A stretch of DNA of 64,000 nt from Sphaerotilus uruguayifluvii (GTDB lineage: Bacteria; Pseudomonadota; Gammaproteobacteria; Burkholderiales; Burkholderiaceae_C): assembly GCF_013294065.1 (NCBI RefSeq), contig NZ_JABSNM010000005.1, positions 1-64,000 on the forward strand, given 5' to 3'. The notes under the pieces were generated by a model. The model searched no databases, had not been told where the DNA came from, and saw nothing but the letters and a program-made list of their open reading frames with translations. The translations under genes were made by a program, and so were the position numbers. Of the stretch, positions 1-64,000 are shown in pieces (position 1 is the stretch's first letter; every line of letters starts with the position of its first letter).

Positions 1-229
1 CAAGGCCCAAGCCGCCACCAGGCTGCACGGTCCGGTCTGGCCGCCTCAACGGCGTTCAGACTCTACCGCGCTGGTCTGGTCTGAAACATACAAGCCCGGC
101 CCGTCCGGGTCCGGACCGGGCGCCTGCCGGCCGGCTTCAGCCGGCGGCAAGGCCCGCGAAACGAGGTGCGCGAGGATTTGCGCACAATGCCGATCCGGTG
201 CCCCCGCGCCTGCGGGGGTGTGAACGACG
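1..229. other. Non-coding stretch left of the DciA-like gene
   Basis: I see no convincing gene here. Open frames crossing it have no recognisable protein family and overlap the DciA-like gene in a different frame. It holds GC-rich inverted repeats, including the hairpin listed separately. In relatives lpxC commonly lies on this side of secA; that gene would be beyond the window edge, so this is probably its 3' flank. Confidence 0.4.
125..149. terminator. GC-rich hairpin, possible terminator
   Basis: The repeat GCCGGC-TTCA-GCCGGC folds into a stem of about 10 bp with a single bulge and a four-base loop. It lies downstream of the minus-strand DciA-like gene and downstream of whatever plus-strand gene ends left of the window, so it could terminate either. 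There is no U-tract on either strand, so the call is weak. Confidence 0.3.
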
Positions 230-595
230 TCACGAAGATGGCGCCGATTGAACCCGGATCCGGATGCCGCTACGCTGGAAACCTTTCTGCCGCAGCACCG
301 CCTCGAGACGAGGCTGGAGCTGCCTGAGCTTGGCCGCGACGGCGGGATTGCCCGCCAGCAGCGTCCATCCCTCGTCGTCGGCGGGGCCGGAGCGCACATG
401 CCTGGCCAGCGCGGCGGGCAGCAGCGGACGCACCGCATCCATGCGCGCGCTGGCCTGCGCCAGCCGCTGCTGGAGCCTCAGCAACGGCTCGCACTGGTCC
501 AGTGCCCGCTGCAGCGGCAGCGGGTCCGGCACGGAAACCGACGCGCCCGGCGCGGGGCGAGGAACGAAGCGACGATGGATATCCTGATCACCCAT
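230..595 (-). CDS. DciA-like (DUF721) protein
   Basis: A 121-residue protein whose second half matches the DUF721/DciA pattern: a short helical segment with LLPAAL, then a strand-helix block around EGWTLLAGNPAVAAKLRQL, then a basic C-terminus. DciA proteins are ancestral loaders or partners of the replicative helicase DnaB in bacteria lacking DnaC; short Burkholderiales versions next to secA are usual. The first 20 or so residues (MGDQDIHRRF...) are low-complexity. The chosen ATG at 595 makes the gene overlap the divergent M23 gene head to head by 21 bases, and no Shine-Dalgarno is visible in front of it. A GTG at 532 is a possible alternative start. Family assignment is fairly sure; exact start is not. 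Confidence 0.65.
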   Translation of the reverse strand: MGDQDIHRRFVPRPAPGASVSVPDPLPLQRALDQCEPLLRLQQRLAQASARMDAVRPLLPAALARHVRSGPADDEGWTLLAGNPAVAAKLRQLQPRLEAVLRQKGFQRSGIRIRVQSAPSS

Positions 596-1621
596 GGCGG
601 ACTGGCCCGCACGCGCTCGCTGCACCTGCGGCCGCTGCAATTGTGGCTGATCCTCGCCGGGGCGGTCCTCGCGATGCTGCTGCTGTCGGGCACGGTCTAC
701 CACTTCGTGTTTCTGAAGGCGGTGCGCGAGGGCTGGCCGGTGGTCAGCCAGATCGTCGGCCCGGTCATCGGCCGCGACGCGGTGCAGCGCGAGCGCTACC
801 TGCGCGAGAACGTCGACGCGATGGCGCAGAAGGTCGGCGAGCTGCAGGCCAAGCTGCTGAAGATCGAGGCGGTCGGCGAGCGTGTCTCGGGCCTGGCGGG
901 CATCAAGGCCGAGGAGCTGCGTGCGCTCGACGAGGCCGCGAAGGCCGCCTCGGCGGGGGGCGCGGCGTCCGCGCCCGCGCGGCCGTCGCCCCGGGGCGGC
1001 CCCTTCGTGCCGGCACCGGTGCCGGTGCCGGCCGATGGCGCCGGCCGGCTCGAGGCGCTGATGCAGCAGCTCGATGCCCAGGCCGATCGCCAGTCCGACC
1101 TGTTCGTGCTGGCCGAGTCGCGCCTGCTGTCGAGCCGGCTGGAGATGATGCTGGTGCCCAGCGTGCGGCCGGTCGACTCCGGGATCGGCTCGGGCTTCGG
1201 CTTCCGCATCGACCCGTTCAACGGACGCACCGCGCTGCACACCGGGCTGGACTTTCCCGCCCCGGTCGGCACGCCGATCCACGCCGCCGCCGGCGGGCGC
1301 GTCACCGAGGCCCAGCCCGACGGCGCCTACGGGCTGGCGCTGCTGATCGACCACGGCAACGGCCTGGTCACCCGCTACGGCCACACCTCGCAGATCCTGG
1401 TGCGCCCGGGCGAGCTGGTGCGCCGCGGCCAGCAGGTCGCGCTGGTGGGCAACTCCGGCCGCTCCACCGGCCCGCACCTGCACTTCGAGGTGCTGCTCGA
1501 CGGCGCGCCGCAGGACCCGGCGCGCTTCCTGGCGCGTGGCGAAAGCCTCGATGCGGCCGAGCGCGCCGCGCTGCTCGCGCCCGCGGCGGCGCCCCTCAGG
1601 AAAGCCGCCAGAGGCCGGTGA
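575..1621 (+). CDS. Membrane-anchored M23 family metallopeptidase
   Basis: 348 residues. A transmembrane segment lies near residues 18-40, followed by a periplasmic helical or coiled-coil region (about 60-110), a Pro/Ala-rich linker, and a C-terminal LytM/M23 domain. The zinc site is complete: H222 and D226 in HTGLD, and H301-L-H303 in PHLHFE. Such proteins cleave peptidoglycan peptide cross-links or, if inactive, activate amidases (NlpD/EnvC type); here the ligands look intact. It precedes secA, as in many Burkholderiales. The ATG at 575 was chosen because it sits just before the short cytoplasmic N-terminus and the membrane helix, with GAGGA about 11 bases upstream. Confidence 0.85.
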   Translation: MDILITHGGLARTRSLHLRPLQLWLILAGAVLAMLLLSGTVYHFVFLKAVREGWPVVSQIVGPVIGRDAVQRERYLRENVDAMAQKVGELQAKLLKIEAVGERVSGLAGIKAEELRALDEAAKAASAGGAASAPARPSPRGGPFVPAPVPVPADGAGRLEALMQQLDAQADRQSDLFVLAESRLLSSRLEMMLVPSVRPVDSGIGSGFGFRIDPFNGRTALHTGLDFPAPVGTPIHAAAGGRVTEAQPDGAYGLALLIDHGNGLVTRYGHTSQILVRPGELVRRGQQVALVGNSGRSTGPHLHFEVLLDGAPQDPARFLARGESLDAAERAALLAPAAAPLRKAARGR

Positions 1622-1795
1622 TATAAACTCGAAAACTGTTTCCGTCGTCCGAGGGCGCGCCACAGCGGCGCGCCGGCCTGGCCTGCCGCGCTGCTGAACT
1701 CACACGGCCGCACCTCACCCACCTTGTTCCCGGATCCTGCGGCAAGGGCTGAACCGCCGCGGAGTCCCCTGCTCGCGTCGCGCACGTCCCCGTTC

Positions 1796-4561
<2,766 letters not shown>

Positions 4562-4596
4562 TCCTCGCCCGGTCGGTCAGACGAGTCCGAGAACAG

Positions 4597-4612
4597 GGGG
4601 CCCGCGGGCCCC
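4597..4612 (+). terminator. Likely terminator after secA
   Basis: A perfect palindrome, GGGGCCC-GC-GGGCCCC, about 35 bases after the secA stop, followed by the T-rich TTGTCGCTTTC. The stem is very stable but the U-tract is interrupted. Confidence 0.55.
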
Positions 4613-4691
4613 TTGTCGCTTTCTCCGCGTTGTTCATCGTGTCAGGCCGGTGCCTTCCCGGCTCTCCTTTCCGACAGCAGGACCGTCGCCC

Positions 4692-5324
4692 ATGACCCCA
4701 GACACCTTTCGCCACAGCCCGGAAATCCTGCCGGGCCGCCGCCTGCGGCTCGAGAAGATCCATGTCCGCCATGCGCCGGCGCTCTACGCCAGCGTGCGCC
4801 GCTCGATGCCCGAGCTCGACTACATCGCCTGGGGCCACCAGCACTGGGACGAGGAGGCCGCGCGCCACCACTGCGAGAGCACCCGCGAGTGGATCCTGTC
4901 GGAAGGCGAGGGCGTCAGCTACCTGGCCTTCGAGTACGACACCAGCACCTACGTCGGCTGCGTCGACCTGCACAGCGTCGACTTCGGCGTGCCGCGCTGC
5001 CAGATCGGTTTCGTCGGCTGCACCCGCCAGCGCGGCCGCGGCCTGATGCGCGATGCGGCGCTGACGCTGATGGACTGGGCCTGGCGCCAGGGCATGGTGC
5101 GCATCGAGGTCTGGTGCGACGTGCGCAACACCCGCTCGCTGGCCTTCGCCGAGAGCCTGGGCATGCTGCGCGAGGGCCTGATGCGCCAGGTCGAGCGCGA
5201 CGGCCGCGGCCTGCTGTGCGACCACCATCTGCTGGCGCGCCTGGCCGGCGATCCGGTGCCGGATCGGCTGCCTACAATGCCCGCGCGCCGGGCCCGTGCC
5301 GATTCCGATCCGGCCGTGGCCTGA
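4692..5324 (+). CDS. GNAT-family N-acetyltransferase (RimJ/RimL-like)
   Basis: 210 residues. The fold signature is that of the Acetyltransf_3 group: an N-terminal LPGRRLRLE strand and an acetyl-CoA pyrophosphate-binding segment RQRGRGL (Q/R-x-x-G-x-G) followed by a helix, then the [21 protein letters not shown] strand-loop typical of RimJ/RimL enzymes. These transfer acetyl groups from acetyl-CoA to ribosomal protein N-termini, amino acids or other small amines; the substrate cannot be read from sequence. It sits between secA and argJ on the same strand. ATG 4692 was preferred to an in-frame ATG at 4650 because the conserved part begins just after it. Confidence 0.75.
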
Positions 5325-5356
5325 ATCCCTCCTCATCTGCCCACCGTCCGACTGCC

Positions 5357-6586
5357 ATGCCCGTCAATCTCTCCGCTCCGAATCCCCAGGACCTGCACCC
5401 GGTCGCCGGCGTGCAGCTCGGCATCGCCATGGCCGGCGTGCGCAAGGCCAACCGGCGTGACCTGACCGTCATCACGCTCGCTCCGGGCTCCAGCGTCGCC
5501 GGCGTGTTCACGAAGAACCGCTTCTGCGCCGCGCCGGTGCAGATCTGCCGCGAGCACCTCGCCGCCGGTCCGGCCAAGCGCGCGATCGTCATCAACACCG
5601 GCAACGCCAACGCCGGCACCGGCGACGACGGCCTGGTGCGCGCGCGCGCCGTGTGCCTGGCGCTGGCCAATGCGCTGGAGATCGCGCCCGAGGAGATCCT
5701 GCCGTTCTCGACCGGCGTCATCATGGAGACGCTGCCCAGCGACCGCATCCAGGCCGGCCTGCCCGCCGCGCTGGCCGACGCGAAGGCCGACAACTGGGCG
5801 GTCGCCGCAGAGGCGATCATGACCACCGACACGCTGCCCAAGGCCGCGTCGCGCCAGGTCACGATCGGTGGCAGGACGGTCACCGTCACCGGCATCAGCA
5901 AGGGCGCGGGCATGATCCGTCCGAACATGGCCACGATGCTGGGCTTCGTCGCCACCGACGCGGCGATCGACCCGGCGCTGCTGCAGCCGCTGGTCACCGA
6001 GGCGGCCAACCTCAGCTTCAACCGCATCACCATCGACGGCGATACGTCCACCAACGACTCGTTCGTGCTGATCGCCACCCACCAGGCCGGCAACGAGACG
6101 ATCGCCGCGCTGGATTCGGCCGAGGGCCGGGCGCTGCGCGACGCCGTCGTGGCGGTGTCGCAGCAGCTCGCGCAGGCGATCGTGCGCGACGGCGAGGGCG
6201 CGACCAAGTTCATCGCCGTCACCATCGAGGGCGGCCGCACCGAGGCCGAGTGCCTGCAGGCCGCCTACGCCATCGCGCACTCGCCGCTGGTCAAGACGGC
6301 CTTCTTCGCCAGCGACCCGAACCTGGGCCGCATCCTGGCGGCGGTGGGCTATGCCGGCATCGACGACCTCGACCAGACCCTGATCGACCTGCACCTCGAC
6401 GACGTGCATGTGGTCCACCAGGGCGGCCGCCGCCCCGAGTACCGCGAGGAAGACGGCCAGCGCGTCATGAAGCAGGCCGAGATCACCATCCGCGTCGGCC
6501 TGAACCGCGGCGACGCGCAGGCCACCGTCTGGACCTGCGACCTCTCGCACGACTACGTGACGATCAACGCCGACTACCGCAGCTGA
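5357..6586 (+). CDS. argJ: Bifunctional ornithine acetyltransferase/N-acetylglutamate synthase
   Basis: 409 residues. ArgJ transfers acetyl from N-acetylornithine to glutamate, recycling the acetyl group in arginine biosynthesis; many bacterial forms also make N-acetylglutamate from acetyl-CoA. The proprotein self-cleaves before a threonine, here A192/T193 in the conserved [16 protein letters not shown] segment, giving alpha and beta chains. Other family marks are [19 protein letters not shown] and the C-terminal NADYRS-type ending. The ATG at 5357 gives the normal N-terminus. Its 3' end faces the giant adhesin gene, 31 bases away, with no obvious terminator. Confidence 0.95.
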
Positions 6587-6617
6587 GCGTCGGCGCAGAC
6601 CATCGGCGTGGCCCGGC

Positions 6618-9600
6618 TCAGGGCCCGCAGTGGCTGCTGGTGTCGCTGGCCTGACGGATCAGCGTCTGCGCCAGCAGCTGCTCGGCGCTCGACAGCACGC
6701 CCGAGCAGTCCGCGGGCGCCGGAGCCGGTGCGCAGGTCGGGGCTGGTGCGCTGGTGCAGCTGCCGCCCGTGCCGCCGCCGCTGCTCCACTGCGCGAGCAG
6801 GTCCGCGGCCTGGGTCAGCAGGTCGCCGCAGTGCAGCGTGTCGGTGGTGCCGCCGCTGCTGCAGCTGCCCGTCGACGTGGTGTGGGTCGCATCGGTCGTC
6901 GTGAGGCCGTCGTGGCTGCAGGGATCGGCCAGCGACCAGTTCAGGATGCTGCCGGTCAGGCAGCCCGAGGTGTCGGGGACCAGGCAGGACGTGGCGGGAG
7001 CGCACTGCACGTCGCAGTGGCCGTTGCCGTCGACGTCGATGCCCAGCGTCAGCGAACCCGTGCGGCTGTCGCCGTCGGCATCCGTCAGCACGAAGCCGAT
7101 CTTCTCCTGGTAGTCGTGCGAGGCGCCGGCCGGCGGCTGGTAGCTGTAGTGGCCGTTCTCCATGTTGAAGGTGAACTCGCCGCCGCTGGCGGTGCGCACC
7201 GTGACGGTGTCGGAGGCGCTGGTGGCCGGATCCCAGCGGTGCTGCACGCCGTCGACGATCAGCGCGCTCAGGTGGCCGCCGTCGGCGCCGGCGGCGTGAT
7301 CGAGGCCGCCGGCCACCAGATCGCCCTGGACCGGGTCGGCCACCGTCTGCGCCAGCGCCGCGTCGAGCTGCTCGAAGCGGGTGACCAGCAGCGGCGAGAT
7401 GCTGTCGTTGTGGTCGACGCCGTCGTGGGCGACCGGCGCCAGCGCCGAGACCGGCACGTCGCAGCCCAGGCCGATCGCGTAGGAGCGGATGTCGTGGCTG
7501 TCGAGGAAGCTCTCCCAGGTCTTCTGCTCCGCCGCGTCGATGCCGACGTCGCTCGTGGGCAGGTTCGGCCGTCCGTCGGAGAAGAAGTAGGCGACGCTCT
7601 GCCCGTCGACCAGCCGCCCCGGATCGTCGAAGGCGCCGCGCGCCGCGTCCAGCGCCGCGTCGTAGTTGGTGTTGCCGCCGGCGCTCAGGCAGTGCAGCGC
7701 CGAGCGCGCCTGGTCGGCCGTCATCCAGCAGGCGCCGCGCTCGCTGGCGCCGGTCGAGAAGGTCACCAGCCGCACCATCACGTCGCCGTGCTCGGCGTAG
7801 CTGTCGATCAGCTTCTCGATCGAGGCGATCGCGCTCTGCAGCCGGGTCTGGCCGTCGATGCCGTCGCGCGTCGACATCGAGCCCGACACGTCGAGCGTGA
7901 CCAGCAGATTGGTCTGCACCAGGCTCAGGTCGGCGCAGCGGGCCACGCACAGCGGCACGGGTGAATCGTCGCGCACGCCGACGTCGATCGTGGCGCTGCT
8001 GCTCGAGTGGCCGTCGCTGACCTGCACGCCCAGCGACAGCGTCAGCAGGTCCTCGCTGCCGCGCACCGGGTGGTCGAGCGGCGCGTGCAGCGTCACGGTG
8101 TAGCGACCCTCGGCGTCGATCGTCGCGCTCAGCACCGGCTGGCCGCCCGCGCTGCCCACCAGCGGGTGCGCGGCCGAGCCGTCGCCGCTCCAGCTCAGCG
8201 CCACGCCGCCGCTCGAGTACAGGCCCGAGGGCGCGCCCAGCGTGAACGACAGCGTGCTGCTGTCGACGTCGCTGAACTGCAGCCGTCCGGTCGCGCAGGT
8301 CGTGACCGGATCGCCGGTCTCCGGCCGGCCGCCGGGCAGGCCCTCCTCGCTGAGCAGGGCGGTGCCGCCGCGCAGCACCGGCGCGTCGTCCACCGGCGTG
8401 ATCGCCAGCGTCAGCGTCGAGACCGCGGCATGGCCGTGGCCGTCGCTGACGGTGCAGCTGGCCGCGGGCACCGCGCCGGCGTAGTCCTTGGCCGGCGTGA
8501 ACAGGAACTGCCCGTCGCTGCCCACCGTCAGCGTGCCCACGCCGGCGATCGTCGCGCTGCTGCCGGCCGTGAAGCTCTGGTCGTTCCAGGTGAAATGGGT
8601 GACGGTGAGCGTGTCGCCGTCCGCGTCGCGGTCGTTGGCGAGCAGGTTGCCGCTGACGGCGGTGTCCTCCGGCGTGACGGCGCGGTCGGCCTGCAGCACC
8701 GGCGCGCTGTTGCCGTCGGCGATCTGCGTCGTGACCGAGAAGGCGCCGGGGTCGCCGCGCAGCACCTCGAAGCCGCCGCCGGAGATCGTGCCCAGCGTGA
8801 CGGTGATCTGCTCGCCGCCCTCGGCCACGCCGTCGGCGGCGGTGGGCAGGTCGAAGCTGGCGCTGCGGCTGCCGGCGGGAATCGTCACCGAGGCTACCGG
8901 CGCGAAGTCGCTGCCGGCGCTGGCGCTGCCGCCGTAGTTCAGCCGGATCACCACGTCGGTGATGGCCGCCTGGCTGAGCGTGACGGTGTAGCCGCTGGCG
9001 ACCGCACCCTCGGCGACCGCGGCCGGGCCGGTGATCGACACCAGGCAGGTGTCCTCGGCGCCGGGCGTGCCGGGGCCGAAGGGGCCGGCGTCGTCCAGCA
9101 GCGTCGTCGTCACGCTGCGCTCGAGCGGATGCACGACGATGGCCTCGAAGCCGCCGCCGGAGATCTCGCCGACCGAGACGGTGAGGGTCTCCTTGCCCTC
9201 GGCCAGCGCGTCGTCGAGGGTCTTCAGGTCGAAGGCGACGCTGCTCTGTCCGGCAGGGATGGTGACCGTGGTGACAGCCGAGTAGTCGGAGCCGTCGGTG
9301 GCGGTGCCGGTGTAGGCGAGCTTGACGGTGACGTCGGTGGCCGCGGGCTGGCTGAGCGAGACGGTGTAGCCGCCGGCGGTCTCGCCCTCGACCACGGTGG
9401 TCGGGCCGGAGATCGACACCAGGCAGGTGTCCTCGGCGCCGGGCGTGCCGGGGCCCGAGGGGCCGGCGTCGTCGTGCAGCAGCGTGGTGACCGAGGCCCG
9501 CGCCGGATCGCCGGCAATGGCCTCGAAGCCGCCGCCGCTGATCGTGCCCAGCGTCAGCGTGATCGTCTCGGTGCCCTCGGCCAGCGCGTCGTCGAGGGTC

Positions 9601-12600
9601 TTGAGGTCGAAGCTGGCCTGGCTCTGGCCGGCGGGGATGGTCACGCTGGCGACCTGGATGAAGTCGGTGCCGGCGGAGGCGGTGCCCGAGCAGACCAGGC
9701 GCACCGTCACGTCGGTCTGCGCGGGCTGCGTCAGCGAGACGGTGTAGCCGCCGGCCACCTCGCCCTCGACGACCTCGCCGGGACCGGAGATCGAGACGAG
9801 GCAGGTGTCCTCGGCACCGGGCGTGCCGCCACCGCTGCCGCCGACGTCGTCGATGAGGGTGGTGGTCACCGCGCCGTGCGCCGGATCGACCGCGGTCGCC
9901 TCGGAGCCCGGCGCGCCGATCCGCGCGATCGCGACGGTGAACTGCTCCGCGCCCTCGGCGAGCGCATCGTCGAGCGTCGAGATCGAGAACGTGGCCTGCG
10001 TCTGCCCCGCCGCAATCGTGATCGAGGCCACCCGCACGAAGTCGCTGCCGTCGACCGCCGTGCCCGAGTAGCTCAGCCCGACGACGACACCCTGCGCCGA
10101 CGGCTGGCTGAGACTGACGACATAGCCTTCCGCCACCTGACCTTCGACGACCTCGCCCGGCCCCGTGATCGACACCAGGCAAGTGTCCTCGCTGCCCGGC
10201 GTGCCACCGCTACCACCGCCGACGTCGTCGGTGATCGTGGTCGTGACCGACCCATGAGCCGGATCAGCCGCGATGGCCTCGAAGCCGCCACCGGTGATGT
10301 CGCCGACCGAGATGGTGATGGTTTCGGCGCCTTCGGCCAGGGCGTCGTCGATGGTCTTCAGATCGAAGGTGACGCTGCTCTGGCCTGCGGGGACGGTGAC
10401 CGTGGTGACGGCGGTGTAGTCGCTGCCGTCGGCGGCGGTGCCGGAATAGGTGAGCTTGACGGTGACGTCGGTGGCTGCCGGCTGGCTGAGCGAGACGGTG
10501 TAGGAACCGGACTCGCCTTCGGTGATGGAGCCGGCGGCCGGGCCTGCAATCGACACCAGGCAGGTGTCCTCGCCGCCCGGCGTGCCACCGCCACTGCCTC
10601 CGACATCATCGGTAATCGTCGTGGTCACCGAGCCCTGAGCCGGATCGGCCGCGATGGCCTCGAAGCCGCCGCCGGTGATGTCGCCGACCGAGATCGTGAT
10701 GGTCTCGGCGCCTTCGGCCAGAGCATCGTCGATGGTCTTCAGATCGAAGGTGACGCTGCTCTGGCCGGCGGGGATGGTGACCGTGGTGACGGCGGTGTAG
10801 TCGCTGCCGTCGGTGGCGGTGCCGGAATAGGTGAGCTTGACGGTGACGTCGGTGGCTGCCGGCTGGCTGAGGCTGACGGTGTAGCCGGTTGCCGGTTCAC
10901 CCTCGACGACGGAGGCGGGGCCGGAGATCGAGACGAGGCAGGTGTCCTCAGCGCCCGGCGTGCCACCGCCACCACCGCCGACGTCGTCGGTGATCGTGGT
11001 CGTGACCGAGCCCTGAGCCGGATCGGCCGCGATGGCCTCGAAGCCGCCGCCGGTGATGTCGCCGACCGAGACGGTGATGGTCTCGGCGCCTTCGGCCAGC
11101 GCGTCGTCGAGGGTCTTCAGATCGAAGGTGGCGCTGCTCTGGCCGGCGGGGACGGTGACCGTGGTGATGGCGGTGTAGTCGGAGCCGTCGGTAGCGGTGC
11201 CGGAATAGGTGAGCTTGACGGTGACGTCGGTGGCTGCCGGCTGGCTGAGCGAGACGGTGTAGCTGGTTGCCGGTTCACCCTCGACGACGGAGGTCGGGCC
11301 TGCGATCGAGACGAGGCAGGTGTCCTCGGCGCCCGGCGTGCCACCGCCCGAGCCGCCGACGTCGTCGGTGATCGTCGTGGTCACCGAGCCCTGAGCCGGA
11401 TCGGCCGCGACGGCTTCGAAGCCGCCGCCGGTGATGTCGCCGACCGAGACGGTGATGGTTTCGGAGCCTTCAGCCAAGGCGTCGTCGAGGGTCTTCAGAT
11501 CGAAGGTGACGCTGCTCTGTCCCGCGGGAATGGTGACCGTGGTGACGGCGGTGTAGTCGGAGCCGTCGGTGGCGGTGCCGGAATAGGTGAGCTTGACGGT
11601 GACGTCGGTGGCTGCAGGTTGGCTGAGCGAGACGGTGTAGGAGCCGGACTCGCCTTCGGTGATGGAGCCGGCGGCCGGGCCTGCAATCGACACCAGGCAG
11701 GTATCCTCGGCGCCCGGCGTGCCGCCACCACCGCCGACGTCGTCGGTGATCGTGGTCGTGACCGAGCCATGAGTCGGATCGGCCGCGATGGCCTCGAAGC
11801 CGCCGCCGGTGATGTCGCCGACCGAGATGGTGATGGTCTCGGAACCTTCGGCCAGGGCATCGTCGATGGTCTTCAGATCGAAGGTGACGCTGCTCTGGCC
11901 GGCGGGGACGGTGACCGTGGTGACGGCGGTGTAGTCGGAGCCGTCGGTGGCGGTGCCGGAATAGGTGAGCTTGACGGTGACGTCGGTGGCTGCCGGCTGG
12001 CTGAGGCTGACGGTGTAGGAGCCGGACTCGCCTTCGGTGATGGAGCCGGCGGCCGGGCCTGCAATCGACACCAGGCAGGTATCCTCGGCGCCCGGCGTGC
12101 CACCGCCACCACCGCCGACGTCGTCGGTGATCGTGGTCGTGACCGAGCCCTGAGCCGGATCGGCCGCGACGGCTTCGAAGCCGCCGCCGGTGATGTCGCC
12201 GACCGAGATCGTGATGGTCTCGGAGCCTTCGGCCTGCGCGTCGTCGAGGGTCTTCAGATCGAAGGTGACGCTGCTCTGGCCGGCGGGGACGGTGACCGTG
12301 GTGACGGCGGTGTAGTCGCTGCCGTCGGTGGCGGTGCCGGAATAGGTGAGCTTGACGGTGACGTTGGTAGTTGCCGGCTGGCTGAGGCTGACGGTGTAGC
12401 CGGTCGCCGGCTCACCTTCGACGACGGAGGTCGGGCCGGAGATCGAGACGAGGCAGGTGTCCTCGGCGCCGGGCGTGCCACCGCCCGAGCCGCCGATGTC
12501 GTCGGTGATCGTGGTCGAGACCGAACCATGAGCCGGATCGGTTGCGATGGCCTCGAAGCCGCCGCCGGTGATGTCGCCGACCGAGACGGTGATGGTCTCG

Positions 12601-15600
12601 GAGCCTTCGGCCAGGGCATCGTCGATGGTCTTCAGATCGAAGGTGATGCTGCTCTGGCCGGCGGGGATGGTGACCGTGGTGACGGCGGTGTAGTCGCTGC
12701 CGTCGGCGGCGGTGCCGGAATAGGTGAGCTTGACGGTGACGTCGGTGGCTGCGGGTTGGCTGAGGCTGACGGTGTAGCCGGTTGCTGGCTCACCCTCGAC
12801 GACGGAGGCGGGGCCTGCGATCGACACCAGGCAGGTGTCCTCGCTGCCCGGCGTGCCACCGCCACTGCCTCCGACATCATCGGTAATCGTCGTGGTCACC
12901 GAGCCCTGAGCCGGATCAGCCGCGATGGCCTCGAAGCCGCCGCCGGTGATGTCGCCGACCGAGATGGTGATGGTTTCGGCGCCTTCGGCCAGCGCGTCGT
13001 CGATGGTCTTCAGATCGAAGGTGATGCTGCTCTGGCCGGCGGGGATGGTGACCGTGGTGACGGCGGTGTAGTCGGAGCCGTCGGTGGCCGTGCCGGAATA
13101 GGTGAGCTTGACGGTGACGTCGGTGGTTGCCGGCTGGCTGAGGCTGACGGTGTAGCCGGTTGCCGGCTCGCCCTCGACGACGGAGGCGGGGCCGGAAATC
13201 GACACCAGGCAGGTGTCCTCGCTGCCCGGCGTGCCACCGCCCGAGCCGCCTATGTCGTCGGTGATCGTGGTCGTGACCGAGCCCTGAGCCGGATCGGCCG
13301 CGACGGTCTCGAAGCCTCCGCCAGTGATGTCGCCGACCGAGACGGTGATGGTTTCGGAGCCTTCAGCCAGGGCGTCGTCGATCGTCTTCAGATCGAAGGT
13401 GATGCTGCTCTGGCCGGCGGGGATGGTGACCGTGGTGACGGCGGTGTAGTCGGAGCCGTCGGTGGCGGTGCCGGAGTAGGTGAGCTTGACGGTGACGTCG
13501 GTGGTTGCCGGCTGGCTGAGCGAGACGGTGTAGGAGCCGGACTCGCCTTCGGTGATGGAGCCGGCGGCCGGGCCTGCAATCGACACCAGGCAGGTGTCCT
13601 CGCTGCCCGGCGTGCCACCGCCCGAGCCGCCGACGTCGTCGGTGATCGTGGTCGTGACCGAGCCCTGAGCCGGATCGGCCGCGATGGCTTCGAAGCCGCC
13701 ACCGGTGATGTCGCCGACCGAGATGGTGATGGTCTCGGAACCTTCAGCCAGGGCATCGTCGATCGTCTTCAGATCGAAGGTGACGCTGCTCTGTCCCGCG
13801 GGAATGGTGACCGTGGTGACGGCGGTGTAGTCGCTGCCGTCGGTGGCCGTGCCGGAATAGGTGAGCTTGACGGTGACGTCGGTGGCTGCCGGCTGGCTGA
13901 GCGAGACGGTGTAGGAGCCGGACTCGCCTTCGGTGATGGAGCCGGCGGCCGGGCCGGATATTGAGACGAGGCAAGTGTCTTCGCCGCCCGGCGTGCCACC
14001 GCCACTGCCTCCGACATCATCGGTAATCGTCGTGGTCACCGAGCCCTGAGCCGGATCGGCCGCGATGGCTTCGAAGCCGCCGCCGGTGATGTCGCCGACC
14101 GAGATGGTGATGGTCTCGGAGCCTTCAGCCAGCGCGTCGTCGATGGTCTTCAGATCGAAGGTGACGCTGCTCTGGCCGGCGGGGACGGTGACCGTGGTGA
14201 TGGCGGTGTAGTCGGAGCCGTCGGTGGCGGTGCCGGAATAGGTGAGCTTGACGGTGACGTCGGTGGCTGCCGGCTGGCTGAGCGAGACGGTGTAGCCGGT
14301 TGCCGGTTCACCCTCGATGACGGAGGCGGGGCCGGAGATCGAGACCAGGCAGGTGTCCTCGGCGCCCGGCGTGCCGCCGCCACCACCGCCGACGTCGTCG
14401 GTGATCGTGGTCGTGACCGAGCCCTGAGCCGGATCGGCCGCGATGGCCTCGAAGCCGCCGCCGGTGATGTCGCCGACCGAGATGGTGATGGTCTCGGCGC
14501 CTTCGGCCAGCGCGTCGTCGAGGGTCTTCAGATCGAAGGTGACGCTGCTCTGGCCGGCGGGGATGGTGACCGTGGTGACGGCGGTGTAGTCGGAGCCGTC
14601 GGTGGCCGTGCCGGAATAGGTGAGCTTGACGGTGACGTCGGTGGCTGCCGGCTGGCTGAGGCTGACGGTGTAGCCGGTTGCCGGTTCACCCTCGACGACG
14701 GAGGCGGGGCCGGAGATCGAGACCAGGCAGGTGTCCTCGGCGCCGGGCGTGCCGCCGCCCGAGTCGCCGACGTCGTCGGTGATCGTGGTCGTGACCGATG
14801 CGTGTGCCGGGTCGATCGTGATCGTCTGCCCTGCGGTCGTGCCGCTGATCTCGCCGATCGTGATGGTGACGCTCTCGGCTCCTTCGGCCAGGGCATCGTC
14901 GAGGGTCTTCAGGTCGAAGGTGATGCTGCTCTGGCCGGCGGGGATGGTGACCGTGGTGATGGCGGTGTAGTCGCCGCCGTCGGTGGCCGTGCCGGAATAG
15001 GTGAGCTTGACGGTGACGTCGGTGGTTGCCGGCTGGCTGAGCGAGACGGTGTAGCCGGTGGTCTGGCCTTCGATCACGCTGGGGGGGCCGCCCAGTCCGA
15101 CCTGCGCATGGTGGCTGCCCTCGCCGCCGTTCCCGCTGCCGGTGTCGGTGCCTCCGCCCTGGTCGAGGCCGGTGCCGAGCGTGCCGTCGGCGCTCTCCGG
15201 CTCGACGAACGAGGGCGTGCGGTCGTAGGCGTACTGGTATTCCTGCGGCGTGACGATCTCGATGACCCGGTCGACGATCATGCCCGGCTGCAGGCTGCCG
15301 TCGCCGCCGCCCTCCAGGCCGGCTCCGGGCTCCATCTCGAGCTCGCCGTTGTCGAGGCTGGCGATGATGCGGTCGAGCGCGTCGTCGCCCGTCGGATAGG
15401 TGACGGGCCGCACGTTGGTGGCCACCGCGTCCCCGCCCAGGCTGATCTCGACGACGCCGTTCTGTCGCGTCAGCAGCACGTCGCCCTTCAGCACCACGTC
15501 CCCGAGCTGCAGCGCATGCGTGCCGCCGTCGTCCTGGCGCATCACCGCGTCGCCCCACAGTCCGACGACCACGCCGGCCGGCAGGCGGCTCGGGACATAG

Positions 15601-15680
15601 TGGACGTTCAGCCGCGGCAGGTCGGGCTGGGCAGCGCTCGACGAGGCGGTGGAACCATGGGGGGAGAGGGTGGCGGGCAT
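6618..15680 (-). CDS. Giant Calx-beta/VWA adhesin-like surface protein
   Basis: 3,020 residues. Residues 1-190 hold a module resembling the N-terminal retention/FecR-like part of LapA/BapA-type adhesins (GDVVLKGDVLLTRQNGVVEI). About 190-2325 are 17 Calx-beta repeats of roughly 126 residues, 16 of them opening with EDTCLVSI (first at 315, last at 2209). Then come a cadherin/VCBS-like domain (to about 2435), a T1SS-143-like domain, and a VWA domain with MIDAS D2597-x-S2599-x-S2601. A further VCBS-like segment and a cysteine-rich tail (about 2885-3020) follow. Calx-beta and VWA domains bind divalent metals and mediate adhesion, so an attachment or matrix role is inferred. Unusual points: one cysteine per repeat, no GGxGxD RTX nonapeptides, and no recognisable type I secretion C-terminus. 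No secretion-system gene is in the window. The start has only a weak Shine-Dalgarno-like AAGG. Confidence 0.85.
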   Translation of the reverse strand: MPATLSPHGSTASSSAAQPDLPRLNVHYVPSRLPAGVVVGLWGDAVMRQDDGGTHALQLGDVVLKGDVLLTRQNGVVEISLGGDAVATNVRPVTYPTGDDALDRIIASLDNGELEMEPGAGLEGGGDGSLQPGMIVDRVIEIVTPQEYQYAYDRTPSFVEPESADGTLGTGLDQGGGTDTGSGNGGEGSHHAQVGLGGPPSVIEGQTTGYTVSLSQPATTDVTVKLTYSGTATDGGDYTAITTVTIPAGQSSITFDLKTLDDALAEGAESVTITIGEISGTTAGQTITIDPAHASVTTTITDDVGDSGGGTPGAEDTCLVSISGPASVVEGEPATGYTVSLSQPAATDVTVKLTYSGTATDGSDYTAVTTVTIPAGQSSVTFDLKTLDDALAEGAETITISVGDITGGGFEAIAADPAQGSVTTTITDDVGGGGGGTPGAEDTCLVSISGPASVIEGEPATGYTVSLSQPAATDVTVKLTYSGTATDGSDYTAITTVTVPAGQSSVTFDLKTIDDALAEGSETITISVGDITGGGFEAIAADPAQGSVTTTITDDVGGSGGGTPGGEDTCLVSISGPAAGSITEGESGSYTVSLSQPAATDVTVKLTYSGTATDGSDYTAVTTVTIPAGQSSVTFDLKTIDDALAEGSETITISVGDITGGGFEAIAADPAQGSVTTTITDDVGGSGGGTPGSEDTCLVSIAGPAAGSITEGESGSYTVSLSQPATTDVTVKLTYSGTATDGSDYTAVTTVTIPAGQSSITFDLKTIDDALAEGSETITVSVGDITGGGFETVAADPAQGSVTTTITDDIGGSGGGTPGSEDTCLVSISGPASVVEGEPATGYTVSLSQPATTDVTVKLTYSGTATDGSDYTAVTTVTIPAGQSSITFDLKTIDDALAEGAETITISVGDITGGGFEAIAADPAQGSVTTTITDDVGGSGGGTPGSEDTCLVSIAGPASVVEGEPATGYTVSLSQPAATDVTVKLTYSGTAADGSDYTAVTTVTIPAGQSSITFDLKTIDDALAEGSETITVSVGDITGGGFEAIATDPAHGSVSTTITDDIGGSGGGTPGAEDTCLVSISGPTSVVEGEPATGYTVSLSQPATTNVTVKLTYSGTATDGSDYTAVTTVTVPAGQSSVTFDLKTLDDAQAEGSETITISVGDITGGGFEAVAADPAQGSVTTTITDDVGGGGGGTPGAEDTCLVSIAGPAAGSITEGESGSYTVSLSQPAATDVTVKLTYSGTATDGSDYTAVTTVTVPAGQSSVTFDLKTIDDALAEGSETITISVGDITGGGFEAIAADPTHGSVTTTITDDVGGGGGTPGAEDTCLVSIAGPAAGSITEGESGSYTVSLSQPAATDVTVKLTYSGTATDGSDYTAVTTVTIPAGQSSVTFDLKTLDDALAEGSETITVSVGDITGGGFEAVAADPAQGSVTTTITDDVGGSGGGTPGAEDTCLVSIAGPTSVVEGEPATSYTVSLSQPAATDVTVKLTYSGTATDGSDYTAITTVTVPAGQSSATFDLKTLDDALAEGAETITVSVGDITGGGFEAIAADPAQGSVTTTITDDVGGGGGGTPGAEDTCLVSISGPASVVEGEPATGYTVSLSQPAATDVTVKLTYSGTATDGSDYTAVTTVTIPAGQSSVTFDLKTIDDALAEGAETITISVGDITGGGFEAIAADPAQGSVTTTITDDVGGSGGGTPGGEDTCLVSIAGPAAGSITEGESGSYTVSLSQPAATDVTVKLTYSGTAADGSDYTAVTTVTVPAGQSSVTFDLKTIDDALAEGAETITISVGDITGGGFEAIAADPAHGSVTTTITDDVGGGSGGTPGSEDTCLVSITGPGEVVEGQVAEGYVVSLSQPSAQGVVVGLSYSGTAVDGSDFVRVASITIAAGQTQATFSISTLDDALAEGAEQFTVAIARIGAPGSEATAVDPAHGAVTTTLIDDVGGSGGGTPGAEDTCLVSISGPGEVVEGEVAGGYTVSLTQPAQTDVTVRLVCSGTASAGTDFIQVASVTIPAGQSQASFDLKTLDDALAEGTETITLTLGTISGGGFEAIAGDPARASVTTLLHDDAGPSGPGTPGAEDTCLVSISGPTTVVEGETAGGYTVSLSQPAATDVTVKLAYTGTATDGSDYSAVTTVTIPAGQSSVAFDLKTLDDALAEGKETLTVSVGEISGGGFEAIVVHPLERSVTTTLLDDAGPFGPGTPGAEDTCLVSITGPAAVAEGAVASGYTVTLSQAAITDVVIRLNYGGSASAGSDFAPVASVTIPAGSRSASFDLPTAADGVAEGGEQITVTLGTISGGGFEVLRGDPGAFSVTTQIADGNSAPVLQADRAVTPEDTAVSGNLLANDRDADGDTLTVTHFTWNDQSFTAGSSATIAGVGTLTVGSDGQFLFTPAKDYAGAVPAASCTVSDGHGHAAVSTLTLAITPVDDAPVLRGGTALLSEEGLPGGRPETGDPVTTCATGRLQFSDVDSSTLSFTLGAPSGLYSSGGVALSWSGDGSAAHPLVGSAGGQPVLSATIDAEGRYTVTLHAPLDHPVRGSEDLLTLSLGVQVSDGHSSSSATIDVGVRDDSPVPLCVARCADLSLVQTNLLVTLDVSGSMSTRDGIDGQTRLQSAIASIEKLIDSYAEHGDVMVRLVTFSTGASERGACWMTADQARSALHCLSAGGNTNYDAALDAARGAFDDPGRLVDGQSVAYFFSDGRPNLPTSDVGIDAAEQKTWESFLDSHDIRSYAIGLGCDVPVSALAPVAHDGVDHNDSISPLLVTRFEQLDAALAQTVADPVQGDLVAGGLDHAAGADGGHLSALIVDGVQHRWDPATSASDTVTVRTASGGEFTFNMENGHYSYQPPAGASHDYQEKIGFVLTDADGDSRTGSLTLGIDVDGNGHCDVQCAPATSCLVPDTSGCLTGSILNWSLADPCSHDGLTTTDATHTTSTGSCSSGGTTDTLHCGDLLTQAADLLAQWSSGGGTGGSCTSAPAPTCAPAPAPADCSGVLSSAEQLLAQTLIRQASDTSSHCGP
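8713..15100 (-). repeat. 17-unit tandem array encoding Calx-beta domains, period about 378 bp
   Basis: The DNA repeats with a period of about 378 bp (126 codons). Sixteen GAGGACACCTGC-type unit heads can be counted on the minus strand, from 14738 down to 9056. Units in the middle (about 10200-14700) are almost identical at the base level, while those nearest the C-terminal part (8713-10180) have diverged. Two interchangeable unit heads occur: SGPASVVEGEPATG and AGPAAGSITEGESG. Because the period is a multiple of three and codon bias is extreme, other frames stay open through the array. Exact outer limits are approximate. Confidence 0.9.
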
Positions 15681-15730
15681 GGAGAGCCTTTCGACGGTCG
15701 CGAATGCGTGAGCGGGGCGCGCGTGCAGCG

Positions 15731-15752
15731 CGCCTCGCCGATATCGGAGGCG
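15731..15752. promoter_or_regulatory. Inverted repeat upstream of the giant adhesin gene
   Basis: The palindrome CCGATATCGG (15738-15747) is flanked by CGCCT and AGGCG arms, and lies about 60 bases upstream of the adhesin start. It is placed where an operator would act. On the minus strand TCAAG and CCGATA also give a loose FliA(sigma-28)-like arrangement with one base too many in the spacer, which I do not rely on. Confidence 0.3.
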
Positions 15753-15776
15753 TCGGGAAGGCTCTTGAGAAGGTGC

Positions 15777-15797
15777 GCCGGTTCGCGAAAAACCGGC
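15777..15797 (-). terminator. Hairpin between glycerophosphodiesterase gene and adhesin gene
   Basis: GCCGGTT and AACCGGC arms, 7 bp, with a 7-base loop, sit just downstream of the minus-strand phosphodiesterase stop. There is no U-tract after the stem, so it may be a weak terminator or a structure in the adhesin leader. Confidence 0.35.
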
Positions 15798-15819
15798 GGC
15801 ACGCGCCGGCCGGGGTCGC

Positions 15820-16626
15820 TCAGTCGGCCGGCACGAAGCGGTCGACCTCGTCGCTGATCAGGCCGTCGATGCCCAGGTCGATCAGCTCGCCGGCGCGGCC
15901 GGGATCGTTGACGGTGTAGGCCAGCACGCGCAGGCCGTCGCGATGCAGCCGCCGGATCAGCTCCGGCGTGAGCAGCGACTGCGCGAGCACCATCGCGCTG
16001 CAGCCCAGCCGCTCGGCGATGTCGATGCAGTCGGGCCACAGCGTCTCGACCAGCAGCGCGCGCGGCAGCTCCGGCGCGACCTCGCGGGCCGCCGCCAGCG
16101 CCTGCGGCCGGAACGAGCTCAGCAGCGGCCAGATCGCCTGCTCGTCGTGCACCGCCTCGCCCCAGAGGCGGCGCACCTCCAGCGCGACCTGCCGGCCGGT
16201 GCGCTCCTCGTCGCCGGCCGCGGCCTTCAGCTCGATGTTCAGCGCGTGGCTGTTGCGCAGGCAGAAGGCGGCGACGCCGTCCAGGCTGGCCAGCGGCTCG
16301 CCGGCGAAGATCCGGCCGTGCCAGCCGCCGGCGTCGAGCCGCGACAGCTCGGCCCAGCCCAGGTCGAGCGCCGCGCCGGCGGCATCGGTGGTGCGCTCGA
16401 GCGTGTCGTCGTGCAGCAGGAAGGGCACGCCGTCGGCGCTCAGCCGCACGTCGCACTCGAAGGCGCGCCAGCCCAGGCCGGCCCCGGCGCGCATCGCCGC
16501 CAGGGTGTTCTCCGGCGCCAGCCGGCCGGCGCCGCGGTGCGCGAACCACAGCGGATAGGGCCAGGGCCGCGCCGGGGTCGGTGTCGTGTCCTCGTCGTCG
16601 CTGATGGGGTCGTCGGGCAGGTTCAT
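15820..16626 (-). CDS. ugpQ: Glycerophosphodiester phosphodiesterase
   Basis: 268 residues, cytosolic (no signal peptide). The GDPD catalytic set is visible: H30-R31 in AHRGA, APENT (37-41), E57 and D59 in FECDV, and H72 in LLHDD. These enzymes hydrolyse glycerophosphodiesters to glycerol-3-phosphate and an alcohol, salvaging phospholipid head groups; E57 and D59 would bind the metal. Length and lack of export signal fit UgpQ rather than periplasmic GlpQ. The ATG at 16626 has GAGG about 7 bases upstream. It lies upstream of, and in the same direction as, the giant adhesin gene, with a hairpin between them; no functional link is implied. Confidence 0.85.
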
Positions 16627-16811
16627 CGGGATCCCTCGTGCTGGTCGGCCTCCAGATTGCGCCGTGGCGATGTCCGGGTCAAGACAGCTTTTCGTGGCAG
16701 CGCATCCACGCCGTCTCGGGACCGGAAAGGACGTGCCGCGGCGGGAAAAAGGCCCGCTGCGGTAGCATTGCCGGTCCTGCGCGCGCCTCGCGCTGCTGCC
16801 TTCGCGGCCCC

Positions 16812-19800
16812 ATGAACGCTCCGCTGCCCCCCAATCCGCTGCTCCAGTCCCCCGGTCAGGACGTCGATCCGGCCCACGCCGAACCGCGCCTGCGCGAGAT
16901 TCCGTACAACTACACCTCGTTCTCCGACCGCGAGATCATCATCCGCCTGCTGGGCGCGCGCGCCTGGGAGCTGGCCGACCAGCTGCGCGGCGAGCGCCGC
17001 ACCGGTCGCTCCGCACGCATGCTCTACGAGGTGCTGGGCGACATCTGGGTCGTGCAGCGCAATCCCTACCTCGAAGACGACCTGATCGACAACCCGAAGC
17101 GGCGCGAGAACCTCATCGAGGCTCTGCATCACCGCCTCGCCGAGGTCGAGAAGCGCCGCACGCCCGGCGCCGATCCGGCGCGCGACGCGCTGGTCGGCGA
17201 GCTGATGGCGATGGCGCGCGGCGCGGTCGAGCGCTTCGCCGAGCGCTTCCGCCAGGTCCACGACCTGCGCCAGCGCACGAAGAAGGTGCTGGGCCGCCAC
17301 ACCCGCGCCGACAACCTGAAGTTCGACGGCCTGAGCCGCGTGGCCCACGTCACCGACGCCACCGACTGGCGCGTCGAGTACCCCTTCGTCGTGCTGACGC
17401 CCGACACCGAGGCCGAGATGGCCGCGCTGGTGGCCGGCTGCGTCGAGCTCGGCCTGACGATCATCCCGCGCGGGGGCGGCACCGGCTACACCGGCGGCGC
17501 CGTGCCGCTGACCTGGAAGAGCGCGGTCATCAACACCGAGAAGCTCGAGCAGATGACCGAGGTCGAGTTCGTCGACCTGCCGGGCGTCGCGCACAAGGTG
17601 CCGACGATCTGGACCGGCGCCGGCGTCGTCACGCAGCGCGTGGCCGATGCGGCCGAGCGCGGCGGCCATGTCTTCGCGGTCGATCCGACCTCGGCCGAGG
17701 CCTCGTGCGTGGGCGGCAACATCGCCATGAACGCCGGCGGCAAGAAGGCGGTGCTGTGGGGCACGGCGCTGGACAACCTGGCCAGCTGGCGCATGGTCAC
17801 GCCCGAGGCCAAGTGGCTCGAGGTGGTGCGCCTGGACCACAACCTGGGCAAGATCCACGACGTCGAGGTCGCCCGCTTCGAGCTGAACTACTTCGATGCC
17901 TCGGGCCGCACGCTCGAGCGCACCGAGCGGCTCGACATCCCGGGGCGCGTCTTCCGCAAGGAAGGCCTGGGCAAGGATGTCACCGACAAGTTCCTCGCCG
18001 GTCTGCCCGGCATCCAGAAGGAAGGCTGCGACGGCCTGATCACCTCGGCGCGCTGGGTGGTGCACCGCATGCCGGCGCACACCCGCACCGTCTGCCTGGA
18101 GTTCTTCGGCAACCCGAAGGACTGCGTGCCCTCGATCGTCGAGATCAAGGACTTCATGTTCGGCGAGATGAAGAAGCCGGGCGGCGCGATCCTGGCCGGC
18201 CTCGAGCATCTCGACGACCGCTACCTGAAGGCGGTCGGCTACGCGACCAAGAGCAAGCGCGGCGGCTTCCCCAAGATGGTGCTGATCGGCGACATCGTCG
18301 GCGACGACGAGGACGCGGTCGCGCGCGCCACCAGCGAGGTGGTGCGCCTGGCCAACGGCCGCTCGGGCGAGGGCTTCGTCGCCATCTCGGCCGACGCGCG
18401 CAAGAAGTTCTGGCTCGACCGCAAGCGCACCGCCGCGATCTCGAAGCACACCAACGCGTTCAAGGTCAACGAGGACGTGGTGATCCCGCTCGAGCGCATG
18501 GGCGAGTACACGCTGGGCATCGAGCGCATCAACATCGAGCTCTCCCTGCGCAACAAGATCGCGCTGGCCGACCGGCTGGAGGCCTTCTTCCAGAGCGGCA
18601 ACCTGCCGCTGGGCAAGACCGACGATGCCAGCGAGATCCCGAGCGCCGAGCTGCTCGAGGACCGCGTGCAGCAGGCCCTGGCGCTGATCCGCGAGGTCCG
18701 CGCGCAGTGGCAGCAGTGGCGCGACGGCCTCGATGTCGTGCAGCCCGACACCGGGCGGACCTTCTTCGAGCAGATCCAGGACGTCAGCCTGCGCGCGTCG
18801 TGGAAGACGCAGATCCTCAAGGCCTTCCAGCAGCGGCTCTTCGCCGGCGCGGCCTTCGTGCCGGTCATCGAGGCCTGCAAGAAGATGCACAAGGAAGTGC
18901 TGCGCGGGCGCACCTGGGTGGCGCTGCACATGCATGCCGGCGACGGCAACGTGCACACCAACATCCCGGTGAACTCCGACAACTACGAGATGCTGCAGAC
19001 CGCGCACGAGGCGGTCGCGCGGATCATGGTGCTGGCGCGCAGCCTGGGCGGCGTGATCTCGGGCGAGCACGGCATCGGCATCACCAAGCTGGAGTTCCTG
19101 ACCGACGCCGAGCTGGCGAACTTCGCCGCCTACAAGGCGCGCATCGATCCGGAAGGGCGCTTCAACAAGGGCAAGCTGCTGCGCCCGCAGGACCGCGTCA
19201 CCGACCTGGGCACCGACACCCGCTCGGCCGACCTGAGCGAGGCCTACACGCCCAGCTTCGGCCTGATGACGCACGAGTCGCTGATCATGCAGCAGAGCGA
19301 CATCGGCGACATCGCCGCGTCGGTCAAGGACTGCCTGCGCTGCGGCAAGTGCAAGCCGGTGTGCGCCACGCATGTGCCGCGCGCCAACCTGCTCTACAGC
19401 CCGCGCAACAAGATCCTGGGCACCTCGCTGCTGATCGAGGCCTTCCTGTACGAGGAGCAGACCCGCCGCGGCGTCAGCCTCAAGCACTGGGAGGAGTTCG
19501 AGGACGTCGCCGACCACTGCACCGTCTGCCACAAGTGCTTCACGCCGTGCCCGGTCAAGATCGACTTCGGCGACGTGACGATGAACATGCGCAACCTGCT
19601 GCGCAAGATGGGCAAGAAGAGCTTCCGGCCGGGCAACGCCGCCGCGATGCTGATGCTCAACGCCACGAACCCCGAGACGATCAAGATCGCCCGCTCGGCG
19701 ATGGTGGGCGTCGGCATGAAGGCGCAGCGCCTGGCGCACGACGTGCTCAAGCTGGCCGCGAAGAAGCAGACCAGCGCGCCGCCGGCGACGGTGGGACCGG

Positions 19801-20735
19801 CTCCGATCAAGGAGCAGATCATCCACTTCGTCAACAAGAAGATGCCCGGCGGCCTGCCGAAGAAGACCGCGCGCGCGCTGCTCGACATCGAGGACCGCGA
19901 CTACGTGCCGATCATCCGCGACCCGAAGGCGACCACCGCCGAGACCGAGGCGGTGTTCTACTTCCCCGGCTGCGGCTCGGAGCGGCTGTTCAGCCAGGTC
20001 GGCCTGGCCACGCAGGCGATGCTCTGGCACGCCGGCGTGCAGACGGTGCTGCCGCCGGGCTACCTGTGCTGCGGCTATCCGCAGCGCGGCTCCGGCCAGT
20101 TCGACAAGGCCGAGCAGATGATCACCGACAACCGCGTGCTGTTCCACCGCGTCGCCAACACGCTGAACTACCTCGACATCAAGACGGTGGTGGTCTCGTG
20201 CGGCACCTGCTACGACCAGCTCCAGGGCTACCAGTTCGACAAGATCTTCCCCGGCTGCCGCATCGTCGACATCCACGAATATCTGTTGGAAAAAGGCATC
20301 ACGCTGCAGGGACAAGGTAACTTCATGTACCACGACCCCTGCCACACGCCGATGAAGCTGCAGGACCCGATGAAGACGGTCAAGGCGCTGGTCGGCCCCG
20401 GCGTGGTCAAGGCCGAGCGCTGCTGCGGCGAGTCCGGCACGCTGGGCGTGACCCGCCCCGACATCTCGACGCAGATCCGATTCCGCAAGGAAGAGGAGAT
20501 CCGCAGGGCCGAAGGCCAGCTGCGTGCGCAGGGTGCCCAGGGCGACCTGAAGATCCTGACCTCCTGCCCGAGCTGCCTGCAGGGCCTGTCGCGCTATGGC
20601 GACGACCTGAAGGACGGCCTGCTCGAGGCCGACTACATCGTCGTCGAGATGGCACGCCGCATCCTCGGCGAGAACTGGATGCCGGAGTACGTCGCGCGGG
20701 CCAATGCCGGCGGCATCGAGCGCGTCCTGGTCTGA
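16812..20735 (+). CDS. DUF3683-type FAD-linked oxidoreductase with Fe-S and CCG domains
   Basis: 1,307 residues. Order of domains: a DUF3683-like N-terminus (about 20-160), a PCMH-type FAD-binding domain with [14 protein letters not shown] near 220-235, the FAD-oxidase C-terminal domain with a [12 protein letters not shown] metal site, two 4Fe-4S sites near residues 840 ([11 protein letters not shown]) and 903 ([12 protein letters not shown]), and two cysteine-rich CCG domains near 1053 and 1204. This fuses the parts of a D-lactate/glycolate dehydrogenase (GlcD plus GlcF-like) in one chain; it most likely oxidises a 2-hydroxyacid and passes electrons to the quinone pool. The substrate is unknown. 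ATG 16812 is the first before the conserved region. A hairpin follows the stop. Confidence 0.85.
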
Positions 20736-20748
20736 GTCGTGCCTGCAG

Positions 20749-20766
20749 GCGGGCCCGCCGGCCCGC
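20749..20766 (+). terminator. Terminator after the FAD-linked oxidoreductase gene
   Basis: GCGGGCC-CGCC-GGCCCGC, a 7-bp stem with a 4-base loop starting 13 bases past the stop codon, followed by TTGTCCCGTCTCTT. The U-tract is poor, as is common in this genome. Confidence 0.55.
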
Positions 20767-20911
20767 TTGTCCCGTCTCTTCACCTTTGTCATGTCCGCCG
20801 TCACGGCCGGTCGCGGATAATCGGGGCGCCTGCACCGTCGGCTGCCGCCGCGGTGCCTCTGATCCTCCCGGTCGCGCCGCTGCCGGCGCGCCTTTTCCGG
20901 ACCCTTCCCGC

Positions 20912-21328
20912 ATGACCCATTCCGTGCCCCAGCCCACCGCGCTGACGCTGCACCAGCAGTCCCGCGTGCTGGAGATCGGCTTCGACGACGGCCAGACCTT
21001 CCGTCTGCCCTACGAACTGCTGCGCGTGTACTCGCCGTCGGCCGAGGTCCGCGGCCACGGCCCCGGGCAGGAGGTGCTGCAGACCGGCAAGCGCGAGGTC
21101 GAGGTCGTCGACCTGCAGCTGGTCGGCCACTACGCGATCCAGCCCGTCTTCAGCGACGGCCACGACAGCGGCCTCTACACCTGGGAGATGCTGCACGACC
21201 TGGGCATGCGCCAGGCGCAGCTCTGGCAGGAGTACCTCGATCGCCTGAGCGCGGCCGGCGTCGACCGCGATGCACCGATGCAGGGCGCCGCGAGCGCCGG
21301 TGGTGCCTGCGCGTCCCACGGCCACTGA
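20912..21328 (+). CDS. DUF971 domain protein
   Basis: 138 residues. Residues 10-95 match DUF971, the small domain also found at the N-terminus of gamma-butyrobetaine hydroxylase (LEIGFDDG[22 protein letters not shown]). Stand-alone DUF971 proteins have been connected with iron-sulfur cluster and ApbC/Mrp-type functions, but the role is not established. The C-terminal tail has C and H residues (GGACASHGH). It lies 49 bases before ubiE on the same strand, an arrangement conserved in betaproteobacteria. A GATAAT hexamer about 90 bases upstream could be a -10 element, but no matching -35 is evident. Confidence 0.8.
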
Positions 21329-21377
21329 GATCCGTCAGGCACGGAAGCTGCTAATTCCCCGACCCGATTTCCTGCCC

Positions 21378-22109
21378 ATGAGCGATACCCATTTCGGCTT
21401 CAAGACCGTCGACGAGCAGAGCAAGGCGCGCATGGTGCGCGGCGTGTTCGACTCGGTCGCGGCCCGCTACGACCTGATGAACGACCTGATGTCGGGCGGC
21501 ATGCACCGGCTCTGGAAGGCCTACACGCTGGCCGTCTCGGGTGCGCGCGAGGGCCAGCAGGTGCTCGACATCGCCGGCGGCACCGGCGACCTGAGCCGCG
21601 CCTTCGCGCGCAAGGTCGGCCGCAGCGGCTGCGTGGTGCACACCGACATCAACGAGGCGATGCTCGGCCGCGGCCGCGACCGGCTGGTCGACGAGGGGCT
21701 GGTGCTGCCGACGGTGCTGTGCGATGCCGAGAAGCTGCCCTTCCCGGAGGCGCGCTTCGACATCGTCTCGGTCGCCTTCGGCCTGCGCAACATGACGCAC
21801 AAGGATGTCGCGCTGGCCGAGATGTGCCGGGTGCTCAAGCCGGGCGGCAAGCTGATGGTGCTGGAGTTCTCCAAGGTGGCCGCGCCGCTCGAGAAGGTCT
21901 ACGACTGGTACTCCTTCAGCGTGCTGCCGAAGCTGGGCCAGCTGGTGGCCGGCGACGCCGAGAGCTACCGCTACCTGGCCGAGTCGATCCGCATGCATCC
22001 CGGGCAGGCCGAGCTGAAGGCGATGATGAAGACCGCCGGCTTCGGGCATGTCGATGTCCACAACCTGACAGGTGGTGTCGTCGCGCTGCACGTCGGTCTG
22101 AAATGTTGA
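21378..22109 (+). CDS. ubiE: Ubiquinone/menaquinone biosynthesis C-methyltransferase UbiE
   Basis: 243 residues. UbiE methylates C2 of the benzoquinol ring in ubiquinone synthesis (and demethylmenaquinol where present) with S-adenosylmethionine. Family marks: FGFKTV near the N-terminus, [16 protein letters not shown], the SAM-binding [11 protein letters not shown] loop, and [23 protein letters not shown]. The start at 21378 ([11 protein letters not shown]) is the usual one. The DUF971-ubiE order is typical, but the genes that commonly follow (ubiJ, ubiB) are absent; an exopolysaccharide cluster begins after a 350-base gap instead. Confidence 0.95.
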
Positions 22110-22460
22110 GCCGGAGTTGATCCTGGTCGGCCTTCGAGTGCGTATTGCACGCCAGACTGCGCGGTGATGCGGCAGTACCGGGATTGCGGGATTACTTGTT
22201 TTCTCAATTCGAACGACCGTTACAGAATTCGGCGTACTGTCTGATTTGCACCTCTGTCAGAGTCACAGTTGGTACAAGTCTTCACTCTCTCGTTAATACG
22301 TCACACAATCGTGATCCAGTCTCCCTTGCGTGAGGGGGAGCCGGTCGAGCCGATGTCGAGGCCGGACCGCTTGGGTCGAAAATCCGGAGGGCAGGGATGC
22401 CAGCCTTCCGCGCGGCGGGATGCGCAAGGGCATCCAGTGTTTGCCAAGGGGGCTGCAAGA
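22110..22460. other. Gap before the exopolysaccharide cluster
   Basis: 351 bases without a gene, clearly richer in A and T than the flanks in its middle (about 22180-22320). It contains a short inverted repeat (GTGC-GTATT-GCAC, around 22139) and the promoter candidate listed next. About 160 bases lie between that promoter and the first start codon, so the transcript would have a long leader; no known riboswitch consensus was recognised in it. In-frame ATGs upstream of 22461 have no Shine-Dalgarno and no conserved sequence. Confidence 0.5.
22269..22298 (+). promoter_or_regulatory. Candidate sigma-70 promoter of the sugar transferase gene
   Basis: TTGGTA (22269-22274) and TTAATA (22293-22298) are separated by 18 bases in the AT-rich part of the gap. 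Both hexamers are partial matches and nothing else supports the call. Confidence 0.35.
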
Positions 22461-23870
22461 ATGTTTCGAGTTTTCCAGCACCGGTCGTCGGGAACCCACT
22501 TCGTGGAACTGTTCGCCGATGGTCTGCTCTGCTTCATCGCCGCGCTGCTGTCTGCAGCCACGCTGGCCAGTCCGGTGCCCGGAGCCAGTCCGCTGACCCA
22601 GGTCATCACGCCGACGATCCTCTTCTCGGCCTTCTCCTTCGCGCTGGTGATGGCGCTGCTGTACTCCTTCGTCGGCCTGTACCGTCATCGCAACCTCGGC
22701 CTGGTGCCGATGGTGCTGCGCATCGGCTTCGCCTTCCTGGTCGGTGGCTACATCACCTACCTGACGATCAAGTACATCCGCTATGACGGCTACGCCAGCA
22801 GCCTGGTCGGCTACTCGCTGGTCTACCTGATGGTGGGTCTGGCGATCTACCGTGGCGTGGCCTGGGGCGTGCGTCAGGTCGTCGGCACCCGTCGCGTGCT
22901 GATCGTCGGCACCGGCCCGGATGCGCGCCAGGTCTGCACCGACCTGCGCGCCGGCGGCCAGTGGGCCGGCTACGACGTCGTCGGCTTCTACCCGACCACC
23001 GAGCAGACCGACCGGGCCGCGCTGCGTGGCGCCGCCCATGTGTTCGATGCCCGCCAGAAGCTGGTCGACCTGGTGCGCGAGCACCGCATCAACGAGATCA
23101 TCGTCGCGGTGCGTGAGCAGCGCGGCGGCGGCGTGCCGATGAACGATCTGCTCGAGTGCCGCATCGGCGGCGTGCCGATCATGGATCTGGCCTACTTCTA
23201 CGAGCGCACGAAGGCCGAGGTGCCGGTCGACAGCCTGAAGGCCAGCTGGCTGGTCTACGGCGACGGCTTCGTCCAGGGCCATGCCCGCGAGATCACCAAG
23301 CGCCTGTTCGACATCGTCAGCTCCTCGGTGCTGCTGGTGCTGGGTGCGCCGGTCATGCTGCTGACCGCGCTGGCGATCCGCCTCGACAGCCCCGGCCCGA
23401 TCCTCTACAAGCAGGAGCGCGTCGGCATGAGCGGCAAGGGCTTCATGTGCATCAAGTTCCGCAGCATGCGCACCGATGCCGAGAAGGATGGCGTGGCCCG
23501 CTGGGCGTCCAAGAACGACTCGCGTATCACCCGCGTCGGCGCCTTCATCCGCAAGACCCGCATCGACGAGCTGCCGCAGCTCTTCAGCGTGCTGCGCGGC
23601 GAGATGAGCATGGTGGGTCCGCGTCCGGAGCGCCCGTCCTTCGTCGCCCAGCTGCGCGAGCAGATTCCCTACTACGACCTGCGCCACACGGTGAAGCCGG
23701 GCCTGACCGGCTGGGCCCAGGTCCGCTACGCCTACGGCGCCTCGCTCGAGGACGCGCGCAAGAAGCACCAGTTCGACCTGTACTACGTCAAGAACAACTC
23801 GCTGCTGCTGGACCTGCAGGTCCTGATCGAGACGGTCAGCGTGGTGCTGTTCCGCGAGGGAGCGCACTGA
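22461..23870 (+). CDS. Sugar-phosphate transferase of the XrtA/PEP-CTERM exopolysaccharide type
   Basis: 469 residues. It starts polysaccharide synthesis by moving a sugar-1-phosphate onto undecaprenyl phosphate at the inner membrane. Four N-terminal membrane segments (about 10-135) are followed by a Rossmann-like domain (VLIVGTGPDARQV), a fifth membrane segment (about 280-305), and the catalytic domain with KFRSMRTDAE, RKTRIDELPQL, GPRPERP and GLTGWAQVRY. The C-terminal pattern (SLEDARKKHQFDLYYVKN) is that of the PEP-CTERM-associated transferase family I know as TIGR03013. ATG 22461 follows AAGGGGG. A strong terminator separates it from the exporter gene, so it is probably its own transcription unit. 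Confidence 0.88.
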   Translation: MFRVFQHRSSGTHFVELFADGLLCFIAALLSAATLASPVPGASPLTQVITPTILFSAFSFALVMALLYSFVGLYRHRNLGLVPMVLRIGFAFLVGGYITYLTIKYIRYDGYASSLVGYSLVYLMVGLAIYRGVAWGVRQVVGTRRVLIVGTGPDARQVCTDLRAGGQWAGYDVVGFYPTTEQTDRAALRGAAHVFDARQKLVDLVREHRINEIIVAVREQRGGGVPMNDLLECRIGGVPIMDLAYFYERTKAEVPVDSLKASWLVYGDGFVQGHAREITKRLFDIVSSSVLLVLGAPVMLLTALAIRLDSPGPILYKQERVGMSGKGFMCIKFRSMRTDAEKDGVARWASKNDSRITRVGAFIRKTRIDELPQLFSVLRGEMSMVGPRPERPSFVAQLREQIPYYDLRHTVKPGLTGWAQVRYAYGASLEDARKKHQFDLYYVKNNSLLLDLQVLIETVSVVLFREGAH

Positions 23871-23916
23871 GGAATACCGGGGAGACCTGCCCGCTGCCGG
23901 CACAGCCTTCCTTGCG

Positions 23917-23946
23917 ACAGCGCACGAGCCTTTGTTCGTGCGCTGT
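23917..23946 (+). terminator. Strong rho-independent terminator after the sugar transferase
   Basis: ACAGCGCACGA and TCGTGCGCTGT form a perfect 11-bp stem around an 8-base loop, 46 bases past the stop codon, and are followed by TTCGTTT. This is one of the best terminators in the window. Confidence 0.85.
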
Positions 23947-24153
23947 TTCGTTTGGGGTGATGTTCATTTTTTTCATTTGGGCGGAAATGCCGGTTCTGGT
24001 TCACGAATGGTCACGATTGCTGTCCGACAGGCCTGTTCTGTAAGGAATCATTGCAAACCGACGGTACGATCACGTCACCGTGTGGACAGACCGGCGGGAC
24101 AGATTGCTCTGGCTATCGCAGTTGGCTTGCAGTTATTGAAGAGAGGAATTCGC

Positions 24154-24789
24154 ATGAGGATCGAAACGGGCCGTCTCACGCGTGCGGCCGCATGGCTGCT
24201 GGCTTCGACGCTGGCTGTGGGGGCCCTGTCGGGTTGCGGCAGCATCGGCCGCTATCCGCCGGCGCCGCGCAGCGCCGAGACGCCGGACCACCGCTATCGC
24301 ATCGGCCCGCTGGACACGCTCAATGTCGTCGTCTGGCGCAACCCGGAGCTGTCGGCGACCGTCACCGTGCGTCCGGACGGCCGCATCTCCACGCCGCTGG
24401 TCGAGGATCTGCTGGCGTCGGGCAAGAACCCGTATGACCTGTCGCGCGAGATCGAGAAGGAACTCGGCAAGGTGATCCGCGATCCGGTCGTCACCGTGGT
24501 CGTCGGCTCGTTCCAGGGGGTCTACAGCGACCAGATCCGCATCGTCGGCGAGGCGGCCAAGCCGCAGAGCGTGGCCTTCCGCCAGAACATGAGCCTGCTC
24601 GACGTCATGATCCAGGCCGGCGGCCTGACCGACTTCGCCGACGGCAACTCGGCCGTGCTGGTGCGCGGCTCCGAAGGCGGCAAGCAGTACAGCGTCCGGC
24701 TGAAGGACCTGCTCAAGCGCGGCGACATCTCGGCCAACGTCGATGTCAAGCCGGGCGACATCATCATCGTGCCCCAGAGCTGGTTCTGA
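24154..24789 (+). CDS. Polysaccharide export lipoprotein (Wza-like, XrtA type)
   Basis: 211 residues. A lipoprotein signal peptide ends in the lipobox LSGC with the acylated cysteine at C28. It is followed by the polysaccharide export domain (YRIGPLDTLNVVVWRNPELS...VRPDGRISTPLVEDLLASG) and one SLBB domain (IRIVGEAAKPQSVAFRQ). Such proteins form or gate the outer-membrane exit for exopolysaccharide; this short form is the PEP-CTERM-associated exporter family. GAGAGG lies 7 bases before the ATG. The preceding 200 bases, after the terminator, are relatively AT-rich and should hold the promoter for the remaining five genes of the cluster, but no clear consensus was found. Confidence 0.88.
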   Translation: MRIETGRLTRAAAWLLASTLAVGALSGCGSIGRYPPAPRSAETPDHRYRIGPLDTLNVVVWRNPELSATVTVRPDGRISTPLVEDLLASGKNPYDLSREIEKELGKVIRDPVVTVVVGSFQGVYSDQIRIVGEAAKPQSVAFRQNMSLLDVMIQAGGLTDFADGNSAVLVRGSEGGKQYSVRLKDLLKRGDISANVDVKPGDIIIVPQSWF

Positions 24790-24878
24790 GACACGCCTGC
24801 CGTCGCACATGGCCGGCCCCGGCAGGGGCGGCCCGCGGTCCGACGGCCCGAACTGACGATTACAGGTAGACAGCCGGT

Positions 24879-26420
24879 ATGAACGATTTCACCCGACAGG
24901 CTGCGATCTTGGCTGGAAGCGTATGGCGACACCGCTGGGTGGCGGTGGCCGTCGCGTGGCTGGTGGCCATTCTTGGTGCGCTGGTGGTCATGGTCGTGCC
25001 CGAGCGCCACGAGGCTCGAGCCCGGATCTATGTGGACACGCAGACCGTGCTGCGTCCGATGATGGTCGGTCTGGCCTTCCAGCCCGACATCGACCAGCAG
25101 GTTCGCATGCTCGGCCGCACGCTGATCTCGCGCCCGAACGTCGAGCGTCTGGTCAACAACCCCACGGTCGGACTCGAGAAGGTCGAGCCGTCGAAGGTCG
25201 ACAGCCAGATCGAGACGCTGATGAAGACCATCAAGGTCGAGCAGACCGGGGGCAACAACCTCTACGCCATCAGCTATCGCGACACCAACGGCGAGCGCGC
25301 CCAGCGCCTGGTCGAGGCCCTGGTCTCCATGTTCATGGAGAGCGGCATCGACTCCAAGCGCAAGGACTCGGCCGACGCGAGCCGCTTCATCGACGAGCAG
25401 ATCAAGTCCTACGAGACCAAGCTGACCGAGTCGGAGAACCGCCTGAAGGAATTCAAGCTGAAGAACATGAACGTCGCGGCGACGCAGACGCAGGACTTCT
25501 TCGGCCGGATCCAGTCGATGACCGACGAGGTCAACCGCCTGAAGGTGCAGCTCAGCGCCGCCGAGCGCTCGCGCGACGCGATCCGCCGCGATCTCGAGGG
25601 CGAGGATCCGCAGCTGCCGATGGGCGCCGCCTCCGCGGTGTCGATGACGCCGGACCTCGACGAGCGCATCCTCGCGCTCAAGCGCCAGCTCGACGACATG
25701 GAGCGCCGCTACACCGAGAACCACCCCGACGTGAAGACGACGCGGCGCATGATCACCGAGCTCGAGCAGAACCGTCGCGCCGAGCTCGACCGCCTGCGTG
25801 CCGAGAACCCGAAGCGCCGCACCGCCGCGACCAATCCGGTCTACCAGCGCCTGCGCAACAACCTCTCGGATGCCGAGGCCAACGTCGCCTCGCTGCGCGG
25901 CCAGCTCGAGGCCCAGGCCGCACGCCTGGAGGAGATCCGCTCGCAGGCCAACCGCGTGCCGCAGGCCGAGGCGGAGCTGGCGCAGATGAACCGCGACTAC
26001 GAGATCCTGCGTCGCAACTACGACCAGCTGGTGCAGCGCCGCGAGGCCGCCTCGCTGGGCGTGAAGATCGACCAGACCGCGTCGATGGCCGACTTCCGCA
26101 TCATCGAGCCGCCGCGCATGCTGCCGGCGCCGGTCTTCCCGAGCCGCATCCAGATGGCTGCGGGCGTGATGCTGCTGTCGATGGTGATCGGCGTCGCCGT
26201 CGCCTACGCGATGACGCTGGTCAACCCGACCTTCGCCAGCGAGCGCGAGCTGCGCGAGTTCACCAAGCGTCCGGTGCTGGGCAGCCTGACGAAGATCGAG
26301 GATCCTCGCGAGCGTGACCAGCTGCGCCAGGACCGCATGAAGCTGGCCGGCGTGATGGGGCTGTTCCTGCTGGCGAATGTCGGCTGGATGGCCTGGATCT
26401 CGATGCGCGCGGCCACCTGA
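24879..26420 (+). CDS. Chain-length determinant protein (Wzz/XrtA type)
   Basis: 513 residues. An N-terminal membrane helix (about 20-41) and C-terminal helices (about 424-446 and 488-506) enclose a long periplasmic domain with heptad-like coiled coil (about 165-410). The Wzz signature is present at the N-terminus (ARARIYVDTQTVL) and at the Pro-rich segment before the C-terminal helix (IIEPPRMLPAPVFPS). These proteins set polysaccharide chain length and pair with a cytoplasmic tyrosine kinase, here the next gene, 13 bases downstream. The extra third hydrophobic segment at the C-terminus fits the PEP-CTERM-associated chain-length family. Confidence 0.9.
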   Translation: MNDFTRQAAILAGSVWRHRWVAVAVAWLVAILGALVVMVVPERHEARARIYVDTQTVLRPMMVGLAFQPDIDQQVRMLGRTLISRPNVERLVNNPTVGLEKVEPSKVDSQIETLMKTIKVEQTGGNNLYAISYRDTNGERAQRLVEALVSMFMESGIDSKRKDSADASRFIDEQIKSYETKLTESENRLKEFKLKNMNVAATQTQDFFGRIQSMTDEVNRLKVQLSAAERSRDAIRRDLEGEDPQLPMGAASAVSMTPDLDERILALKRQLDDMERRYTENHPDVKTTRRMITELEQNRRAELDRLRAENPKRRTAATNPVYQRLRNNLSDAEANVASLRGQLEAQAARLEEIRSQANRVPQAEAELAQMNRDYEILRRNYDQLVQRREAASLGVKIDQTASMADFRIIEPPRMLPAPVFPSRIQMAAGVMLLSMVIGVAVAYAMTLVNPTFASERELREFTKRPVLGSLTKIEDPRERDQLRQDRMKLAGVMGLFLLANVGWMAWISMRAAT

Positions 26421-26433
26421 GGGAGTCATCCAG

Positions 26434-27408
26434 ATGAACACCATCGAGCAGGCCGCCAAGCGCCTGGCTGAACTCAAGCGCGCCGGCTACGACGTCCCGG
26501 TGCCCGACATGCCGGGCGGAAGCCCGGCGGCGCAGCCCGGCGCCACGCCCGCGGTGCCGCTGCCGGCCGAGGCCGGGCCGGCGGGCGCGTCCGCGCCGGC
26601 CGCCGTCGCGGCGGTCGCGGCGGCACCCGCGGTGCCTGCGGTGCGCAGCGCCCAGGTCGAGATGCTGCCCTCGTCCGGCCGGCGCTCGCGCGAGGTCATG
26701 ATCGACGTCGCCCGTCTCGAGCGCGAGGGCTATCTGGTGCCCACGCAGGCCCGCTCGCAGCTGGCCGAGCAGATGCGCATCATCAAGCGCCCGCTGCTGG
26801 CCAATGCCCGTGGCGAGACGGCGCAGCACATCCCGCGCGCCAACCTGATCCAGGTCGTCAGCGCGATGCCCGGCGAGGGCAAGACCTTCTTCGCGATCAA
26901 CCTCGCGATGAGCATCGCGATGGAGGTCGACCTGTCGGTGCTGCTGGTCGACGCCGACGTGCTGCGCCCCTCGGTGCTGGCGCGCTGCGGCATCGAGCCC
27001 TCGCGCGGCCTGATGGATGTGCTGAAGTCGCCCTCGCTCGACCTGGCCGACGTGATGCTGCGCACCAACGTGCCCAAGCTGACGCTGCTGCCGGCCGGCA
27101 CCGCCAACGCGCAGTCGACCGAGCTGCTGGCCAGCGCGGCGATGGAGAAGCTGCTCGACGAGCTGGCCTCGCGCTTCCCGGACCGCATCATCGTCTTCGA
27201 TGCGCCGCCGCTGATCCCGACCACCGAGTCGCGCGTGCTGGCGTCCCGCGTCGGCCAGGTCGTCATGGTCGTCGAGGCCGGCAAGACCACGCACGGGCAG
27301 GTCACGCAGGCCTATGCCGCGGTCGAGCAGTGCCCGATCGTGCTGTCGGTGCTCAACCGCGCCAGCACCAAGTCGAACGAGGCCTATGGCTATTACTACG
27401 CCACCTGA
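26434..27408 (+). CDS. Cytoplasmic tyrosine kinase (BY-kinase) of the exopolysaccharide system
   Basis: 324 residues. A Pro/Ala-rich N-terminal region (to about 70) precedes a BY-kinase domain with Walker A AMPGEGKTFFAINLA, Walker A' VLLVDADVLRP and Walker B RIIVFDAPP. The C-terminus ends in a tyrosine cluster (EAYGYYYAT) suited to autophosphorylation. The kinase would work with the adjacent chain-length protein to control polymerisation and export. The ATG at 26434 follows GGGAG by 9 bases; an earlier in-frame ATG inside the previous gene is unlikely. The next gene starts just downstream or overlaps, so translation is probably coupled. Confidence 0.9.
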   Translation: MNTIEQAAKRLAELKRAGYDVPVPDMPGGSPAAQPGATPAVPLPAEAGPAGASAPAAVAAVAAAPAVPAVRSAQVEMLPSSGRRSREVMIDVARLEREGYLVPTQARSQLAEQMRIIKRPLLANARGETAQHIPRANLIQVVSAMPGEGKTFFAINLAMSIAMEVDLSVLLVDADVLRPSVLARCGIEPSRGLMDVLKSPSLDLADVMLRTNVPKLTLLPAGTANAQSTELLASAAMEKLLDELASRFPDRIIVFDAPPLIPTTESRVLASRVGQVVMVVEAGKTTHGQVTQAYAAVEQCPIVLSVLNRASTKSNEAYGYYYAT

Positions 27409-27418
27409 GGCTGCCGCG

Positions 27419-29089
27419 GTGCGGCGCATCGTGCTGTCCGTGCTCGGTGCGCTGGCCGTGGTGGCGGCCCAGGCCCAGCAGGTGCCGGGCGCAGCGGCCA
27501 ACGATGCCGGCGCGGCCGCGACGCAGTTCAACCCGAACCGCACGCCGGTCAACGCGATTCCCGACGCCGCCCAGGCGCTCGGCGGCGTCGGCGGCGCGCC
27601 GCCTCCGGCGGCCGCCTCGGCGCCGGCGCGCGGATGGCGCGTGGCGCCGGCGCTGAAGGTCACGGCCACCGCGACCAACAACGTCGGCCTGCAGCAGGGC
27701 GACCGCCAGGCCGACGTCGTCACGACGGTCACGCCGCAGCTGCAGCTGCTCGGCACCGGGCCGGACTACCGGCTCAATGCCAACGTCGCCGCCGACGTGG
27801 TGCAGTACCTCGGCCGCACCCGCGCCGACCGCATCTTTCCGCGCGGCCAGGTGGCGCTGAACGCGCGTCTGCTCGAGCGGCTGTTCTTCGTCGACGCCGA
27901 GCTCGGTGCCGACACCACCTCGTCGACGCCCTTCGAGATGCTCGGCGACGGGGCCACCTACTACACCGCCAGCACCGTCACCCGCGAGCGGATCAGCCCC
28001 TACATCGACCGCGAGCTGTCGCCGGGGTCGCGCTTCACCGCGCGCAGCGACAACACCTGGTCGCAGGGCCGGGGCACCGGCACCGCCGCGGCGGCGCAGC
28101 TCAACGCCGACGCGCATGTGCGCACCGACACGCTGCGCTACGACCTGCGCCCGCAGCCGACCGGCCTGCGTGCCGAGTACAACCGCCAGGACACCCGCTA
28201 CCGCGACAGCGCCGGCAGCCTCGTGCTGGCCACCGCGCGGCTGTCGGCGCTGTACGCTCCGGATCCGACGCTCACGCTCGGCGTGACCGGCGGCAGCGAC
28301 GGCGCCGACTACTCGACCAACTCGGTGCGCGAGACGCTGCGCGGCGTGCTGCTGCGCTGGGCGCCGTCCGAGCGCACCGTGTTCGACAGCCTGGTCGAGA
28401 AGCGCTTCTTCGGCACCGGCTGGAACGCCACGCTGACGCACCGCTCGCCCTTCATGGCGCTGTCGGCCGGACTGCAGCGCCAGGCCTCGACCTACGCGTC
28501 GCGCCTGGGCACGCTGCAGGCCGGCGGCGACGTGGCCACGATGATCGACGCGATGCTGCAGACGCGCATCCTCGACGAGGCCACCCGCCAGGCCGCGGTG
28601 CAGGACCTGATGAGCAAGCGCGGCCTGTCGAACTCGCTGGGCAGCGCGGTCGACCTGTACTCGCGCACCGTGCAGGTCCAGCAGGGCGTCAACGTCACGC
28701 TGGCGCTGGTCGGCGTGCGCCACACCTTCACGATGCGGCTGTACCAGACGCGGCTGGAGGACTATCACGGCGGGAACGAGGACAGCAGCGGCATCGTCGG
28801 CCTGGCCAGCGACTCGATCCAGCGCGGCATGACGCTGGGGCTGAGCCGCCGGCTCGATCCGGACACGACCGCCTCGGTGACGCTGACACGCGCACGCACC
28901 GAGGGCATCGGCGCCAACGCGACGCTGGGCACGCGCAGCGGCACGATCGTGCGGCTCGGCCTGTCGCACGCGCTGTCGCCGCGCACGACGGTCACCGGCG
29001 CGCTGCGCCACCAGTCCGGCTCGACCTCGCTGATCAGCCCGACGGCCAGCGAGACCGGCCTCTCCGCCGGCCTGCTGCACCGTTTCTGA
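27419..29089 (+). CDS. Outer-membrane beta-barrel protein of the XrtA exopolysaccharide system
   Basis: 556 residues if the GTG at 27419 is used. That start gives a clean signal peptide (MRRIVLSVLGALAVVAAQAQQ), with cleavage probable at AQA/QQ, and has GAGG 9 bases upstream. An ATG at 27386 inside the kinase gene is the alternative but would lengthen the signal peptide. The mature part has many alternating amphipathic strands (LKVTATATNNVGL, TLTLGVTGGSDG, TASVTLTRART) and ends in LLHRF, a typical barrel C-terminus. It corresponds to the PEP-CTERM-associated outer-membrane protein family found between the kinase and ATPase genes; an exit pore or docking role is inferred. Confidence 0.8.
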   Translation: MRRIVLSVLGALAVVAAQAQQVPGAAANDAGAAATQFNPNRTPVNAIPDAAQALGGVGGAPPPAAASAPARGWRVAPALKVTATATNNVGLQQGDRQADVVTTVTPQLQLLGTGPDYRLNANVAADVVQYLGRTRADRIFPRGQVALNARLLERLFFVDAELGADTTSSTPFEMLGDGATYYTASTVTRERISPYIDRELSPGSRFTARSDNTWSQGRGTGTAAAAQLNADAHVRTDTLRYDLRPQPTGLRAEYNRQDTRYRDSAGSLVLATARLSALYAPDPTLTLGVTGGSDGADYSTNSVRETLRGVLLRWAPSERTVFDSLVEKRFFGTGWNATLTHRSPFMALSAGLQRQASTYASRLGTLQAGGDVATMIDAMLQTRILDEATRQAAVQDLMSKRGLSNSLGSAVDLYSRTVQVQQGVNVTLALVGVRHTFTMRLYQTRLEDYHGGNEDSSGIVGLASDSIQRGMTLGLSRRLDPDTTASVTLTRARTEGIGANATLGTRSGTIVRLGLSHALSPRTTVTGALRHQSGSTSLISPTASETGLSAGLLHRF

Positions 29090-29107
29090 CGGCTTCGAAG
29101 AACGACG

Positions 29108-31534
29108 ATGTACGAATCCCACTTCGGTTTCAGCGGCCCGCCCTTCCAGCTCAACCCGGATCCGGCGTTCTACTTCAACAGCCGCGGCCACGGCCGCGCG
29201 CTGGCCTACCTGCAGTACGGTGTCGCGCAGGCCGAGGGCTTCGTCGTCATCACCGGCGAGATCGGCGCGGGCAAGACCACGCTGGTGCGCATGCTGCTCG
29301 ACGGGCTGGACCGACAGAAGGTGCTGCCGGCGCAGATCGTCAGCACCCAGCTGGAGTCGGGCGAGCTGCTGCAGTCGATCATCACCGCCTTCGGCATTCC
29401 CGCGCAGGCCAGCAGCTCCAAGGCGCACCTGATCGCGACGCTGGAGGCCTTCCTGACCGCGCTGGCGGCGCAGGGGCGTCATGCGCTGCTGATCGTCGAC
29501 GAGGCGCAGAACCTTGAACCGCGCGCGGTCGAGGAGCTGCGCATGCTGTCGAACTTCCAGCTCGGCAACCATGCGCTGCTGCAGAGCTTCCTGGTCGGCC
29601 AGCCGGAGCTGCGCCGCCTGCTCGAGTCGCCGACGATGGAGCAGCTGCGCCAGCGCGTGACCGCGTCCTGCCACCTCGGGCCGCTGACGCTCGCGGAGGC
29701 GCGCGACTATGTCGAGCACCGGCTGCGCCATGTCGGCTGGGACGGCCGTCGTCCGGCCTTCGCCGACTCCGCCTTCGACAGCCTGTTCCGCTGGTCCGGC
29801 GGCGTGCCGCGGCGCCTGAACCGCCTGACCAACCGCTCGCTGCTGGCGGCCTTCCTCGACGGCGCCGACACCATCGACGCCGAGCTGGTCGAGCGCACCG
29901 CCGCCGAGCTGCGCAGCGAGATCGGCGAGGGCGACCTGGCGCCGGTCGAGCCGCTGGCGGCTGCGTCGGCGGTGGACGCGCCTGCGCCGGCCCCCGTTCC
30001 GGTCGCCGAACCCGTGGCGCCACCCCCTTCGGCGCCGGTGCTGCAGTTCATCGCGCCGCCGGCACCGGCTCCGGTTCCGAGCCCGGCGGCGACGCCCGAG
30101 CCTGCGCCGGCACCGGCGGCCGAGGCGCCCGCACCGGCCACGATCGAGCTCGACGAGCGCGCGCGCGACTCGCTCGAACGCGAGCCGCTGCCGCGCATGG
30201 CGCTGCCGGCGGCCCGTCTGCAGGCGCTCACCTCCGCGATCCGCGCCGCGCGCAGCCATGCCGACGGCCTGCTGGCGCGCCGCGCCAGCCGCGATGTCCT
30301 GCTGTGCCTGGCCGACAGCACCAGCGCCGCGCTGAAGTTCGCCGCGCTGGCCGAGGCGATGGCCGAGATCGGCCGCGCGCCGCGCATGGTGCTGGTCAGC
30401 CTCGGGCCCCTGCCTCTGGTCTGGCCGTGGAACGGCATGGGCCGCGTGCTGCCGACGCTCGAGGTCGGCCTCGATCTCGAATGGGTGCCGGGCGACATCG
30501 AGCAGAGCATCTCGCGCATGACCGAGGGGCTCGGCCAGTTCATCGAGGAATTCGCGCCGATGGCGGTGCTGAGCCTGGGATCGAGCGACGCGATGACCGC
30601 CTGCTGCCTGGCCGCGCACCAGCGCGGCCTGCCGCTGCTGCGGCTGGAGGCCGGCACCCGCACCACCGGGCCGCAGGCCTGGAACGCGACGATGATCGAG
30701 CAGGCGGCCGACGTGCTGTTCGTGCCGGGGCAGGCGGCGCCGATGGGCCAGCTGCGGCGTCAGGGCCTGCAGCCGGATAGGCTGTTCTGCGTGCCCGACC
30801 GGCTCGAGTCCGACGCGCTGGCGCGGCTGTGGCCGGAGGTGCCCGCACCGTCCGGGGCCTGCCTGCGCAACGGCCTGCCGATGTATTTCGGCCCGACCTG
30901 GTCGGTCAATGGCGTCGAGGGCGAGCCCTTCATGCTGGTGGCGGTCTCGCTGCTCGGCCATCCGGTCGAGGCGGCTCGGCGACTGGTCGAGGCGCTGCTG
31001 GGTGCGGGCGGCCCGATGCGCCGGCTGTGGATGATCGATGCGCCGACCCGCGAGGCGCTGAAGGCGCTGCTGGCGCAGCAGCCTGCGCTCGACGGTCCGG
31101 TGCTGCTGATGCCGTCGGGCGGACCGCGTCCGGCCGGCCTGCGCGAGCGCATCGACGCGGCGCGGTTGCTGTGCTGCGAGGTCGGCTCGCTGCCGGAGCA
31201 GATCGGCCTGCTGTGCGGCGCCAGCGCCGCGCTGGTCGAAGGCGGCCATGTGCTGGCCGACGCGGCGGCCCGGCTGGGCATCGCGCTGGCCGGTGTCGAC
31301 GTCTCGCGCGGCGTGCTGCTGGGCACCGCGTCCGAGGGTCCGGCGGCCGAGTCGCCGCTGGAGGCTGCGACGCTGTCGGCGCTGCTCGGCCTGGACGGTG
31401 CGGTCGCGCTGCGCGACGGCCCGGTCGAGCCGGTGAGTGCCTCCGGCGCCTCGGTCGAGATCGCCAGCTACCTGCAGGCCTGGATCGACCGGCTGATGTC
31501 GGACCGCGACGGACCGCTGCAGCCGGCCGCCTGA
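29108..31534 (+). CDS. XrtA-associated AAA ATPase fused to an epimerase-like domain
   Basis: 808 residues. Residues 1-275 are the PEP-CTERM-associated ATPase (ExeA/GspA-like): MYESHFGFSGPPFQLNPDP, Walker A GEIGAGKTT near 50-58, and Walker B LLIVDEAQN. A Pro/Ala linker follows (about 280-355). The remaining 450 residues are not part of the usual ATPase. They resemble a UDP-GlcNAc 2-epimerase (WecB) in layout: a Rossmann start VLLCLADSTSAALKFAALAEA, a central FIEEFAPMAVLSLGSSDAM, LPLLRLEAGTRTTG (E514), and a second Rossmann half with VEGGHVLADAAARLGIALAG. The epimerase motifs are eroded (HGDT and DSGGIQEE not preserved), so it may bind a nucleotide-sugar without catalysis. It ends the cluster, 19 bases from the convergent ftsY. 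Confidence 0.8.
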   Translation: MYESHFGFSGPPFQLNPDPAFYFNSRGHGRALAYLQYGVAQAEGFVVITGEIGAGKTTLVRMLLDGLDRQKVLPAQIVSTQLESGELLQSIITAFGIPAQASSSKAHLIATLEAFLTALAAQGRHALLIVDEAQNLEPRAVEELRMLSNFQLGNHALLQSFLVGQPELRRLLESPTMEQLRQRVTASCHLGPLTLAEARDYVEHRLRHVGWDGRRPAFADSAFDSLFRWSGGVPRRLNRLTNRSLLAAFLDGADTIDAELVERTAAELRSEIGEGDLAPVEPLAAASAVDAPAPAPVPVAEPVAPPPSAPVLQFIAPPAPAPVPSPAATPEPAPAPAAEAPAPATIELDERARDSLEREPLPRMALPAARLQALTSAIRAARSHADGLLARRASRDVLLCLADSTSAALKFAALAEAMAEIGRAPRMVLVSLGPLPLVWPWNGMGRVLPTLEVGLDLEWVPGDIEQSISRMTEGLGQFIEEFAPMAVLSLGSSDAMTACCLAAHQRGLPLLRLEAGTRTTGPQAWNATMIEQAADVLFVPGQAAPMGQLRRQGLQPDRLFCVPDRLESDALARLWPEVPAPSGACLRNGLPMYFGPTWSVNGVEGEPFMLVAVSLLGHPVEAARRLVEALLGAGGPMRRLWMIDAPTREALKALLAQQPALDGPVLLMPSGGPRPAGLRERIDAARLLCCEVGSLPEQIGLLCGASAALVEGGHVLADAAARLGIALAGVDVSRGVLLGTASEGPAAESPLEAATLSALLGLDGAVALRDGPVEPVSASGASVEIASYLQAWIDRLMSDRDGPLQPAA

Positions 31535-31553
31535 GGCCGCCGGGCCTGCCGGC

Positions 31554-32669
31554 TCAGCTCAGCAGCGCCTGCGCGAACTCGCGGGCGCTGAAGGTCTGCA
31601 GGTCCTCCAGCTTCTCGCCGACGCCGATGAAGTAGACCGGCACCGCCGGCTTGCCCTGCGCGACGCGCTCGCGCACCCACAGCGCGATGGCCGCGAGCAC
31701 GCCGCCCTTGGCGGTGCCGTCGAGCTTGGTGACGATCAGCCCGGTCAGGCCGATCGCCTCGTCGAAGGCCTTGACCTGGGTGAAGGCGTTCTGGCCGGTG
31801 TTGCCGTCGACCACCAGCAGCACCTCGTGCGGCGCGCCCTCCATCGCGCGGCCCAGCGTGCGGCGGATCTTGCGCAGCTCGTCCATCAGGTGCAGCTGCG
31901 TGGCCAGCCGGCCGGCGGTGTCGGCGATGACCACGTCGCAGCCGCGCGCCTTGCCGGCCGAGACCGCGTCGAAGCAGACGGCGGCCGGATCGCCGCCTTC
32001 CTGGCTGACGATCTCCACGCGGTTGCGGTCCGCCCAGACCGCCAGCTGCTCGCGCGCGGCGGCGCGGAAGGTGTCGGCCGCAGCCAGCAGCACCTTGCTG
32101 TCCTGCTCGGCCAGATGGCGGGTGAGCTTGCCGATGCTGGTGGTCTTGCCCGCGCCGTTGACGCCGGCGACCATCATCACGGTGGGCTGGGTCGCGCCGA
32201 TCTGCAGCGAGCCTTCCAGCGGCGCGAGCAGCTCGGCCAGCACCTCGGCCAGCAGCGCCTTCACGCCGGCCGGATCGGTGCAGCGCGTGTCCTTGACGCG
32301 CTTCTTCAGCTCCTCGAGCAGGTATTCGGTGGCGCCCACGCCGGCGTCGGCCATCAGCAGCGCGGCCTCGAGCTCCTCGTAGAGCGCCTCGTCGATCTTC
32401 GTGCCGGTGAAGACCTGGGCGATGCTGGAGCCGGTGCGCTGCAGGCCGGCCTTGAGCTTCTGCAGCCAGGAGCCGCGTGCGGCCGGGGCCGGTGCGGGCT
32501 CCAGGGGCGTGACGGGCGCCGGCAGGTCGGCCGGTACAGGCGCCAGGGCAGGGGCGGGCAGGGACGCTGCCGAGGGCGACTCGGCCGCCGGGCCGTCCTG
32601 CGGCCCCTCGGGAGCGGGTTCCGGGGCCGGAGACGACGAGAAGAGCTTGCGACGGAGGAAACTGAACAT
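31554..32669 (-). CDS. ftsY: Signal recognition particle receptor FtsY
   Basis: 371 residues. FtsY docks SRP-ribosome complexes at the membrane and, with Ffh, hydrolyses GTP to hand nascent chains to SecYEG. After a short Pro/Ala/Glu-rich N-terminal region with an amphipathic start (MFSFLRRKLF), the N domain (about 65-155) and G domain follow: G1 GVNGAGKTT, the ADTFRAAAREQL segment, G3 DTAGR, G4 TKLDG and the C-terminal IGVGEKLEDLQTF. The start at 32669 was chosen because the longer open frame beyond it overlaps rsmD antisense and is not conserved. It is divergent from rsmD, with 123 bases between. Confidence 0.95.
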   Translation of the reverse strand: MFSFLRRKLFSSSPAPEPAPEGPQDGPAAESPSAASLPAPALAPVPADLPAPVTPLEPAPAPAARGSWLQKLKAGLQRTGSSIAQVFTGTKIDEALYEELEAALLMADAGVGATEYLLEELKKRVKDTRCTDPAGVKALLAEVLAELLAPLEGSLQIGATQPTVMMVAGVNGAGKTTSIGKLTRHLAEQDSKVLLAAADTFRAAAREQLAVWADRNRVEIVSQEGGDPAAVCFDAVSAGKARGCDVVIADTAGRLATQLHLMDELRKIRRTLGRAMEGAPHEVLLVVDGNTGQNAFTQVKAFDEAIGLTGLIVTKLDGTAKGGVLAAIALWVRERVAQGKPAVPVYFIGVGEKLEDLQTFSAREFAQALLS

Positions 32670-32792
32670 GCGGGCGGGGGCCGGGTGAGCAGCCGGCAGG
32701 GAGTCGGGCAGGGCCGGCGCCGGTGCCGCGCGAGGCGGGCAGCAGACGGCCGCAGGATGATGGTCCGATTGTAGGCAGCCCGCCTGACTAGA

Positions 32793-34259
<1,467 letters not shown>

Positions 34260-34269
34260 ACGCGTCGGC

Positions 34270-34905
34270 TCAGCCGCCTTCGGTCGGCGTCGGCGCTGCC
34301 GGCGGCCTGGGCGGGCGCGGCGGCTTCGGGCGCTGCGGCCCGGCGTGCAGCAGTGCGGTGGCCTTCGCCATGTCGCCGGCCAGCAGCAGGTCGAGCGCCT
34401 CCATCGAGCGGTCGATGCAGCCCTCGATCAGCTCGCGCTCCGATGCCGGCGGCTTGCGCAGCACATAGCCCGCGACCTCGGCGCGGTCGCCCGGATGCCC
34501 GATCCCGAGGCGCAGCCGCCAGAAGGCCGGCGAGCCGAGCTGGGCCTGGATGTCCTTCAGCCCGTTGTGGCCGGCGGCGCTGCCGCCCTGCTTGAGCTTC
34601 ATCTGGCCGGGCAGCACGTCGAGCTCGTCGTGCACCACCAGGATTTCCTCGGGCGCGATGCGGAAGAAGCGCGCCAGCGGCGCCACCGACTTGCCCGACA
34701 GATTCATGTAGGTCTGCGGCTCGATCAGCCAGATCGGGCCGGCCGGGCGGTTCACCCGCGCGACCAGACCGTGATAGGCCTTGTCGGCGCTCAGGTGCGC
34801 GCCCAGGCGCCGCGCTACGGTGTCGATCCACCAGAAGCCCGCGTTGTGGCGGGTCGCCTCGTATTCGGGGCCCGGATTGCCCAGGCCGACCAGCAGTCGG
34901 ATCAT
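34270..34905 (-). CDS. pth: Peptidyl-tRNA hydrolase
   Basis: 211 residues. Pth frees tRNA from peptidyl-tRNAs that drop off the ribosome. Active-site residues are in place: N10 in VGLGNPG, H20 in ATRHNAGF, and the aspartate in VVHDELDV. The C-terminal 25 residues are a Pro/Arg extension not needed for activity. The start at 34905 ([12 protein letters not shown]) is preceded by AAGGAG. It follows rplY in the prs-rplY-pth group, but a strong terminator lies between them, so pth is probably expressed by read-through or from its own promoter. Confidence 0.95.
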
Positions 34906-34921
34906 GATCTCCTTCCCACGC

Positions 34922-34947
34922 AAAAAAGCCCCGCCAGGGCGGGGCTT
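34922..34947 (-). terminator. Rho-independent terminator after rplY
   Basis: On the minus strand AAGCCCCGC and GCGGGGCTT make a 9-bp stem with a 4-base loop, followed by a run of six T, 33 bases past the rplY stop. The run lies just before the pth ribosome-binding site, so it should limit pth expression relative to rplY. Confidence 0.9.
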
Positions 34948-34980
34948 CTCGTCGGTGCAACCAGGGTCGCGAGGCAAGAA

Positions 34981-35604
34981 TTACTTCTTGCCCTTGCCCT
35001 TCTTGCCCTTGTCGGCGGCCGGAGCGGCAGCGACGACGATGATTTCCTCGACGATCTCCACCGGGGTGGCGATGACCGGGTTCTTGCGGCCGTGCGTGCG
35101 GACCTTGATGCTCGGGTCGAGCACCAGATCGTCGACGTGCAGCGACTTGCCCTTGACCATGCCCTTCAGGTCGACGGTCAGGAATTCCGGCAGCTGCTCG
35201 GCCAGGCACTCGATGTCCAGCTCGGCCACGACGTGGTTGATCGTGCACTTCTCGAGCTTGACGGCTTGCGACTCGGCTTCGTTGATGAAGTGCAGCGGAA
35301 CGCGCTTGCGGATGCGGGTGGTGGCGTCGACGCGCTGGAAGTCCACATGCAGGACCAGCGGGCGGAACGGGTGCATCTGCAGGCTGCGCAGCACGACCTT
35401 GGTGGTCTCGCCGCCCAGTTCCATCTCGAGGACGGAGCAGTGGAAGGCTTCCTTCTTCAGCGCGTGGTACAGCGCATTGTGGTCCAGCTCGATCTGGGCC
35501 GGATCCTTGACGCCGTAGACGATGCCGGGAACCTTGCCGGCATTGCGCAGGCGGCGGCTCGCTCCGGTCCCCTGCACTTCGCGCGGGAATGCGACGAATT
35601 TCAT
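34981..35604 (-). CDS. rplY: 50S ribosomal protein L25/general stress protein Ctc
   Basis: 207 residues, the long two-domain (Ctc/TL5) form. The N-terminal L25 domain binds 5S rRNA ([20 protein letters not shown]; later [19 protein letters not shown]), and the C-terminal beta domain (about 95-185) ends in a Lys-rich tail. It lies between prs and pth with 58 bases to prs, the classic betaproteobacterial arrangement. Codon use is less G/C-extreme than in neighbours, as expected for a highly expressed ribosomal gene. Confidence 0.95.
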
Positions 35605-35662
35605 GTGATTTCTCCAGACAATGGAAGGGCGCCCGCGACCAGGCCGCCCCGGGTGAAACGGA

Positions 35663-36625
35663 TCAGAAGTTGTTGTTCTGTTCCGAGAAGAGATCGGTCA
35701 CCGAGGCGCCGTCGGAGATGCGACGGATCGTTTCGGCGAACAGGAAGGCCACCGACAGCTGGCGGATCTTCTTGCAGTCCTTGGCCGCGCCACGCAGCGG
35801 GATGGTGTTGGTCACCACCACCTCGTCGAGCTGCGAGCCGGCGATGCGGTCCACGGCCGGACCCGACAGGATCGGGTGCGTGCAGTAGGCGAAGACGCTG
35901 TTGGCGCCGCGGTCCTTGAGCACCTCGGCGGCCTTCACCAGCGTGCCGGCGGTGTCGATCATGTCGTCCATGATCACGCAGTTGCGCTTGTCGATGTCGC
36001 CGATGACATGCATCACTTCGGAGACGTTCGCCTTCGGGCGGCGCTTGTCGATGATGGCCAGGTCGCAGCCGAGCTGCTTGGCCAGGGCCCGCGCGCGCAC
36101 CACGCCGCCGACGTCGGGCGAGACGACCACGAGGTTCTCGTAGTCCTTGCCCTTCAGGTCGCTCAGCAGCATCGGCGAGGCGTAGATGTTGTCGACCGGA
36201 ATGTCGAAGAAGCCCTGGATCTGGTCGGCGTGCAGGTCCATCGTCAGCACGCGGTTGACGCCGGCGGCTTCCAGCATGTTGGCGACGACCTTGGCGCTGA
36301 TCGGCACGCGGGTCGAGCGCGGACGGCGGTCCTGGCGTGCGTAGCCGAAATACGGGATCACCGCGGTGATGCGACGGGCCGAGGCGCGCTTGAGCGCATC
36401 GACCATCAGCAGCAGCTCCATCAGGTGCTCGTTGGTCGGCGCGCAGGTCGGCTGGACGACGAAGACGTCGCGGGCGCGGACGTTCTGCTGGATCTCGACG
36501 GTGACTTCGCCGTCGGAGAAGTGACCGACGGCAGCCTTGCCCAGTTCGAGGCCCAGTTCGGAGGCGATCTCGCGGGCCAGGGCCGGGTTGGCGTTGCCGG
36601 TGAAGAGAAGGGTGTCGGAGAGCAT
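35663..36625 (-). CDS. prs: Ribose-phosphate pyrophosphokinase
   Basis: 320 residues. Prs makes phosphoribosyl pyrophosphate from ribose-5-phosphate and ATP for nucleotide, histidine and tryptophan synthesis. Marks: [19 protein letters not shown], the ATP-binding [11 protein letters not shown], the flexible loop [13 protein letters not shown], and the PRPP loop [12 protein letters not shown]. The ATG at 36625 gives the normal N-terminus ([11 protein letters not shown]); an upstream in-frame ATG at 36673 would add an unconserved extension running towards the tRNA-Gln hairpin. Confidence 0.96.
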
Positions 36626-36670
36626 GTGCGGAGCTGCCCGCGGAAGCGGACTTTTCAGGCCATCAAGAAA

Positions 36671-36703
36671 CAAGCGCCTCGCCGTGTGACCGGCAGGCGC
36701 TTG
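36671..36703 (-). terminator. Hairpin between tRNA-Gln and prs
   Basis: On the minus strand CAAGCGCCT and AGGCGCTTG form a 9-bp stem with further internal pairing (GCCG/CGGC), 12 bases past the tRNA 3' end, followed by TTTCTT. It could end the tRNA transcript or serve as a processing signal between tRNA-Gln and prs. Confidence 0.7.
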
Positions 36704-36715
36704 ATGTGGATGGTT

Positions 36716-36792
36716 TGGCAGGGGAGGAAGGACTCGAACCCTCGCATGTCGGAATCAAAATCCGATGCCTTAACCAACTTGGCGACTCCCCT
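36716..36792 (-). tRNA. tRNA-Gln (anticodon TTG)
   Basis: 77 bases including an encoded CCA end. The acceptor stem pairs AGGGGAG with CTCCCCT, and the anticodon arm pairs TCGGA with TCCGA around TTTTGAT, giving anticodon TTG. The T arm has GGTTCGAGTCC. It sits between ispE and prs on the same strand, the usual place in betaproteobacteria, and is probably processed from the ispE transcript. Confidence 0.95.
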
Positions 36793-36838
36793 ACGCTGGA
36801 CCCGTCTGTCGACGCGCCCGAAAACTCTGTGCCGCTTT

Positions 36839-37729
36839 TCAGTCCTGCACCCAATGCTGCATCGGGTGTTCATCCAGACCTCTGCACGTTCTCGCTGTCC
36901 AGAGCTCATTCGGTGTCGCCAAACTCCGAAGAACCTTTTCTGTCAGCGTGTCGTGCTGGACACTGCATTCTCGCAGACTTTCCGGATACTGCGCAAAAAC
37001 TGCGCTTCCTGATCCGCTCATCTTGCTGAGCCCTAGATTCTGCTTGAGAATTTTTAGTCCGTCAACTACTTGCTTGCTGTACGCTTCGGCGCCGGCTTGC
37101 AGATCGTTTTTCCCGAACTCGGGCTCTGCGAGAAAGACTGCAATTGTGGCGGGTTTCGTGTCGCGGCGCAAGAGGGGGCTCGAAAAAATCGCGGCGGTCG
37201 GAATCGCGACCGGGGGCTTGAGCACCAGATAGGTTGCCGGCGGCAGCTCGATCGGGGTCAGGATCTCGCCGATGCCCTCGACCCAGGCATTGCGTCCGCC
37301 GACGAAGAACGGCACGTCCGCGCCCAGTTTCACGCCGAGCTCCAGCAGCGTGCGCCGGTCCAGCCCGAGTTTCCACAGCCGGTTCAGCCCCAGCAGCACG
37401 GTGGCGGCATCGGAGCTTCCGCCGCCCAGGCCGGCCCCCCAGGGCACCTGCTTGTCGATCGCGACGTGCACGCCCTCGCGGGTGCCGGTCACCTGCTGCA
37501 GCAGCCGCGCGGCGCGGGTGCACAGGTCGTCCTCGGGCAGCGCCGGACCGAGGTCCTCGCGGCTGATCCGGCCGTCGGCGCGGCGTTCCAGATGGATCGT
37601 GTCGCACCAGTCGATCAGCCGGAACACCGACTGCAGCAGGTGATAGCCGTCGGCGCGGCGGCCGACGACATGCAGGAAGAGATTGAGCTTGGCCGGGGCC
37701 GGCAGGTCGTACAGGGCGGACAGGGACAT
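36839..37729 (-). CDS. ispE: 4-diphosphocytidyl-2-C-methyl-D-erythritol kinase
   Basis: 296 residues. IspE phosphorylates CDP-methylerythritol in the MEP isoprenoid pathway. GHMP-kinase marks are PAKLNLFLHVVGRRADGYH, the ATP loop VPWGAGLGGGSSDAA, and the C-terminal KMSGSGSAVFA. The last 115 or so codons (about 36839-37190) are visibly less G/C-rich and lack the third-position bias of the first part, although the encoded residues are still good IspE sequence (MSGSGSAVF, ARTCRGLDEHP). That points to replacement of the 3' end by recombination near tRNA-Gln. The start at 37729 is followed at once by conserved sequence. Confidence 0.93.
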   Translation of the reverse strand: MSLSALYDLPAPAKLNLFLHVVGRRADGYHLLQSVFRLIDWCDTIHLERRADGRISREDLGPALPEDDLCTRAARLLQQVTGTREGVHVAIDKQVPWGAGLGGGSSDAATVLLGLNRLWKLGLDRRTLLELGVKLGADVPFFVGGRNAWVEGIGEILTPIELPPATYLVLKPPVAIPTAAIFSSPLLRRDTKPATIAVFLAEPEFGKNDLQAGAEAYSKQVVDGLKILKQNLGLSKMSGSGSAVFAQYPESLRECSVQHDTLTEKVLRSLATPNELWTARTCRGLDEHPMQHWVQD

Positions 37730-37784
37730 GCGCGCGCGGGCGGGTGAGCGGGTGAGAAGGCAGGGGCGGGACGGGCGTCGGCGG

Positions 37785-38348
37785 TCAGGACGGGCCGTCG
37801 AGCCTGAGTCGCACGGTGACGGTCGGCGCGGGCAGGCGGCGCTCGGCCAGCAGCAGTCCTTCGGGCAGGCGGCCGGTGCGCACGCTCCAGCCGAGCTGGC
37901 GAAAGCCCGGGGCGCCGTCGGCCTCGGACAGCGGCCGGCTGCTCGCGCCCGACCAGGGCCGGCCGTCGATCCAGTCGAACAGCGCCGCCAGCGGCAGCGC
38001 ATCGCCGACCAGCGCCTCCATCATCGTGTCGAGATCGCCGAAGCGCTGCGTGGTGCCGGCGCTGTCGAGCAGGACCTCGCCGGGACGCCACTGCGCGCGG
38101 CCCAGCGGCAGGCCGATCGGGCTGATCAGCGTCAGCCGGCCGGCCTGCGCGTCGCCCTCGAGCTCGAAGCCCGAGCTGAAGGAGCGCGAGGCGTCGCCGC
38201 TGACCTGCACCGCGAGCCGGCCGCTGCGCAGCGCGGTGGCCGCGGCGCCGGGGCGGCCGGTGTCGGGCGGCGTCAGGGCCGCGCAGCCGCCCAGCAGCAG
38301 GGCCAGGCCGAGCAGCGGCGCGGCCAGCGCCGCGCGGACCGGCCTCAC
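37785..38348 (-). CDS. lolB: Outer-membrane lipoprotein LolB
   Basis: 187 residues. LolB receives lipoproteins from periplasmic LolA and inserts them in the outer membrane. A lipoprotein signal ends in LLGGC with C22 acylated. The mature part has the LolB pattern: [36 protein letters not shown], and the later DWIDGRPW. Its start overlaps the stop of the upstream TPR gene by 4 bases (ATGA), so the two are translationally coupled. ispE follows after 55 bases. Position in TPR-lolB-ispE order supports the call. Confidence 0.9.
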
Positions 38349-40267
38349 GGCTTCACCTTCAGCCGCTCGAGCGTCTCGATCAGCACCTCGTTGCCGGCAT
38401 CGCGCTCGCGCGACTCGCGCCAGACCTGGCGGGCCTCGTCACGGCGGCCCATCGACCACAGCACCTCGCCGAGGTGGGCGCCGATCTCGACGTCCGGCCG
38501 CTGGCCGTAGGCCTGGCGCAGCAGCCGCGCGGCCTCCTCGGCGCGGCCCATGCGGAACTCGACCCAGCCGAGGCTGTCGGTGATGTAGGGATCGCCCGGC
38601 GTCAGCGCCAGCGCCCGCGCGATCAGCTCGCGGGCCTCGGGCAGGCGCTGGCCGCGCTCGGCCAGGCTGTAGCCGAGCGCGTTGTAGGCGTGCTGCTGTT
38701 CGGGGCGCAGCGTGATGACGCGCCGCAGCAGCGTCTCCATCTCGTCGTAGCGGCGCAGCTTCTCGGCCAGCAGCGCCTGCTCGTAGAGCAGGTCGGCATC
38801 GTCGGGCAGGCGGGCGGTGGCCTGTGCGAGCAGCTCGTGCGCGGCCTGCCACTGGCGTGCGTCGCGCAGCAGCTGCGTCTCGGTCAGCAGCCGGGCGCGC
38901 TGCTGCTCGGGCGTGTCCTGCGGCAGTCGCTGCAGCAGCGCGCGCGCCTCGTCGAGGCGGCCCTGGCGCATCAGCAGCGAGGCGCGGCGGCTCAGCACGG
39001 TGGCCGAGTCCTGCGGCTGCAGCTCGGCGGCGCGCTCGAGCCAGGTCTGCGCGGCGGCGTAGTCGCGCAGCTGCTCGCTGGCCTGCGCAAGCATCAGGAA
39101 GGCCTGCAGCAGCTCCTGCTCGTCGCCGCGGCGCAGCAGGTCGCCGGCCTCGCTCGAGCCGTCGTCCTCGTCTTCGCCGGATGTCTGCGGACGGACCAGC
39201 GGCGGCGTGGCCACGCTGCGCAGGTCCAGATAGCGCTGCAGCGACACGCGCGCCGGAGCGGGCTCGCCGGCCTCGATCTCGAGCGCGCCCTGCATCAGCC
39301 AGCCGTTGCCCATCTCGGGCGCGGCGCGGGTGAGCGCGCGCGCCTCGCGCAGCGCCTCGCCGTAGCGCTGTGCGGTCGACAGCCGGCGCACATAGCCGGC
39401 GCGCACCGCCGGGGCCGGCATCGGCGAGGCCAGATGCGCGCGCACGATCTCCTCGGCCGCGGGCGTGTCCTTCATCAGCTCCAGCGCCAGCAGCGCCGGG
39501 GTCGGATCGGCCGGGTCGCGCCGGCTGGCCTGGCGCACGTAGCCCAGCGCACGCTCGCGCTCGCCGGCCGTCAGCCAGGCCGCGGCGGTGGCGATCTGCG
39601 CGCTGGCGAGCGTGGCCGGGCGCGAGCGCCAGACGGCCAGCGTCTCGTCGAGCATGCGCGCGGTGTCCTGCGGCTTGGCTCCGGCGAGCACCAGCCGCGG
39701 CAGGCTGGCGATCGCGGCCGGGCGCTCGGCCTCGGGCGTGAGCTCGATGAAGCTCTCGAGCGCCTTGCGCGCGTCGGCGAAGCGGCCCAGCGCGACCAGC
39801 ATCTGGGTGTCGATCTCGGCGGCCTGACGCGACTGGGGCAGCGCCTGGCGCCACTGGCGCAGCGCCTCGGCGGCCTGCTCGCCGGCCTGCGCGCCCAGCG
39901 CGATGTCGACCGCGCGCCGGTAGAGCGCCTCGTCGCGCGAGCGCTTGGCCGCCTCCATCATGACCTGATAGGCCAGCGCCGGATTGCCCGCGCGCAGCTC
40001 GAGCTCGCTCACCAGCACCTGATAGAACAGCACGCCGTCGAGCGCCGAGCGCGTCGGCGCCGCGGCCGCAGCCGAGGCGGCAGGGGCGGACGGTGCCGCC
40101 TCCTGCGCCCGGGCCGGCAGCGCGAGGCCGCCCAGCAGGCCCAGGCCCGCCATCAGCGCGCACAGGCCGCGCAGGCGCCCGCCGGGATGTTTCAGGGGGG
40201 CGCGGCGCGCCGAGATGGCGGGAACGGGCGGCAGGGGCATCGAGGCGGACTCCATGTTCGAGGCCAT
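38345..40267 (-). CDS. Secreted tetratricopeptide-repeat protein
   Basis: 640 residues. A signal peptide (hydrophobic stretch near 32-50 ending in ARAQE) is followed by an Ala/Pro-rich linker and at least ten TPR-like helical pairs; the clearest are near the C-terminus ([53 protein letters not shown]). TPR scaffolds bind other proteins. Periplasmic TPR proteins upstream of lolB are conserved in Burkholderiales, and a role in outer-membrane or lipoprotein assembly is a reasonable but unproven inference. It is divergent from mutM, with 48 bases between starts. Start choice among the ATGs at 40267, 40255 and 40240 is uncertain. Confidence 0.8.
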
Positions 40268-40315
40268 TCTAGGGCGCGGCGCCGGCCGGGCCTGCGGGCT
40301 TCGATAATTCCGCGC

Positions 40316-41152
40316 ATGCCTGAACTGCCTGAAGTCGAAGTCACCCGCCTCGGTCTGGTCGACCGCATCGAGGGCGCGCAGGTGCATGCGGTCCGCCTGG
40401 GCAAGCCGCTGCGCTGGCCGCTGGGCACCGATCCGCAGGCGCTGGCCGGCGCCCGCGTCGGCCGCCTGCAGCGCCGCGGCAAGTATCTCTGGCTGCCGCT
40501 GGGCGCCTGCGGCGGGCTGCTGCTGCACCTGGGCATGTCGGGCTCGCTGCGCTTCGATGCGGCCGAGGCGCTGCCGCCGGCCGGGCCGCACGACCATTTC
40601 GAGATGCAGACCGACCGCGGCCTGCTGCGCCTGACCGATCCGCGCCGCTTCGGCGCGGTGGTGTGGTCGAGCGCGCTCGACGCGGCGCCTGCGGCCACGC
40701 TGCTGGCGCGGCTGGGCGTCGAGCCGCTGTCGCCCGCCTTCAGCGCCAGCGTGCTGCAGCAGGGCCTGCGCGGGCGGCGCGTGCCGGTCAAGCAGGCGCT
40801 GCTGGCCGGCGACGTCGTCGTCGGCGTGGGCAACATCTACTGCTCGGAGGCGCTGTTCGCCGCCGGCATCGATCCGCGCCAGAGCGCCGGCACGCTCGAC
40901 CGCGCGGCCTGCGAGCGGCTGGTCGACACCGTCCGCGACGTGCTGCAGCGTGCGCTGGCCGCCGGAGGCTCGACGCTGCGCGACTTCCGCGACGTTCATG
41001 GCATGGGCGGCGCCTTCCAGCTGCAGGCGCAGGTCTACGGCCGCGAGGGCCTGCCGTGCCGGGTCTGCGCCACGCCGGTGCGGCGCATCGTGCAGGGCCA
41101 GCGTGCGACCTATTTCTGCCCACGCTGCCAGCGCCTGCCGCACGGATCCTGA
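40316..41152 (+). CDS. mutM: Formamidopyrimidine-DNA glycosylase
   Basis: 278 residues. MutM (Fpg) removes 8-oxoguanine and formamidopyrimidines and nicks the strand by beta/delta elimination. The catalytic N-terminus PELPEVE (P2, E3), K56 in RRGKY, the H2TH region with [15 protein letters not shown], and the C-terminal zinc finger ([11 protein letters not shown]...TYFCPRCQ) are all intact. It is followed on the same strand by a dynamin-like GTPase and then mutY, so both glycosylases of the 8-oxoG repair pathway lie in one run of genes. Confidence 0.96.
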
Positions 41153-41241
41153 ACTCGCGAATCCGCTGCGCTACCATGCCAGATCACCCCGGGCCGCGCG
41201 CTGCGCGTGCCGCTCGGACCAGCCTCAGCCACGCCACAGCG

Positions 41242-43305
41242 ATGAGCGAACATCTTTCCGGGCCGCAGGCGGCCCCGCCCGACGAACCCGTCCACGAGCC
41301 CTTCGTGCGCAGCCTCGACGCGCTCGGGCGCTGGCGCGCGGCGCTGCAGGAACGGGTGCACGACCTGTCGCGCTTCCTGCGCGAGCAGGGCCTGCTCGAC
41401 GAGAACGCCGACGACCTGCTCGACGCGCTGGCGCGGCGCCTGGCCGGCGAGAAGCTGGTGGTGGCCTTCGTCGCCGAGTTCTCGCGCGGCAAGTCCGAGC
41501 TGATCAACGCGATCTTCTTCGCCGATGCCGGCCGGCGCATCATGCCGGCCTCGCCCGGGCGCACGACGATGTGCCCGGTCGAGCTGGGCTGGGATCCGGA
41601 GGAGGCTCCGGGGCTGGCGCTGCTGCCGATCGAGACGCGGCTGGACGGCGCCTCGCTGGCCGAGCTGCGCGCGCAGCCGCGTGCCTGGCAGCGCGAGTCG
41701 ATCGACGTGCAGGACCCCGCCGCCTTCGCCCGCGCGCTCGACGCGGTGCGCGGCGTGCGCGCGGCCTCGGTCGACGAGGCGCGCCAGCTCGGCTTCTGGA
41801 ACGACGAGCAGCCGGCCGACAACCCGCCGATGCTCGCCGACGGCCAGGTCGAGATCCCGCGCTGGCGCCATGCGCTGATCAACGTGCCGCATCCGCTGCT
41901 CAAGCGCGGCCTGGTGGTGCTCGACACCCCGGGGCTGAACGCGATCGGCGCCGAGCCGGAGCTGACGGTCGGCCTGCTGCCGAGCGCGCATGTCGCGGTC
42001 TTCGTGCTGGGCGCCGACACCGGCGTGACCCGCTCGGACCTGGAGATCTGGCGCGACCACCTCGCCTCGCAGGCGCTGGCGCGCTATGTGGTGCTGAACA
42101 AGATCGACGCGCTGATCGATCCGCTGTCGCCGCGCGAGCACAGCCTGGCGCAGATCGCCTCGCAGTGCGAGCAGGTGGCGCGCACGCTGGGCATCGCGCC
42201 GGAGCGGGTCTTTCCGCTGTCGGCGCGCCAGGCGCTGGCCGCGCGGGTCGAGGGCGACGTGGCGCGGCTGGCCGACAGCCGGCTGCCCGCGCTCGAGCAG
42301 GCGCTGGCGCAGCAGCTGCTGCCCGAGCGGCGCGCGGTCTTCGAGCAGCTCACGCTCGAGGCGCTGGGCGTGATCCGCGCCCAGACCGGCCGCACGCTCA
42401 ACGACCTGCGCCGCCAGCTCGCCGAGCAGCTCCAGGAGCTGCGCGGCCTGCGCGGCAAGAGCGGCGCGAAGGTGCAGCTGCTGCTGCAGCGCGTCGGCGC
42501 CGAGACGGCCGAGTTCGAGCAGTGCACCGCGCAGATCCAGGCGCTGCGCGTCGTGCACTCGCGCTCGCTCAAGGCGGTGCTGGCGACGCTGGCCAGCGAC
42601 ATGCTCAAGCGCGAGGTCGATGCGATGATCGGCTCGATCCGCGACTCCTTCCTGAAGCTGGGCGCGCGGCGCTCCTACACCCAGCTCTTCGCCGACCTGC
42701 GCCAGGCGCTGGAGACGGCGCAGCAGCAGGGCGGCGAGCTGCGCGAGCTGCTGTCGGCCTCGTGCCACCGGCTCAATGCCGAGTTCGGCTTCAGCCTGAT
42801 GGTCCCGCCGGCGCCGGAGCTGGCGCGCTTCCGCGACGATCTGGCGCTGATCGAGCGCAACTACATCCAGTACCTCGGCCTGACGCAGGCGGTGCGGCTG
42901 GCGCAGCCGCGCTTTCTCGAGCAGTTCCGGCGCATGCTGATGTCGCGCCTGCGTGCGGTCTTCGAGGGCGCGGCCGGCGAGATCGAGCTGTGGAGCCGCA
43001 CGCTGTCGGGGCAGATCGACGCGCAGCTGCGCGAGCGCCGCAAGGCCTTCAAGCGCCGGCGCGAGTCGCTCGAGCGCATCCGCGCGGCCGCCGGCGAGCT
43101 GGAGTCGCGCCTGGCCGAGCTCGAGGCCCAGGACCAGCGCCTGGCCACGACCGAGGTGCGGCTGCAGGCGATGCACGAGCGGGTGCGCCGGGCCGCGATC
43201 CGCCACGAGCTGGCGCTGCCGAGCGACTTCGCCGCGCTGGCGGCGGCGCCGGTGCGCGCGGGGGGCTCGCCCGCGCCGGCCGCGCCGGTCTCCAGCGATG
43301 CCTGA
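41242..43305 (+). CDS. Dynamin-like GTPase
   Basis: 687 residues. The GTPase domain has an unusual dynamin-type P-loop AEFSRGKS (78-85), switch T in the PGRTTMCP segment, G3 DTPGLN and G4 LNKID. The rest is long alpha-helix and coiled coil (about 370-680) including a segment ELESRLAELEAQDQRLA. No clear transmembrane helix is seen. Bacterial dynamin-like proteins remodel or protect membranes; this family, placed between mutM and mutY, is common in Burkholderiales but its job is not known to me. Its stop overlaps the mutY start by 8 bases, indicating coupled translation. Confidence 0.82.
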   Translation: MSEHLSGPQAAPPDEPVHEPFVRSLDALGRWRAALQERVHDLSRFLREQGLLDENADDLLDALARRLAGEKLVVAFVAEFSRGKSELINAIFFADAGRRIMPASPGRTTMCPVELGWDPEEAPGLALLPIETRLDGASLAELRAQPRAWQRESIDVQDPAAFARALDAVRGVRAASVDEARQLGFWNDEQPADNPPMLADGQVEIPRWRHALINVPHPLLKRGLVVLDTPGLNAIGAEPELTVGLLPSAHVAVFVLGADTGVTRSDLEIWRDHLASQALARYVVLNKIDALIDPLSPREHSLAQIASQCEQVARTLGIAPERVFPLSARQALAARVEGDVARLADSRLPALEQALAQQLLPERRAVFEQLTLEALGVIRAQTGRTLNDLRRQLAEQLQELRGLRGKSGAKVQLLLQRVGAETAEFEQCTAQIQALRVVHSRSLKAVLATLASDMLKREVDAMIGSIRDSFLKLGARRSYTQLFADLRQALETAQQQGGELRELLSASCHRLNAEFGFSLMVPPAPELARFRDDLALIERNYIQYLGLTQAVRLAQPRFLEQFRRMLMSRLRAVFEGAAGEIELWSRTLSGQIDAQLRERRKAFKRRRESLERIRAAAGELESRLAELEAQDQRLATTEVRLQAMHERVRRAAIRHELALPSDFAALAAAPVRAGGSPAPAAPVSSDA

Positions 43306-44410
43306 ACCGCGCATGGACGACGACGACGACCTGGCCGGCCGGCTGGTGCGCTGGCAGCGCAGCCACGGCCGCCACGCGCTGCCGTGGCAGAACACCCGCG
43401 ATCCCTACCGCGTCTGGCTGTCGGAGATCATGCTGCAGCAGACCCAGGTCGCGACGGTGCTGGGCTACTACGAGCGCTTCCTGGCGCGCTTCCCCGACGT
43501 GCGCGCGCTGGCCGCGGCACCGCTGGACGACGTGCTGGCGCTGTGGAGCGGGCTGGGCTACTACAGCCGGGCGCGCAACCTGCACCGCTGCGCGCAGCAG
43601 GTGGTCGAGCGCCACGGCGGCGACTTCCCGCGCAGCGCGGCCGCGCTGGCCGAGCTGCCGGGCATCGGCCGCTCGACCGCGGCGGCCATCTCGTCCTTCT
43701 GCTTCGGCGAGCGGGTGGCCATTCTCGACGGCAATGTGCGCCGGGTGCTGTCGCGCGTGCTGGCCTTCGAGGGCGATCTGGCGCAGGCGGCGCAGGAGCG
43801 TGCGCTGTGGGACCTGGCCACCGGCCTGCTGCCCCAGGATCCGGCCGACATGCCGGCCTACACCCAGGGCCTGATGGACCTGGGCGCGACGCTGTGCATG
43901 CCGCGCCGCGCCGACTGCCTGCTGTGCCCGTGGCAGGCGCCGTGCCGCGCGCGGGCGCTCGGCCGCGAGCTGGACTTCCCGGTGCGCACCCGCAAGCTCA
44001 GGCGCGGCCGGCGCGAGAGCTGGTGCCTGTGGCTGCGCACGCCGCAGGCGGTGTGGCTGCAGCAGCGCCCCGACACCGGCGTCTGGGCCGGGCTGTGGAC
44101 GCCGCCGATGTTCGACGACGCGGCCGCGCTCGACGCGGCGGTGGCGCGGCTGGGCAGCGGCGGCGCGCAGGCGCTGCCGTCCTTCGTGCATGTGCTGACG
44201 CACCTGGACTGGACGCTGCATCCGCGCCGGGTCGAGCTGGGCGGCGCGCTGCTGGCCTGCGAGCCGGGGCAGGATCCGCCCGCGGCGCCGCTGCCGGAGC
44301 TCGCGCCCGGGCGCTGGTGGCGCCACGACGAGCTCGACGCGGTCGGCCTGCCCGCGCCGCTGCGCCGGCTGCTGCAGCCGGCGGCGCCGGCCGGCCCGCT
44401 CAGTCGCTGA
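43298..44410 (+). CDS. mutY: A/G-specific adenine glycosylase
   Basis: 370 residues. MutY removes adenine mispaired with 8-oxoguanine, complementing MutM. Visible: catalytic E43 in LSEIMLQQTQV, the helix-hairpin-helix LPGIGRSTAAAI, catalytic D144 in ILDGNVRRVL, the Fe-S ligands C200, C207, C210 and C216 (C-x6-C-x2-C-x5-C), and a C-terminal NUDIX-like 8-oxoG recognition domain (about 235-360). It starts inside the 3' end of the GTPase gene. Its last 11 bases overlap the convergent LON-domain gene. An ATG at 43313 is an alternative start. Confidence 0.95.
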   Translation: MPEPRMDDDDDLAGRLVRWQRSHGRHALPWQNTRDPYRVWLSEIMLQQTQVATVLGYYERFLARFPDVRALAAAPLDDVLALWSGLGYYSRARNLHRCAQQVVERHGGDFPRSAAALAELPGIGRSTAAAISSFCFGERVAILDGNVRRVLSRVLAFEGDLAQAAQERALWDLATGLLPQDPADMPAYTQGLMDLGATLCMPRRADCLLCPWQAPCRARALGRELDFPVRTRKLRRGRRESWCLWLRTPQAVWLQQRPDTGVWAGLWTPPMFDDAAALDAAVARLGSGGAQALPSFVHVLTHLDWTLHPRRVELGGALLACEPGQDPPAAPLPELAPGRWWRHDELDAVGLPAPLRRLLQPAAPAGPLSR

Positions 44411-45089
44411 TCACGCCGTGCCGGCGCAGGAAGCCGTCGACCAGGCGAAGCCGCGACACCGGATCGGGCAGCATCATCAGCTTGTGGCGGGTGGCCAGCG
44501 GAATCGGCAGGATCTCGCTCCAGCGGTTGGCGACCCAGCCGGCGTCGTCGAGCCGGTGCGGCTCGAGAAAGGGCGCCTGCTCGCGCTGCGCCAGCGTCGC
44601 GATCGCGCGGCCGAGCGCAGCGGCACAGGCCTGCAGCTCCGCGCCGACCGGCTGCGCCGGGTCGGCGGCCTGCAGCACGGCGTCGGCGCGCCACAGTCCG
44701 TCATGGCCCTGGTGCGGTGAACCCACCAGCGTGAAGCGCTCGAGGCCGCGGCAGCGCACCTGCAGGATGCCGGCCTGCTCGCTGTCGCAGTCCAGCACCT
44801 CGGCCAGGCAGCCCTCGGGCTCGAAGCGCACCGGCTCGTCGTCGCGGCGCACCTCGCTGCCCTGCACCAGCGCGACGACGCCGAAGCGCTCGCCGCTGCG
44901 CAGGCAGGCCGAGATCAGGTCGAGATAGCGGGCCTCGAACACCCGCAGCGGCAGCAGCCCGCCCGGAAACAGCACCGTGCCGAGCGGGAAGAGCGGCAGC
45001 TGCGGGCGCAGGCCGGGAAAGAGCCCGGGCGCCGTCGGCGCCATGCCGTCATCGGACGGGAACGGGCCGGGGCGGTCGCCGGGCGTCAT
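44400..45089 (-). CDS. LON substrate-binding domain protein
   Basis: 229 residues consisting of the N-terminal (substrate-recognition) domain of Lon protease only: LPLFPLGTVLFPGGLLPLRVFEARYLDLI, then FGVVALVQGSE, and a helical end (LPIPLATRHKLMMLPDPVSRL). There is no AAA or protease domain, so it is a stand-alone LON protein; such proteins are widespread and their function is not settled. The first 25 residues are variable and a start at 45044 is possible. It ends over the 3' end of mutY. Confidence 0.85.
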   Translation of the reverse strand: MTPGDRPGPFPSDDGMAPTAPGLFPGLRPQLPLFPLGTVLFPGGLLPLRVFEARYLDLISACLRSGERFGVVALVQGSEVRRDDEPVRFEPEGCLAEVLDCDSEQAGILQVRCRGLERFTLVGSPHQGHDGLWRADAVLQAADPAQPVGAELQACAAALGRAIATLAQREQAPFLEPHRLDDAGWVANRWSEILPIPLATRHKLMMLPDPVSRLRLVDGFLRRHGVISD

Positions 45090-45098
45090 GTCGGATCC

Positions 45099-46049
45099 TC
45101 AGTGCTGAGCGGCGGCCTCGCGGGCCTCGATCTCGCGGTGGCGCACCAGCGTCGGGATGCGGTCGCGGAAGCGCGCCGCGAGCTGCTCGACCGAGTAGAC
45201 CGAGCGGTGCTGCCCGCCGGTGCAGCCGATGGCCACCGTCAGGTAGCTGCGCTGGTCCTGCTCGTAGGCCGGCAGCCAGCGGGCCAGGAAGCCCTCGATC
45301 TGCGCCAGCATCTCGGCGACCTCGGGCTGGCCCTGCAGGAACTCGATGACGCCGGCATCGCGGCCGTTGAGCGCGCGCAGCTCGCGCACGTAGTGCGGAT
45401 TGGGCAGCACGCGCAGGTCGAACACCAGGTCGGCGTCGCGCGGCACGCCGTGCTTGAACGCGAAGGACTCGAACACCAGCGTCAGCGACGAGTGTGCCGC
45501 GCCGACGAGCTGGCGGATCCACGAGCGCAGCTGCGTCGGGCGCAGGTCGCTGGTGTCGATCACGGTGCTGGTCTCGCGCAGGGGGCTGAGCATCTCGCGC
45601 TCGCGCTCGATCGCCTCGCCCAGCGCCGAGCGGGACTGGCCGCCCTGGCCGTCGTCCTCGCTGGAGAGCGGATGGCGCCGGCGCGTCTCGGAGAAGCGCC
45701 GCACCAGCGTCTCGGTGCGCGAGTCCAGGAAGATCATCAGCACCGGCGTGCCTTCGCGGCGCAGCGTGTCGATCATCGGCAGCAGCTTGGGCAGCGAGGC
45801 GGCGGTGCGCACGTCGGCCGCGATGGCCAGGCGCCGGCGCGGGTCGCGGCCCTCCAGCCGGATCAGCTCGGGCAGCAGCTCCGGCGGCAGGTTGTCGACG
45901 CAGAAGTAGCCGGCGTCCTCCAGCGCGTTGATCGCCACCGACTTGCCGGATCCGGAGATGCCGGAGATCAGCACCACCGGCTGGGGTGGCGAGCCGGTGG
46001 GCGGCGCGGCGAGGGCGCCGGTCGGTGCGGGGTCGGTGGCGGTCGTCAT
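45099..46049 (-). CDS. rapZ: RNase adapter/nucleotide-binding protein RapZ
   Basis: 316 residues. The family hydrolyses ATP/GTP and in enterobacteria guides RNase E to the small RNA GlmZ, linking it to glucosamine-6-phosphate synthesis. Walker A is GISGSGKS, followed by ALEDAGYFCVDNLPPELL; the C-terminal domain has FESFAFKHGVPRDADLVFDLRVLPNPH and IGCTGGQHRSVY. The N-terminal 23 residues are Ala/Pro-rich. Whether GlmZ-type regulation exists in this group is unknown. It is preceded by recN on the same strand. Confidence 0.93.
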   Translation of the reverse strand: MTTATDPAPTGALAAPPTGSPPQPVVLISGISGSGKSVAINALEDAGYFCVDNLPPELLPELIRLEGRDPRRRLAIAADVRTAASLPKLLPMIDTLRREGTPVLMIFLDSRTETLVRRFSETRRRHPLSSEDDGQGGQSRSALGEAIEREREMLSPLRETSTVIDTSDLRPTQLRSWIRQLVGAAHSSLTLVFESFAFKHGVPRDADLVFDLRVLPNPHYVRELRALNGRDAGVIEFLQGQPEVAEMLAQIEGFLARWLPAYEQDQRSYLTVAIGCTGGQHRSVYSVEQLAARFRDRIPTLVRHREIEAREAAAQH

Positions 46050-46062
46050 GTCTCTTTGTCGG

Positions 46063-47775
46063 TCAGGGAACGGTGTCTTGGAGCGGATTCTGCGATGCCG
46101 CGGCCTGCAGCATGTCCCGCGCATGCGCCAGGCCGGCGCCGGAGCTGCTCTGGCCGCCGATCATGCGGGCAATCTCGCCGACGCGCTCGTCGCCGCCGAC
46201 CGGACGGATCTCGCTGCGGGTGCGGCCGTCGTCGCCGACCGCCTTGCTGACCACCAGATGGGTGTCGGCGCAGGCGGCGACCTGGGCCAGGTGCGTGACC
46301 GCCAGCACCTGGCAGTCCCGGCCGAGCTGGCGCATCAGCCGCCCGACGGTGTCGCCGACCGCGCCGCCGACGCCGGAGTCGATCTCGTCGAAGATCAGCG
46401 TGCCCGCGCCCAGGCCGCGCGCCTGGCGACTGCGGCCGGTGGTGACGGCGATGGCCAGCGCCAGCCGCGACAGCTCGCCGCCGGAGGCGACCTTGGCCAG
46501 CGGCCGCGGCGTGCTGCCGGCGTGGCCGGCGACCAGGAACTCGACCGATTCCAGGCCATGCGCCTGCGGCTCGGCCAGCGTCTCCAGCGCGATCGCGAAG
46601 CGTCCGCCGGCCATGCCGAGCTGCTGCATCGCCGCGGTCACCGCGTCGGCCAGGCCAGGCGCGGCCGCCTGCCGGCGTGCCGAGACCTGGCGCGCCTGCG
46701 CGACGAAGGCCGCCCGCGCGGCCTCGGCCTGGCGCTGCAGGCCCTCGAGATCGGTGGCGGCATCGAGCTCGGCCAGCTCGGCCTGCCACTGCGCCAGCTG
46801 CGCGGCCAGATCCGGCGGCGGGCAGCGGAAGCGCCGCGCCAGCCCGATCCAGGCCGACAGGCGCGCATCGAGCTCGGCCAGGCGCTCGGGCTCGAGCTCG
46901 GTGCGGCGCAGCAGCGCCTGCAGGCTGCGTGCGGCGTCGGCCAGCTGCGCCTGCGCGCCGGCCAGCACCTCGATGACCTCGGCCAGCGCCGGCTCGTAGC
47001 CGGCCACCGTCTCCAGCGCCTCGAGCGCGCGTGCGGCCTGGCTGCTGGCCGCCGCCTCGCCTTCGTGGACCGCGTCGACCGACAGCTGCACCGCGTCCAG
47101 GATGGCCTGCGCATGGGCCAGGCGCTGGTGTTCGGCGTTGAGCTCGGGCCATTCGTCGGCGCCCGGCGCCAGGCGCTCGACCTCGCCGATCTGCCAGACC
47201 AGGCGCTCGCGCTCGCGTTCGCGCTCGGCGCCCAGGCGCTCGGCGGCCTCCAGCCGCGCGAGCTGCTCGCGCCAGCGCTGCCAGGCCTGCAGCATCGGGC
47301 CGCCGTCGACCTCGGCATGGTCGTCGAGCCACTGGCGCACCGCCGCGGGCCGCGTCAGGCTCTGCCAGGCGTGCTGGCCGTGGATGTCGACCAGGTGCTC
47401 GGCGATCTCGCGCAGCTGCGCGACGGTGGCGGCGCTGCCGTTGATCCAGGCGCGGCTCTTGCCCTGCGCGTCGATCGTGCGGCGCAGCAGCAGCGTCGCC
47501 GCGCCGGCCTCGTCGGCCGGGGCCAGGCCGGCCTCGTCGAGCCAGGCCGCCAGCGCCGGCGGCACCGGCTCGAACTCGGCGGCGATCTCGGCGCGGCTCT
47601 CGCCCTCGCGGACCACGCCGGCGTCGCCGCGTCCGCCCAGCGCGATCTGCAGCGCGTCGATCAGGATGGACTTGCCCGCGCCGGTCTCGCCGGTCAGCGC
47701 GGCGAAGCCGGGGCCGAAGTCGACGTCGAGACGGCTGACGATGACGAAGTTCCGCAGGGACAGCCGGCGCAGCAT
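46063..47775 (-). CDS. recN: DNA repair protein RecN
   Basis: 570 residues. RecN is an SMC-like ATPase that holds broken DNA ends during double-strand-break repair. Head motifs are Walker A TGETGAGKSILIDAL near residues 29-43, and the C-terminal ABC signature ASGGELSRLALA with Walker B LIFDEIDSGVGG; between them is a coiled-coil region (about 160-350). Its ATG shares its A with the nadK stop (TGATG), so nadK and recN are coupled. Confidence 0.95.
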   Translation of the reverse strand: MLRRLSLRNFVIVSRLDVDFGPGFAALTGETGAGKSILIDALQIALGGRGDAGVVREGESRAEIAAEFEPVPPALAAWLDEAGLAPADEAGAATLLLRRTIDAQGKSRAWINGSAATVAQLREIAEHLVDIHGQHAWQSLTRPAAVRQWLDDHAEVDGGPMLQAWQRWREQLARLEAAERLGAERERERERLVWQIGEVERLAPGADEWPELNAEHQRLAHAQAILDAVQLSVDAVHEGEAAASSQAARALEALETVAGYEPALAEVIEVLAGAQAQLADAARSLQALLRRTELEPERLAELDARLSAWIGLARRFRCPPPDLAAQLAQWQAELAELDAATDLEGLQRQAEAARAAFVAQARQVSARRQAAAPGLADAVTAAMQQLGMAGGRFAIALETLAEPQAHGLESVEFLVAGHAGSTPRPLAKVASGGELSRLALAIAVTTGRSRQARGLGAGTLIFDEIDSGVGGAVGDTVGRLMRQLGRDCQVLAVTHLAQVAACADTHLVVSKAVGDDGRTRSEIRPVGGDERVGEIARMIGGQSSSGAGLAHARDMLQAAASQNPLQDTVP

Positions 47776-48665
47776 CACTGGCCTCCGTCGCCGGGCAGGG
47801 CGCCCTCGTTCCAGTGCAGCTTGCGACGCAGCGTCGCGTAGTAGTTCCATCCGCGCGGATGCAGGAAGCGCACGCGGTGGTCGGAGCGCCGCACGGTGAT
47901 GCGGTCGCCGATGAGCAGGCTGGCCAGCGATTGCATGTCGAAGTTGACGGAGGGCTCGCGCGCCGAGACGATCTCGATGCTGATGCGTCCCGAATCGGGC
48001 ACGACGATGGGGCGGTTGGAGAGCATGTGCGGCGCGATCGGCACGATCAGCCAGCCGGCCACGCCCGGGTGCAGGATCGGGCCGCCGGCCGACAGCGCGT
48101 AGGCGGTCGAGCCGGTCGGCGAGGACACGATCAGGCCGTCGGCGCGGAAGTTGGCGACGAACTGGTCGTCGACCTCGACGCGCAGCTCGACCATCGAGGT
48201 CGTGCCGCTGCGCAGCACCACGTCGTTCATCGCCACCGCCTCGTAGATCGACTCGCCGTCGCGCAGCACGCCGCCCTCGAGCATCGCGCGGTGCTCCTCC
48301 TCGTAGTCGCCGGCGACGATGGCCTTGAGCGCGTGCAGCACCTGTGCGACCGGAATGTCGGTGATGAAGCCCAGCCGGCCCTGGTTGACGCCGACCATCG
48401 GCACGCCGTAGCGCGCCAGCGTGCGGGCGATGCCCAGCATCGTGCCGTCGCCGCCGACGACGATGGCGATGTCGCAGGTCTGGCCGAGCTCGTCGGGCGT
48501 GAGCGCCGGATAGCCCGCCAGGCCGGTGTTGTGCGCGGTCTCGATCTCGACCGAGACCTCCAGGCCCCGCCGGGTCAGCAGGTGCGCGATCTCCTCGAGC
48601 AGCGGGCGCATGCCACGGGCCTGGTACTTGCCTATGAGCGCGGCATGACGGAAGCGGCTGATCAT
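47775..48665 (-). CDS. nadK: NAD kinase
   Basis: 296 residues. NadK phosphorylates NAD to NADP. The family marks are ALIGKYQ near the N-terminus, [13 protein letters not shown] (catalytic GGDGT), [11 protein letters not shown], and [17 protein letters not shown]. The ATG at 48665 ([15 protein letters not shown]) was preferred over an in-frame GTG six bases earlier because it matches the usual N-terminus. Divergent from hrcA, with 104 bases between starts. Confidence 0.95.
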
Positions 48666-48769
48666 GGGCACAAATTACACCACAGCACTTTGACAGTCCG
48701 GGCCGCGCCCCCATGTCGGCAGGCAAGGGGGCGTCCTGTCAGGAAGCGCGCCCTACAATCGGTTTCACC

Positions 48770-49786
48770 ATGATGGACGATCGTTCGAAGCTGCTGCTGA
48801 AGACGCTGGTCGAGCGCTACATCGCCGACGGCCAGCCGGTGGGGTCGCGCACCCTGTCGAAGACCTCCGGGCTGGAGCTGTCGCCGGCGACGATCCGCAA
48901 CGTCATGGCCGACCTCGAGGAGCTCGGCCTGATCGCCAGCCCGCACACCTCGGCCGGGCGCATTCCGACCGCGCGCGGCTACCGCGTCTTCGTCGACACG
49001 ATGCTGACGGCGCGCCCGAACGGCAGCGGCTTCGAGGAGTCCTCGATCGCGCCGCTGCAGCCCGACCAGCCCAAGCGGGTCATCGCCAGCGCCGCCAACC
49101 TGCTGTCGAACCTGTCGCATTTCGTCGGCGTCGTCACCGCGCCGCGCAAGGTCGGCGTGTTCCGCCACATCGAGTTCCTGCGCCTGGGCGAGCGCCGGGT
49201 GCTGCTGATCCTGGTCGCGCCCGACGGCGACGTGCAGAACCGGGTGCTGTTCACCGCGCAGGACTACAGCCAGTCGCAGCTGCTCGAGGCCTCCAACTAC
49301 CTCAACGCGCACTACGCCGGCCTGACGATCGACGAGGTGCGCGACCGCCTGCAGGGCGAGGTCGACCGGCTGCGCGTCGAGATCGCCACGCTGATGCAGG
49401 CGGCGGTGCAGGCCGGCAGCGATGCGGCCAGCGACGAGGCCGCGCAGGTGGTCGTCTCGGGCGAGCGCAACCTGCTGGGCGTGAGCGACTTCAGCAACGA
49501 CCTGGGCTCGCTGCGCAAGATGTTCGACCTGTTCGAGCAGAAGACCCAGCTCATGCGCCTGCTCGACGGCTCCAGCCGCGCCGAGGGCGTGCGCATCTAC
49601 ATCGGCGGCGAGAGCGGCGTGGTCCCGATCGAGGACCTGTCGGTGGTCTCCGCCCCCTACGAGGTCGACGGCCAGGTGGTGGGCACGCTGGGCGTCATCG
49701 GCCCGACCCGCATGGCCTACGACCGCATGATCCAGATCGTCGACATCACCGCGCGCATGGTCGGGCAGGCGCTGAGCCAGAAGTGA
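48770..49786 (+). CDS. hrcA: Heat-inducible transcription repressor HrcA
   Basis: 338 residues. HrcA represses groE/dnaK-type operons through the CIRCE element and depends on GroEL. The N-terminal winged helix-turn-helix is clear ([53 protein letters not shown]), followed by the GAF-like domain with SGERNLLGV and YIGGES. Two adjacent ATGs start the protein (48770 and 48773). A TACAAT -10-like hexamer (48754-48759) lies immediately upstream, without a good -35. No CIRCE (TTAGCACTC-N9-GAGTGCTAA) was found near this gene, so autoregulation is not indicated. Confidence 0.95.
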
Positions 49787-49842
49787 TGCACACCGCCTGA
49801 AACCGCAAAGCGCTGCCGCAGCCACTACAATCGCGCTCCCAC

Positions 49843-49921
<79 letters not shown>

Positions 49922-49929
49922 ATGAAATC

Positions 49930-49961
49930 AAGGGGTTGGCGCGGTGTCGTGCAGACCCCTT
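49930..49961 (+). terminator. Possible terminator after tRNA(CAT)
   Basis: AAGGGGT and ACCCCTT pair across an 18-base loop 9 bases after the tRNA end, followed by GGCGTTTCT. The large loop makes the call tentative. The rest of the gap to 50176 shows another 7-bp hairpin (50042-50058, CTGCCGC/GCGGCAG) and no gene. Confidence 0.4.
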
Positions 49962-50176
49962 GGCGTTTCTGGGGAATCTGCAGGCGTCCTGCAGGTGCCG
50001 AGTCCCGTCAGTTCGTGGGCCAGAGGCGGTTCGGCATGCGACTGCCGCTTCGCGGCAGGGAGCGTCGCCTTTTGGCCTCACCTCGGCGTGAGATTTCCTC
50101 GATGGACCGGAATGCGGCACTGTGGATCGTGCGGCGGACAAGTGCGCTTGACGTAGCGTGCGGATACTCCGGATCC

Positions 50177-50962
50177 ATGCAGATTTCCAGAATTGCGATT
50201 TCGCTGCTGCTGGCCTCGGCGCTGTCTCCGGCGCTGGCCGCGCAGACGGACTGCCCGCAGCACTACGCCGGCGGACAGGCGCCCGACCTCCTGAAGCCCG
50301 CGATGCAGCAAGGCGCACGCCCGCTGTGCTTCTCGGCCTTCGGCGTCGTGCACAGCGCGGTGTCGCGCACGCCGCTGTGGTCGGCCGAATACCTGACGCC
50401 GGCGCGCGTGGCCAAGGCCGCCACGCTCGAGCGCAAGGACAGCTTCCACGAGGAGGAGCGGCTGCCCGAGGCCGAGCGTGCCGAGCTCGAGGACTACCGC
50501 GCCTCGGGCTACGACCGCGGCCACCTCAGCCCGAACCACGACATGCCGGACCTGCAGGCGCAGGCCGAGAGCTTCTCGCTGGCCAACATCGTGCCGCAGG
50601 CGCCGTGGGCCAACCGCGGCCAGTGGGGCGATCTGGAGGAGGCGGTGCGCAAGCGCGTCAAGGCCGGCCGCAGCCTGCATGTGATCAGCGGGCCGATGTT
50701 CGAGGGCAGCCAGCTGGCGCAGCTCGACGGCCGGGTGCTGGTGCCCAGCGCGATGTTCAAGCTGGTGTGCGACCTGCAGGCGCGCCAGCTCGTCGCCTTC
50801 GTGCTGTCCAACGAGCTTCGGCCGGCGGCCACGCCGCGCTATCAGCAGGTGTCGCTGGTCGAGCTGGAGCGGCGCCTGGGGATGACGCTGCTGCCGGGCG
50901 TGCCGGAGGCGGCCGCTTTCGGTAAGCTGGTGCTGCCGGGCACCTCGACGGCCTCGCGATGA
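50177..50962 (+). CDS. Secreted DNA/RNA non-specific endonuclease
   Basis: 261 residues. A signal peptide (MQISRIAISLLLASALSPALA, cut near ALAAQ) is followed by a NUC-family domain: the catalytic DRGH motif with H116 in GYDRGHLSPNHDM, then NIVPQAPWANRGQW carrying the metal-binding Asn, and an ending VSLVELERRLG. Relatives such as Serratia nuclease cut DNA and RNA outside the cell or in the periplasm, for nutrient use or matrix turnover. Start chosen at the ATG that gives the signal peptide. Its stop overlaps, by ATGA, an alternative start of the next small gene. Confidence 0.88.
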   Translation: MQISRIAISLLLASALSPALAAQTDCPQHYAGGQAPDLLKPAMQQGARPLCFSAFGVVHSAVSRTPLWSAEYLTPARVAKAATLERKDSFHEEERLPEAERAELEDYRASGYDRGHLSPNHDMPDLQAQAESFSLANIVPQAPWANRGQWGDLEEAVRKRVKAGRSLHVISGPMFEGSQLAQLDGRVLVPSAMFKLVCDLQARQLVAFVLSNELRPAATPRYQQVSLVELERRLGMTLLPGVPEAAAFGKLVLPGTSTASR

Positions 50963-50985
50963 CGAACCCAGCGGAGAAGCACCCC

Positions 50986-51225
50986 ATGCAGCCCTATGCC
51001 AATGACGCCGATTCGGACGCGATCGACGGCCTGACCATCGAGAACGGCACCGACCGCCTGTCGCTGTACGGCAGCCTGACGCTGACGCGCGACCAGGCCG
51101 GCCTGGCGCGGGCGCGCCAGCTGCTGGCGCTGCTGCAGCAGACGGTCGCGGTGCTGGAGTCCGCGCCGCTGCCCGAGCAGATCGCCGAGCGGCCGGCGAC
51201 GAAGGTCGCCAACCCCTTCGGCTGA
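50986..51225 (+). CDS. Small conserved protein of unknown function
   Basis: 79 residues from ATG 50986, which has GGAG 9 bases upstream; an ATG at 50959 overlapping the nuclease stop would give 88 residues but lacks a ribosome-binding site. I do not recognise the family. It has a beta-like segment (TDRLSLYGSLTLTRDQ) then a helix (AGLARARQLLALLQQTVAVLES) and ends in KVANPFG. No signal peptide or membrane helix. Codon bias is that of the genome, so it is probably real. Possibly co-transcribed with the nuclease. Confidence 0.65.
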   Translation: MQPYANDADSDAIDGLTIENGTDRLSLYGSLTLTRDQAGLARARQLLALLQQTVAVLESAPLPEQIAERPATKVANPFG

Positions 51226-51229
51226 TCGC

Positions 51230-52483
<1,254 letters not shown>

Positions 52484-52491
52484 TCAGGGCG

Positions 52492-53718
52492 TCAGACGAC
52501 CTTGCCGAGGTTGAAGATCGGCAGGTACATCGCCACGACGATGCCGCCGATGATGGTGCCCAGCACGACGATGATGATCGGCTCCATCAGGCTGGACAGG
52601 CCCTTGACCGCCTCGTCGACCTCCTGCTCGTAGAAGTCGGCGACCTTGCCGAGCATCTGGTCGAGCGAGCCCGACTCCTCGCCGATCGAGGCCATCTGCA
52701 GCACCATGTTCGGGAAGATGCCCGAGGCCTGCATCGACGAGGTCAGCGCCGCGCCGGTGGCGACGTCGCGCTGGATCTGCTCGGTGGCCTGGGCGAAGAC
52801 CGCGTTGCCGGAGGCGCCGCCCACCGAGTCCAGCGCCTCGACCAGCGGCACGCCGGCGGCGAACATCGTCGACAGCGTGCGCGTCCAGCGCGCGACGGTG
52901 GCCTTGTGGATCAGGTCGCCGAAGATCGGCAGCCGCAGCGCCGCGCGGTCGATCGCCATCTGCATCTTCGGGGAGCGTCGCCAGCTCTGGATGAAGAAGT
53001 AGATGCCCGCGCCGATGCCGCCGAAGATGATCCACCAGTAGTCGACGAAGAACTCCGACATCGCGATCACCAGCAGCGTCGGCGTCGGCAGGTCGGCGCC
53101 GAAGGACGAGAAGACCTGCTTGAACGACGGGATCACGAAGATCATGATCACCGCGACGACGACGAAGGCCACGACCAGCACCGCCACCGGATAGACCAGC
53201 GCGGACTTGATCTTCTGCTTCAGCGCCATCGTCTTTTCCTGGTAGGTCGCCAGGCGATCGAGCAGCGCCTCCAGGATGCCGGCGGCCTCGCCGGCCTCGA
53301 CCAGGTTGCAGTAGAGCGCGTCGAAGTGCAGCGGATGGCGGCGGAAGGCCGCCGACAGGCTGGTGCCGGTCTCCACGTCGCTGCGGATGTCGTTGAGCAT
53401 GCGGGTGAGCCGCGGGTTCGAGCTGCCGCGCGAGACGATGTCGAAGGCCTGCAGCAGCGGCACGCCCGACTTCAGCATCGTCGCGAGCTGGCGGGTGAAG
53501 ATGGCGATGTCCTTGGAGCGGATCGCCTTGCCGCCGGACATGCGGCGCTTCCTGACCTTGCTGACGAGAATGCCCTGCCGGCGCAGGCTGGCGTTGACCA
53601 TCGCCTCGCCGCCGGCCCGCATCTCGCCGCGCACCGCCTTGCCGTTGCGGTCGCGGCCCTCCCATTCGAAGATGAATTCCTTGACCTTCTTCGAAGCATT
53701 CGCTGCCGCTGTGGCCAT
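52492..53718 (-). CDS. pilC: Type IV pilus inner-membrane platform protein PilC
   Basis: 408 residues with two GspF/PilC repeats (about 70-195 and 275-400). Three membrane segments are visible: near 170-200 (PVAVLVVAFVVVAVIMIFV), 220-245 and 375-402. Family marks include FTRQLATMLKSGVPLLQA and the parallel WTRTLSTMFAAGVPLVEAL, and GEESGSLDQML. PilC couples the cytoplasmic motors PilB/PilT to pilus assembly. It follows pilB by 100 bases on the same strand. pilD, often next in betaproteobacteria, is not present; ansB lies there instead. Confidence 0.93.
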   Translation of the reverse strand: MATAAANASKKVKEFIFEWEGRDRNGKAVRGEMRAGGEAMVNASLRRQGILVSKVRKRRMSGGKAIRSKDIAIFTRQLATMLKSGVPLLQAFDIVSRGSSNPRLTRMLNDIRSDVETGTSLSAAFRRHPLHFDALYCNLVEAGEAAGILEALLDRLATYQEKTMALKQKIKSALVYPVAVLVVAFVVVAVIMIFVIPSFKQVFSSFGADLPTPTLLVIAMSEFFVDYWWIIFGGIGAGIYFFIQSWRRSPKMQMAIDRAALRLPIFGDLIHKATVARWTRTLSTMFAAGVPLVEALDSVGGASGNAVFAQATEQIQRDVATGAALTSSMQASGIFPNMVLQMASIGEESGSLDQMLGKVADFYEQEVDEAVKGLSSLMEPIIIVVLGTIIGGIVVAMYLPIFNLGKVV

Positions 53719-53818
53719 TGTCGGTGCGCCTCCTGGCGGGGTCGGGGTCAGCCGCAGGCCGACCGGGGAATCGGATGTCGCCGCTCGGGCGGCGTCGCTG
53801 CACGCGCCATCGCCGCGT

Positions 53819-55546
53819 TCACTGGTTGGTGACGGAGATCACTTCTTCCAGTGTCGTCACGCCGGCGCGAACCTTGATCAGGCCGGCCTGGCGCAGGTCG
53901 CGCACGCCGTCGCGCTGGGCCTGTTCGGCGATGTCGATCGCGTTGCCCTGCGCCAGGATGATGCGCTGGATCTCCTCGGAGATCGGCATCACCTGGTACA
54001 GGCCGACGCGGCCGCGGTAGCCGTTGTTGCACGAGGAGCAGCCGATCGCGCGGTACGGCCGCCACGAGCCGTCGAGCTCCGAGGGCGGGAAGCCGGCGCG
54101 CAGCAGCGCCTCGCGCGGATAGTCGGCCGGCGCCTTGCAGTTCTCGCACAGCCGCCGCGCCAGGCGCTGCGCGGTGATCAGGATCACGCTGGCGGCGATG
54201 TTGAACGGCGGCACGCCCATGTTCAGCAGCCGCGTGAGCGTCGTCGGCGCGTCGTTGGTGTGCAGCGTCGACAGCACCAGGTGGCCGGTCTGCGCGGCCT
54301 TGATGGCGATGTCGGCCGTCTCCAGGTCGCGGATTTCGCCGACCATGATGACGTCCGGATCCTGGCGCAGGAAGGCCTTCAGCGCCACGGCGAAGTTCAT
54401 GCCCGCCTTGTCGTTGACGTTGACCTGGTTGACGCCGGGCAGGTTGATTTCCGCCGGATCCTCGACGGTGGAGATGTTGATGCCGGGCTGGTTCAGGATG
54501 TTCAGGCAGGTGTAGAGCGACACCGTCTTGCCCGAGCCGGTCGGGCCGGTCACCAGGATCATGCCGTAGGGGCGGCGGATCGCGTTGAGCAGCCGCTCCT
54601 TCTCGTCGCGCTCGTAGCCCAGCGCATCCACGCCCAGGCGGGCCGAGGACGGGTCGAGGATCCGGATCACGATCTTCTCGCCGAACAGCGTCGGCAGCGT
54701 CGAGATCCGGAAGTCGATCGCCTTGCTGCCGAACTTCAGCTTCATGCGGCCGTCCTGCGGCACGCGCTTTTCCGAGATGTCGAGCTTGGAGATGACCTTG
54801 ATGCGCGAGGAAAGCTTGTCCTTGATCGCGATCGGCGGCTGCGTGATCTCGCGCAGCTCGCCGTCGATGCGGAAGCGCACGCGGTAGGTGTTCTCGTAGG
54901 GCTCGAAGTGCAGGTCCGACGCGCGCATGTTGATCGCGTCGATCAGCATCTTCTGCAGGAAGCGCACGACCGGCGCGTCCTCGACCTCGGCGGTGACCTC
55001 GTCGTCGGCCTTGGCGTTGGGATCCTGCTCCTCGACCTCGAAGTCGAACTCGCCCGCCGAGACGATGGAGTCCAGCGCATCGCTCACCGAGGCGGTCTTG
55101 GAGTCGACGATGCGCGCGAGCTTGTCGTACTCGACGACGACCCACTCGGGCGTGAGCTGCGTGGCGAACTTGATGCGGTCGACCGCTTCCTGGTCGGTCG
55201 GGTCGGCGCCGCCGATGAACAGCCGGTTGCCGCGCCGGCCCAGCACCAGCACCTGGTACTGCGACAGCGTGCGCGCGTCGACCAGGTTCTGCGGCAGCCG
55301 GTTGATGTCGATCGCGTCGAGGTCGAGCAGCGGCAGGCCCAGCACCTGCGACAGCGAGATCGCCAGGTCGTTGGCGCTCAGCGCGTTGGCCCCGACCACC
55401 GCGGACACGAAGCTGCGGCGCTGGTCGCGTGCGGTCCGGGAGAGATCTTCCGCGGTTCGTGCCGGCAGCTTGCCGGCGTGCACCAGCACGCGCGCCACGC
55501 CCGACAGGGTGCTGGCAGGTCCATCAGGAAGGGTTTCGGCAGCCAC
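53819..55546 (-). CDS. pilB: Type IV pilus assembly ATPase PilB
   Basis: 575 residues from GTG 55546. PilB powers pilus extension. The N-terminal T2SSE_N/MshEN domain ([22 protein letters not shown]) is followed by the ATPase: Walker A GPTGSGKT at 334-341, the Asp box and [15 protein letters not shown], Walker [17 protein letters not shown], the His box [14 protein letters not shown], and a zinc tetracysteine (CENCKAP...[11 protein letters not shown]). No ATG exists between 55720 and the conserved region, so a GTG (or other rare) start is required; 55546 fits the usual PilB N-terminus ([17 protein letters not shown]). No Shine-Dalgarno is obvious. Confidence 0.9.
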
Positions 55547-55944
55547 GTGAACGACAGGAATCGAGAGGAAAGGGTGCTGGAATGCGAAAAGCGGATGATC
55601 GGCGATCCAGCCTGTGCTGTAAATCACGTCCTGCCAGCCCCGGGCCGGGGATCTCGAGGGCGTTCGCCGTCGGGTCTGCTTGTAACTCACGCCCGTGCGC
55701 GAAACGTGAAGCGGGTGCACCGGTTCCGTGCGTTTGTATCAATTTCTTGCACTTTCGCCAGAAAGTCACGGAATGGGACAGCGTCCGGCCCGGTGCGGGA
55801 TCGCCGGGGCGGCCTGCGCATGCGCCGGCTCTTGAAAAGCCGCTGGCCGGCCTCATGCTCGTCAGCCACGGCAGGCGGCATGGCCGGCCGACGGTTTTCA
55901 CCGCATCTTTCCTCTCCAGAGACGTCCCGAGACGACCCACGACC
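55547..55944. other. Divergent region between pilB and htpG
   Basis: 398 bases without a convincing gene. It contains the htpG heat-shock promoter (listed separately) near its right end and presumably the pilB promoter near the left, for which no consensus was recognised. A moderately AT-rich stretch around 55725-55775 includes CTTTC-GCCA-GAAAG. The open frames that cross it are extensions of pilB and htpG without conserved sequence. Confidence 0.6.
55831..55858 (+). promoter_or_regulatory. Sigma-32 (heat-shock) promoter of htpG
   Basis: CTTGAAA (55831-55837), a 13-base spacer, and CCTCATGC (55851-55858) match the RpoH consensus CTTGAAA-N13-CCCCATNT closely. The distance to the htpG start is 86 bases. 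This supports heat induction of htpG through RpoH rather than HrcA. Confidence 0.8.
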
Positions 55945-57837
55945 ATGGAAAAACAGACCCTGTCCTTCCAGGCCGAGGTGAAGCAGCTGCTGCACCTCGT
56001 CACCCACTCGCTGTACTCCAACAAGGAGATCTTCCTGCGCGAGCTGGTGTCGAACGCGTCGGATGCCTGCGACAAGCTGCGCTTCGAGGCGCTGAACGAT
56101 GCCTCGCTGTTCGAGGACCAGCCCAACCTCGAGATCCGCGTCGGCTTCGACAAGGAGGCCCGGCGCATCATCATCAGCGACAACGGCATCGGCCTGTCCG
56201 CCCAGGAAGCCATCGACCACCTCGGCACCATCGCCAAGAGCGGCACGAAGGAGTTCATGGCCAAGCTCGACGGCGACAAGGCGCGTGACGCCAACCTGAT
56301 CGGCCAGTTCGGCGTGGGCTTCTACTCGGGCTACATCGTCGCCGACCGCATCACGGTCGAGAGCCGCCGCGCCGGTCTGGCCGCGGATCAGGGCGTGCGC
56401 TGGTCCAGCGAGGGCACCGGCGACTTCGAGGTCGAGACCATCACCCGCGAGCGCCGCGGCACCGACATCATCCTGCACCTGCGCGAGGGCGAGGACGAGT
56501 TCCTCTCCACCTGGAAGCTCAAGAGCATCGTCGGCAAGTACAGCGACCACATCTCGCTGCCGGTGCTGATGCGCAAGGAGTCGTGGGACGCCGAGAAGGG
56601 CGAGAACGTCGTCTCCGACGACTGGGAGCCGGTCAACAAGGCCGCGGCCATCTGGACGCGCTCGAAGTCGGACATCACCGACGCCGAGTACAAGGCCTTC
56701 TACGAGCAGCTGACCTACGACACCACCGCGCCGCTGGCCTACACGCACAACCGCGTCGAGGGCCGCACCGAGTACACGCAGCTGCTCTACATCCCGGCCA
56801 AGGCGCCGTTCGACCTGTGGAACCGCGACAAGCGCGGCGGCGTCAAGCTCTACGTCAAGCGCGTCTTCATCATGGACGACGCCGAGGCGCTGATGCCGGT
56901 CTACCTGCGCTTCGTCAAGGGCGTGATCGACTCGGCGGATCTGCCGCTGAACGTCTCTCGCGAGCTGCTGCAGGAAAGCCGCGACGTGCGCGCGATCCGC
57001 GAAGGCTCGACCAAGCGCGTGCTGTCGATGCTCGAATCGCTGGCCGACAGCGAGAGCGCCGACGACAAGGCCAAGTATGCCGAGTTCTGGAAGCAGTTCG
57101 GCGCGGTGCTGAAGGAAGGCGTCGGCGAGGACCACGCCAACCAGGAGCGCCTGGCCAAGCTGCTGCGCTTCGCCTCGACGCAGGCCGACGAGGGCGTGTC
57201 CTTCGCCGACTACGTCTCGCGCATGAAGGAAGGCCAGGAGGCGATCTACTACATCACCGCCGAGACCCTGGCCGCCGCGAAGAACAGCCCGCAGCTGGAG
57301 ATCTTCAAGAAGAAGGGCATCGAGGTGCTGCTGTTCACCGACCGGGTGGACGAGTGGATGCTCTCGCACCTGTTTGAATTCGAGGGCAAGAGCCTGCAGA
57401 GCGTCGCGAAGGGCGCGGTCGACCTGGGCAAGCTGCAGGACGAGGAAGAGAAGAAGCAGGCCGAGGCCGCCGCCGAATCCTTCAAGCCGACGCTCGACCG
57501 CCTGAAGACCGCGCTGGCCAGCCGCGCCAAGGACGTGCGCGTCACCACCCGCCTGGTCGACTCGCCGGCCTGCCTGGTGGTCGAGGAGGGCGACATGAGC
57601 GGCCACCTGGCGCGCCTGCTCAAGCAGGCCGGCCAGAGCGCGCCGAACAGCCAGCCGGTGCTGGAGGTCAACGCCGAGCACGCGCTGGTGAAGAAGCTCG
57701 CCGCGCTGCCGGAAGGCGCGGCGCAGTTCGACGACCTCGCACAGGTGCTGTTCGACAACGCGCTGCTCGCCGAGGGCGGCCAGCTGGAAGACCCGGCGGC
57801 GCACGTCAAGCGCATCCAGGCGCTGATCCTGGGCTGA
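55945..57837 (+). CDS. htpG: Molecular chaperone HtpG (Hsp90)
   Basis: 630 residues, full length. The N-terminal GHKL ATPase domain carries [23 protein letters not shown] and [11 protein letters not shown]; the middle domain has the client-binding and catalytic-loop region with [19 protein letters not shown]; the C-terminal dimerisation domain ends at QALILG. HtpG refolds or stabilises clients with DnaK. It is preceded by a good RpoH promoter and followed by a strong terminator, so it is a single-gene heat-shock unit. ATG 55945 gives the canonical start [16 protein letters not shown]. Confidence 0.97.
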
Positions 57838-57901
57838 GGCTCGGCTCGCGTCCTGCCGGCCTGCACTGCAGGGTGTCGGCCTGACGCGACAGTGCGATTA
57901 C

Positions 57902-57926
57902 ACGGCCGGGTATGCCCGGCCGTTTT
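57902..57926 (+). terminator. Rho-independent terminator after htpG
   Basis: ACGGCCGGG-TATG-CCCGGCCGT, a 9-bp stem with a 4-base loop, followed by TTTCCTT, 64 bases past the htpG stop. Confidence 0.85.
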
Positions 57927-57966
57927 CCTTGGCGCGTCCCGCGCGGCGTGCGCCGAGAATTCACGG

Positions 57967-58395
57967 ATGTTCACATCGTCCGTGCGTCGTCGCCTGATCC
58001 TGGCCAGCGTCCTGCTGGTCCTGGCCGGGCTGCTGCTGCCGGCGATGTCGGCGGTGCTGCGGCTGCGCACCGGGACGGTCGGTGCGTCCGTCGGCCTGAC
58101 TGGCGCACCGACCGGGCTGGAGGATGTCTGCGTCGCTGCCGGCCCGGGCGTCTCGCACCCGGAGGCCGAGGCCTCCGTCTCCGCTCAGGGCCTGGTCCGG
58201 CTGCTGCATCTGCTGCAGGCCTGCGAGCACTGCGCGCAGGCACCGCTGGCCAGCGCGCTGCCGCTGCCCGATGCGCCCGACCTGCCGGACCCCGCGCCGC
58301 AGGTCCGTGCCCTCCGCTTCGCCGCCTTCGAGGCCGGCACGCTGCGCCGCCCGGCCTTCCTGCGCCCGGCCGGCCGCGCCCCGCCCCGGGGCTGA
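57967..58395 (+). CDS. DUF2946-like small secreted or membrane protein
   Basis: 142 residues. A basic start (MFTSSVRRR) and hydrophobic segment (about 10-32) indicate export or an N-terminal membrane anchor. The remainder is Ala/Pro/Leu-rich with a C-x-x-C pair in LLQACEHCAQAP, the feature shared with DUF2946 proteins, which often sit beside TonB receptors and copper genes. The C-terminus has a run of aromatic and Pro residues (FAAFEAGTLRRPAFLRP) as in that family. Similarity is otherwise low and function is unknown; metal binding is an inference from context. It is first in a three-gene run with the TonB receptor and YcnI. Confidence 0.6.
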   Translation: MFTSSVRRRLILASVLLVLAGLLLPAMSAVLRLRTGTVGASVGLTGAPTGLEDVCVAAGPGVSHPEAEASVSAQGLVRLLHLLQACEHCAQAPLASALPLPDAPDLPDPAPQVRALRFAAFEAGTLRRPAFLRPAGRAPPRG

Positions 58396-58483
58396 TCTCC
58401 CGCCCCCCCGCACCCGTCGGACCGGATCGAGCAGGGCTCGAGGCCGTCCGGCGGCCCGAGATCCGTTCCTGCTTCCGTTTCCC

Positions 58484-60820
58484 ATGCAACAGCTTCCCCT
58501 GGTCCGGGCCCTGAGCCTGGCGTTTCCGCTCGCCTGCGCGCTCCCCGTCTCCGCGCAGGCCGACGAGGGCGACAGCCCCCCCGTCAAGTCGCTTGGCCTG
58601 ATCGTCGTCACCGGCACGCAGCCGACCTCGCTGCCGACGCAGATCTCGACGACGATCGAAGGCATCAAGGGCGCCGAGATCGCCGAGAAGATCAACGCCA
58701 CCGACGCCGAAGACGCGCTGCGCTACTTCCCGAGCCTGCTGGTGCGCAAGCGCTACATCGGCGACTACAACCACGCGGTGCTGTCCAGCCGCGCCTCGGG
58801 CACCGGCAACAGCGCGCGCTCGATGGTCTATGCCGACGGCATCCTGCTGTCGAACTACCTCGGCAACGGCGCGACCTTCACGCCGCGCTGGGGCCTGGTG
58901 ACGCCCGAGGAGATCGAGCGGGTCGACGTGCTCTACGGCCCGTTCTCGGCCGCCTATCCCGGCAACTCCGCCGGCGCCGTGGTCGACTACGTGACCCGCA
59001 TGCCCCGGCAGTTCGAGGCCCACGCCCAGGTCGGCTACTTCACGCAGCCGTTCTCGCTCTACGGCACCGAGGCGACCGCCTCCGGCCAGCAGGCCAGCGC
59101 CTCGCTCGGCAGCCGGGACGGCGCGTTCTCGTGGTGGTTCAACCTCAACCGCACCGACAGCACGGGCCAGCCGCTGACCTTCCCGACCAGGCTGGTCAGC
59201 AGCGGCACCACGCCGACCGCCGCAGCGCCCGGCACGGCGGTGACCGGCGCGGTGCTCGACCAGGACAAGAGCGGCAACCCCTGGTACCTGCTCGGCACCG
59301 CGACCCGCTACCACACGATCCAGGACCACGCCAAGCTGAAGCTCGCCTACGACTTCGACCCGACCGTGCGCGCCGCCTACACGCTGGGCGTGTGGAACAA
59401 CCAGGCCACCAGCCAGTCCGAGAGCTTCCTGCGCGACGCCAGCGGCCAGCCCTTCTACGCCGGCACCGCCAACATCGGCGGCAGGAACTACACGATCGCC
59501 GCCACCGATTTCGGCCAGTCGCGCGAGCAGCTCGAACACGTCATGCACGGCCTGTCGGTCAAGAGCCGCACCCGCGGGGTCTTCGACTGGGAGGTGGCGG
59601 TGTCGCTGTATGACTACCGCAAGGACTTGCAGCGCACCCCGACGGTGGCCAGGCCCGCCGCGGACCTCGGCGGCGCCGGGCGGCTCACCGACCTGGGCGG
59701 CACCGGCTGGGACACGCTGACGCTGAAGGGCGTCTGGCGCCCCGAGGGCGTGGACGGCGAGCACATCGTCGACTTCGGCGTGCAGCAGGACCGCTACCGC
59801 TGGCGCCAGCTCGTCAGCAACACGGGCGACTGGATCGGCGGCGATGCCACCAGCCCCTTCACCGACTTCGGCGGCCGCACGCAGCTGCGCAGCGCCTACG
59901 CGCAGGACGCCTGGACGCTCTCGTCGCAGTGGAAGACCGTGCTGGGCCTGCGCGCCGAGCAGTGGCGCGCGTTCGAGGGCTACAAGGTCGCCTCGGGCGG
60001 GCAGCGCGTCGTCTATGCGGATCGCCGGGAGACCTGGCTGTCGCCCAAGGCCGCCGTGGGCTACCAGGCGGCCGCGGACTGGACGCTCAAGCTCGCCAGC
60101 GGCCGGGCGGTGCGCATGCCGACGGTGGGCGAGCTGTTCCAGGGCGGCCTGAGCAGCAGCGGCACCTATGTCGCGTCCGACCCGGTCACCAACCCGGACC
60201 TGCGGCCGGAGAAGTCGTGGACCACCGAACTCAGCTCCGAATGGGACCACGGCACGCACCAGTGGCGCACGACGCTGTTCCACGAGCTGACGAAGGACGC
60301 GCTGTATTCGCAGAGCGCCGTCGTCGACGGCAAGACCGTCACCAGCACCCAGAACATCGACCGCATGCGTACCGTCGGCCTGGAGCTGGCCTGCCGCGGT
60401 CAGGACGTGGGCTGGCGCGGCATCGACCTGAACGCCAGCGCCACCTGGACGCGCTCGCGCATCCTCGACAACGCCGGCTACGTGAGCACGCCGGGCGACA
60501 CGATCGGCAAGCAGCAGCCGCGCGTGCCGATGTGGCGCGGCAGCCTGCTGGTCACCTGGCGCGCCACGCCGCAGCTCAGCGTGAGCTACGGCGCCCGCGC
60601 CGCCAGCAACCAGTACGGCACGCTCAACAACAGCGATCCGAACGGCTTCACCTACCAGGGCTTCTCGAAGTTCTTCACCACCGACCTGCGCCTGCGCTAC
60701 CGCTTCGACCGGCAGTGGTCGGCGGCCTTCGGCATCGACAACCTGAACAACTATCAATACTGGAACTTCCACCCGTACCCGCAGCGCACCTACAGCGCCG
60801 ATCTGAAGTTCGACCTGTGA
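58484..60820 (+). CDS. TonB-dependent outer-membrane receptor, probably for a metal
   Basis: 778 residues. Signal peptide (ends near VSAQA), a TonB-box-like LIVVTGTQ, a plug domain (about 40-160, with EEIERVDVLYGPFSAAYPGNSAGAVV split over its usual motif), and a 22-strand-type barrel to the C-terminus (RTYSADLKFDL). Ligand cannot be read from sequence, but the gene lies between a DUF2946-like gene and a YcnI copper-binding gene, the context of copper receptors such as OprC. No Fur box, cobalamin riboswitch or TPP element was recognised in the 88 bases upstream. Confidence 0.85.
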   Translation: MQQLPLVRALSLAFPLACALPVSAQADEGDSPPVKSLGLIVVTGTQPTSLPTQISTTIEGIKGAEIAEKINATDAEDALRYFPSLLVRKRYIGDYNHAVLSSRASGTGNSARSMVYADGILLSNYLGNGATFTPRWGLVTPEEIERVDVLYGPFSAAYPGNSAGAVVDYVTRMPRQFEAHAQVGYFTQPFSLYGTEATASGQQASASLGSRDGAFSWWFNLNRTDSTGQPLTFPTRLVSSGTTPTAAAPGTAVTGAVLDQDKSGNPWYLLGTATRYHTIQDHAKLKLAYDFDPTVRAAYTLGVWNNQATSQSESFLRDASGQPFYAGTANIGGRNYTIAATDFGQSREQLEHVMHGLSVKSRTRGVFDWEVAVSLYDYRKDLQRTPTVARPAADLGGAGRLTDLGGTGWDTLTLKGVWRPEGVDGEHIVDFGVQQDRYRWRQLVSNTGDWIGGDATSPFTDFGGRTQLRSAYAQDAWTLSSQWKTVLGLRAEQWRAFEGYKVASGGQRVVYADRRETWLSPKAAVGYQAAADWTLKLASGRAVRMPTVGELFQGGLSSSGTYVASDPVTNPDLRPEKSWTTELSSEWDHGTHQWRTTLFHELTKDALYSQSAVVDGKTVTSTQNIDRMRTVGLELACRGQDVGWRGIDLNASATWTRSRILDNAGYVSTPGDTIGKQQPRVPMWRGSLLVTWRATPQLSVSYGARAASNQYGTLNNSDPNGFTYQGFSKFFTTDLRLRYRFDRQWSAAFGIDNLNNYQYWNFHPYPQRTYSADLKFDL

Positions 60821-60843
60821 CCCTTTTCCCTCGGAGTCTTTCC

Positions 60844-61389
60844 ATGTCCAAGATCCTGTCCCGCGCGCTGCTGTCGTCGGCGCTGTTCCTGTGTGCCGGC
60901 GCGCACGCCCATGTCACGCTGGTCACGCCGTCGGCGGTGGCCGGCAGCTATCACAAGGCCGTGCTGACGATCGGCCACGGCTGCGACGGCCAGCCCACGC
61001 ACACCGTGACCGTGCGCATTCCCGCCGGCTTCCAGGGCGCCAAGCCCGCGCCCAAGCCCGGCTGGACGGTGACGATCCGCCGCGAGCCGCTGGCCCGGCC
61101 CTATGTCAGCCACGGCAGGACCGTCACCGAGGACGTGACCGAGATCGTCTGGAGCGCGCGCAGCGACGAGGCCCGCCTGCCGGACGACCAGTTCGACGAG
61201 TTCGCGGTGCGCGGCCAGATCGCCGTGGCGCCGGGGCCGATGTGGTTCAAGGTGCGTCAGGACTGCCCGGCCGGCCAGCTCGACTGGAGCGAGGTCCCGG
61301 CCGACGGCGGCACGTCGACCCGCGGCCTGAAGGCGCCGGCCGCGCTGCTGCGGGTCGAGCCGGCCGAGGGCGAGCACGCCCATCACTGA
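60844..61389 (+). CDS. YcnI-family (DUF1775) periplasmic copper-binding protein
   Basis: 181 residues. The signal peptide should be cut at AHA/HVTL, leaving H23 as the mature N-terminus. YcnI domains bind Cu(II) with that N-terminal histidine amine (a mononuclear histidine-brace-like site). The domain is clear: HVTLVTPSAVAGSYHKAVLTIGHGCDG, RIPAGFQGAKPAPKPGW, and later WFKVRQDCPAGQLDW. The C-terminus adds EHAHH. It follows the TonB receptor by 23 bases and is probably co-transcribed, handling copper after outer-membrane entry. The membrane copper gene copD and the PCuAC protein that often follow are not present here. Confidence 0.85.
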   Translation: MSKILSRALLSSALFLCAGAHAHVTLVTPSAVAGSYHKAVLTIGHGCDGQPTHTVTVRIPAGFQGAKPAPKPGWTVTIRREPLARPYVSHGRTVTEDVTEIVWSARSDEARLPDDQFDEFAVRGQIAVAPGPMWFKVRQDCPAGQLDWSEVPADGGTSTRGLKAPAALLRVEPAEGEHAHH

Positions 61390-61429
61390 GCCTGACCGGG
61401 CCTGCCCCGACGTCGCGGCGCGCTGTTTC

Positions 61430-61472
61430 AATTGCGACACTTGATATTGCCACTTGAAGTGTTCTAATTGCG
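61430..61472 (+). promoter_or_regulatory. Repeat-rich operator candidate in front of the MerR gene
   Basis: AATTGCG occurs at 61430-61436 and again at 61466-61472. Between them are ACACTT (61437-61442), and the palindrome CACTT-G-AAGTG (61451-61461); CACTTGA itself occurs twice. The block ends 2 bases before the MerR start codon and is AT-rich compared with both sides. This is what an autoregulatory MerR operator/promoter would look like, but the -10 and -35 elements are not certain. Confidence 0.55.
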
Positions 61473-61474
61473 CC

Positions 61475-61915
61475 ATGACGACGACCCCCGACGCCGCCGG
61501 CCACACGCTGGCGGAACTGTGCGCGCTGGTCGATCTGCCGGCCCGGACGGTGCGCTACTACGTGCAGCTCGGGCTGGTGGACCGTCCGGTCGGCGAGACG
61601 CGGGCGGCGCGCTACGGCGCACGGCATCTGGAGCAGCTGCTGCAGATCCGGCGCTGGAGCGCAGCCGGCCTGTCCCTGGAGCGCATCCGGGAGCTGCTGC
61701 ATGGCGAGACGCCGGAGCTTCCCGCCCGCGCGCCTTCGCCCGGCACGGTGACGGTGTGCAGCCATCTGACGGTGGCCGACGGGGTCGCGCTCGTCATCGA
61801 CCCCGGCCGGGCCGGCGTGTCGTCCGAACAGCTGCGCGTCTTCGTGCGTGCGGTCATGGCGGCCTGGGACGAGGCGCTGGGACCGATCGGAGCGGGAGCG
61901 CAGCCGCCCCCCTGA
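61475..61915 (+). CDS. MerR-family transcriptional regulator
   Basis: 146 residues. The N-terminal winged helix-turn-helix of the MerR family is clear (TLAELCALVDLPARTVRYYVQLGLV, RYGARHLEQLLQIRRWSAAGLSLERIRELL). The C-terminal part (about 85-146) is short and has a single cysteine (VTVCSHLTVADGVAL), so a classical metal-binding pair is not evident; effector unknown. Only 21 bases separate it from the VIT/VWA gene, which it probably controls, along with itself, through the repeat block just upstream. An in-frame ATG at 61454 lies inside that block and is less likely. Confidence 0.82.
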   Translation: MTTTPDAAGHTLAELCALVDLPARTVRYYVQLGLVDRPVGETRAARYGARHLEQLLQIRRWSAAGLSLERIRELLHGETPELPARAPSPGTVTVCSHLTVADGVALVIDPGRAGVSSEQLRVFVRAVMAAWDEALGPIGAGAQPPP

Positions 61916-61936
61916 CCGTCGACGAAGGAGCAGCGC

Positions 61937-64000
61937 TTGACCCAGCCCACCGCATCGAACCCGTTCCAGAATTCCCCTGGCTTGCCGGCCGAGCGTCACC
62001 GGCGATCGCCGTCCCTGCCCCTGCTGCGCGGGGCGCGGGTGAGCGGCAAGCTGCGCGGCCTGCTGTTCGAGTCGACGCTGGAGCTGGTCTTCCGCAACGA
62101 CACCGACGAGAGCCTGGAGGTGATCCACACCTTCGCGCTGCCGGCCGGCGCGGTGCTGCTCGACATCGAGGTGCAGCTCGACGGGCAGCGGCTCACCGGC
62201 CGCATCGTGCCCGCGGCGCAGGCCGACATCGGCTACGAGCAGGCGCTGTGCGAGGGGCGCAGCGCGGTGATGCTCGAGTCCAACCGCAACGGCTCCTTCT
62301 CGCTCAACCTCGGCCATCTGCGCCCCGGCGCCGAGTGCGTGCTGCGGCTGGGCCAGGCCTGCGAGCTGCAGCCCCAGGCCGGGCACCTGCGCCTGATCGT
62401 GCCGACGGTGATCGCGCCGCGCTACGGCAACCCCCAGCAGCAGGCCGGGCTGCAGCCCCACCAGGTCGCGCCGGTCTCGCCGACGGTCGAATATCCCTTC
62501 GAGCTGGACCTGCGCCTGCACGGGCCGCTGGCCCGGGCGCGGCTGTCCTCGCCGAGTCATGCGCTGGCGGTCGAGCCCTCCGGCGACGGCCGGAGCGTCG
62601 CGGTCACGCTGGCGCAGCCGGGCTGGCTGGACCGCGATCTGGTGCTGGTGCTGGAGCGGCTGCCGGGGCTGTCGCTGGGGCTGCGCGCCGCGCCGGATGC
62701 GGCGCTGAGGGCGGGCCGCATTCCGGTGCTGCTGGCGATGCCGGTGGTTCCGCCCGAGACGCTGGCGCCGGTCAGCCGGCCGATGCGCCTGAAGATGCTG
62801 ATCGACTGCTCCGGCTCGATGAGCGGCGCCAGCCTGCAGTCCGCGCAGCAGGCGCTGCGCCATGGCATCGCGTCGCTGCGCAGCGGCGACCAGTTCTCGC
62901 TGTCGCGCTTCGGCACCGAGGTGCAGCACCGCAGCCGCGCGCTGTGGACCACCACGCCGGCGAGCCTGCAGGCGGCGCAGGAGTGGGTCGACCATCTGGC
63001 GGCCGATCTGGGCGGCACCGAGATGAGCCGGGCGCTGGCCTCGGTGCTGGCGCTGCCGGCCGACGGTCCCTGCGACGTGCTGCTGGTCACCGACGGCCAG
63101 ATCCACGGCGTCACCGAGCTGATCGAGACCGCGCGGGCGGGCCGGCAGCGCATCTTCGTCGTGGGCATCGGCCCGGCGGTGCCGGAGGCGATGCTGCGCG
63201 AGCTGGCGCTGCAGACCGGCGGCGCCAGCGAGTTCGTCACCCACGGCGAGGCGGTCGGGGGCGCGATGCAGCGGCTTTTCGCGCGGCTGCGCGAGCCGGG
63301 CTGCACCGGGCTGAGGCTGCGGCTGCCTCCGGACGCGGGCGAGCCGATCTGGGCCTCGGCGCCGCCGGACATCGGTTTTCCCGGCGAGACGCTGGTGCTG
63401 CGCCTCTGGCTGGAGCGGCTGCCGGCCGAGGGCGACTTCGTGCTCGAGGGCCTGCCGAGCGATGGCCTCGGTCAGGCGGACGAGCCGGTCGAGCTGGCGC
63501 GGCTGCCGGTGAGCGCGCTCGACGAGGCGGGGGAGAGGCTACCGCGCATGCTGGTCGCGGCCGAGCTGGCGCAGGTGGTGCACGCCCAGGCGCCGGGCAG
63601 CGCGCTGCCGCCGGCGCTGCTCGAGCGGGTGCTGGCCGCGCGGCTGATGTCTTCGGGCACGCGCTTCCTGATGGTCGACGAGCGGCAGGACGTGCCGCCG
63701 GTGCTGACGATGCCGCGCCAGCAGGTGGTGCCGCAGATGGCGACTCCCGATCGGGCCCGCTTCAGTCCGGGTCAAAGGGTGATGCGGCGCGCCAGCGTGA
63801 GCACGAACATGCCGCGTGCGCCCATGACGGAGGCGGACCGCGAGGCCCAGGCGGCCCGTCAAGCCGCCGCCGAACGTGAGGGCGATGCGATCCGCGACAT
63901 GATGATCCGCAAAAGATTCCGCCGGGCCGAGGTGTCGCGCCGCGCCGGTTCGCCGGAGGACTTCCTGCAGACGGTGCTGATCGCGCGGGCCTGGCAGACC
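61937..64000 (+). CDS. VIT and VWA domain protein (runs off the window end)
   Basis: At least 688 residues; no stop before the window ends. The start is a TTG at 61937 with GGAG 8 bases upstream; no ATG lies before the conserved region. A VIT domain (about 30-150; VSGKLRGLLFESTLELVFRN, IGYEQALCEGRSAVMLESN) is followed by a VWA domain with a complete MIDAS D290-x-S292-x-S294 in IDCSGSMSG, then LLVTDGQIHG. The rest is a less conserved C-terminal region with charged helices (MTEADREAQAARQAAAE). VIT-VWA proteins resemble inter-alpha-trypsin inhibitor heavy chains; bacterial functions are poorly known. No signal peptide is seen, so it may be cytoplasmic. Confidence 0.82.
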   Translation, partial: MTQPTASNPFQNSPGLPAERHRRSPSLPLLRGARVSGKLRGLLFESTLELVFRNDTDESLEVIHTFALPAGAVLLDIEVQLDGQRLTGRIVPAAQADIGYEQALCEGRSAVMLESNRNGSFSLNLGHLRPGAECVLRLGQACELQPQAGHLRLIVPTVIAPRYGNPQQQAGLQPHQVAPVSPTVEYPFELDLRLHGPLARARLSSPSHALAVEPSGDGRSVAVTLAQPGWLDRDLVLVLERLPGLSLGLRAAPDAALRAGRIPVLLAMPVVPPETLAPVSRPMRLKMLIDCSGSMSGASLQSAQQALRHGIASLRSGDQFSLSRFGTEVQHRSRALWTTTPASLQAAQEWVDHLAADLGGTEMSRALASVLALPADGPCDVLLVTDGQIHGVTELIETARAGRQRIFVVGIGPAVPEAMLRELALQTGGASEFVTHGEAVGGAMQRLFARLREPGCTGLRLRLPPDAGEPIWASAPPDIGFPGETLVLRLWLERLPAEGDFVLEGLPSDGLGQADEPVELARLPVSALDEAGERLPRMLVAAELAQVVHAQAPGSALPPALLERVLAARLMSSGTRFLMVDERQDVPPVLTMPRQQVVPQMATPDRARFSPGQRVMRRASVSTNMPRAPMTEADREAQAARQAAAEREGDAIRDMMIRKRFRRAEVSRRAGSPEDFLQTVLIARAWQT

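Follow-up and report, generated by a model that had tools for sequence, protein, structure and literature searches.

An exopolysaccharide-locus ATPase joined to a predicted pseudo-epimerase domain in Sphaerotilus and related bacteria

One gene of the window (the whole stretch of 64,000 nucleotides of Sphaerotilus uruguayifluvii DNA analysed in this study) joins a pseudoenzyme domain to a known ATPase family. Its product begins as an AAA ATPase of an exopolysaccharide (EPS) locus and ends in a domain that is predicted to have the fold of the 2-epimerase WecB and probably to be catalytically inactive. Among relatives of the window's family that carry this ATPase, the fused and tail-less forms go with absence of XrtA, an association that is new here. 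The preservation of parts of a dead epimerase suggests a structural or regulatory role rather than an enzymatic one, and the fusion of an ATPase to a neighbour whose chemistry is off and whose fold is kept points at a physical contact between ATPase and WecB.

Results and Discussion

Layout of the fused gene and its operon

The open reading frame described in the first-pass annotation of this DNA was exact in its coordinates, and the Pro/Ala-rich linker is predicted to be disordered (Table 1). The XrtA-associated AAA ATPase that the same annotation had placed at the N-terminus was also confirmed, as TIGR03015 matches residues 1-271 of the protein with 349.1 bits against a cut-off of 324.5; the translation shows an intact Walker A motif (GEIGAGKT) and an intact Walker B motif (LLIVDEA). 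The gene is the final member of a same-strand row in which genes matching TIGR03013, TIGR03027, TIGR03007, TIGR03018 and TIGR03016 precede it. The named relatives closest to the window protein are those of S. sulfidivorans (92%) and S. natans (90%). The NCBIfam entry for the ATPase of these loci is a hypothetical equivalog, and we know of no role assigned to the ATPase of XrtA-type EPS loci. Elsewhere, the window encodes a giant LapA-like adhesin of 3020 aa (6621-15680, minus strand), with 16 LapA and 15 Calx-beta stretches as well as cadherin-like and VWA domains, and a Dynamin-family protein (40333-43302, plus strand; Dynamin_N 43.8 bits) whose gene adjoins a MutY-like gene.

Table 1. Coordinates, in the window, of the EPS genes and of the domains and altered residues of the fused protein (residue positions of WecB in E. 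coli numbering).
Feature	Coordinates	Strand	Basis
EPS polyprenyl glycosylphosphotransferase	22269..23870	+	TIGR03013, 483 bits
Polysaccharide export protein	23932..24789	+	TIGR03027
Chain length determinant	24879..26420	+	TIGR03007
Tyrosine autokinase	26377..27408, scanned from 26437	+	TIGR03018
Outer-membrane protein, directly upstream of the fusion gene	27380..29089	+	TIGR03016
Fused gene, 808 aa: EPS ATPase, linker and putative pseudo-epimerase	29108..31534	+	ORF, profile scans
AAA ATPase domain, residues 1-275	29108..29932	+	TIGR03015, translation
Pro/Ala-rich linker, residues 276-395, predicted disordered	29933..30292	+	Translation, full-length model
Putative pseudo-epimerase domain, residues 396-808, predicted WecB-like GT-B fold	30293..31531	+	Pfam, AlphaFold model, Foldseek
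UDP-contact Arg (R10) to Thr405	30320..30322	+	Alignment
Catalytic Asp (D95) to Ser492	30581..30583	+	Alignment
Asp494 (position 97), acid newly conserved in fused copies	30587..30589	+	Alignment
E131 and R135 to Gln523 and Ala527	30674..30688	+	Alignment
Phosphate-contact His (H213) to Ser614	30947..30949	+	Alignment, less sure in this half
S290, E296 and R313 to Gly712, Ala719 and Val736	31241..31315	+	Alignment, less sure in this half

Predicted fold of the C-terminal domain

The Pfam profile Epimerase_2 matches only residues 460-562 of the window protein, with a score (31.9 bits) just above the gathering cut-off of 30.6, and the wecB profile TIGR00236 gives 27.9 bits, far under its cut-off of 210.15. 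A phmmer search of the PDB with the window protein returned 2-epimerases, the best at 1.8e-6. When eight tails or stretches were scanned with Epimerase_2, the six fused ones scored 87.8-199.6 bits, with the profile nearly whole in four (L067, L065, L040 and L038) and about three quarters present in two (L043 and L045); the remaining two (L049 and L051) carry other kinds of tail. At L049 (3062-6406), a gammaproteobacterial ATPase of the TIGR03015 family continues into a long stretch rich in Pro and Ala and then a DnaJ domain.

The AlphaFold2 model of residues 371-808 (15 sequences) reached a pLDDT of 77.9 and a pTM of 0.81. The best 50 of its 1695 Foldseek matches in the PDB (E up to 10) are all identified as UDP-sugar 2-epimerases by title or name, with a best E of 5.6e-15, identities of 13-19% and TM-scores of 0.41-0.60 by query length; these matches include 8ahe, which was assigned to the 2-epimerases through the phmmer search, and structures of NeuC, MnaA and CapG, which we take to be members of the 2-epimerase family. 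These TM-scores would fit a different angle between the two lobes of the tail. The modelled fold agrees with the epimerase-like domain proposed in the first-pass annotation, whose WecB-like order of motifs, with counterparts of HGDTTT, EAGLRT and DSGGIQEEA, is as the alignment shows, and the tail is predicted to keep the GT-B epimerase fold. Chance resemblance of the tail to WecB was ruled out by the Epimerase_2 scans of the fused tails together with the Foldseek comparison. The full-length model is poorer (pLDDT 67.7, pTM 0.53) and holds no reliable information on the relative placement of ATPase and tail; the linker is probably flexible, because residues 279-393 of that model have a pLDDT under 50.

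Loss of active-site residues

Ten positions were scored in E. coli WecB numbering (R10, K15, D95, E117, E131, R135, H213, S290, E296 and R313), K15 being an addition to the sites described for GNE. All ten are kept in each of 18 separate WecB proteins encoded next to the ATPase gene, while the 39 distinct fused domains keep two sites (13 domains), three (9), four (12), five (4) or six (1), and no copy with an intact active site was found among these 39 tails. These 18 adjacent proteins were used for the counts because a 12-row WecB comparison, from which S_L079 and S_L042b had been left out as not at this locus, included two rows (S_L066 and S_L098) with no ATPase match in the stretch examined.

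The excerpted text of PMC4793188 on human GNE gives E. coli D95 as the equivalent of D112 and E131 as that of D143, describes D112 as the likely base with R147 paired to it, and has UDP held by R19, H220, S301, E307 and R321; about 2% of activity is left in the D112A mutant and none in E134A or D143A. Site equivalences other than D112/D95 and D143/E131 were assigned in this analysis. The window domain retains only K15 and E117 of the ten scored sites and none of the five UDP contacts (R10, H213, S290, E296 and R313), so the earlier impression that several catalytic positions had been lost was well founded. Among the 39 fused copies, R10 is retained in 9, D95 in 8, H213 in 2, S290 in 16, E296 in 22 and R313 in 9, with the alignment of the most decayed copies less sure in the C-terminal lobe than in the N-terminal lobe. 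Since the scored residues are lost in the fused copies and kept in separate WecBs, the window domain is regarded as a pseudo-epimerase, and we infer that the tail is catalytically inactive.

Distribution of the fusion and of tail-less copies

Of the 87 ATPase ORFs classified in the examined loci, some of which are represented twice, 46 are fused, 18 adjoin a separate epimerase gene and 23 show neither arrangement, six of these 23 being tail-less (L045 and L136-L140). Removal of seven duplicates left 39 distinct fused tails in relatives, not counting the window, so the fusion does occur in other genomes, and the two-domain frame recurs in separately sequenced Sphaerotilus, Rhizobacter, Piscinibacter and Aquabacterium. 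An assembly artefact was ruled out by the presence of the same fusion in several independent assemblies. Unlike other members of the genus that were examined, one genome (G003; L007, G003:C123) encodes the ATPase half and the epimerase-like half in separate frames that overlap, a break that is either a sequencing error or real. Because a single frame was the criterion for the fused class, an argument from the 39 in-frame tails would be circular and is no evidence against decay of the domain.

A second, more divergent tailed ATPase lies within about 7 kb in the genomes of L045, G270, G339 and G178, and G266 (L155) has two tailed ATPase copies. At L045, L136, L138, L155 and G178:C2:306810-314996, a divergent tailed ATPase and a closer copy lie within ~7 kb of each other, and the closer copy is tail-less in four of these five cases. 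A nine-row profile search of whole genomes detected no epimerase-like domain in G292 (100% complete; its ATPase locus is near a contig end) or in G057 (86%), and two of the five genomes searched whole thus contradict the idea that a tail-less genome always has a tailed copy as well. Since tail-less ATPases exist and two genomes are without such a domain, the tail is not indispensable across the clade. A search of 17 fused-clade genomes (G003 included) for other Epimerase_2 genes yielded a further match in 13 and none beyond the fused domain in four (G001, G002, G007 and G045), so the fused domain is retained whether or not the cell has another WecB.

Descent from wecB and probable fusion in place

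In other Burkholderiales, a separate wecB can come after the ATPase gene: of 25 loci with a separate ATPase in the window's family, 13 have an epimerase gene adjoining it and 12 do not; adjacency of wecB is therefore common, not universal. Ten loci, chosen for having an epimerase match, show the order export, chain length, kinase, outer-membrane protein, ATPase and wecB, with the last two as separate adjacent genes. A comparable order is given in the excerpted text of PMC3684757 for Rubrivivax gelatinosus (ATPase RGS1_10397, epimerase 10398, deacetylase, FemAB). In the Rhizobacter genome G189 (fused gene L141), an XrtA-type deacetylase gene (447 bits) begins 28 bases behind the fused gene, as if wecB had been fused where it stood.

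In the epimerase-domain tree, the nine fused copies included, which are the least decayed of the 39, group together (UFBoot 100) within the clade of WecB from XrtA loci. The neighbour of the fused clade is an intact WecB of G077, encoded beside deacetylase and FemAB genes elsewhere in that genome. WecB-like, deacetylase and FemAB genes are still together, away from the fused ATPase, at G077:C122:57696-60654 and G266:C1:669963-673068, and the G077 WecB is 68% identical to a WecB of an XrtA locus. The tree of 80 ATPase sequences splits separate copies from fused and tail-less ones (UFBoot 95, L051 aside); it is read as an unrooted split only because the outgroup L051 is very distant, and the rooting by L051, in which fused copies are basal, was set aside for the same reason. 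By these alignments and trees, the C-terminal domain derives from wecB of XrtA-type EPS loci, and the arrangement is most simply explained by in-situ fusion of the neighbouring ATPase and wecB genes. Origin from another WecB of the genome was ruled out, as the nine fused domains nest in the XrtA-locus WecB clade; the intact WecB of the window genome (C4:113141-114211; TIGR00236, 376 bits) belongs to another subfamily.

Absence of XrtA from the fused branch

Of 299 genomes drawn from the family, 105 contained the ATPase above cut-off, and by open-frame length 76 of these have a separate, 24 a fused and five a tail-less ATPase; the 24 and the five were verified on locus sequence, and 25 ATPase loci were inspected among the 76. 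XrtA was found above cut-off in 74 of the 76 genomes with a separate ATPase (on the same contig in 73, at a median distance of 4.4 kb), compared to one of the 29 fused or tail-less genomes (1/24 fused, 0/5 tail-less). The sole fused genome with XrtA, G268, has it on another contig; among the genomes with a separate ATPase, only G052 (74% complete) and G170 had no XrtA above cut-off. In a smaller, overlapping set, XrtA was present in 10/10 separate and 0/20 fused-clade genomes (G003 included), XrtA-type FemAB was above cut-off in 10/10 versus 3/20, and XrtA-type deacetylase in 10/10 versus 4/20. These counts essentially contrast one clade with the rest and do not represent independent events; a Fisher value calculated from them is to be disregarded.

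In the window genome, the profile search gave no XrtA match over the cut-off of 208 bits, the best being 151.9 bits for a gene that is XrtB (370.3 bits, cut-off 275). This XrtB gene (G000:C27, L132 9841-13160) lies beside EpsF- and EpsG-like genes, while the EPS operon in the window is of XrtA type yet has no XrtA. The family label of XrtA-associated ATPase does not describe the fused branch. The branch offers a natural experiment in which closely related EPS machinery occurs with and without the XrtA sorting module, and its bacteria include sheath formers such as Sphaerotilus.

Selection and newly conserved residues

The ratio of epimerase to ATPase distance, calculated without pairs whose ATPase identity is 0.95 or more, has a median of 3.31 in 741 fused pairs and 0.85 in 153 separate pairs; measured against the ATPase, the fused domain has thus evolved at about four times the rate of separate WecB. 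Five close pairs have dN/dS values of 0.10-0.26, and in each of them 0 of 500 neutral simulations was as low (medians near 0.7, with mutation bias assumed). More distant pairs give 0.45-0.83; these pairs have heavily substituted synonymous sites and a strong codon bias, and strong constraint is not favoured. The tail is under purifying selection in the close pairs, and the signal is weaker in the distant ones.

Several residues have become conserved in the fused copies. Position 97 carries an acid in 35 of the 39 fused copies (D in 30, E in five) versus N in 18/18 separate WecBs, position 243 is W in 36/39 versus F in 17/18, and position 115 is R in 23/39 versus H in 18/18. The 39 fused copies also keep K15 in 29, R121 in 29, N134 in 28 and an acid at position 117 in 30. 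The most conserved residues of the fused domain include glycines, prolines and aliphatics, which are probably core positions. Judged from these sequences, the tail has an ancestor of the active type, has lost its residues and is kept by selection in close pairs.

Possible roles of the fused domain

We favour, with a probability of about 0.5, an explanation in which the neighbouring genes were fused in place and the tail now serves the ATPase as a module for docking or oligomerisation, without catalysis. The WecB of the ancestral locus would probably already have touched the ATPase; once the cell could do without UDP-ManNAc from the locus, this contact alone would have been retained, tethered by a flexible linker, and the tail may position or regulate the ATPase at the export complex of its own EPS operon. 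Docking is favoured because the UDP site is gone, structural-looking residues are conserved and the tether looks flexible; the dispensability of the tail in six relatives, the out-of-frame arrangement in G003 and the fast evolution of the domain count against it. The gene order of the separate loci, the residue counts, the two trees, the predicted fold, the low dN/dS of close pairs and the XrtA counts speak for the explanation as a whole; the higher dN/dS of distant pairs, the 12 separate loci with no adjoining epimerase gene, the restriction of the XrtA association to essentially one clade and the fused genome with XrtA (G268) speak against it. The first-pass annotation had proposed a nucleotide-sugar sensing or docking domain that couples precursor supply to export. 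Its docking half is retained here as a possibility, while UDP-sugar sensing loses ground, as the residues that contact UDP have changed (0/5 kept in the window). Neither sensing nor coupling to precursor supply is supported by these data, given the changed contacts and the four of 17 fused-clade genomes without another Epimerase_2 gene for the presumed precursor. A tentative extension is that the fused genes mark an XrtA-free branch of the betaproteobacterial EPS export system in which a once biosynthetic enzyme, now a dead domain tied to the AAA ATPase, acts as a switch or scaffold with a newly conserved site around D494, R512 and W641.

The main rival to docking is a new ligand site, through which the pseudo-epimerase would bind a nucleotide sugar or other small ligand in a remodelled pocket and switch the ATPase on or off. 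The conserved set of residues, which are near the old active site or newly shared (97, 243, 115, K15, R121, N134 and 117), would suit such a sensor, but the known UDP contacts and the catalytic D95 are mostly lost in the 39 fused copies and all five contacts are changed in the window, and we consider it unlikely. Slow decay ranks next and is likewise improbable: the fusion would have occurred by chance once WecB was unneeded, and the cell would tolerate a tail that does little by itself and slowly erodes. Its fast divergence relative to the ATPase, the piecemeal loss of catalytic residues in different lineages, the tail-less copies, the two genomes without such a domain, the frame break in G003 and the dN/dS values of distant pairs are all consistent with a relic; however, the five close pairs reject neutral evolution under the assumed mutation bias, and new residues became conserved in the fused copies. 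That the domain is still an enzyme, with an altered active site and a different reaction on a nucleotide sugar, could be argued from the intact predicted fold and the conserved new polar residues. This seems very improbable, as the window has other residues in place of the two catalytic acids (D95 and E131) and of the arginine paired with D95, and the C-terminal-lobe positions vary among fused copies with no new common set. If the tentative extension to a switch or scaffold is true, WecB would have a second, hidden function in the ancestral XrtA locus, as a partner of the ATPase, and the role of the ATPase in these loci could be approached through WecB.

Comparison with known systems

In the open-access papers searched, no pseudoenzyme of the 2-epimerase family was found, and neither was a description of the ATPase/pseudo-epimerase architecture; the first-pass annotation had likewise known of no described protein of this kind. 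By a word search, PMC1569441 (Haft 2006) contains neither 'ATPase' nor 'epimerase'.

Compared to other TIGR03015 ATPases, the window gene shares the family (above cut-off) and the operon neighbours, but the open frames of separate members are mostly 355-464 aa, whereas that of the window has 808 aa and includes the pseudo-epimerase. Bifunctional GNE, according to the excerpted text of PMC4793188, likewise combines an epimerase of this fold with a further domain in one protein; its epimerase is active and hydrolysing and its partner is a ManNAc kinase, in contrast to the AAA ATPase partner of the window domain. Compared to WecB (TIGR00236, PF02350), the predicted fold is alike and the window domain descends from wecB of XrtA-type loci, but its catalytic and UDP-binding residues have changed, it scores far below the TIGR00236 cut-off and it is fused to an ATPase. 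Pseudoenzymes as a class keep the fold of an enzyme, have lost catalytic residues and are retained by selection, and the window tail, with its predicted epimerase fold, its changed catalytic residues and its retention by selection in close pairs, resembles them in all three respects.
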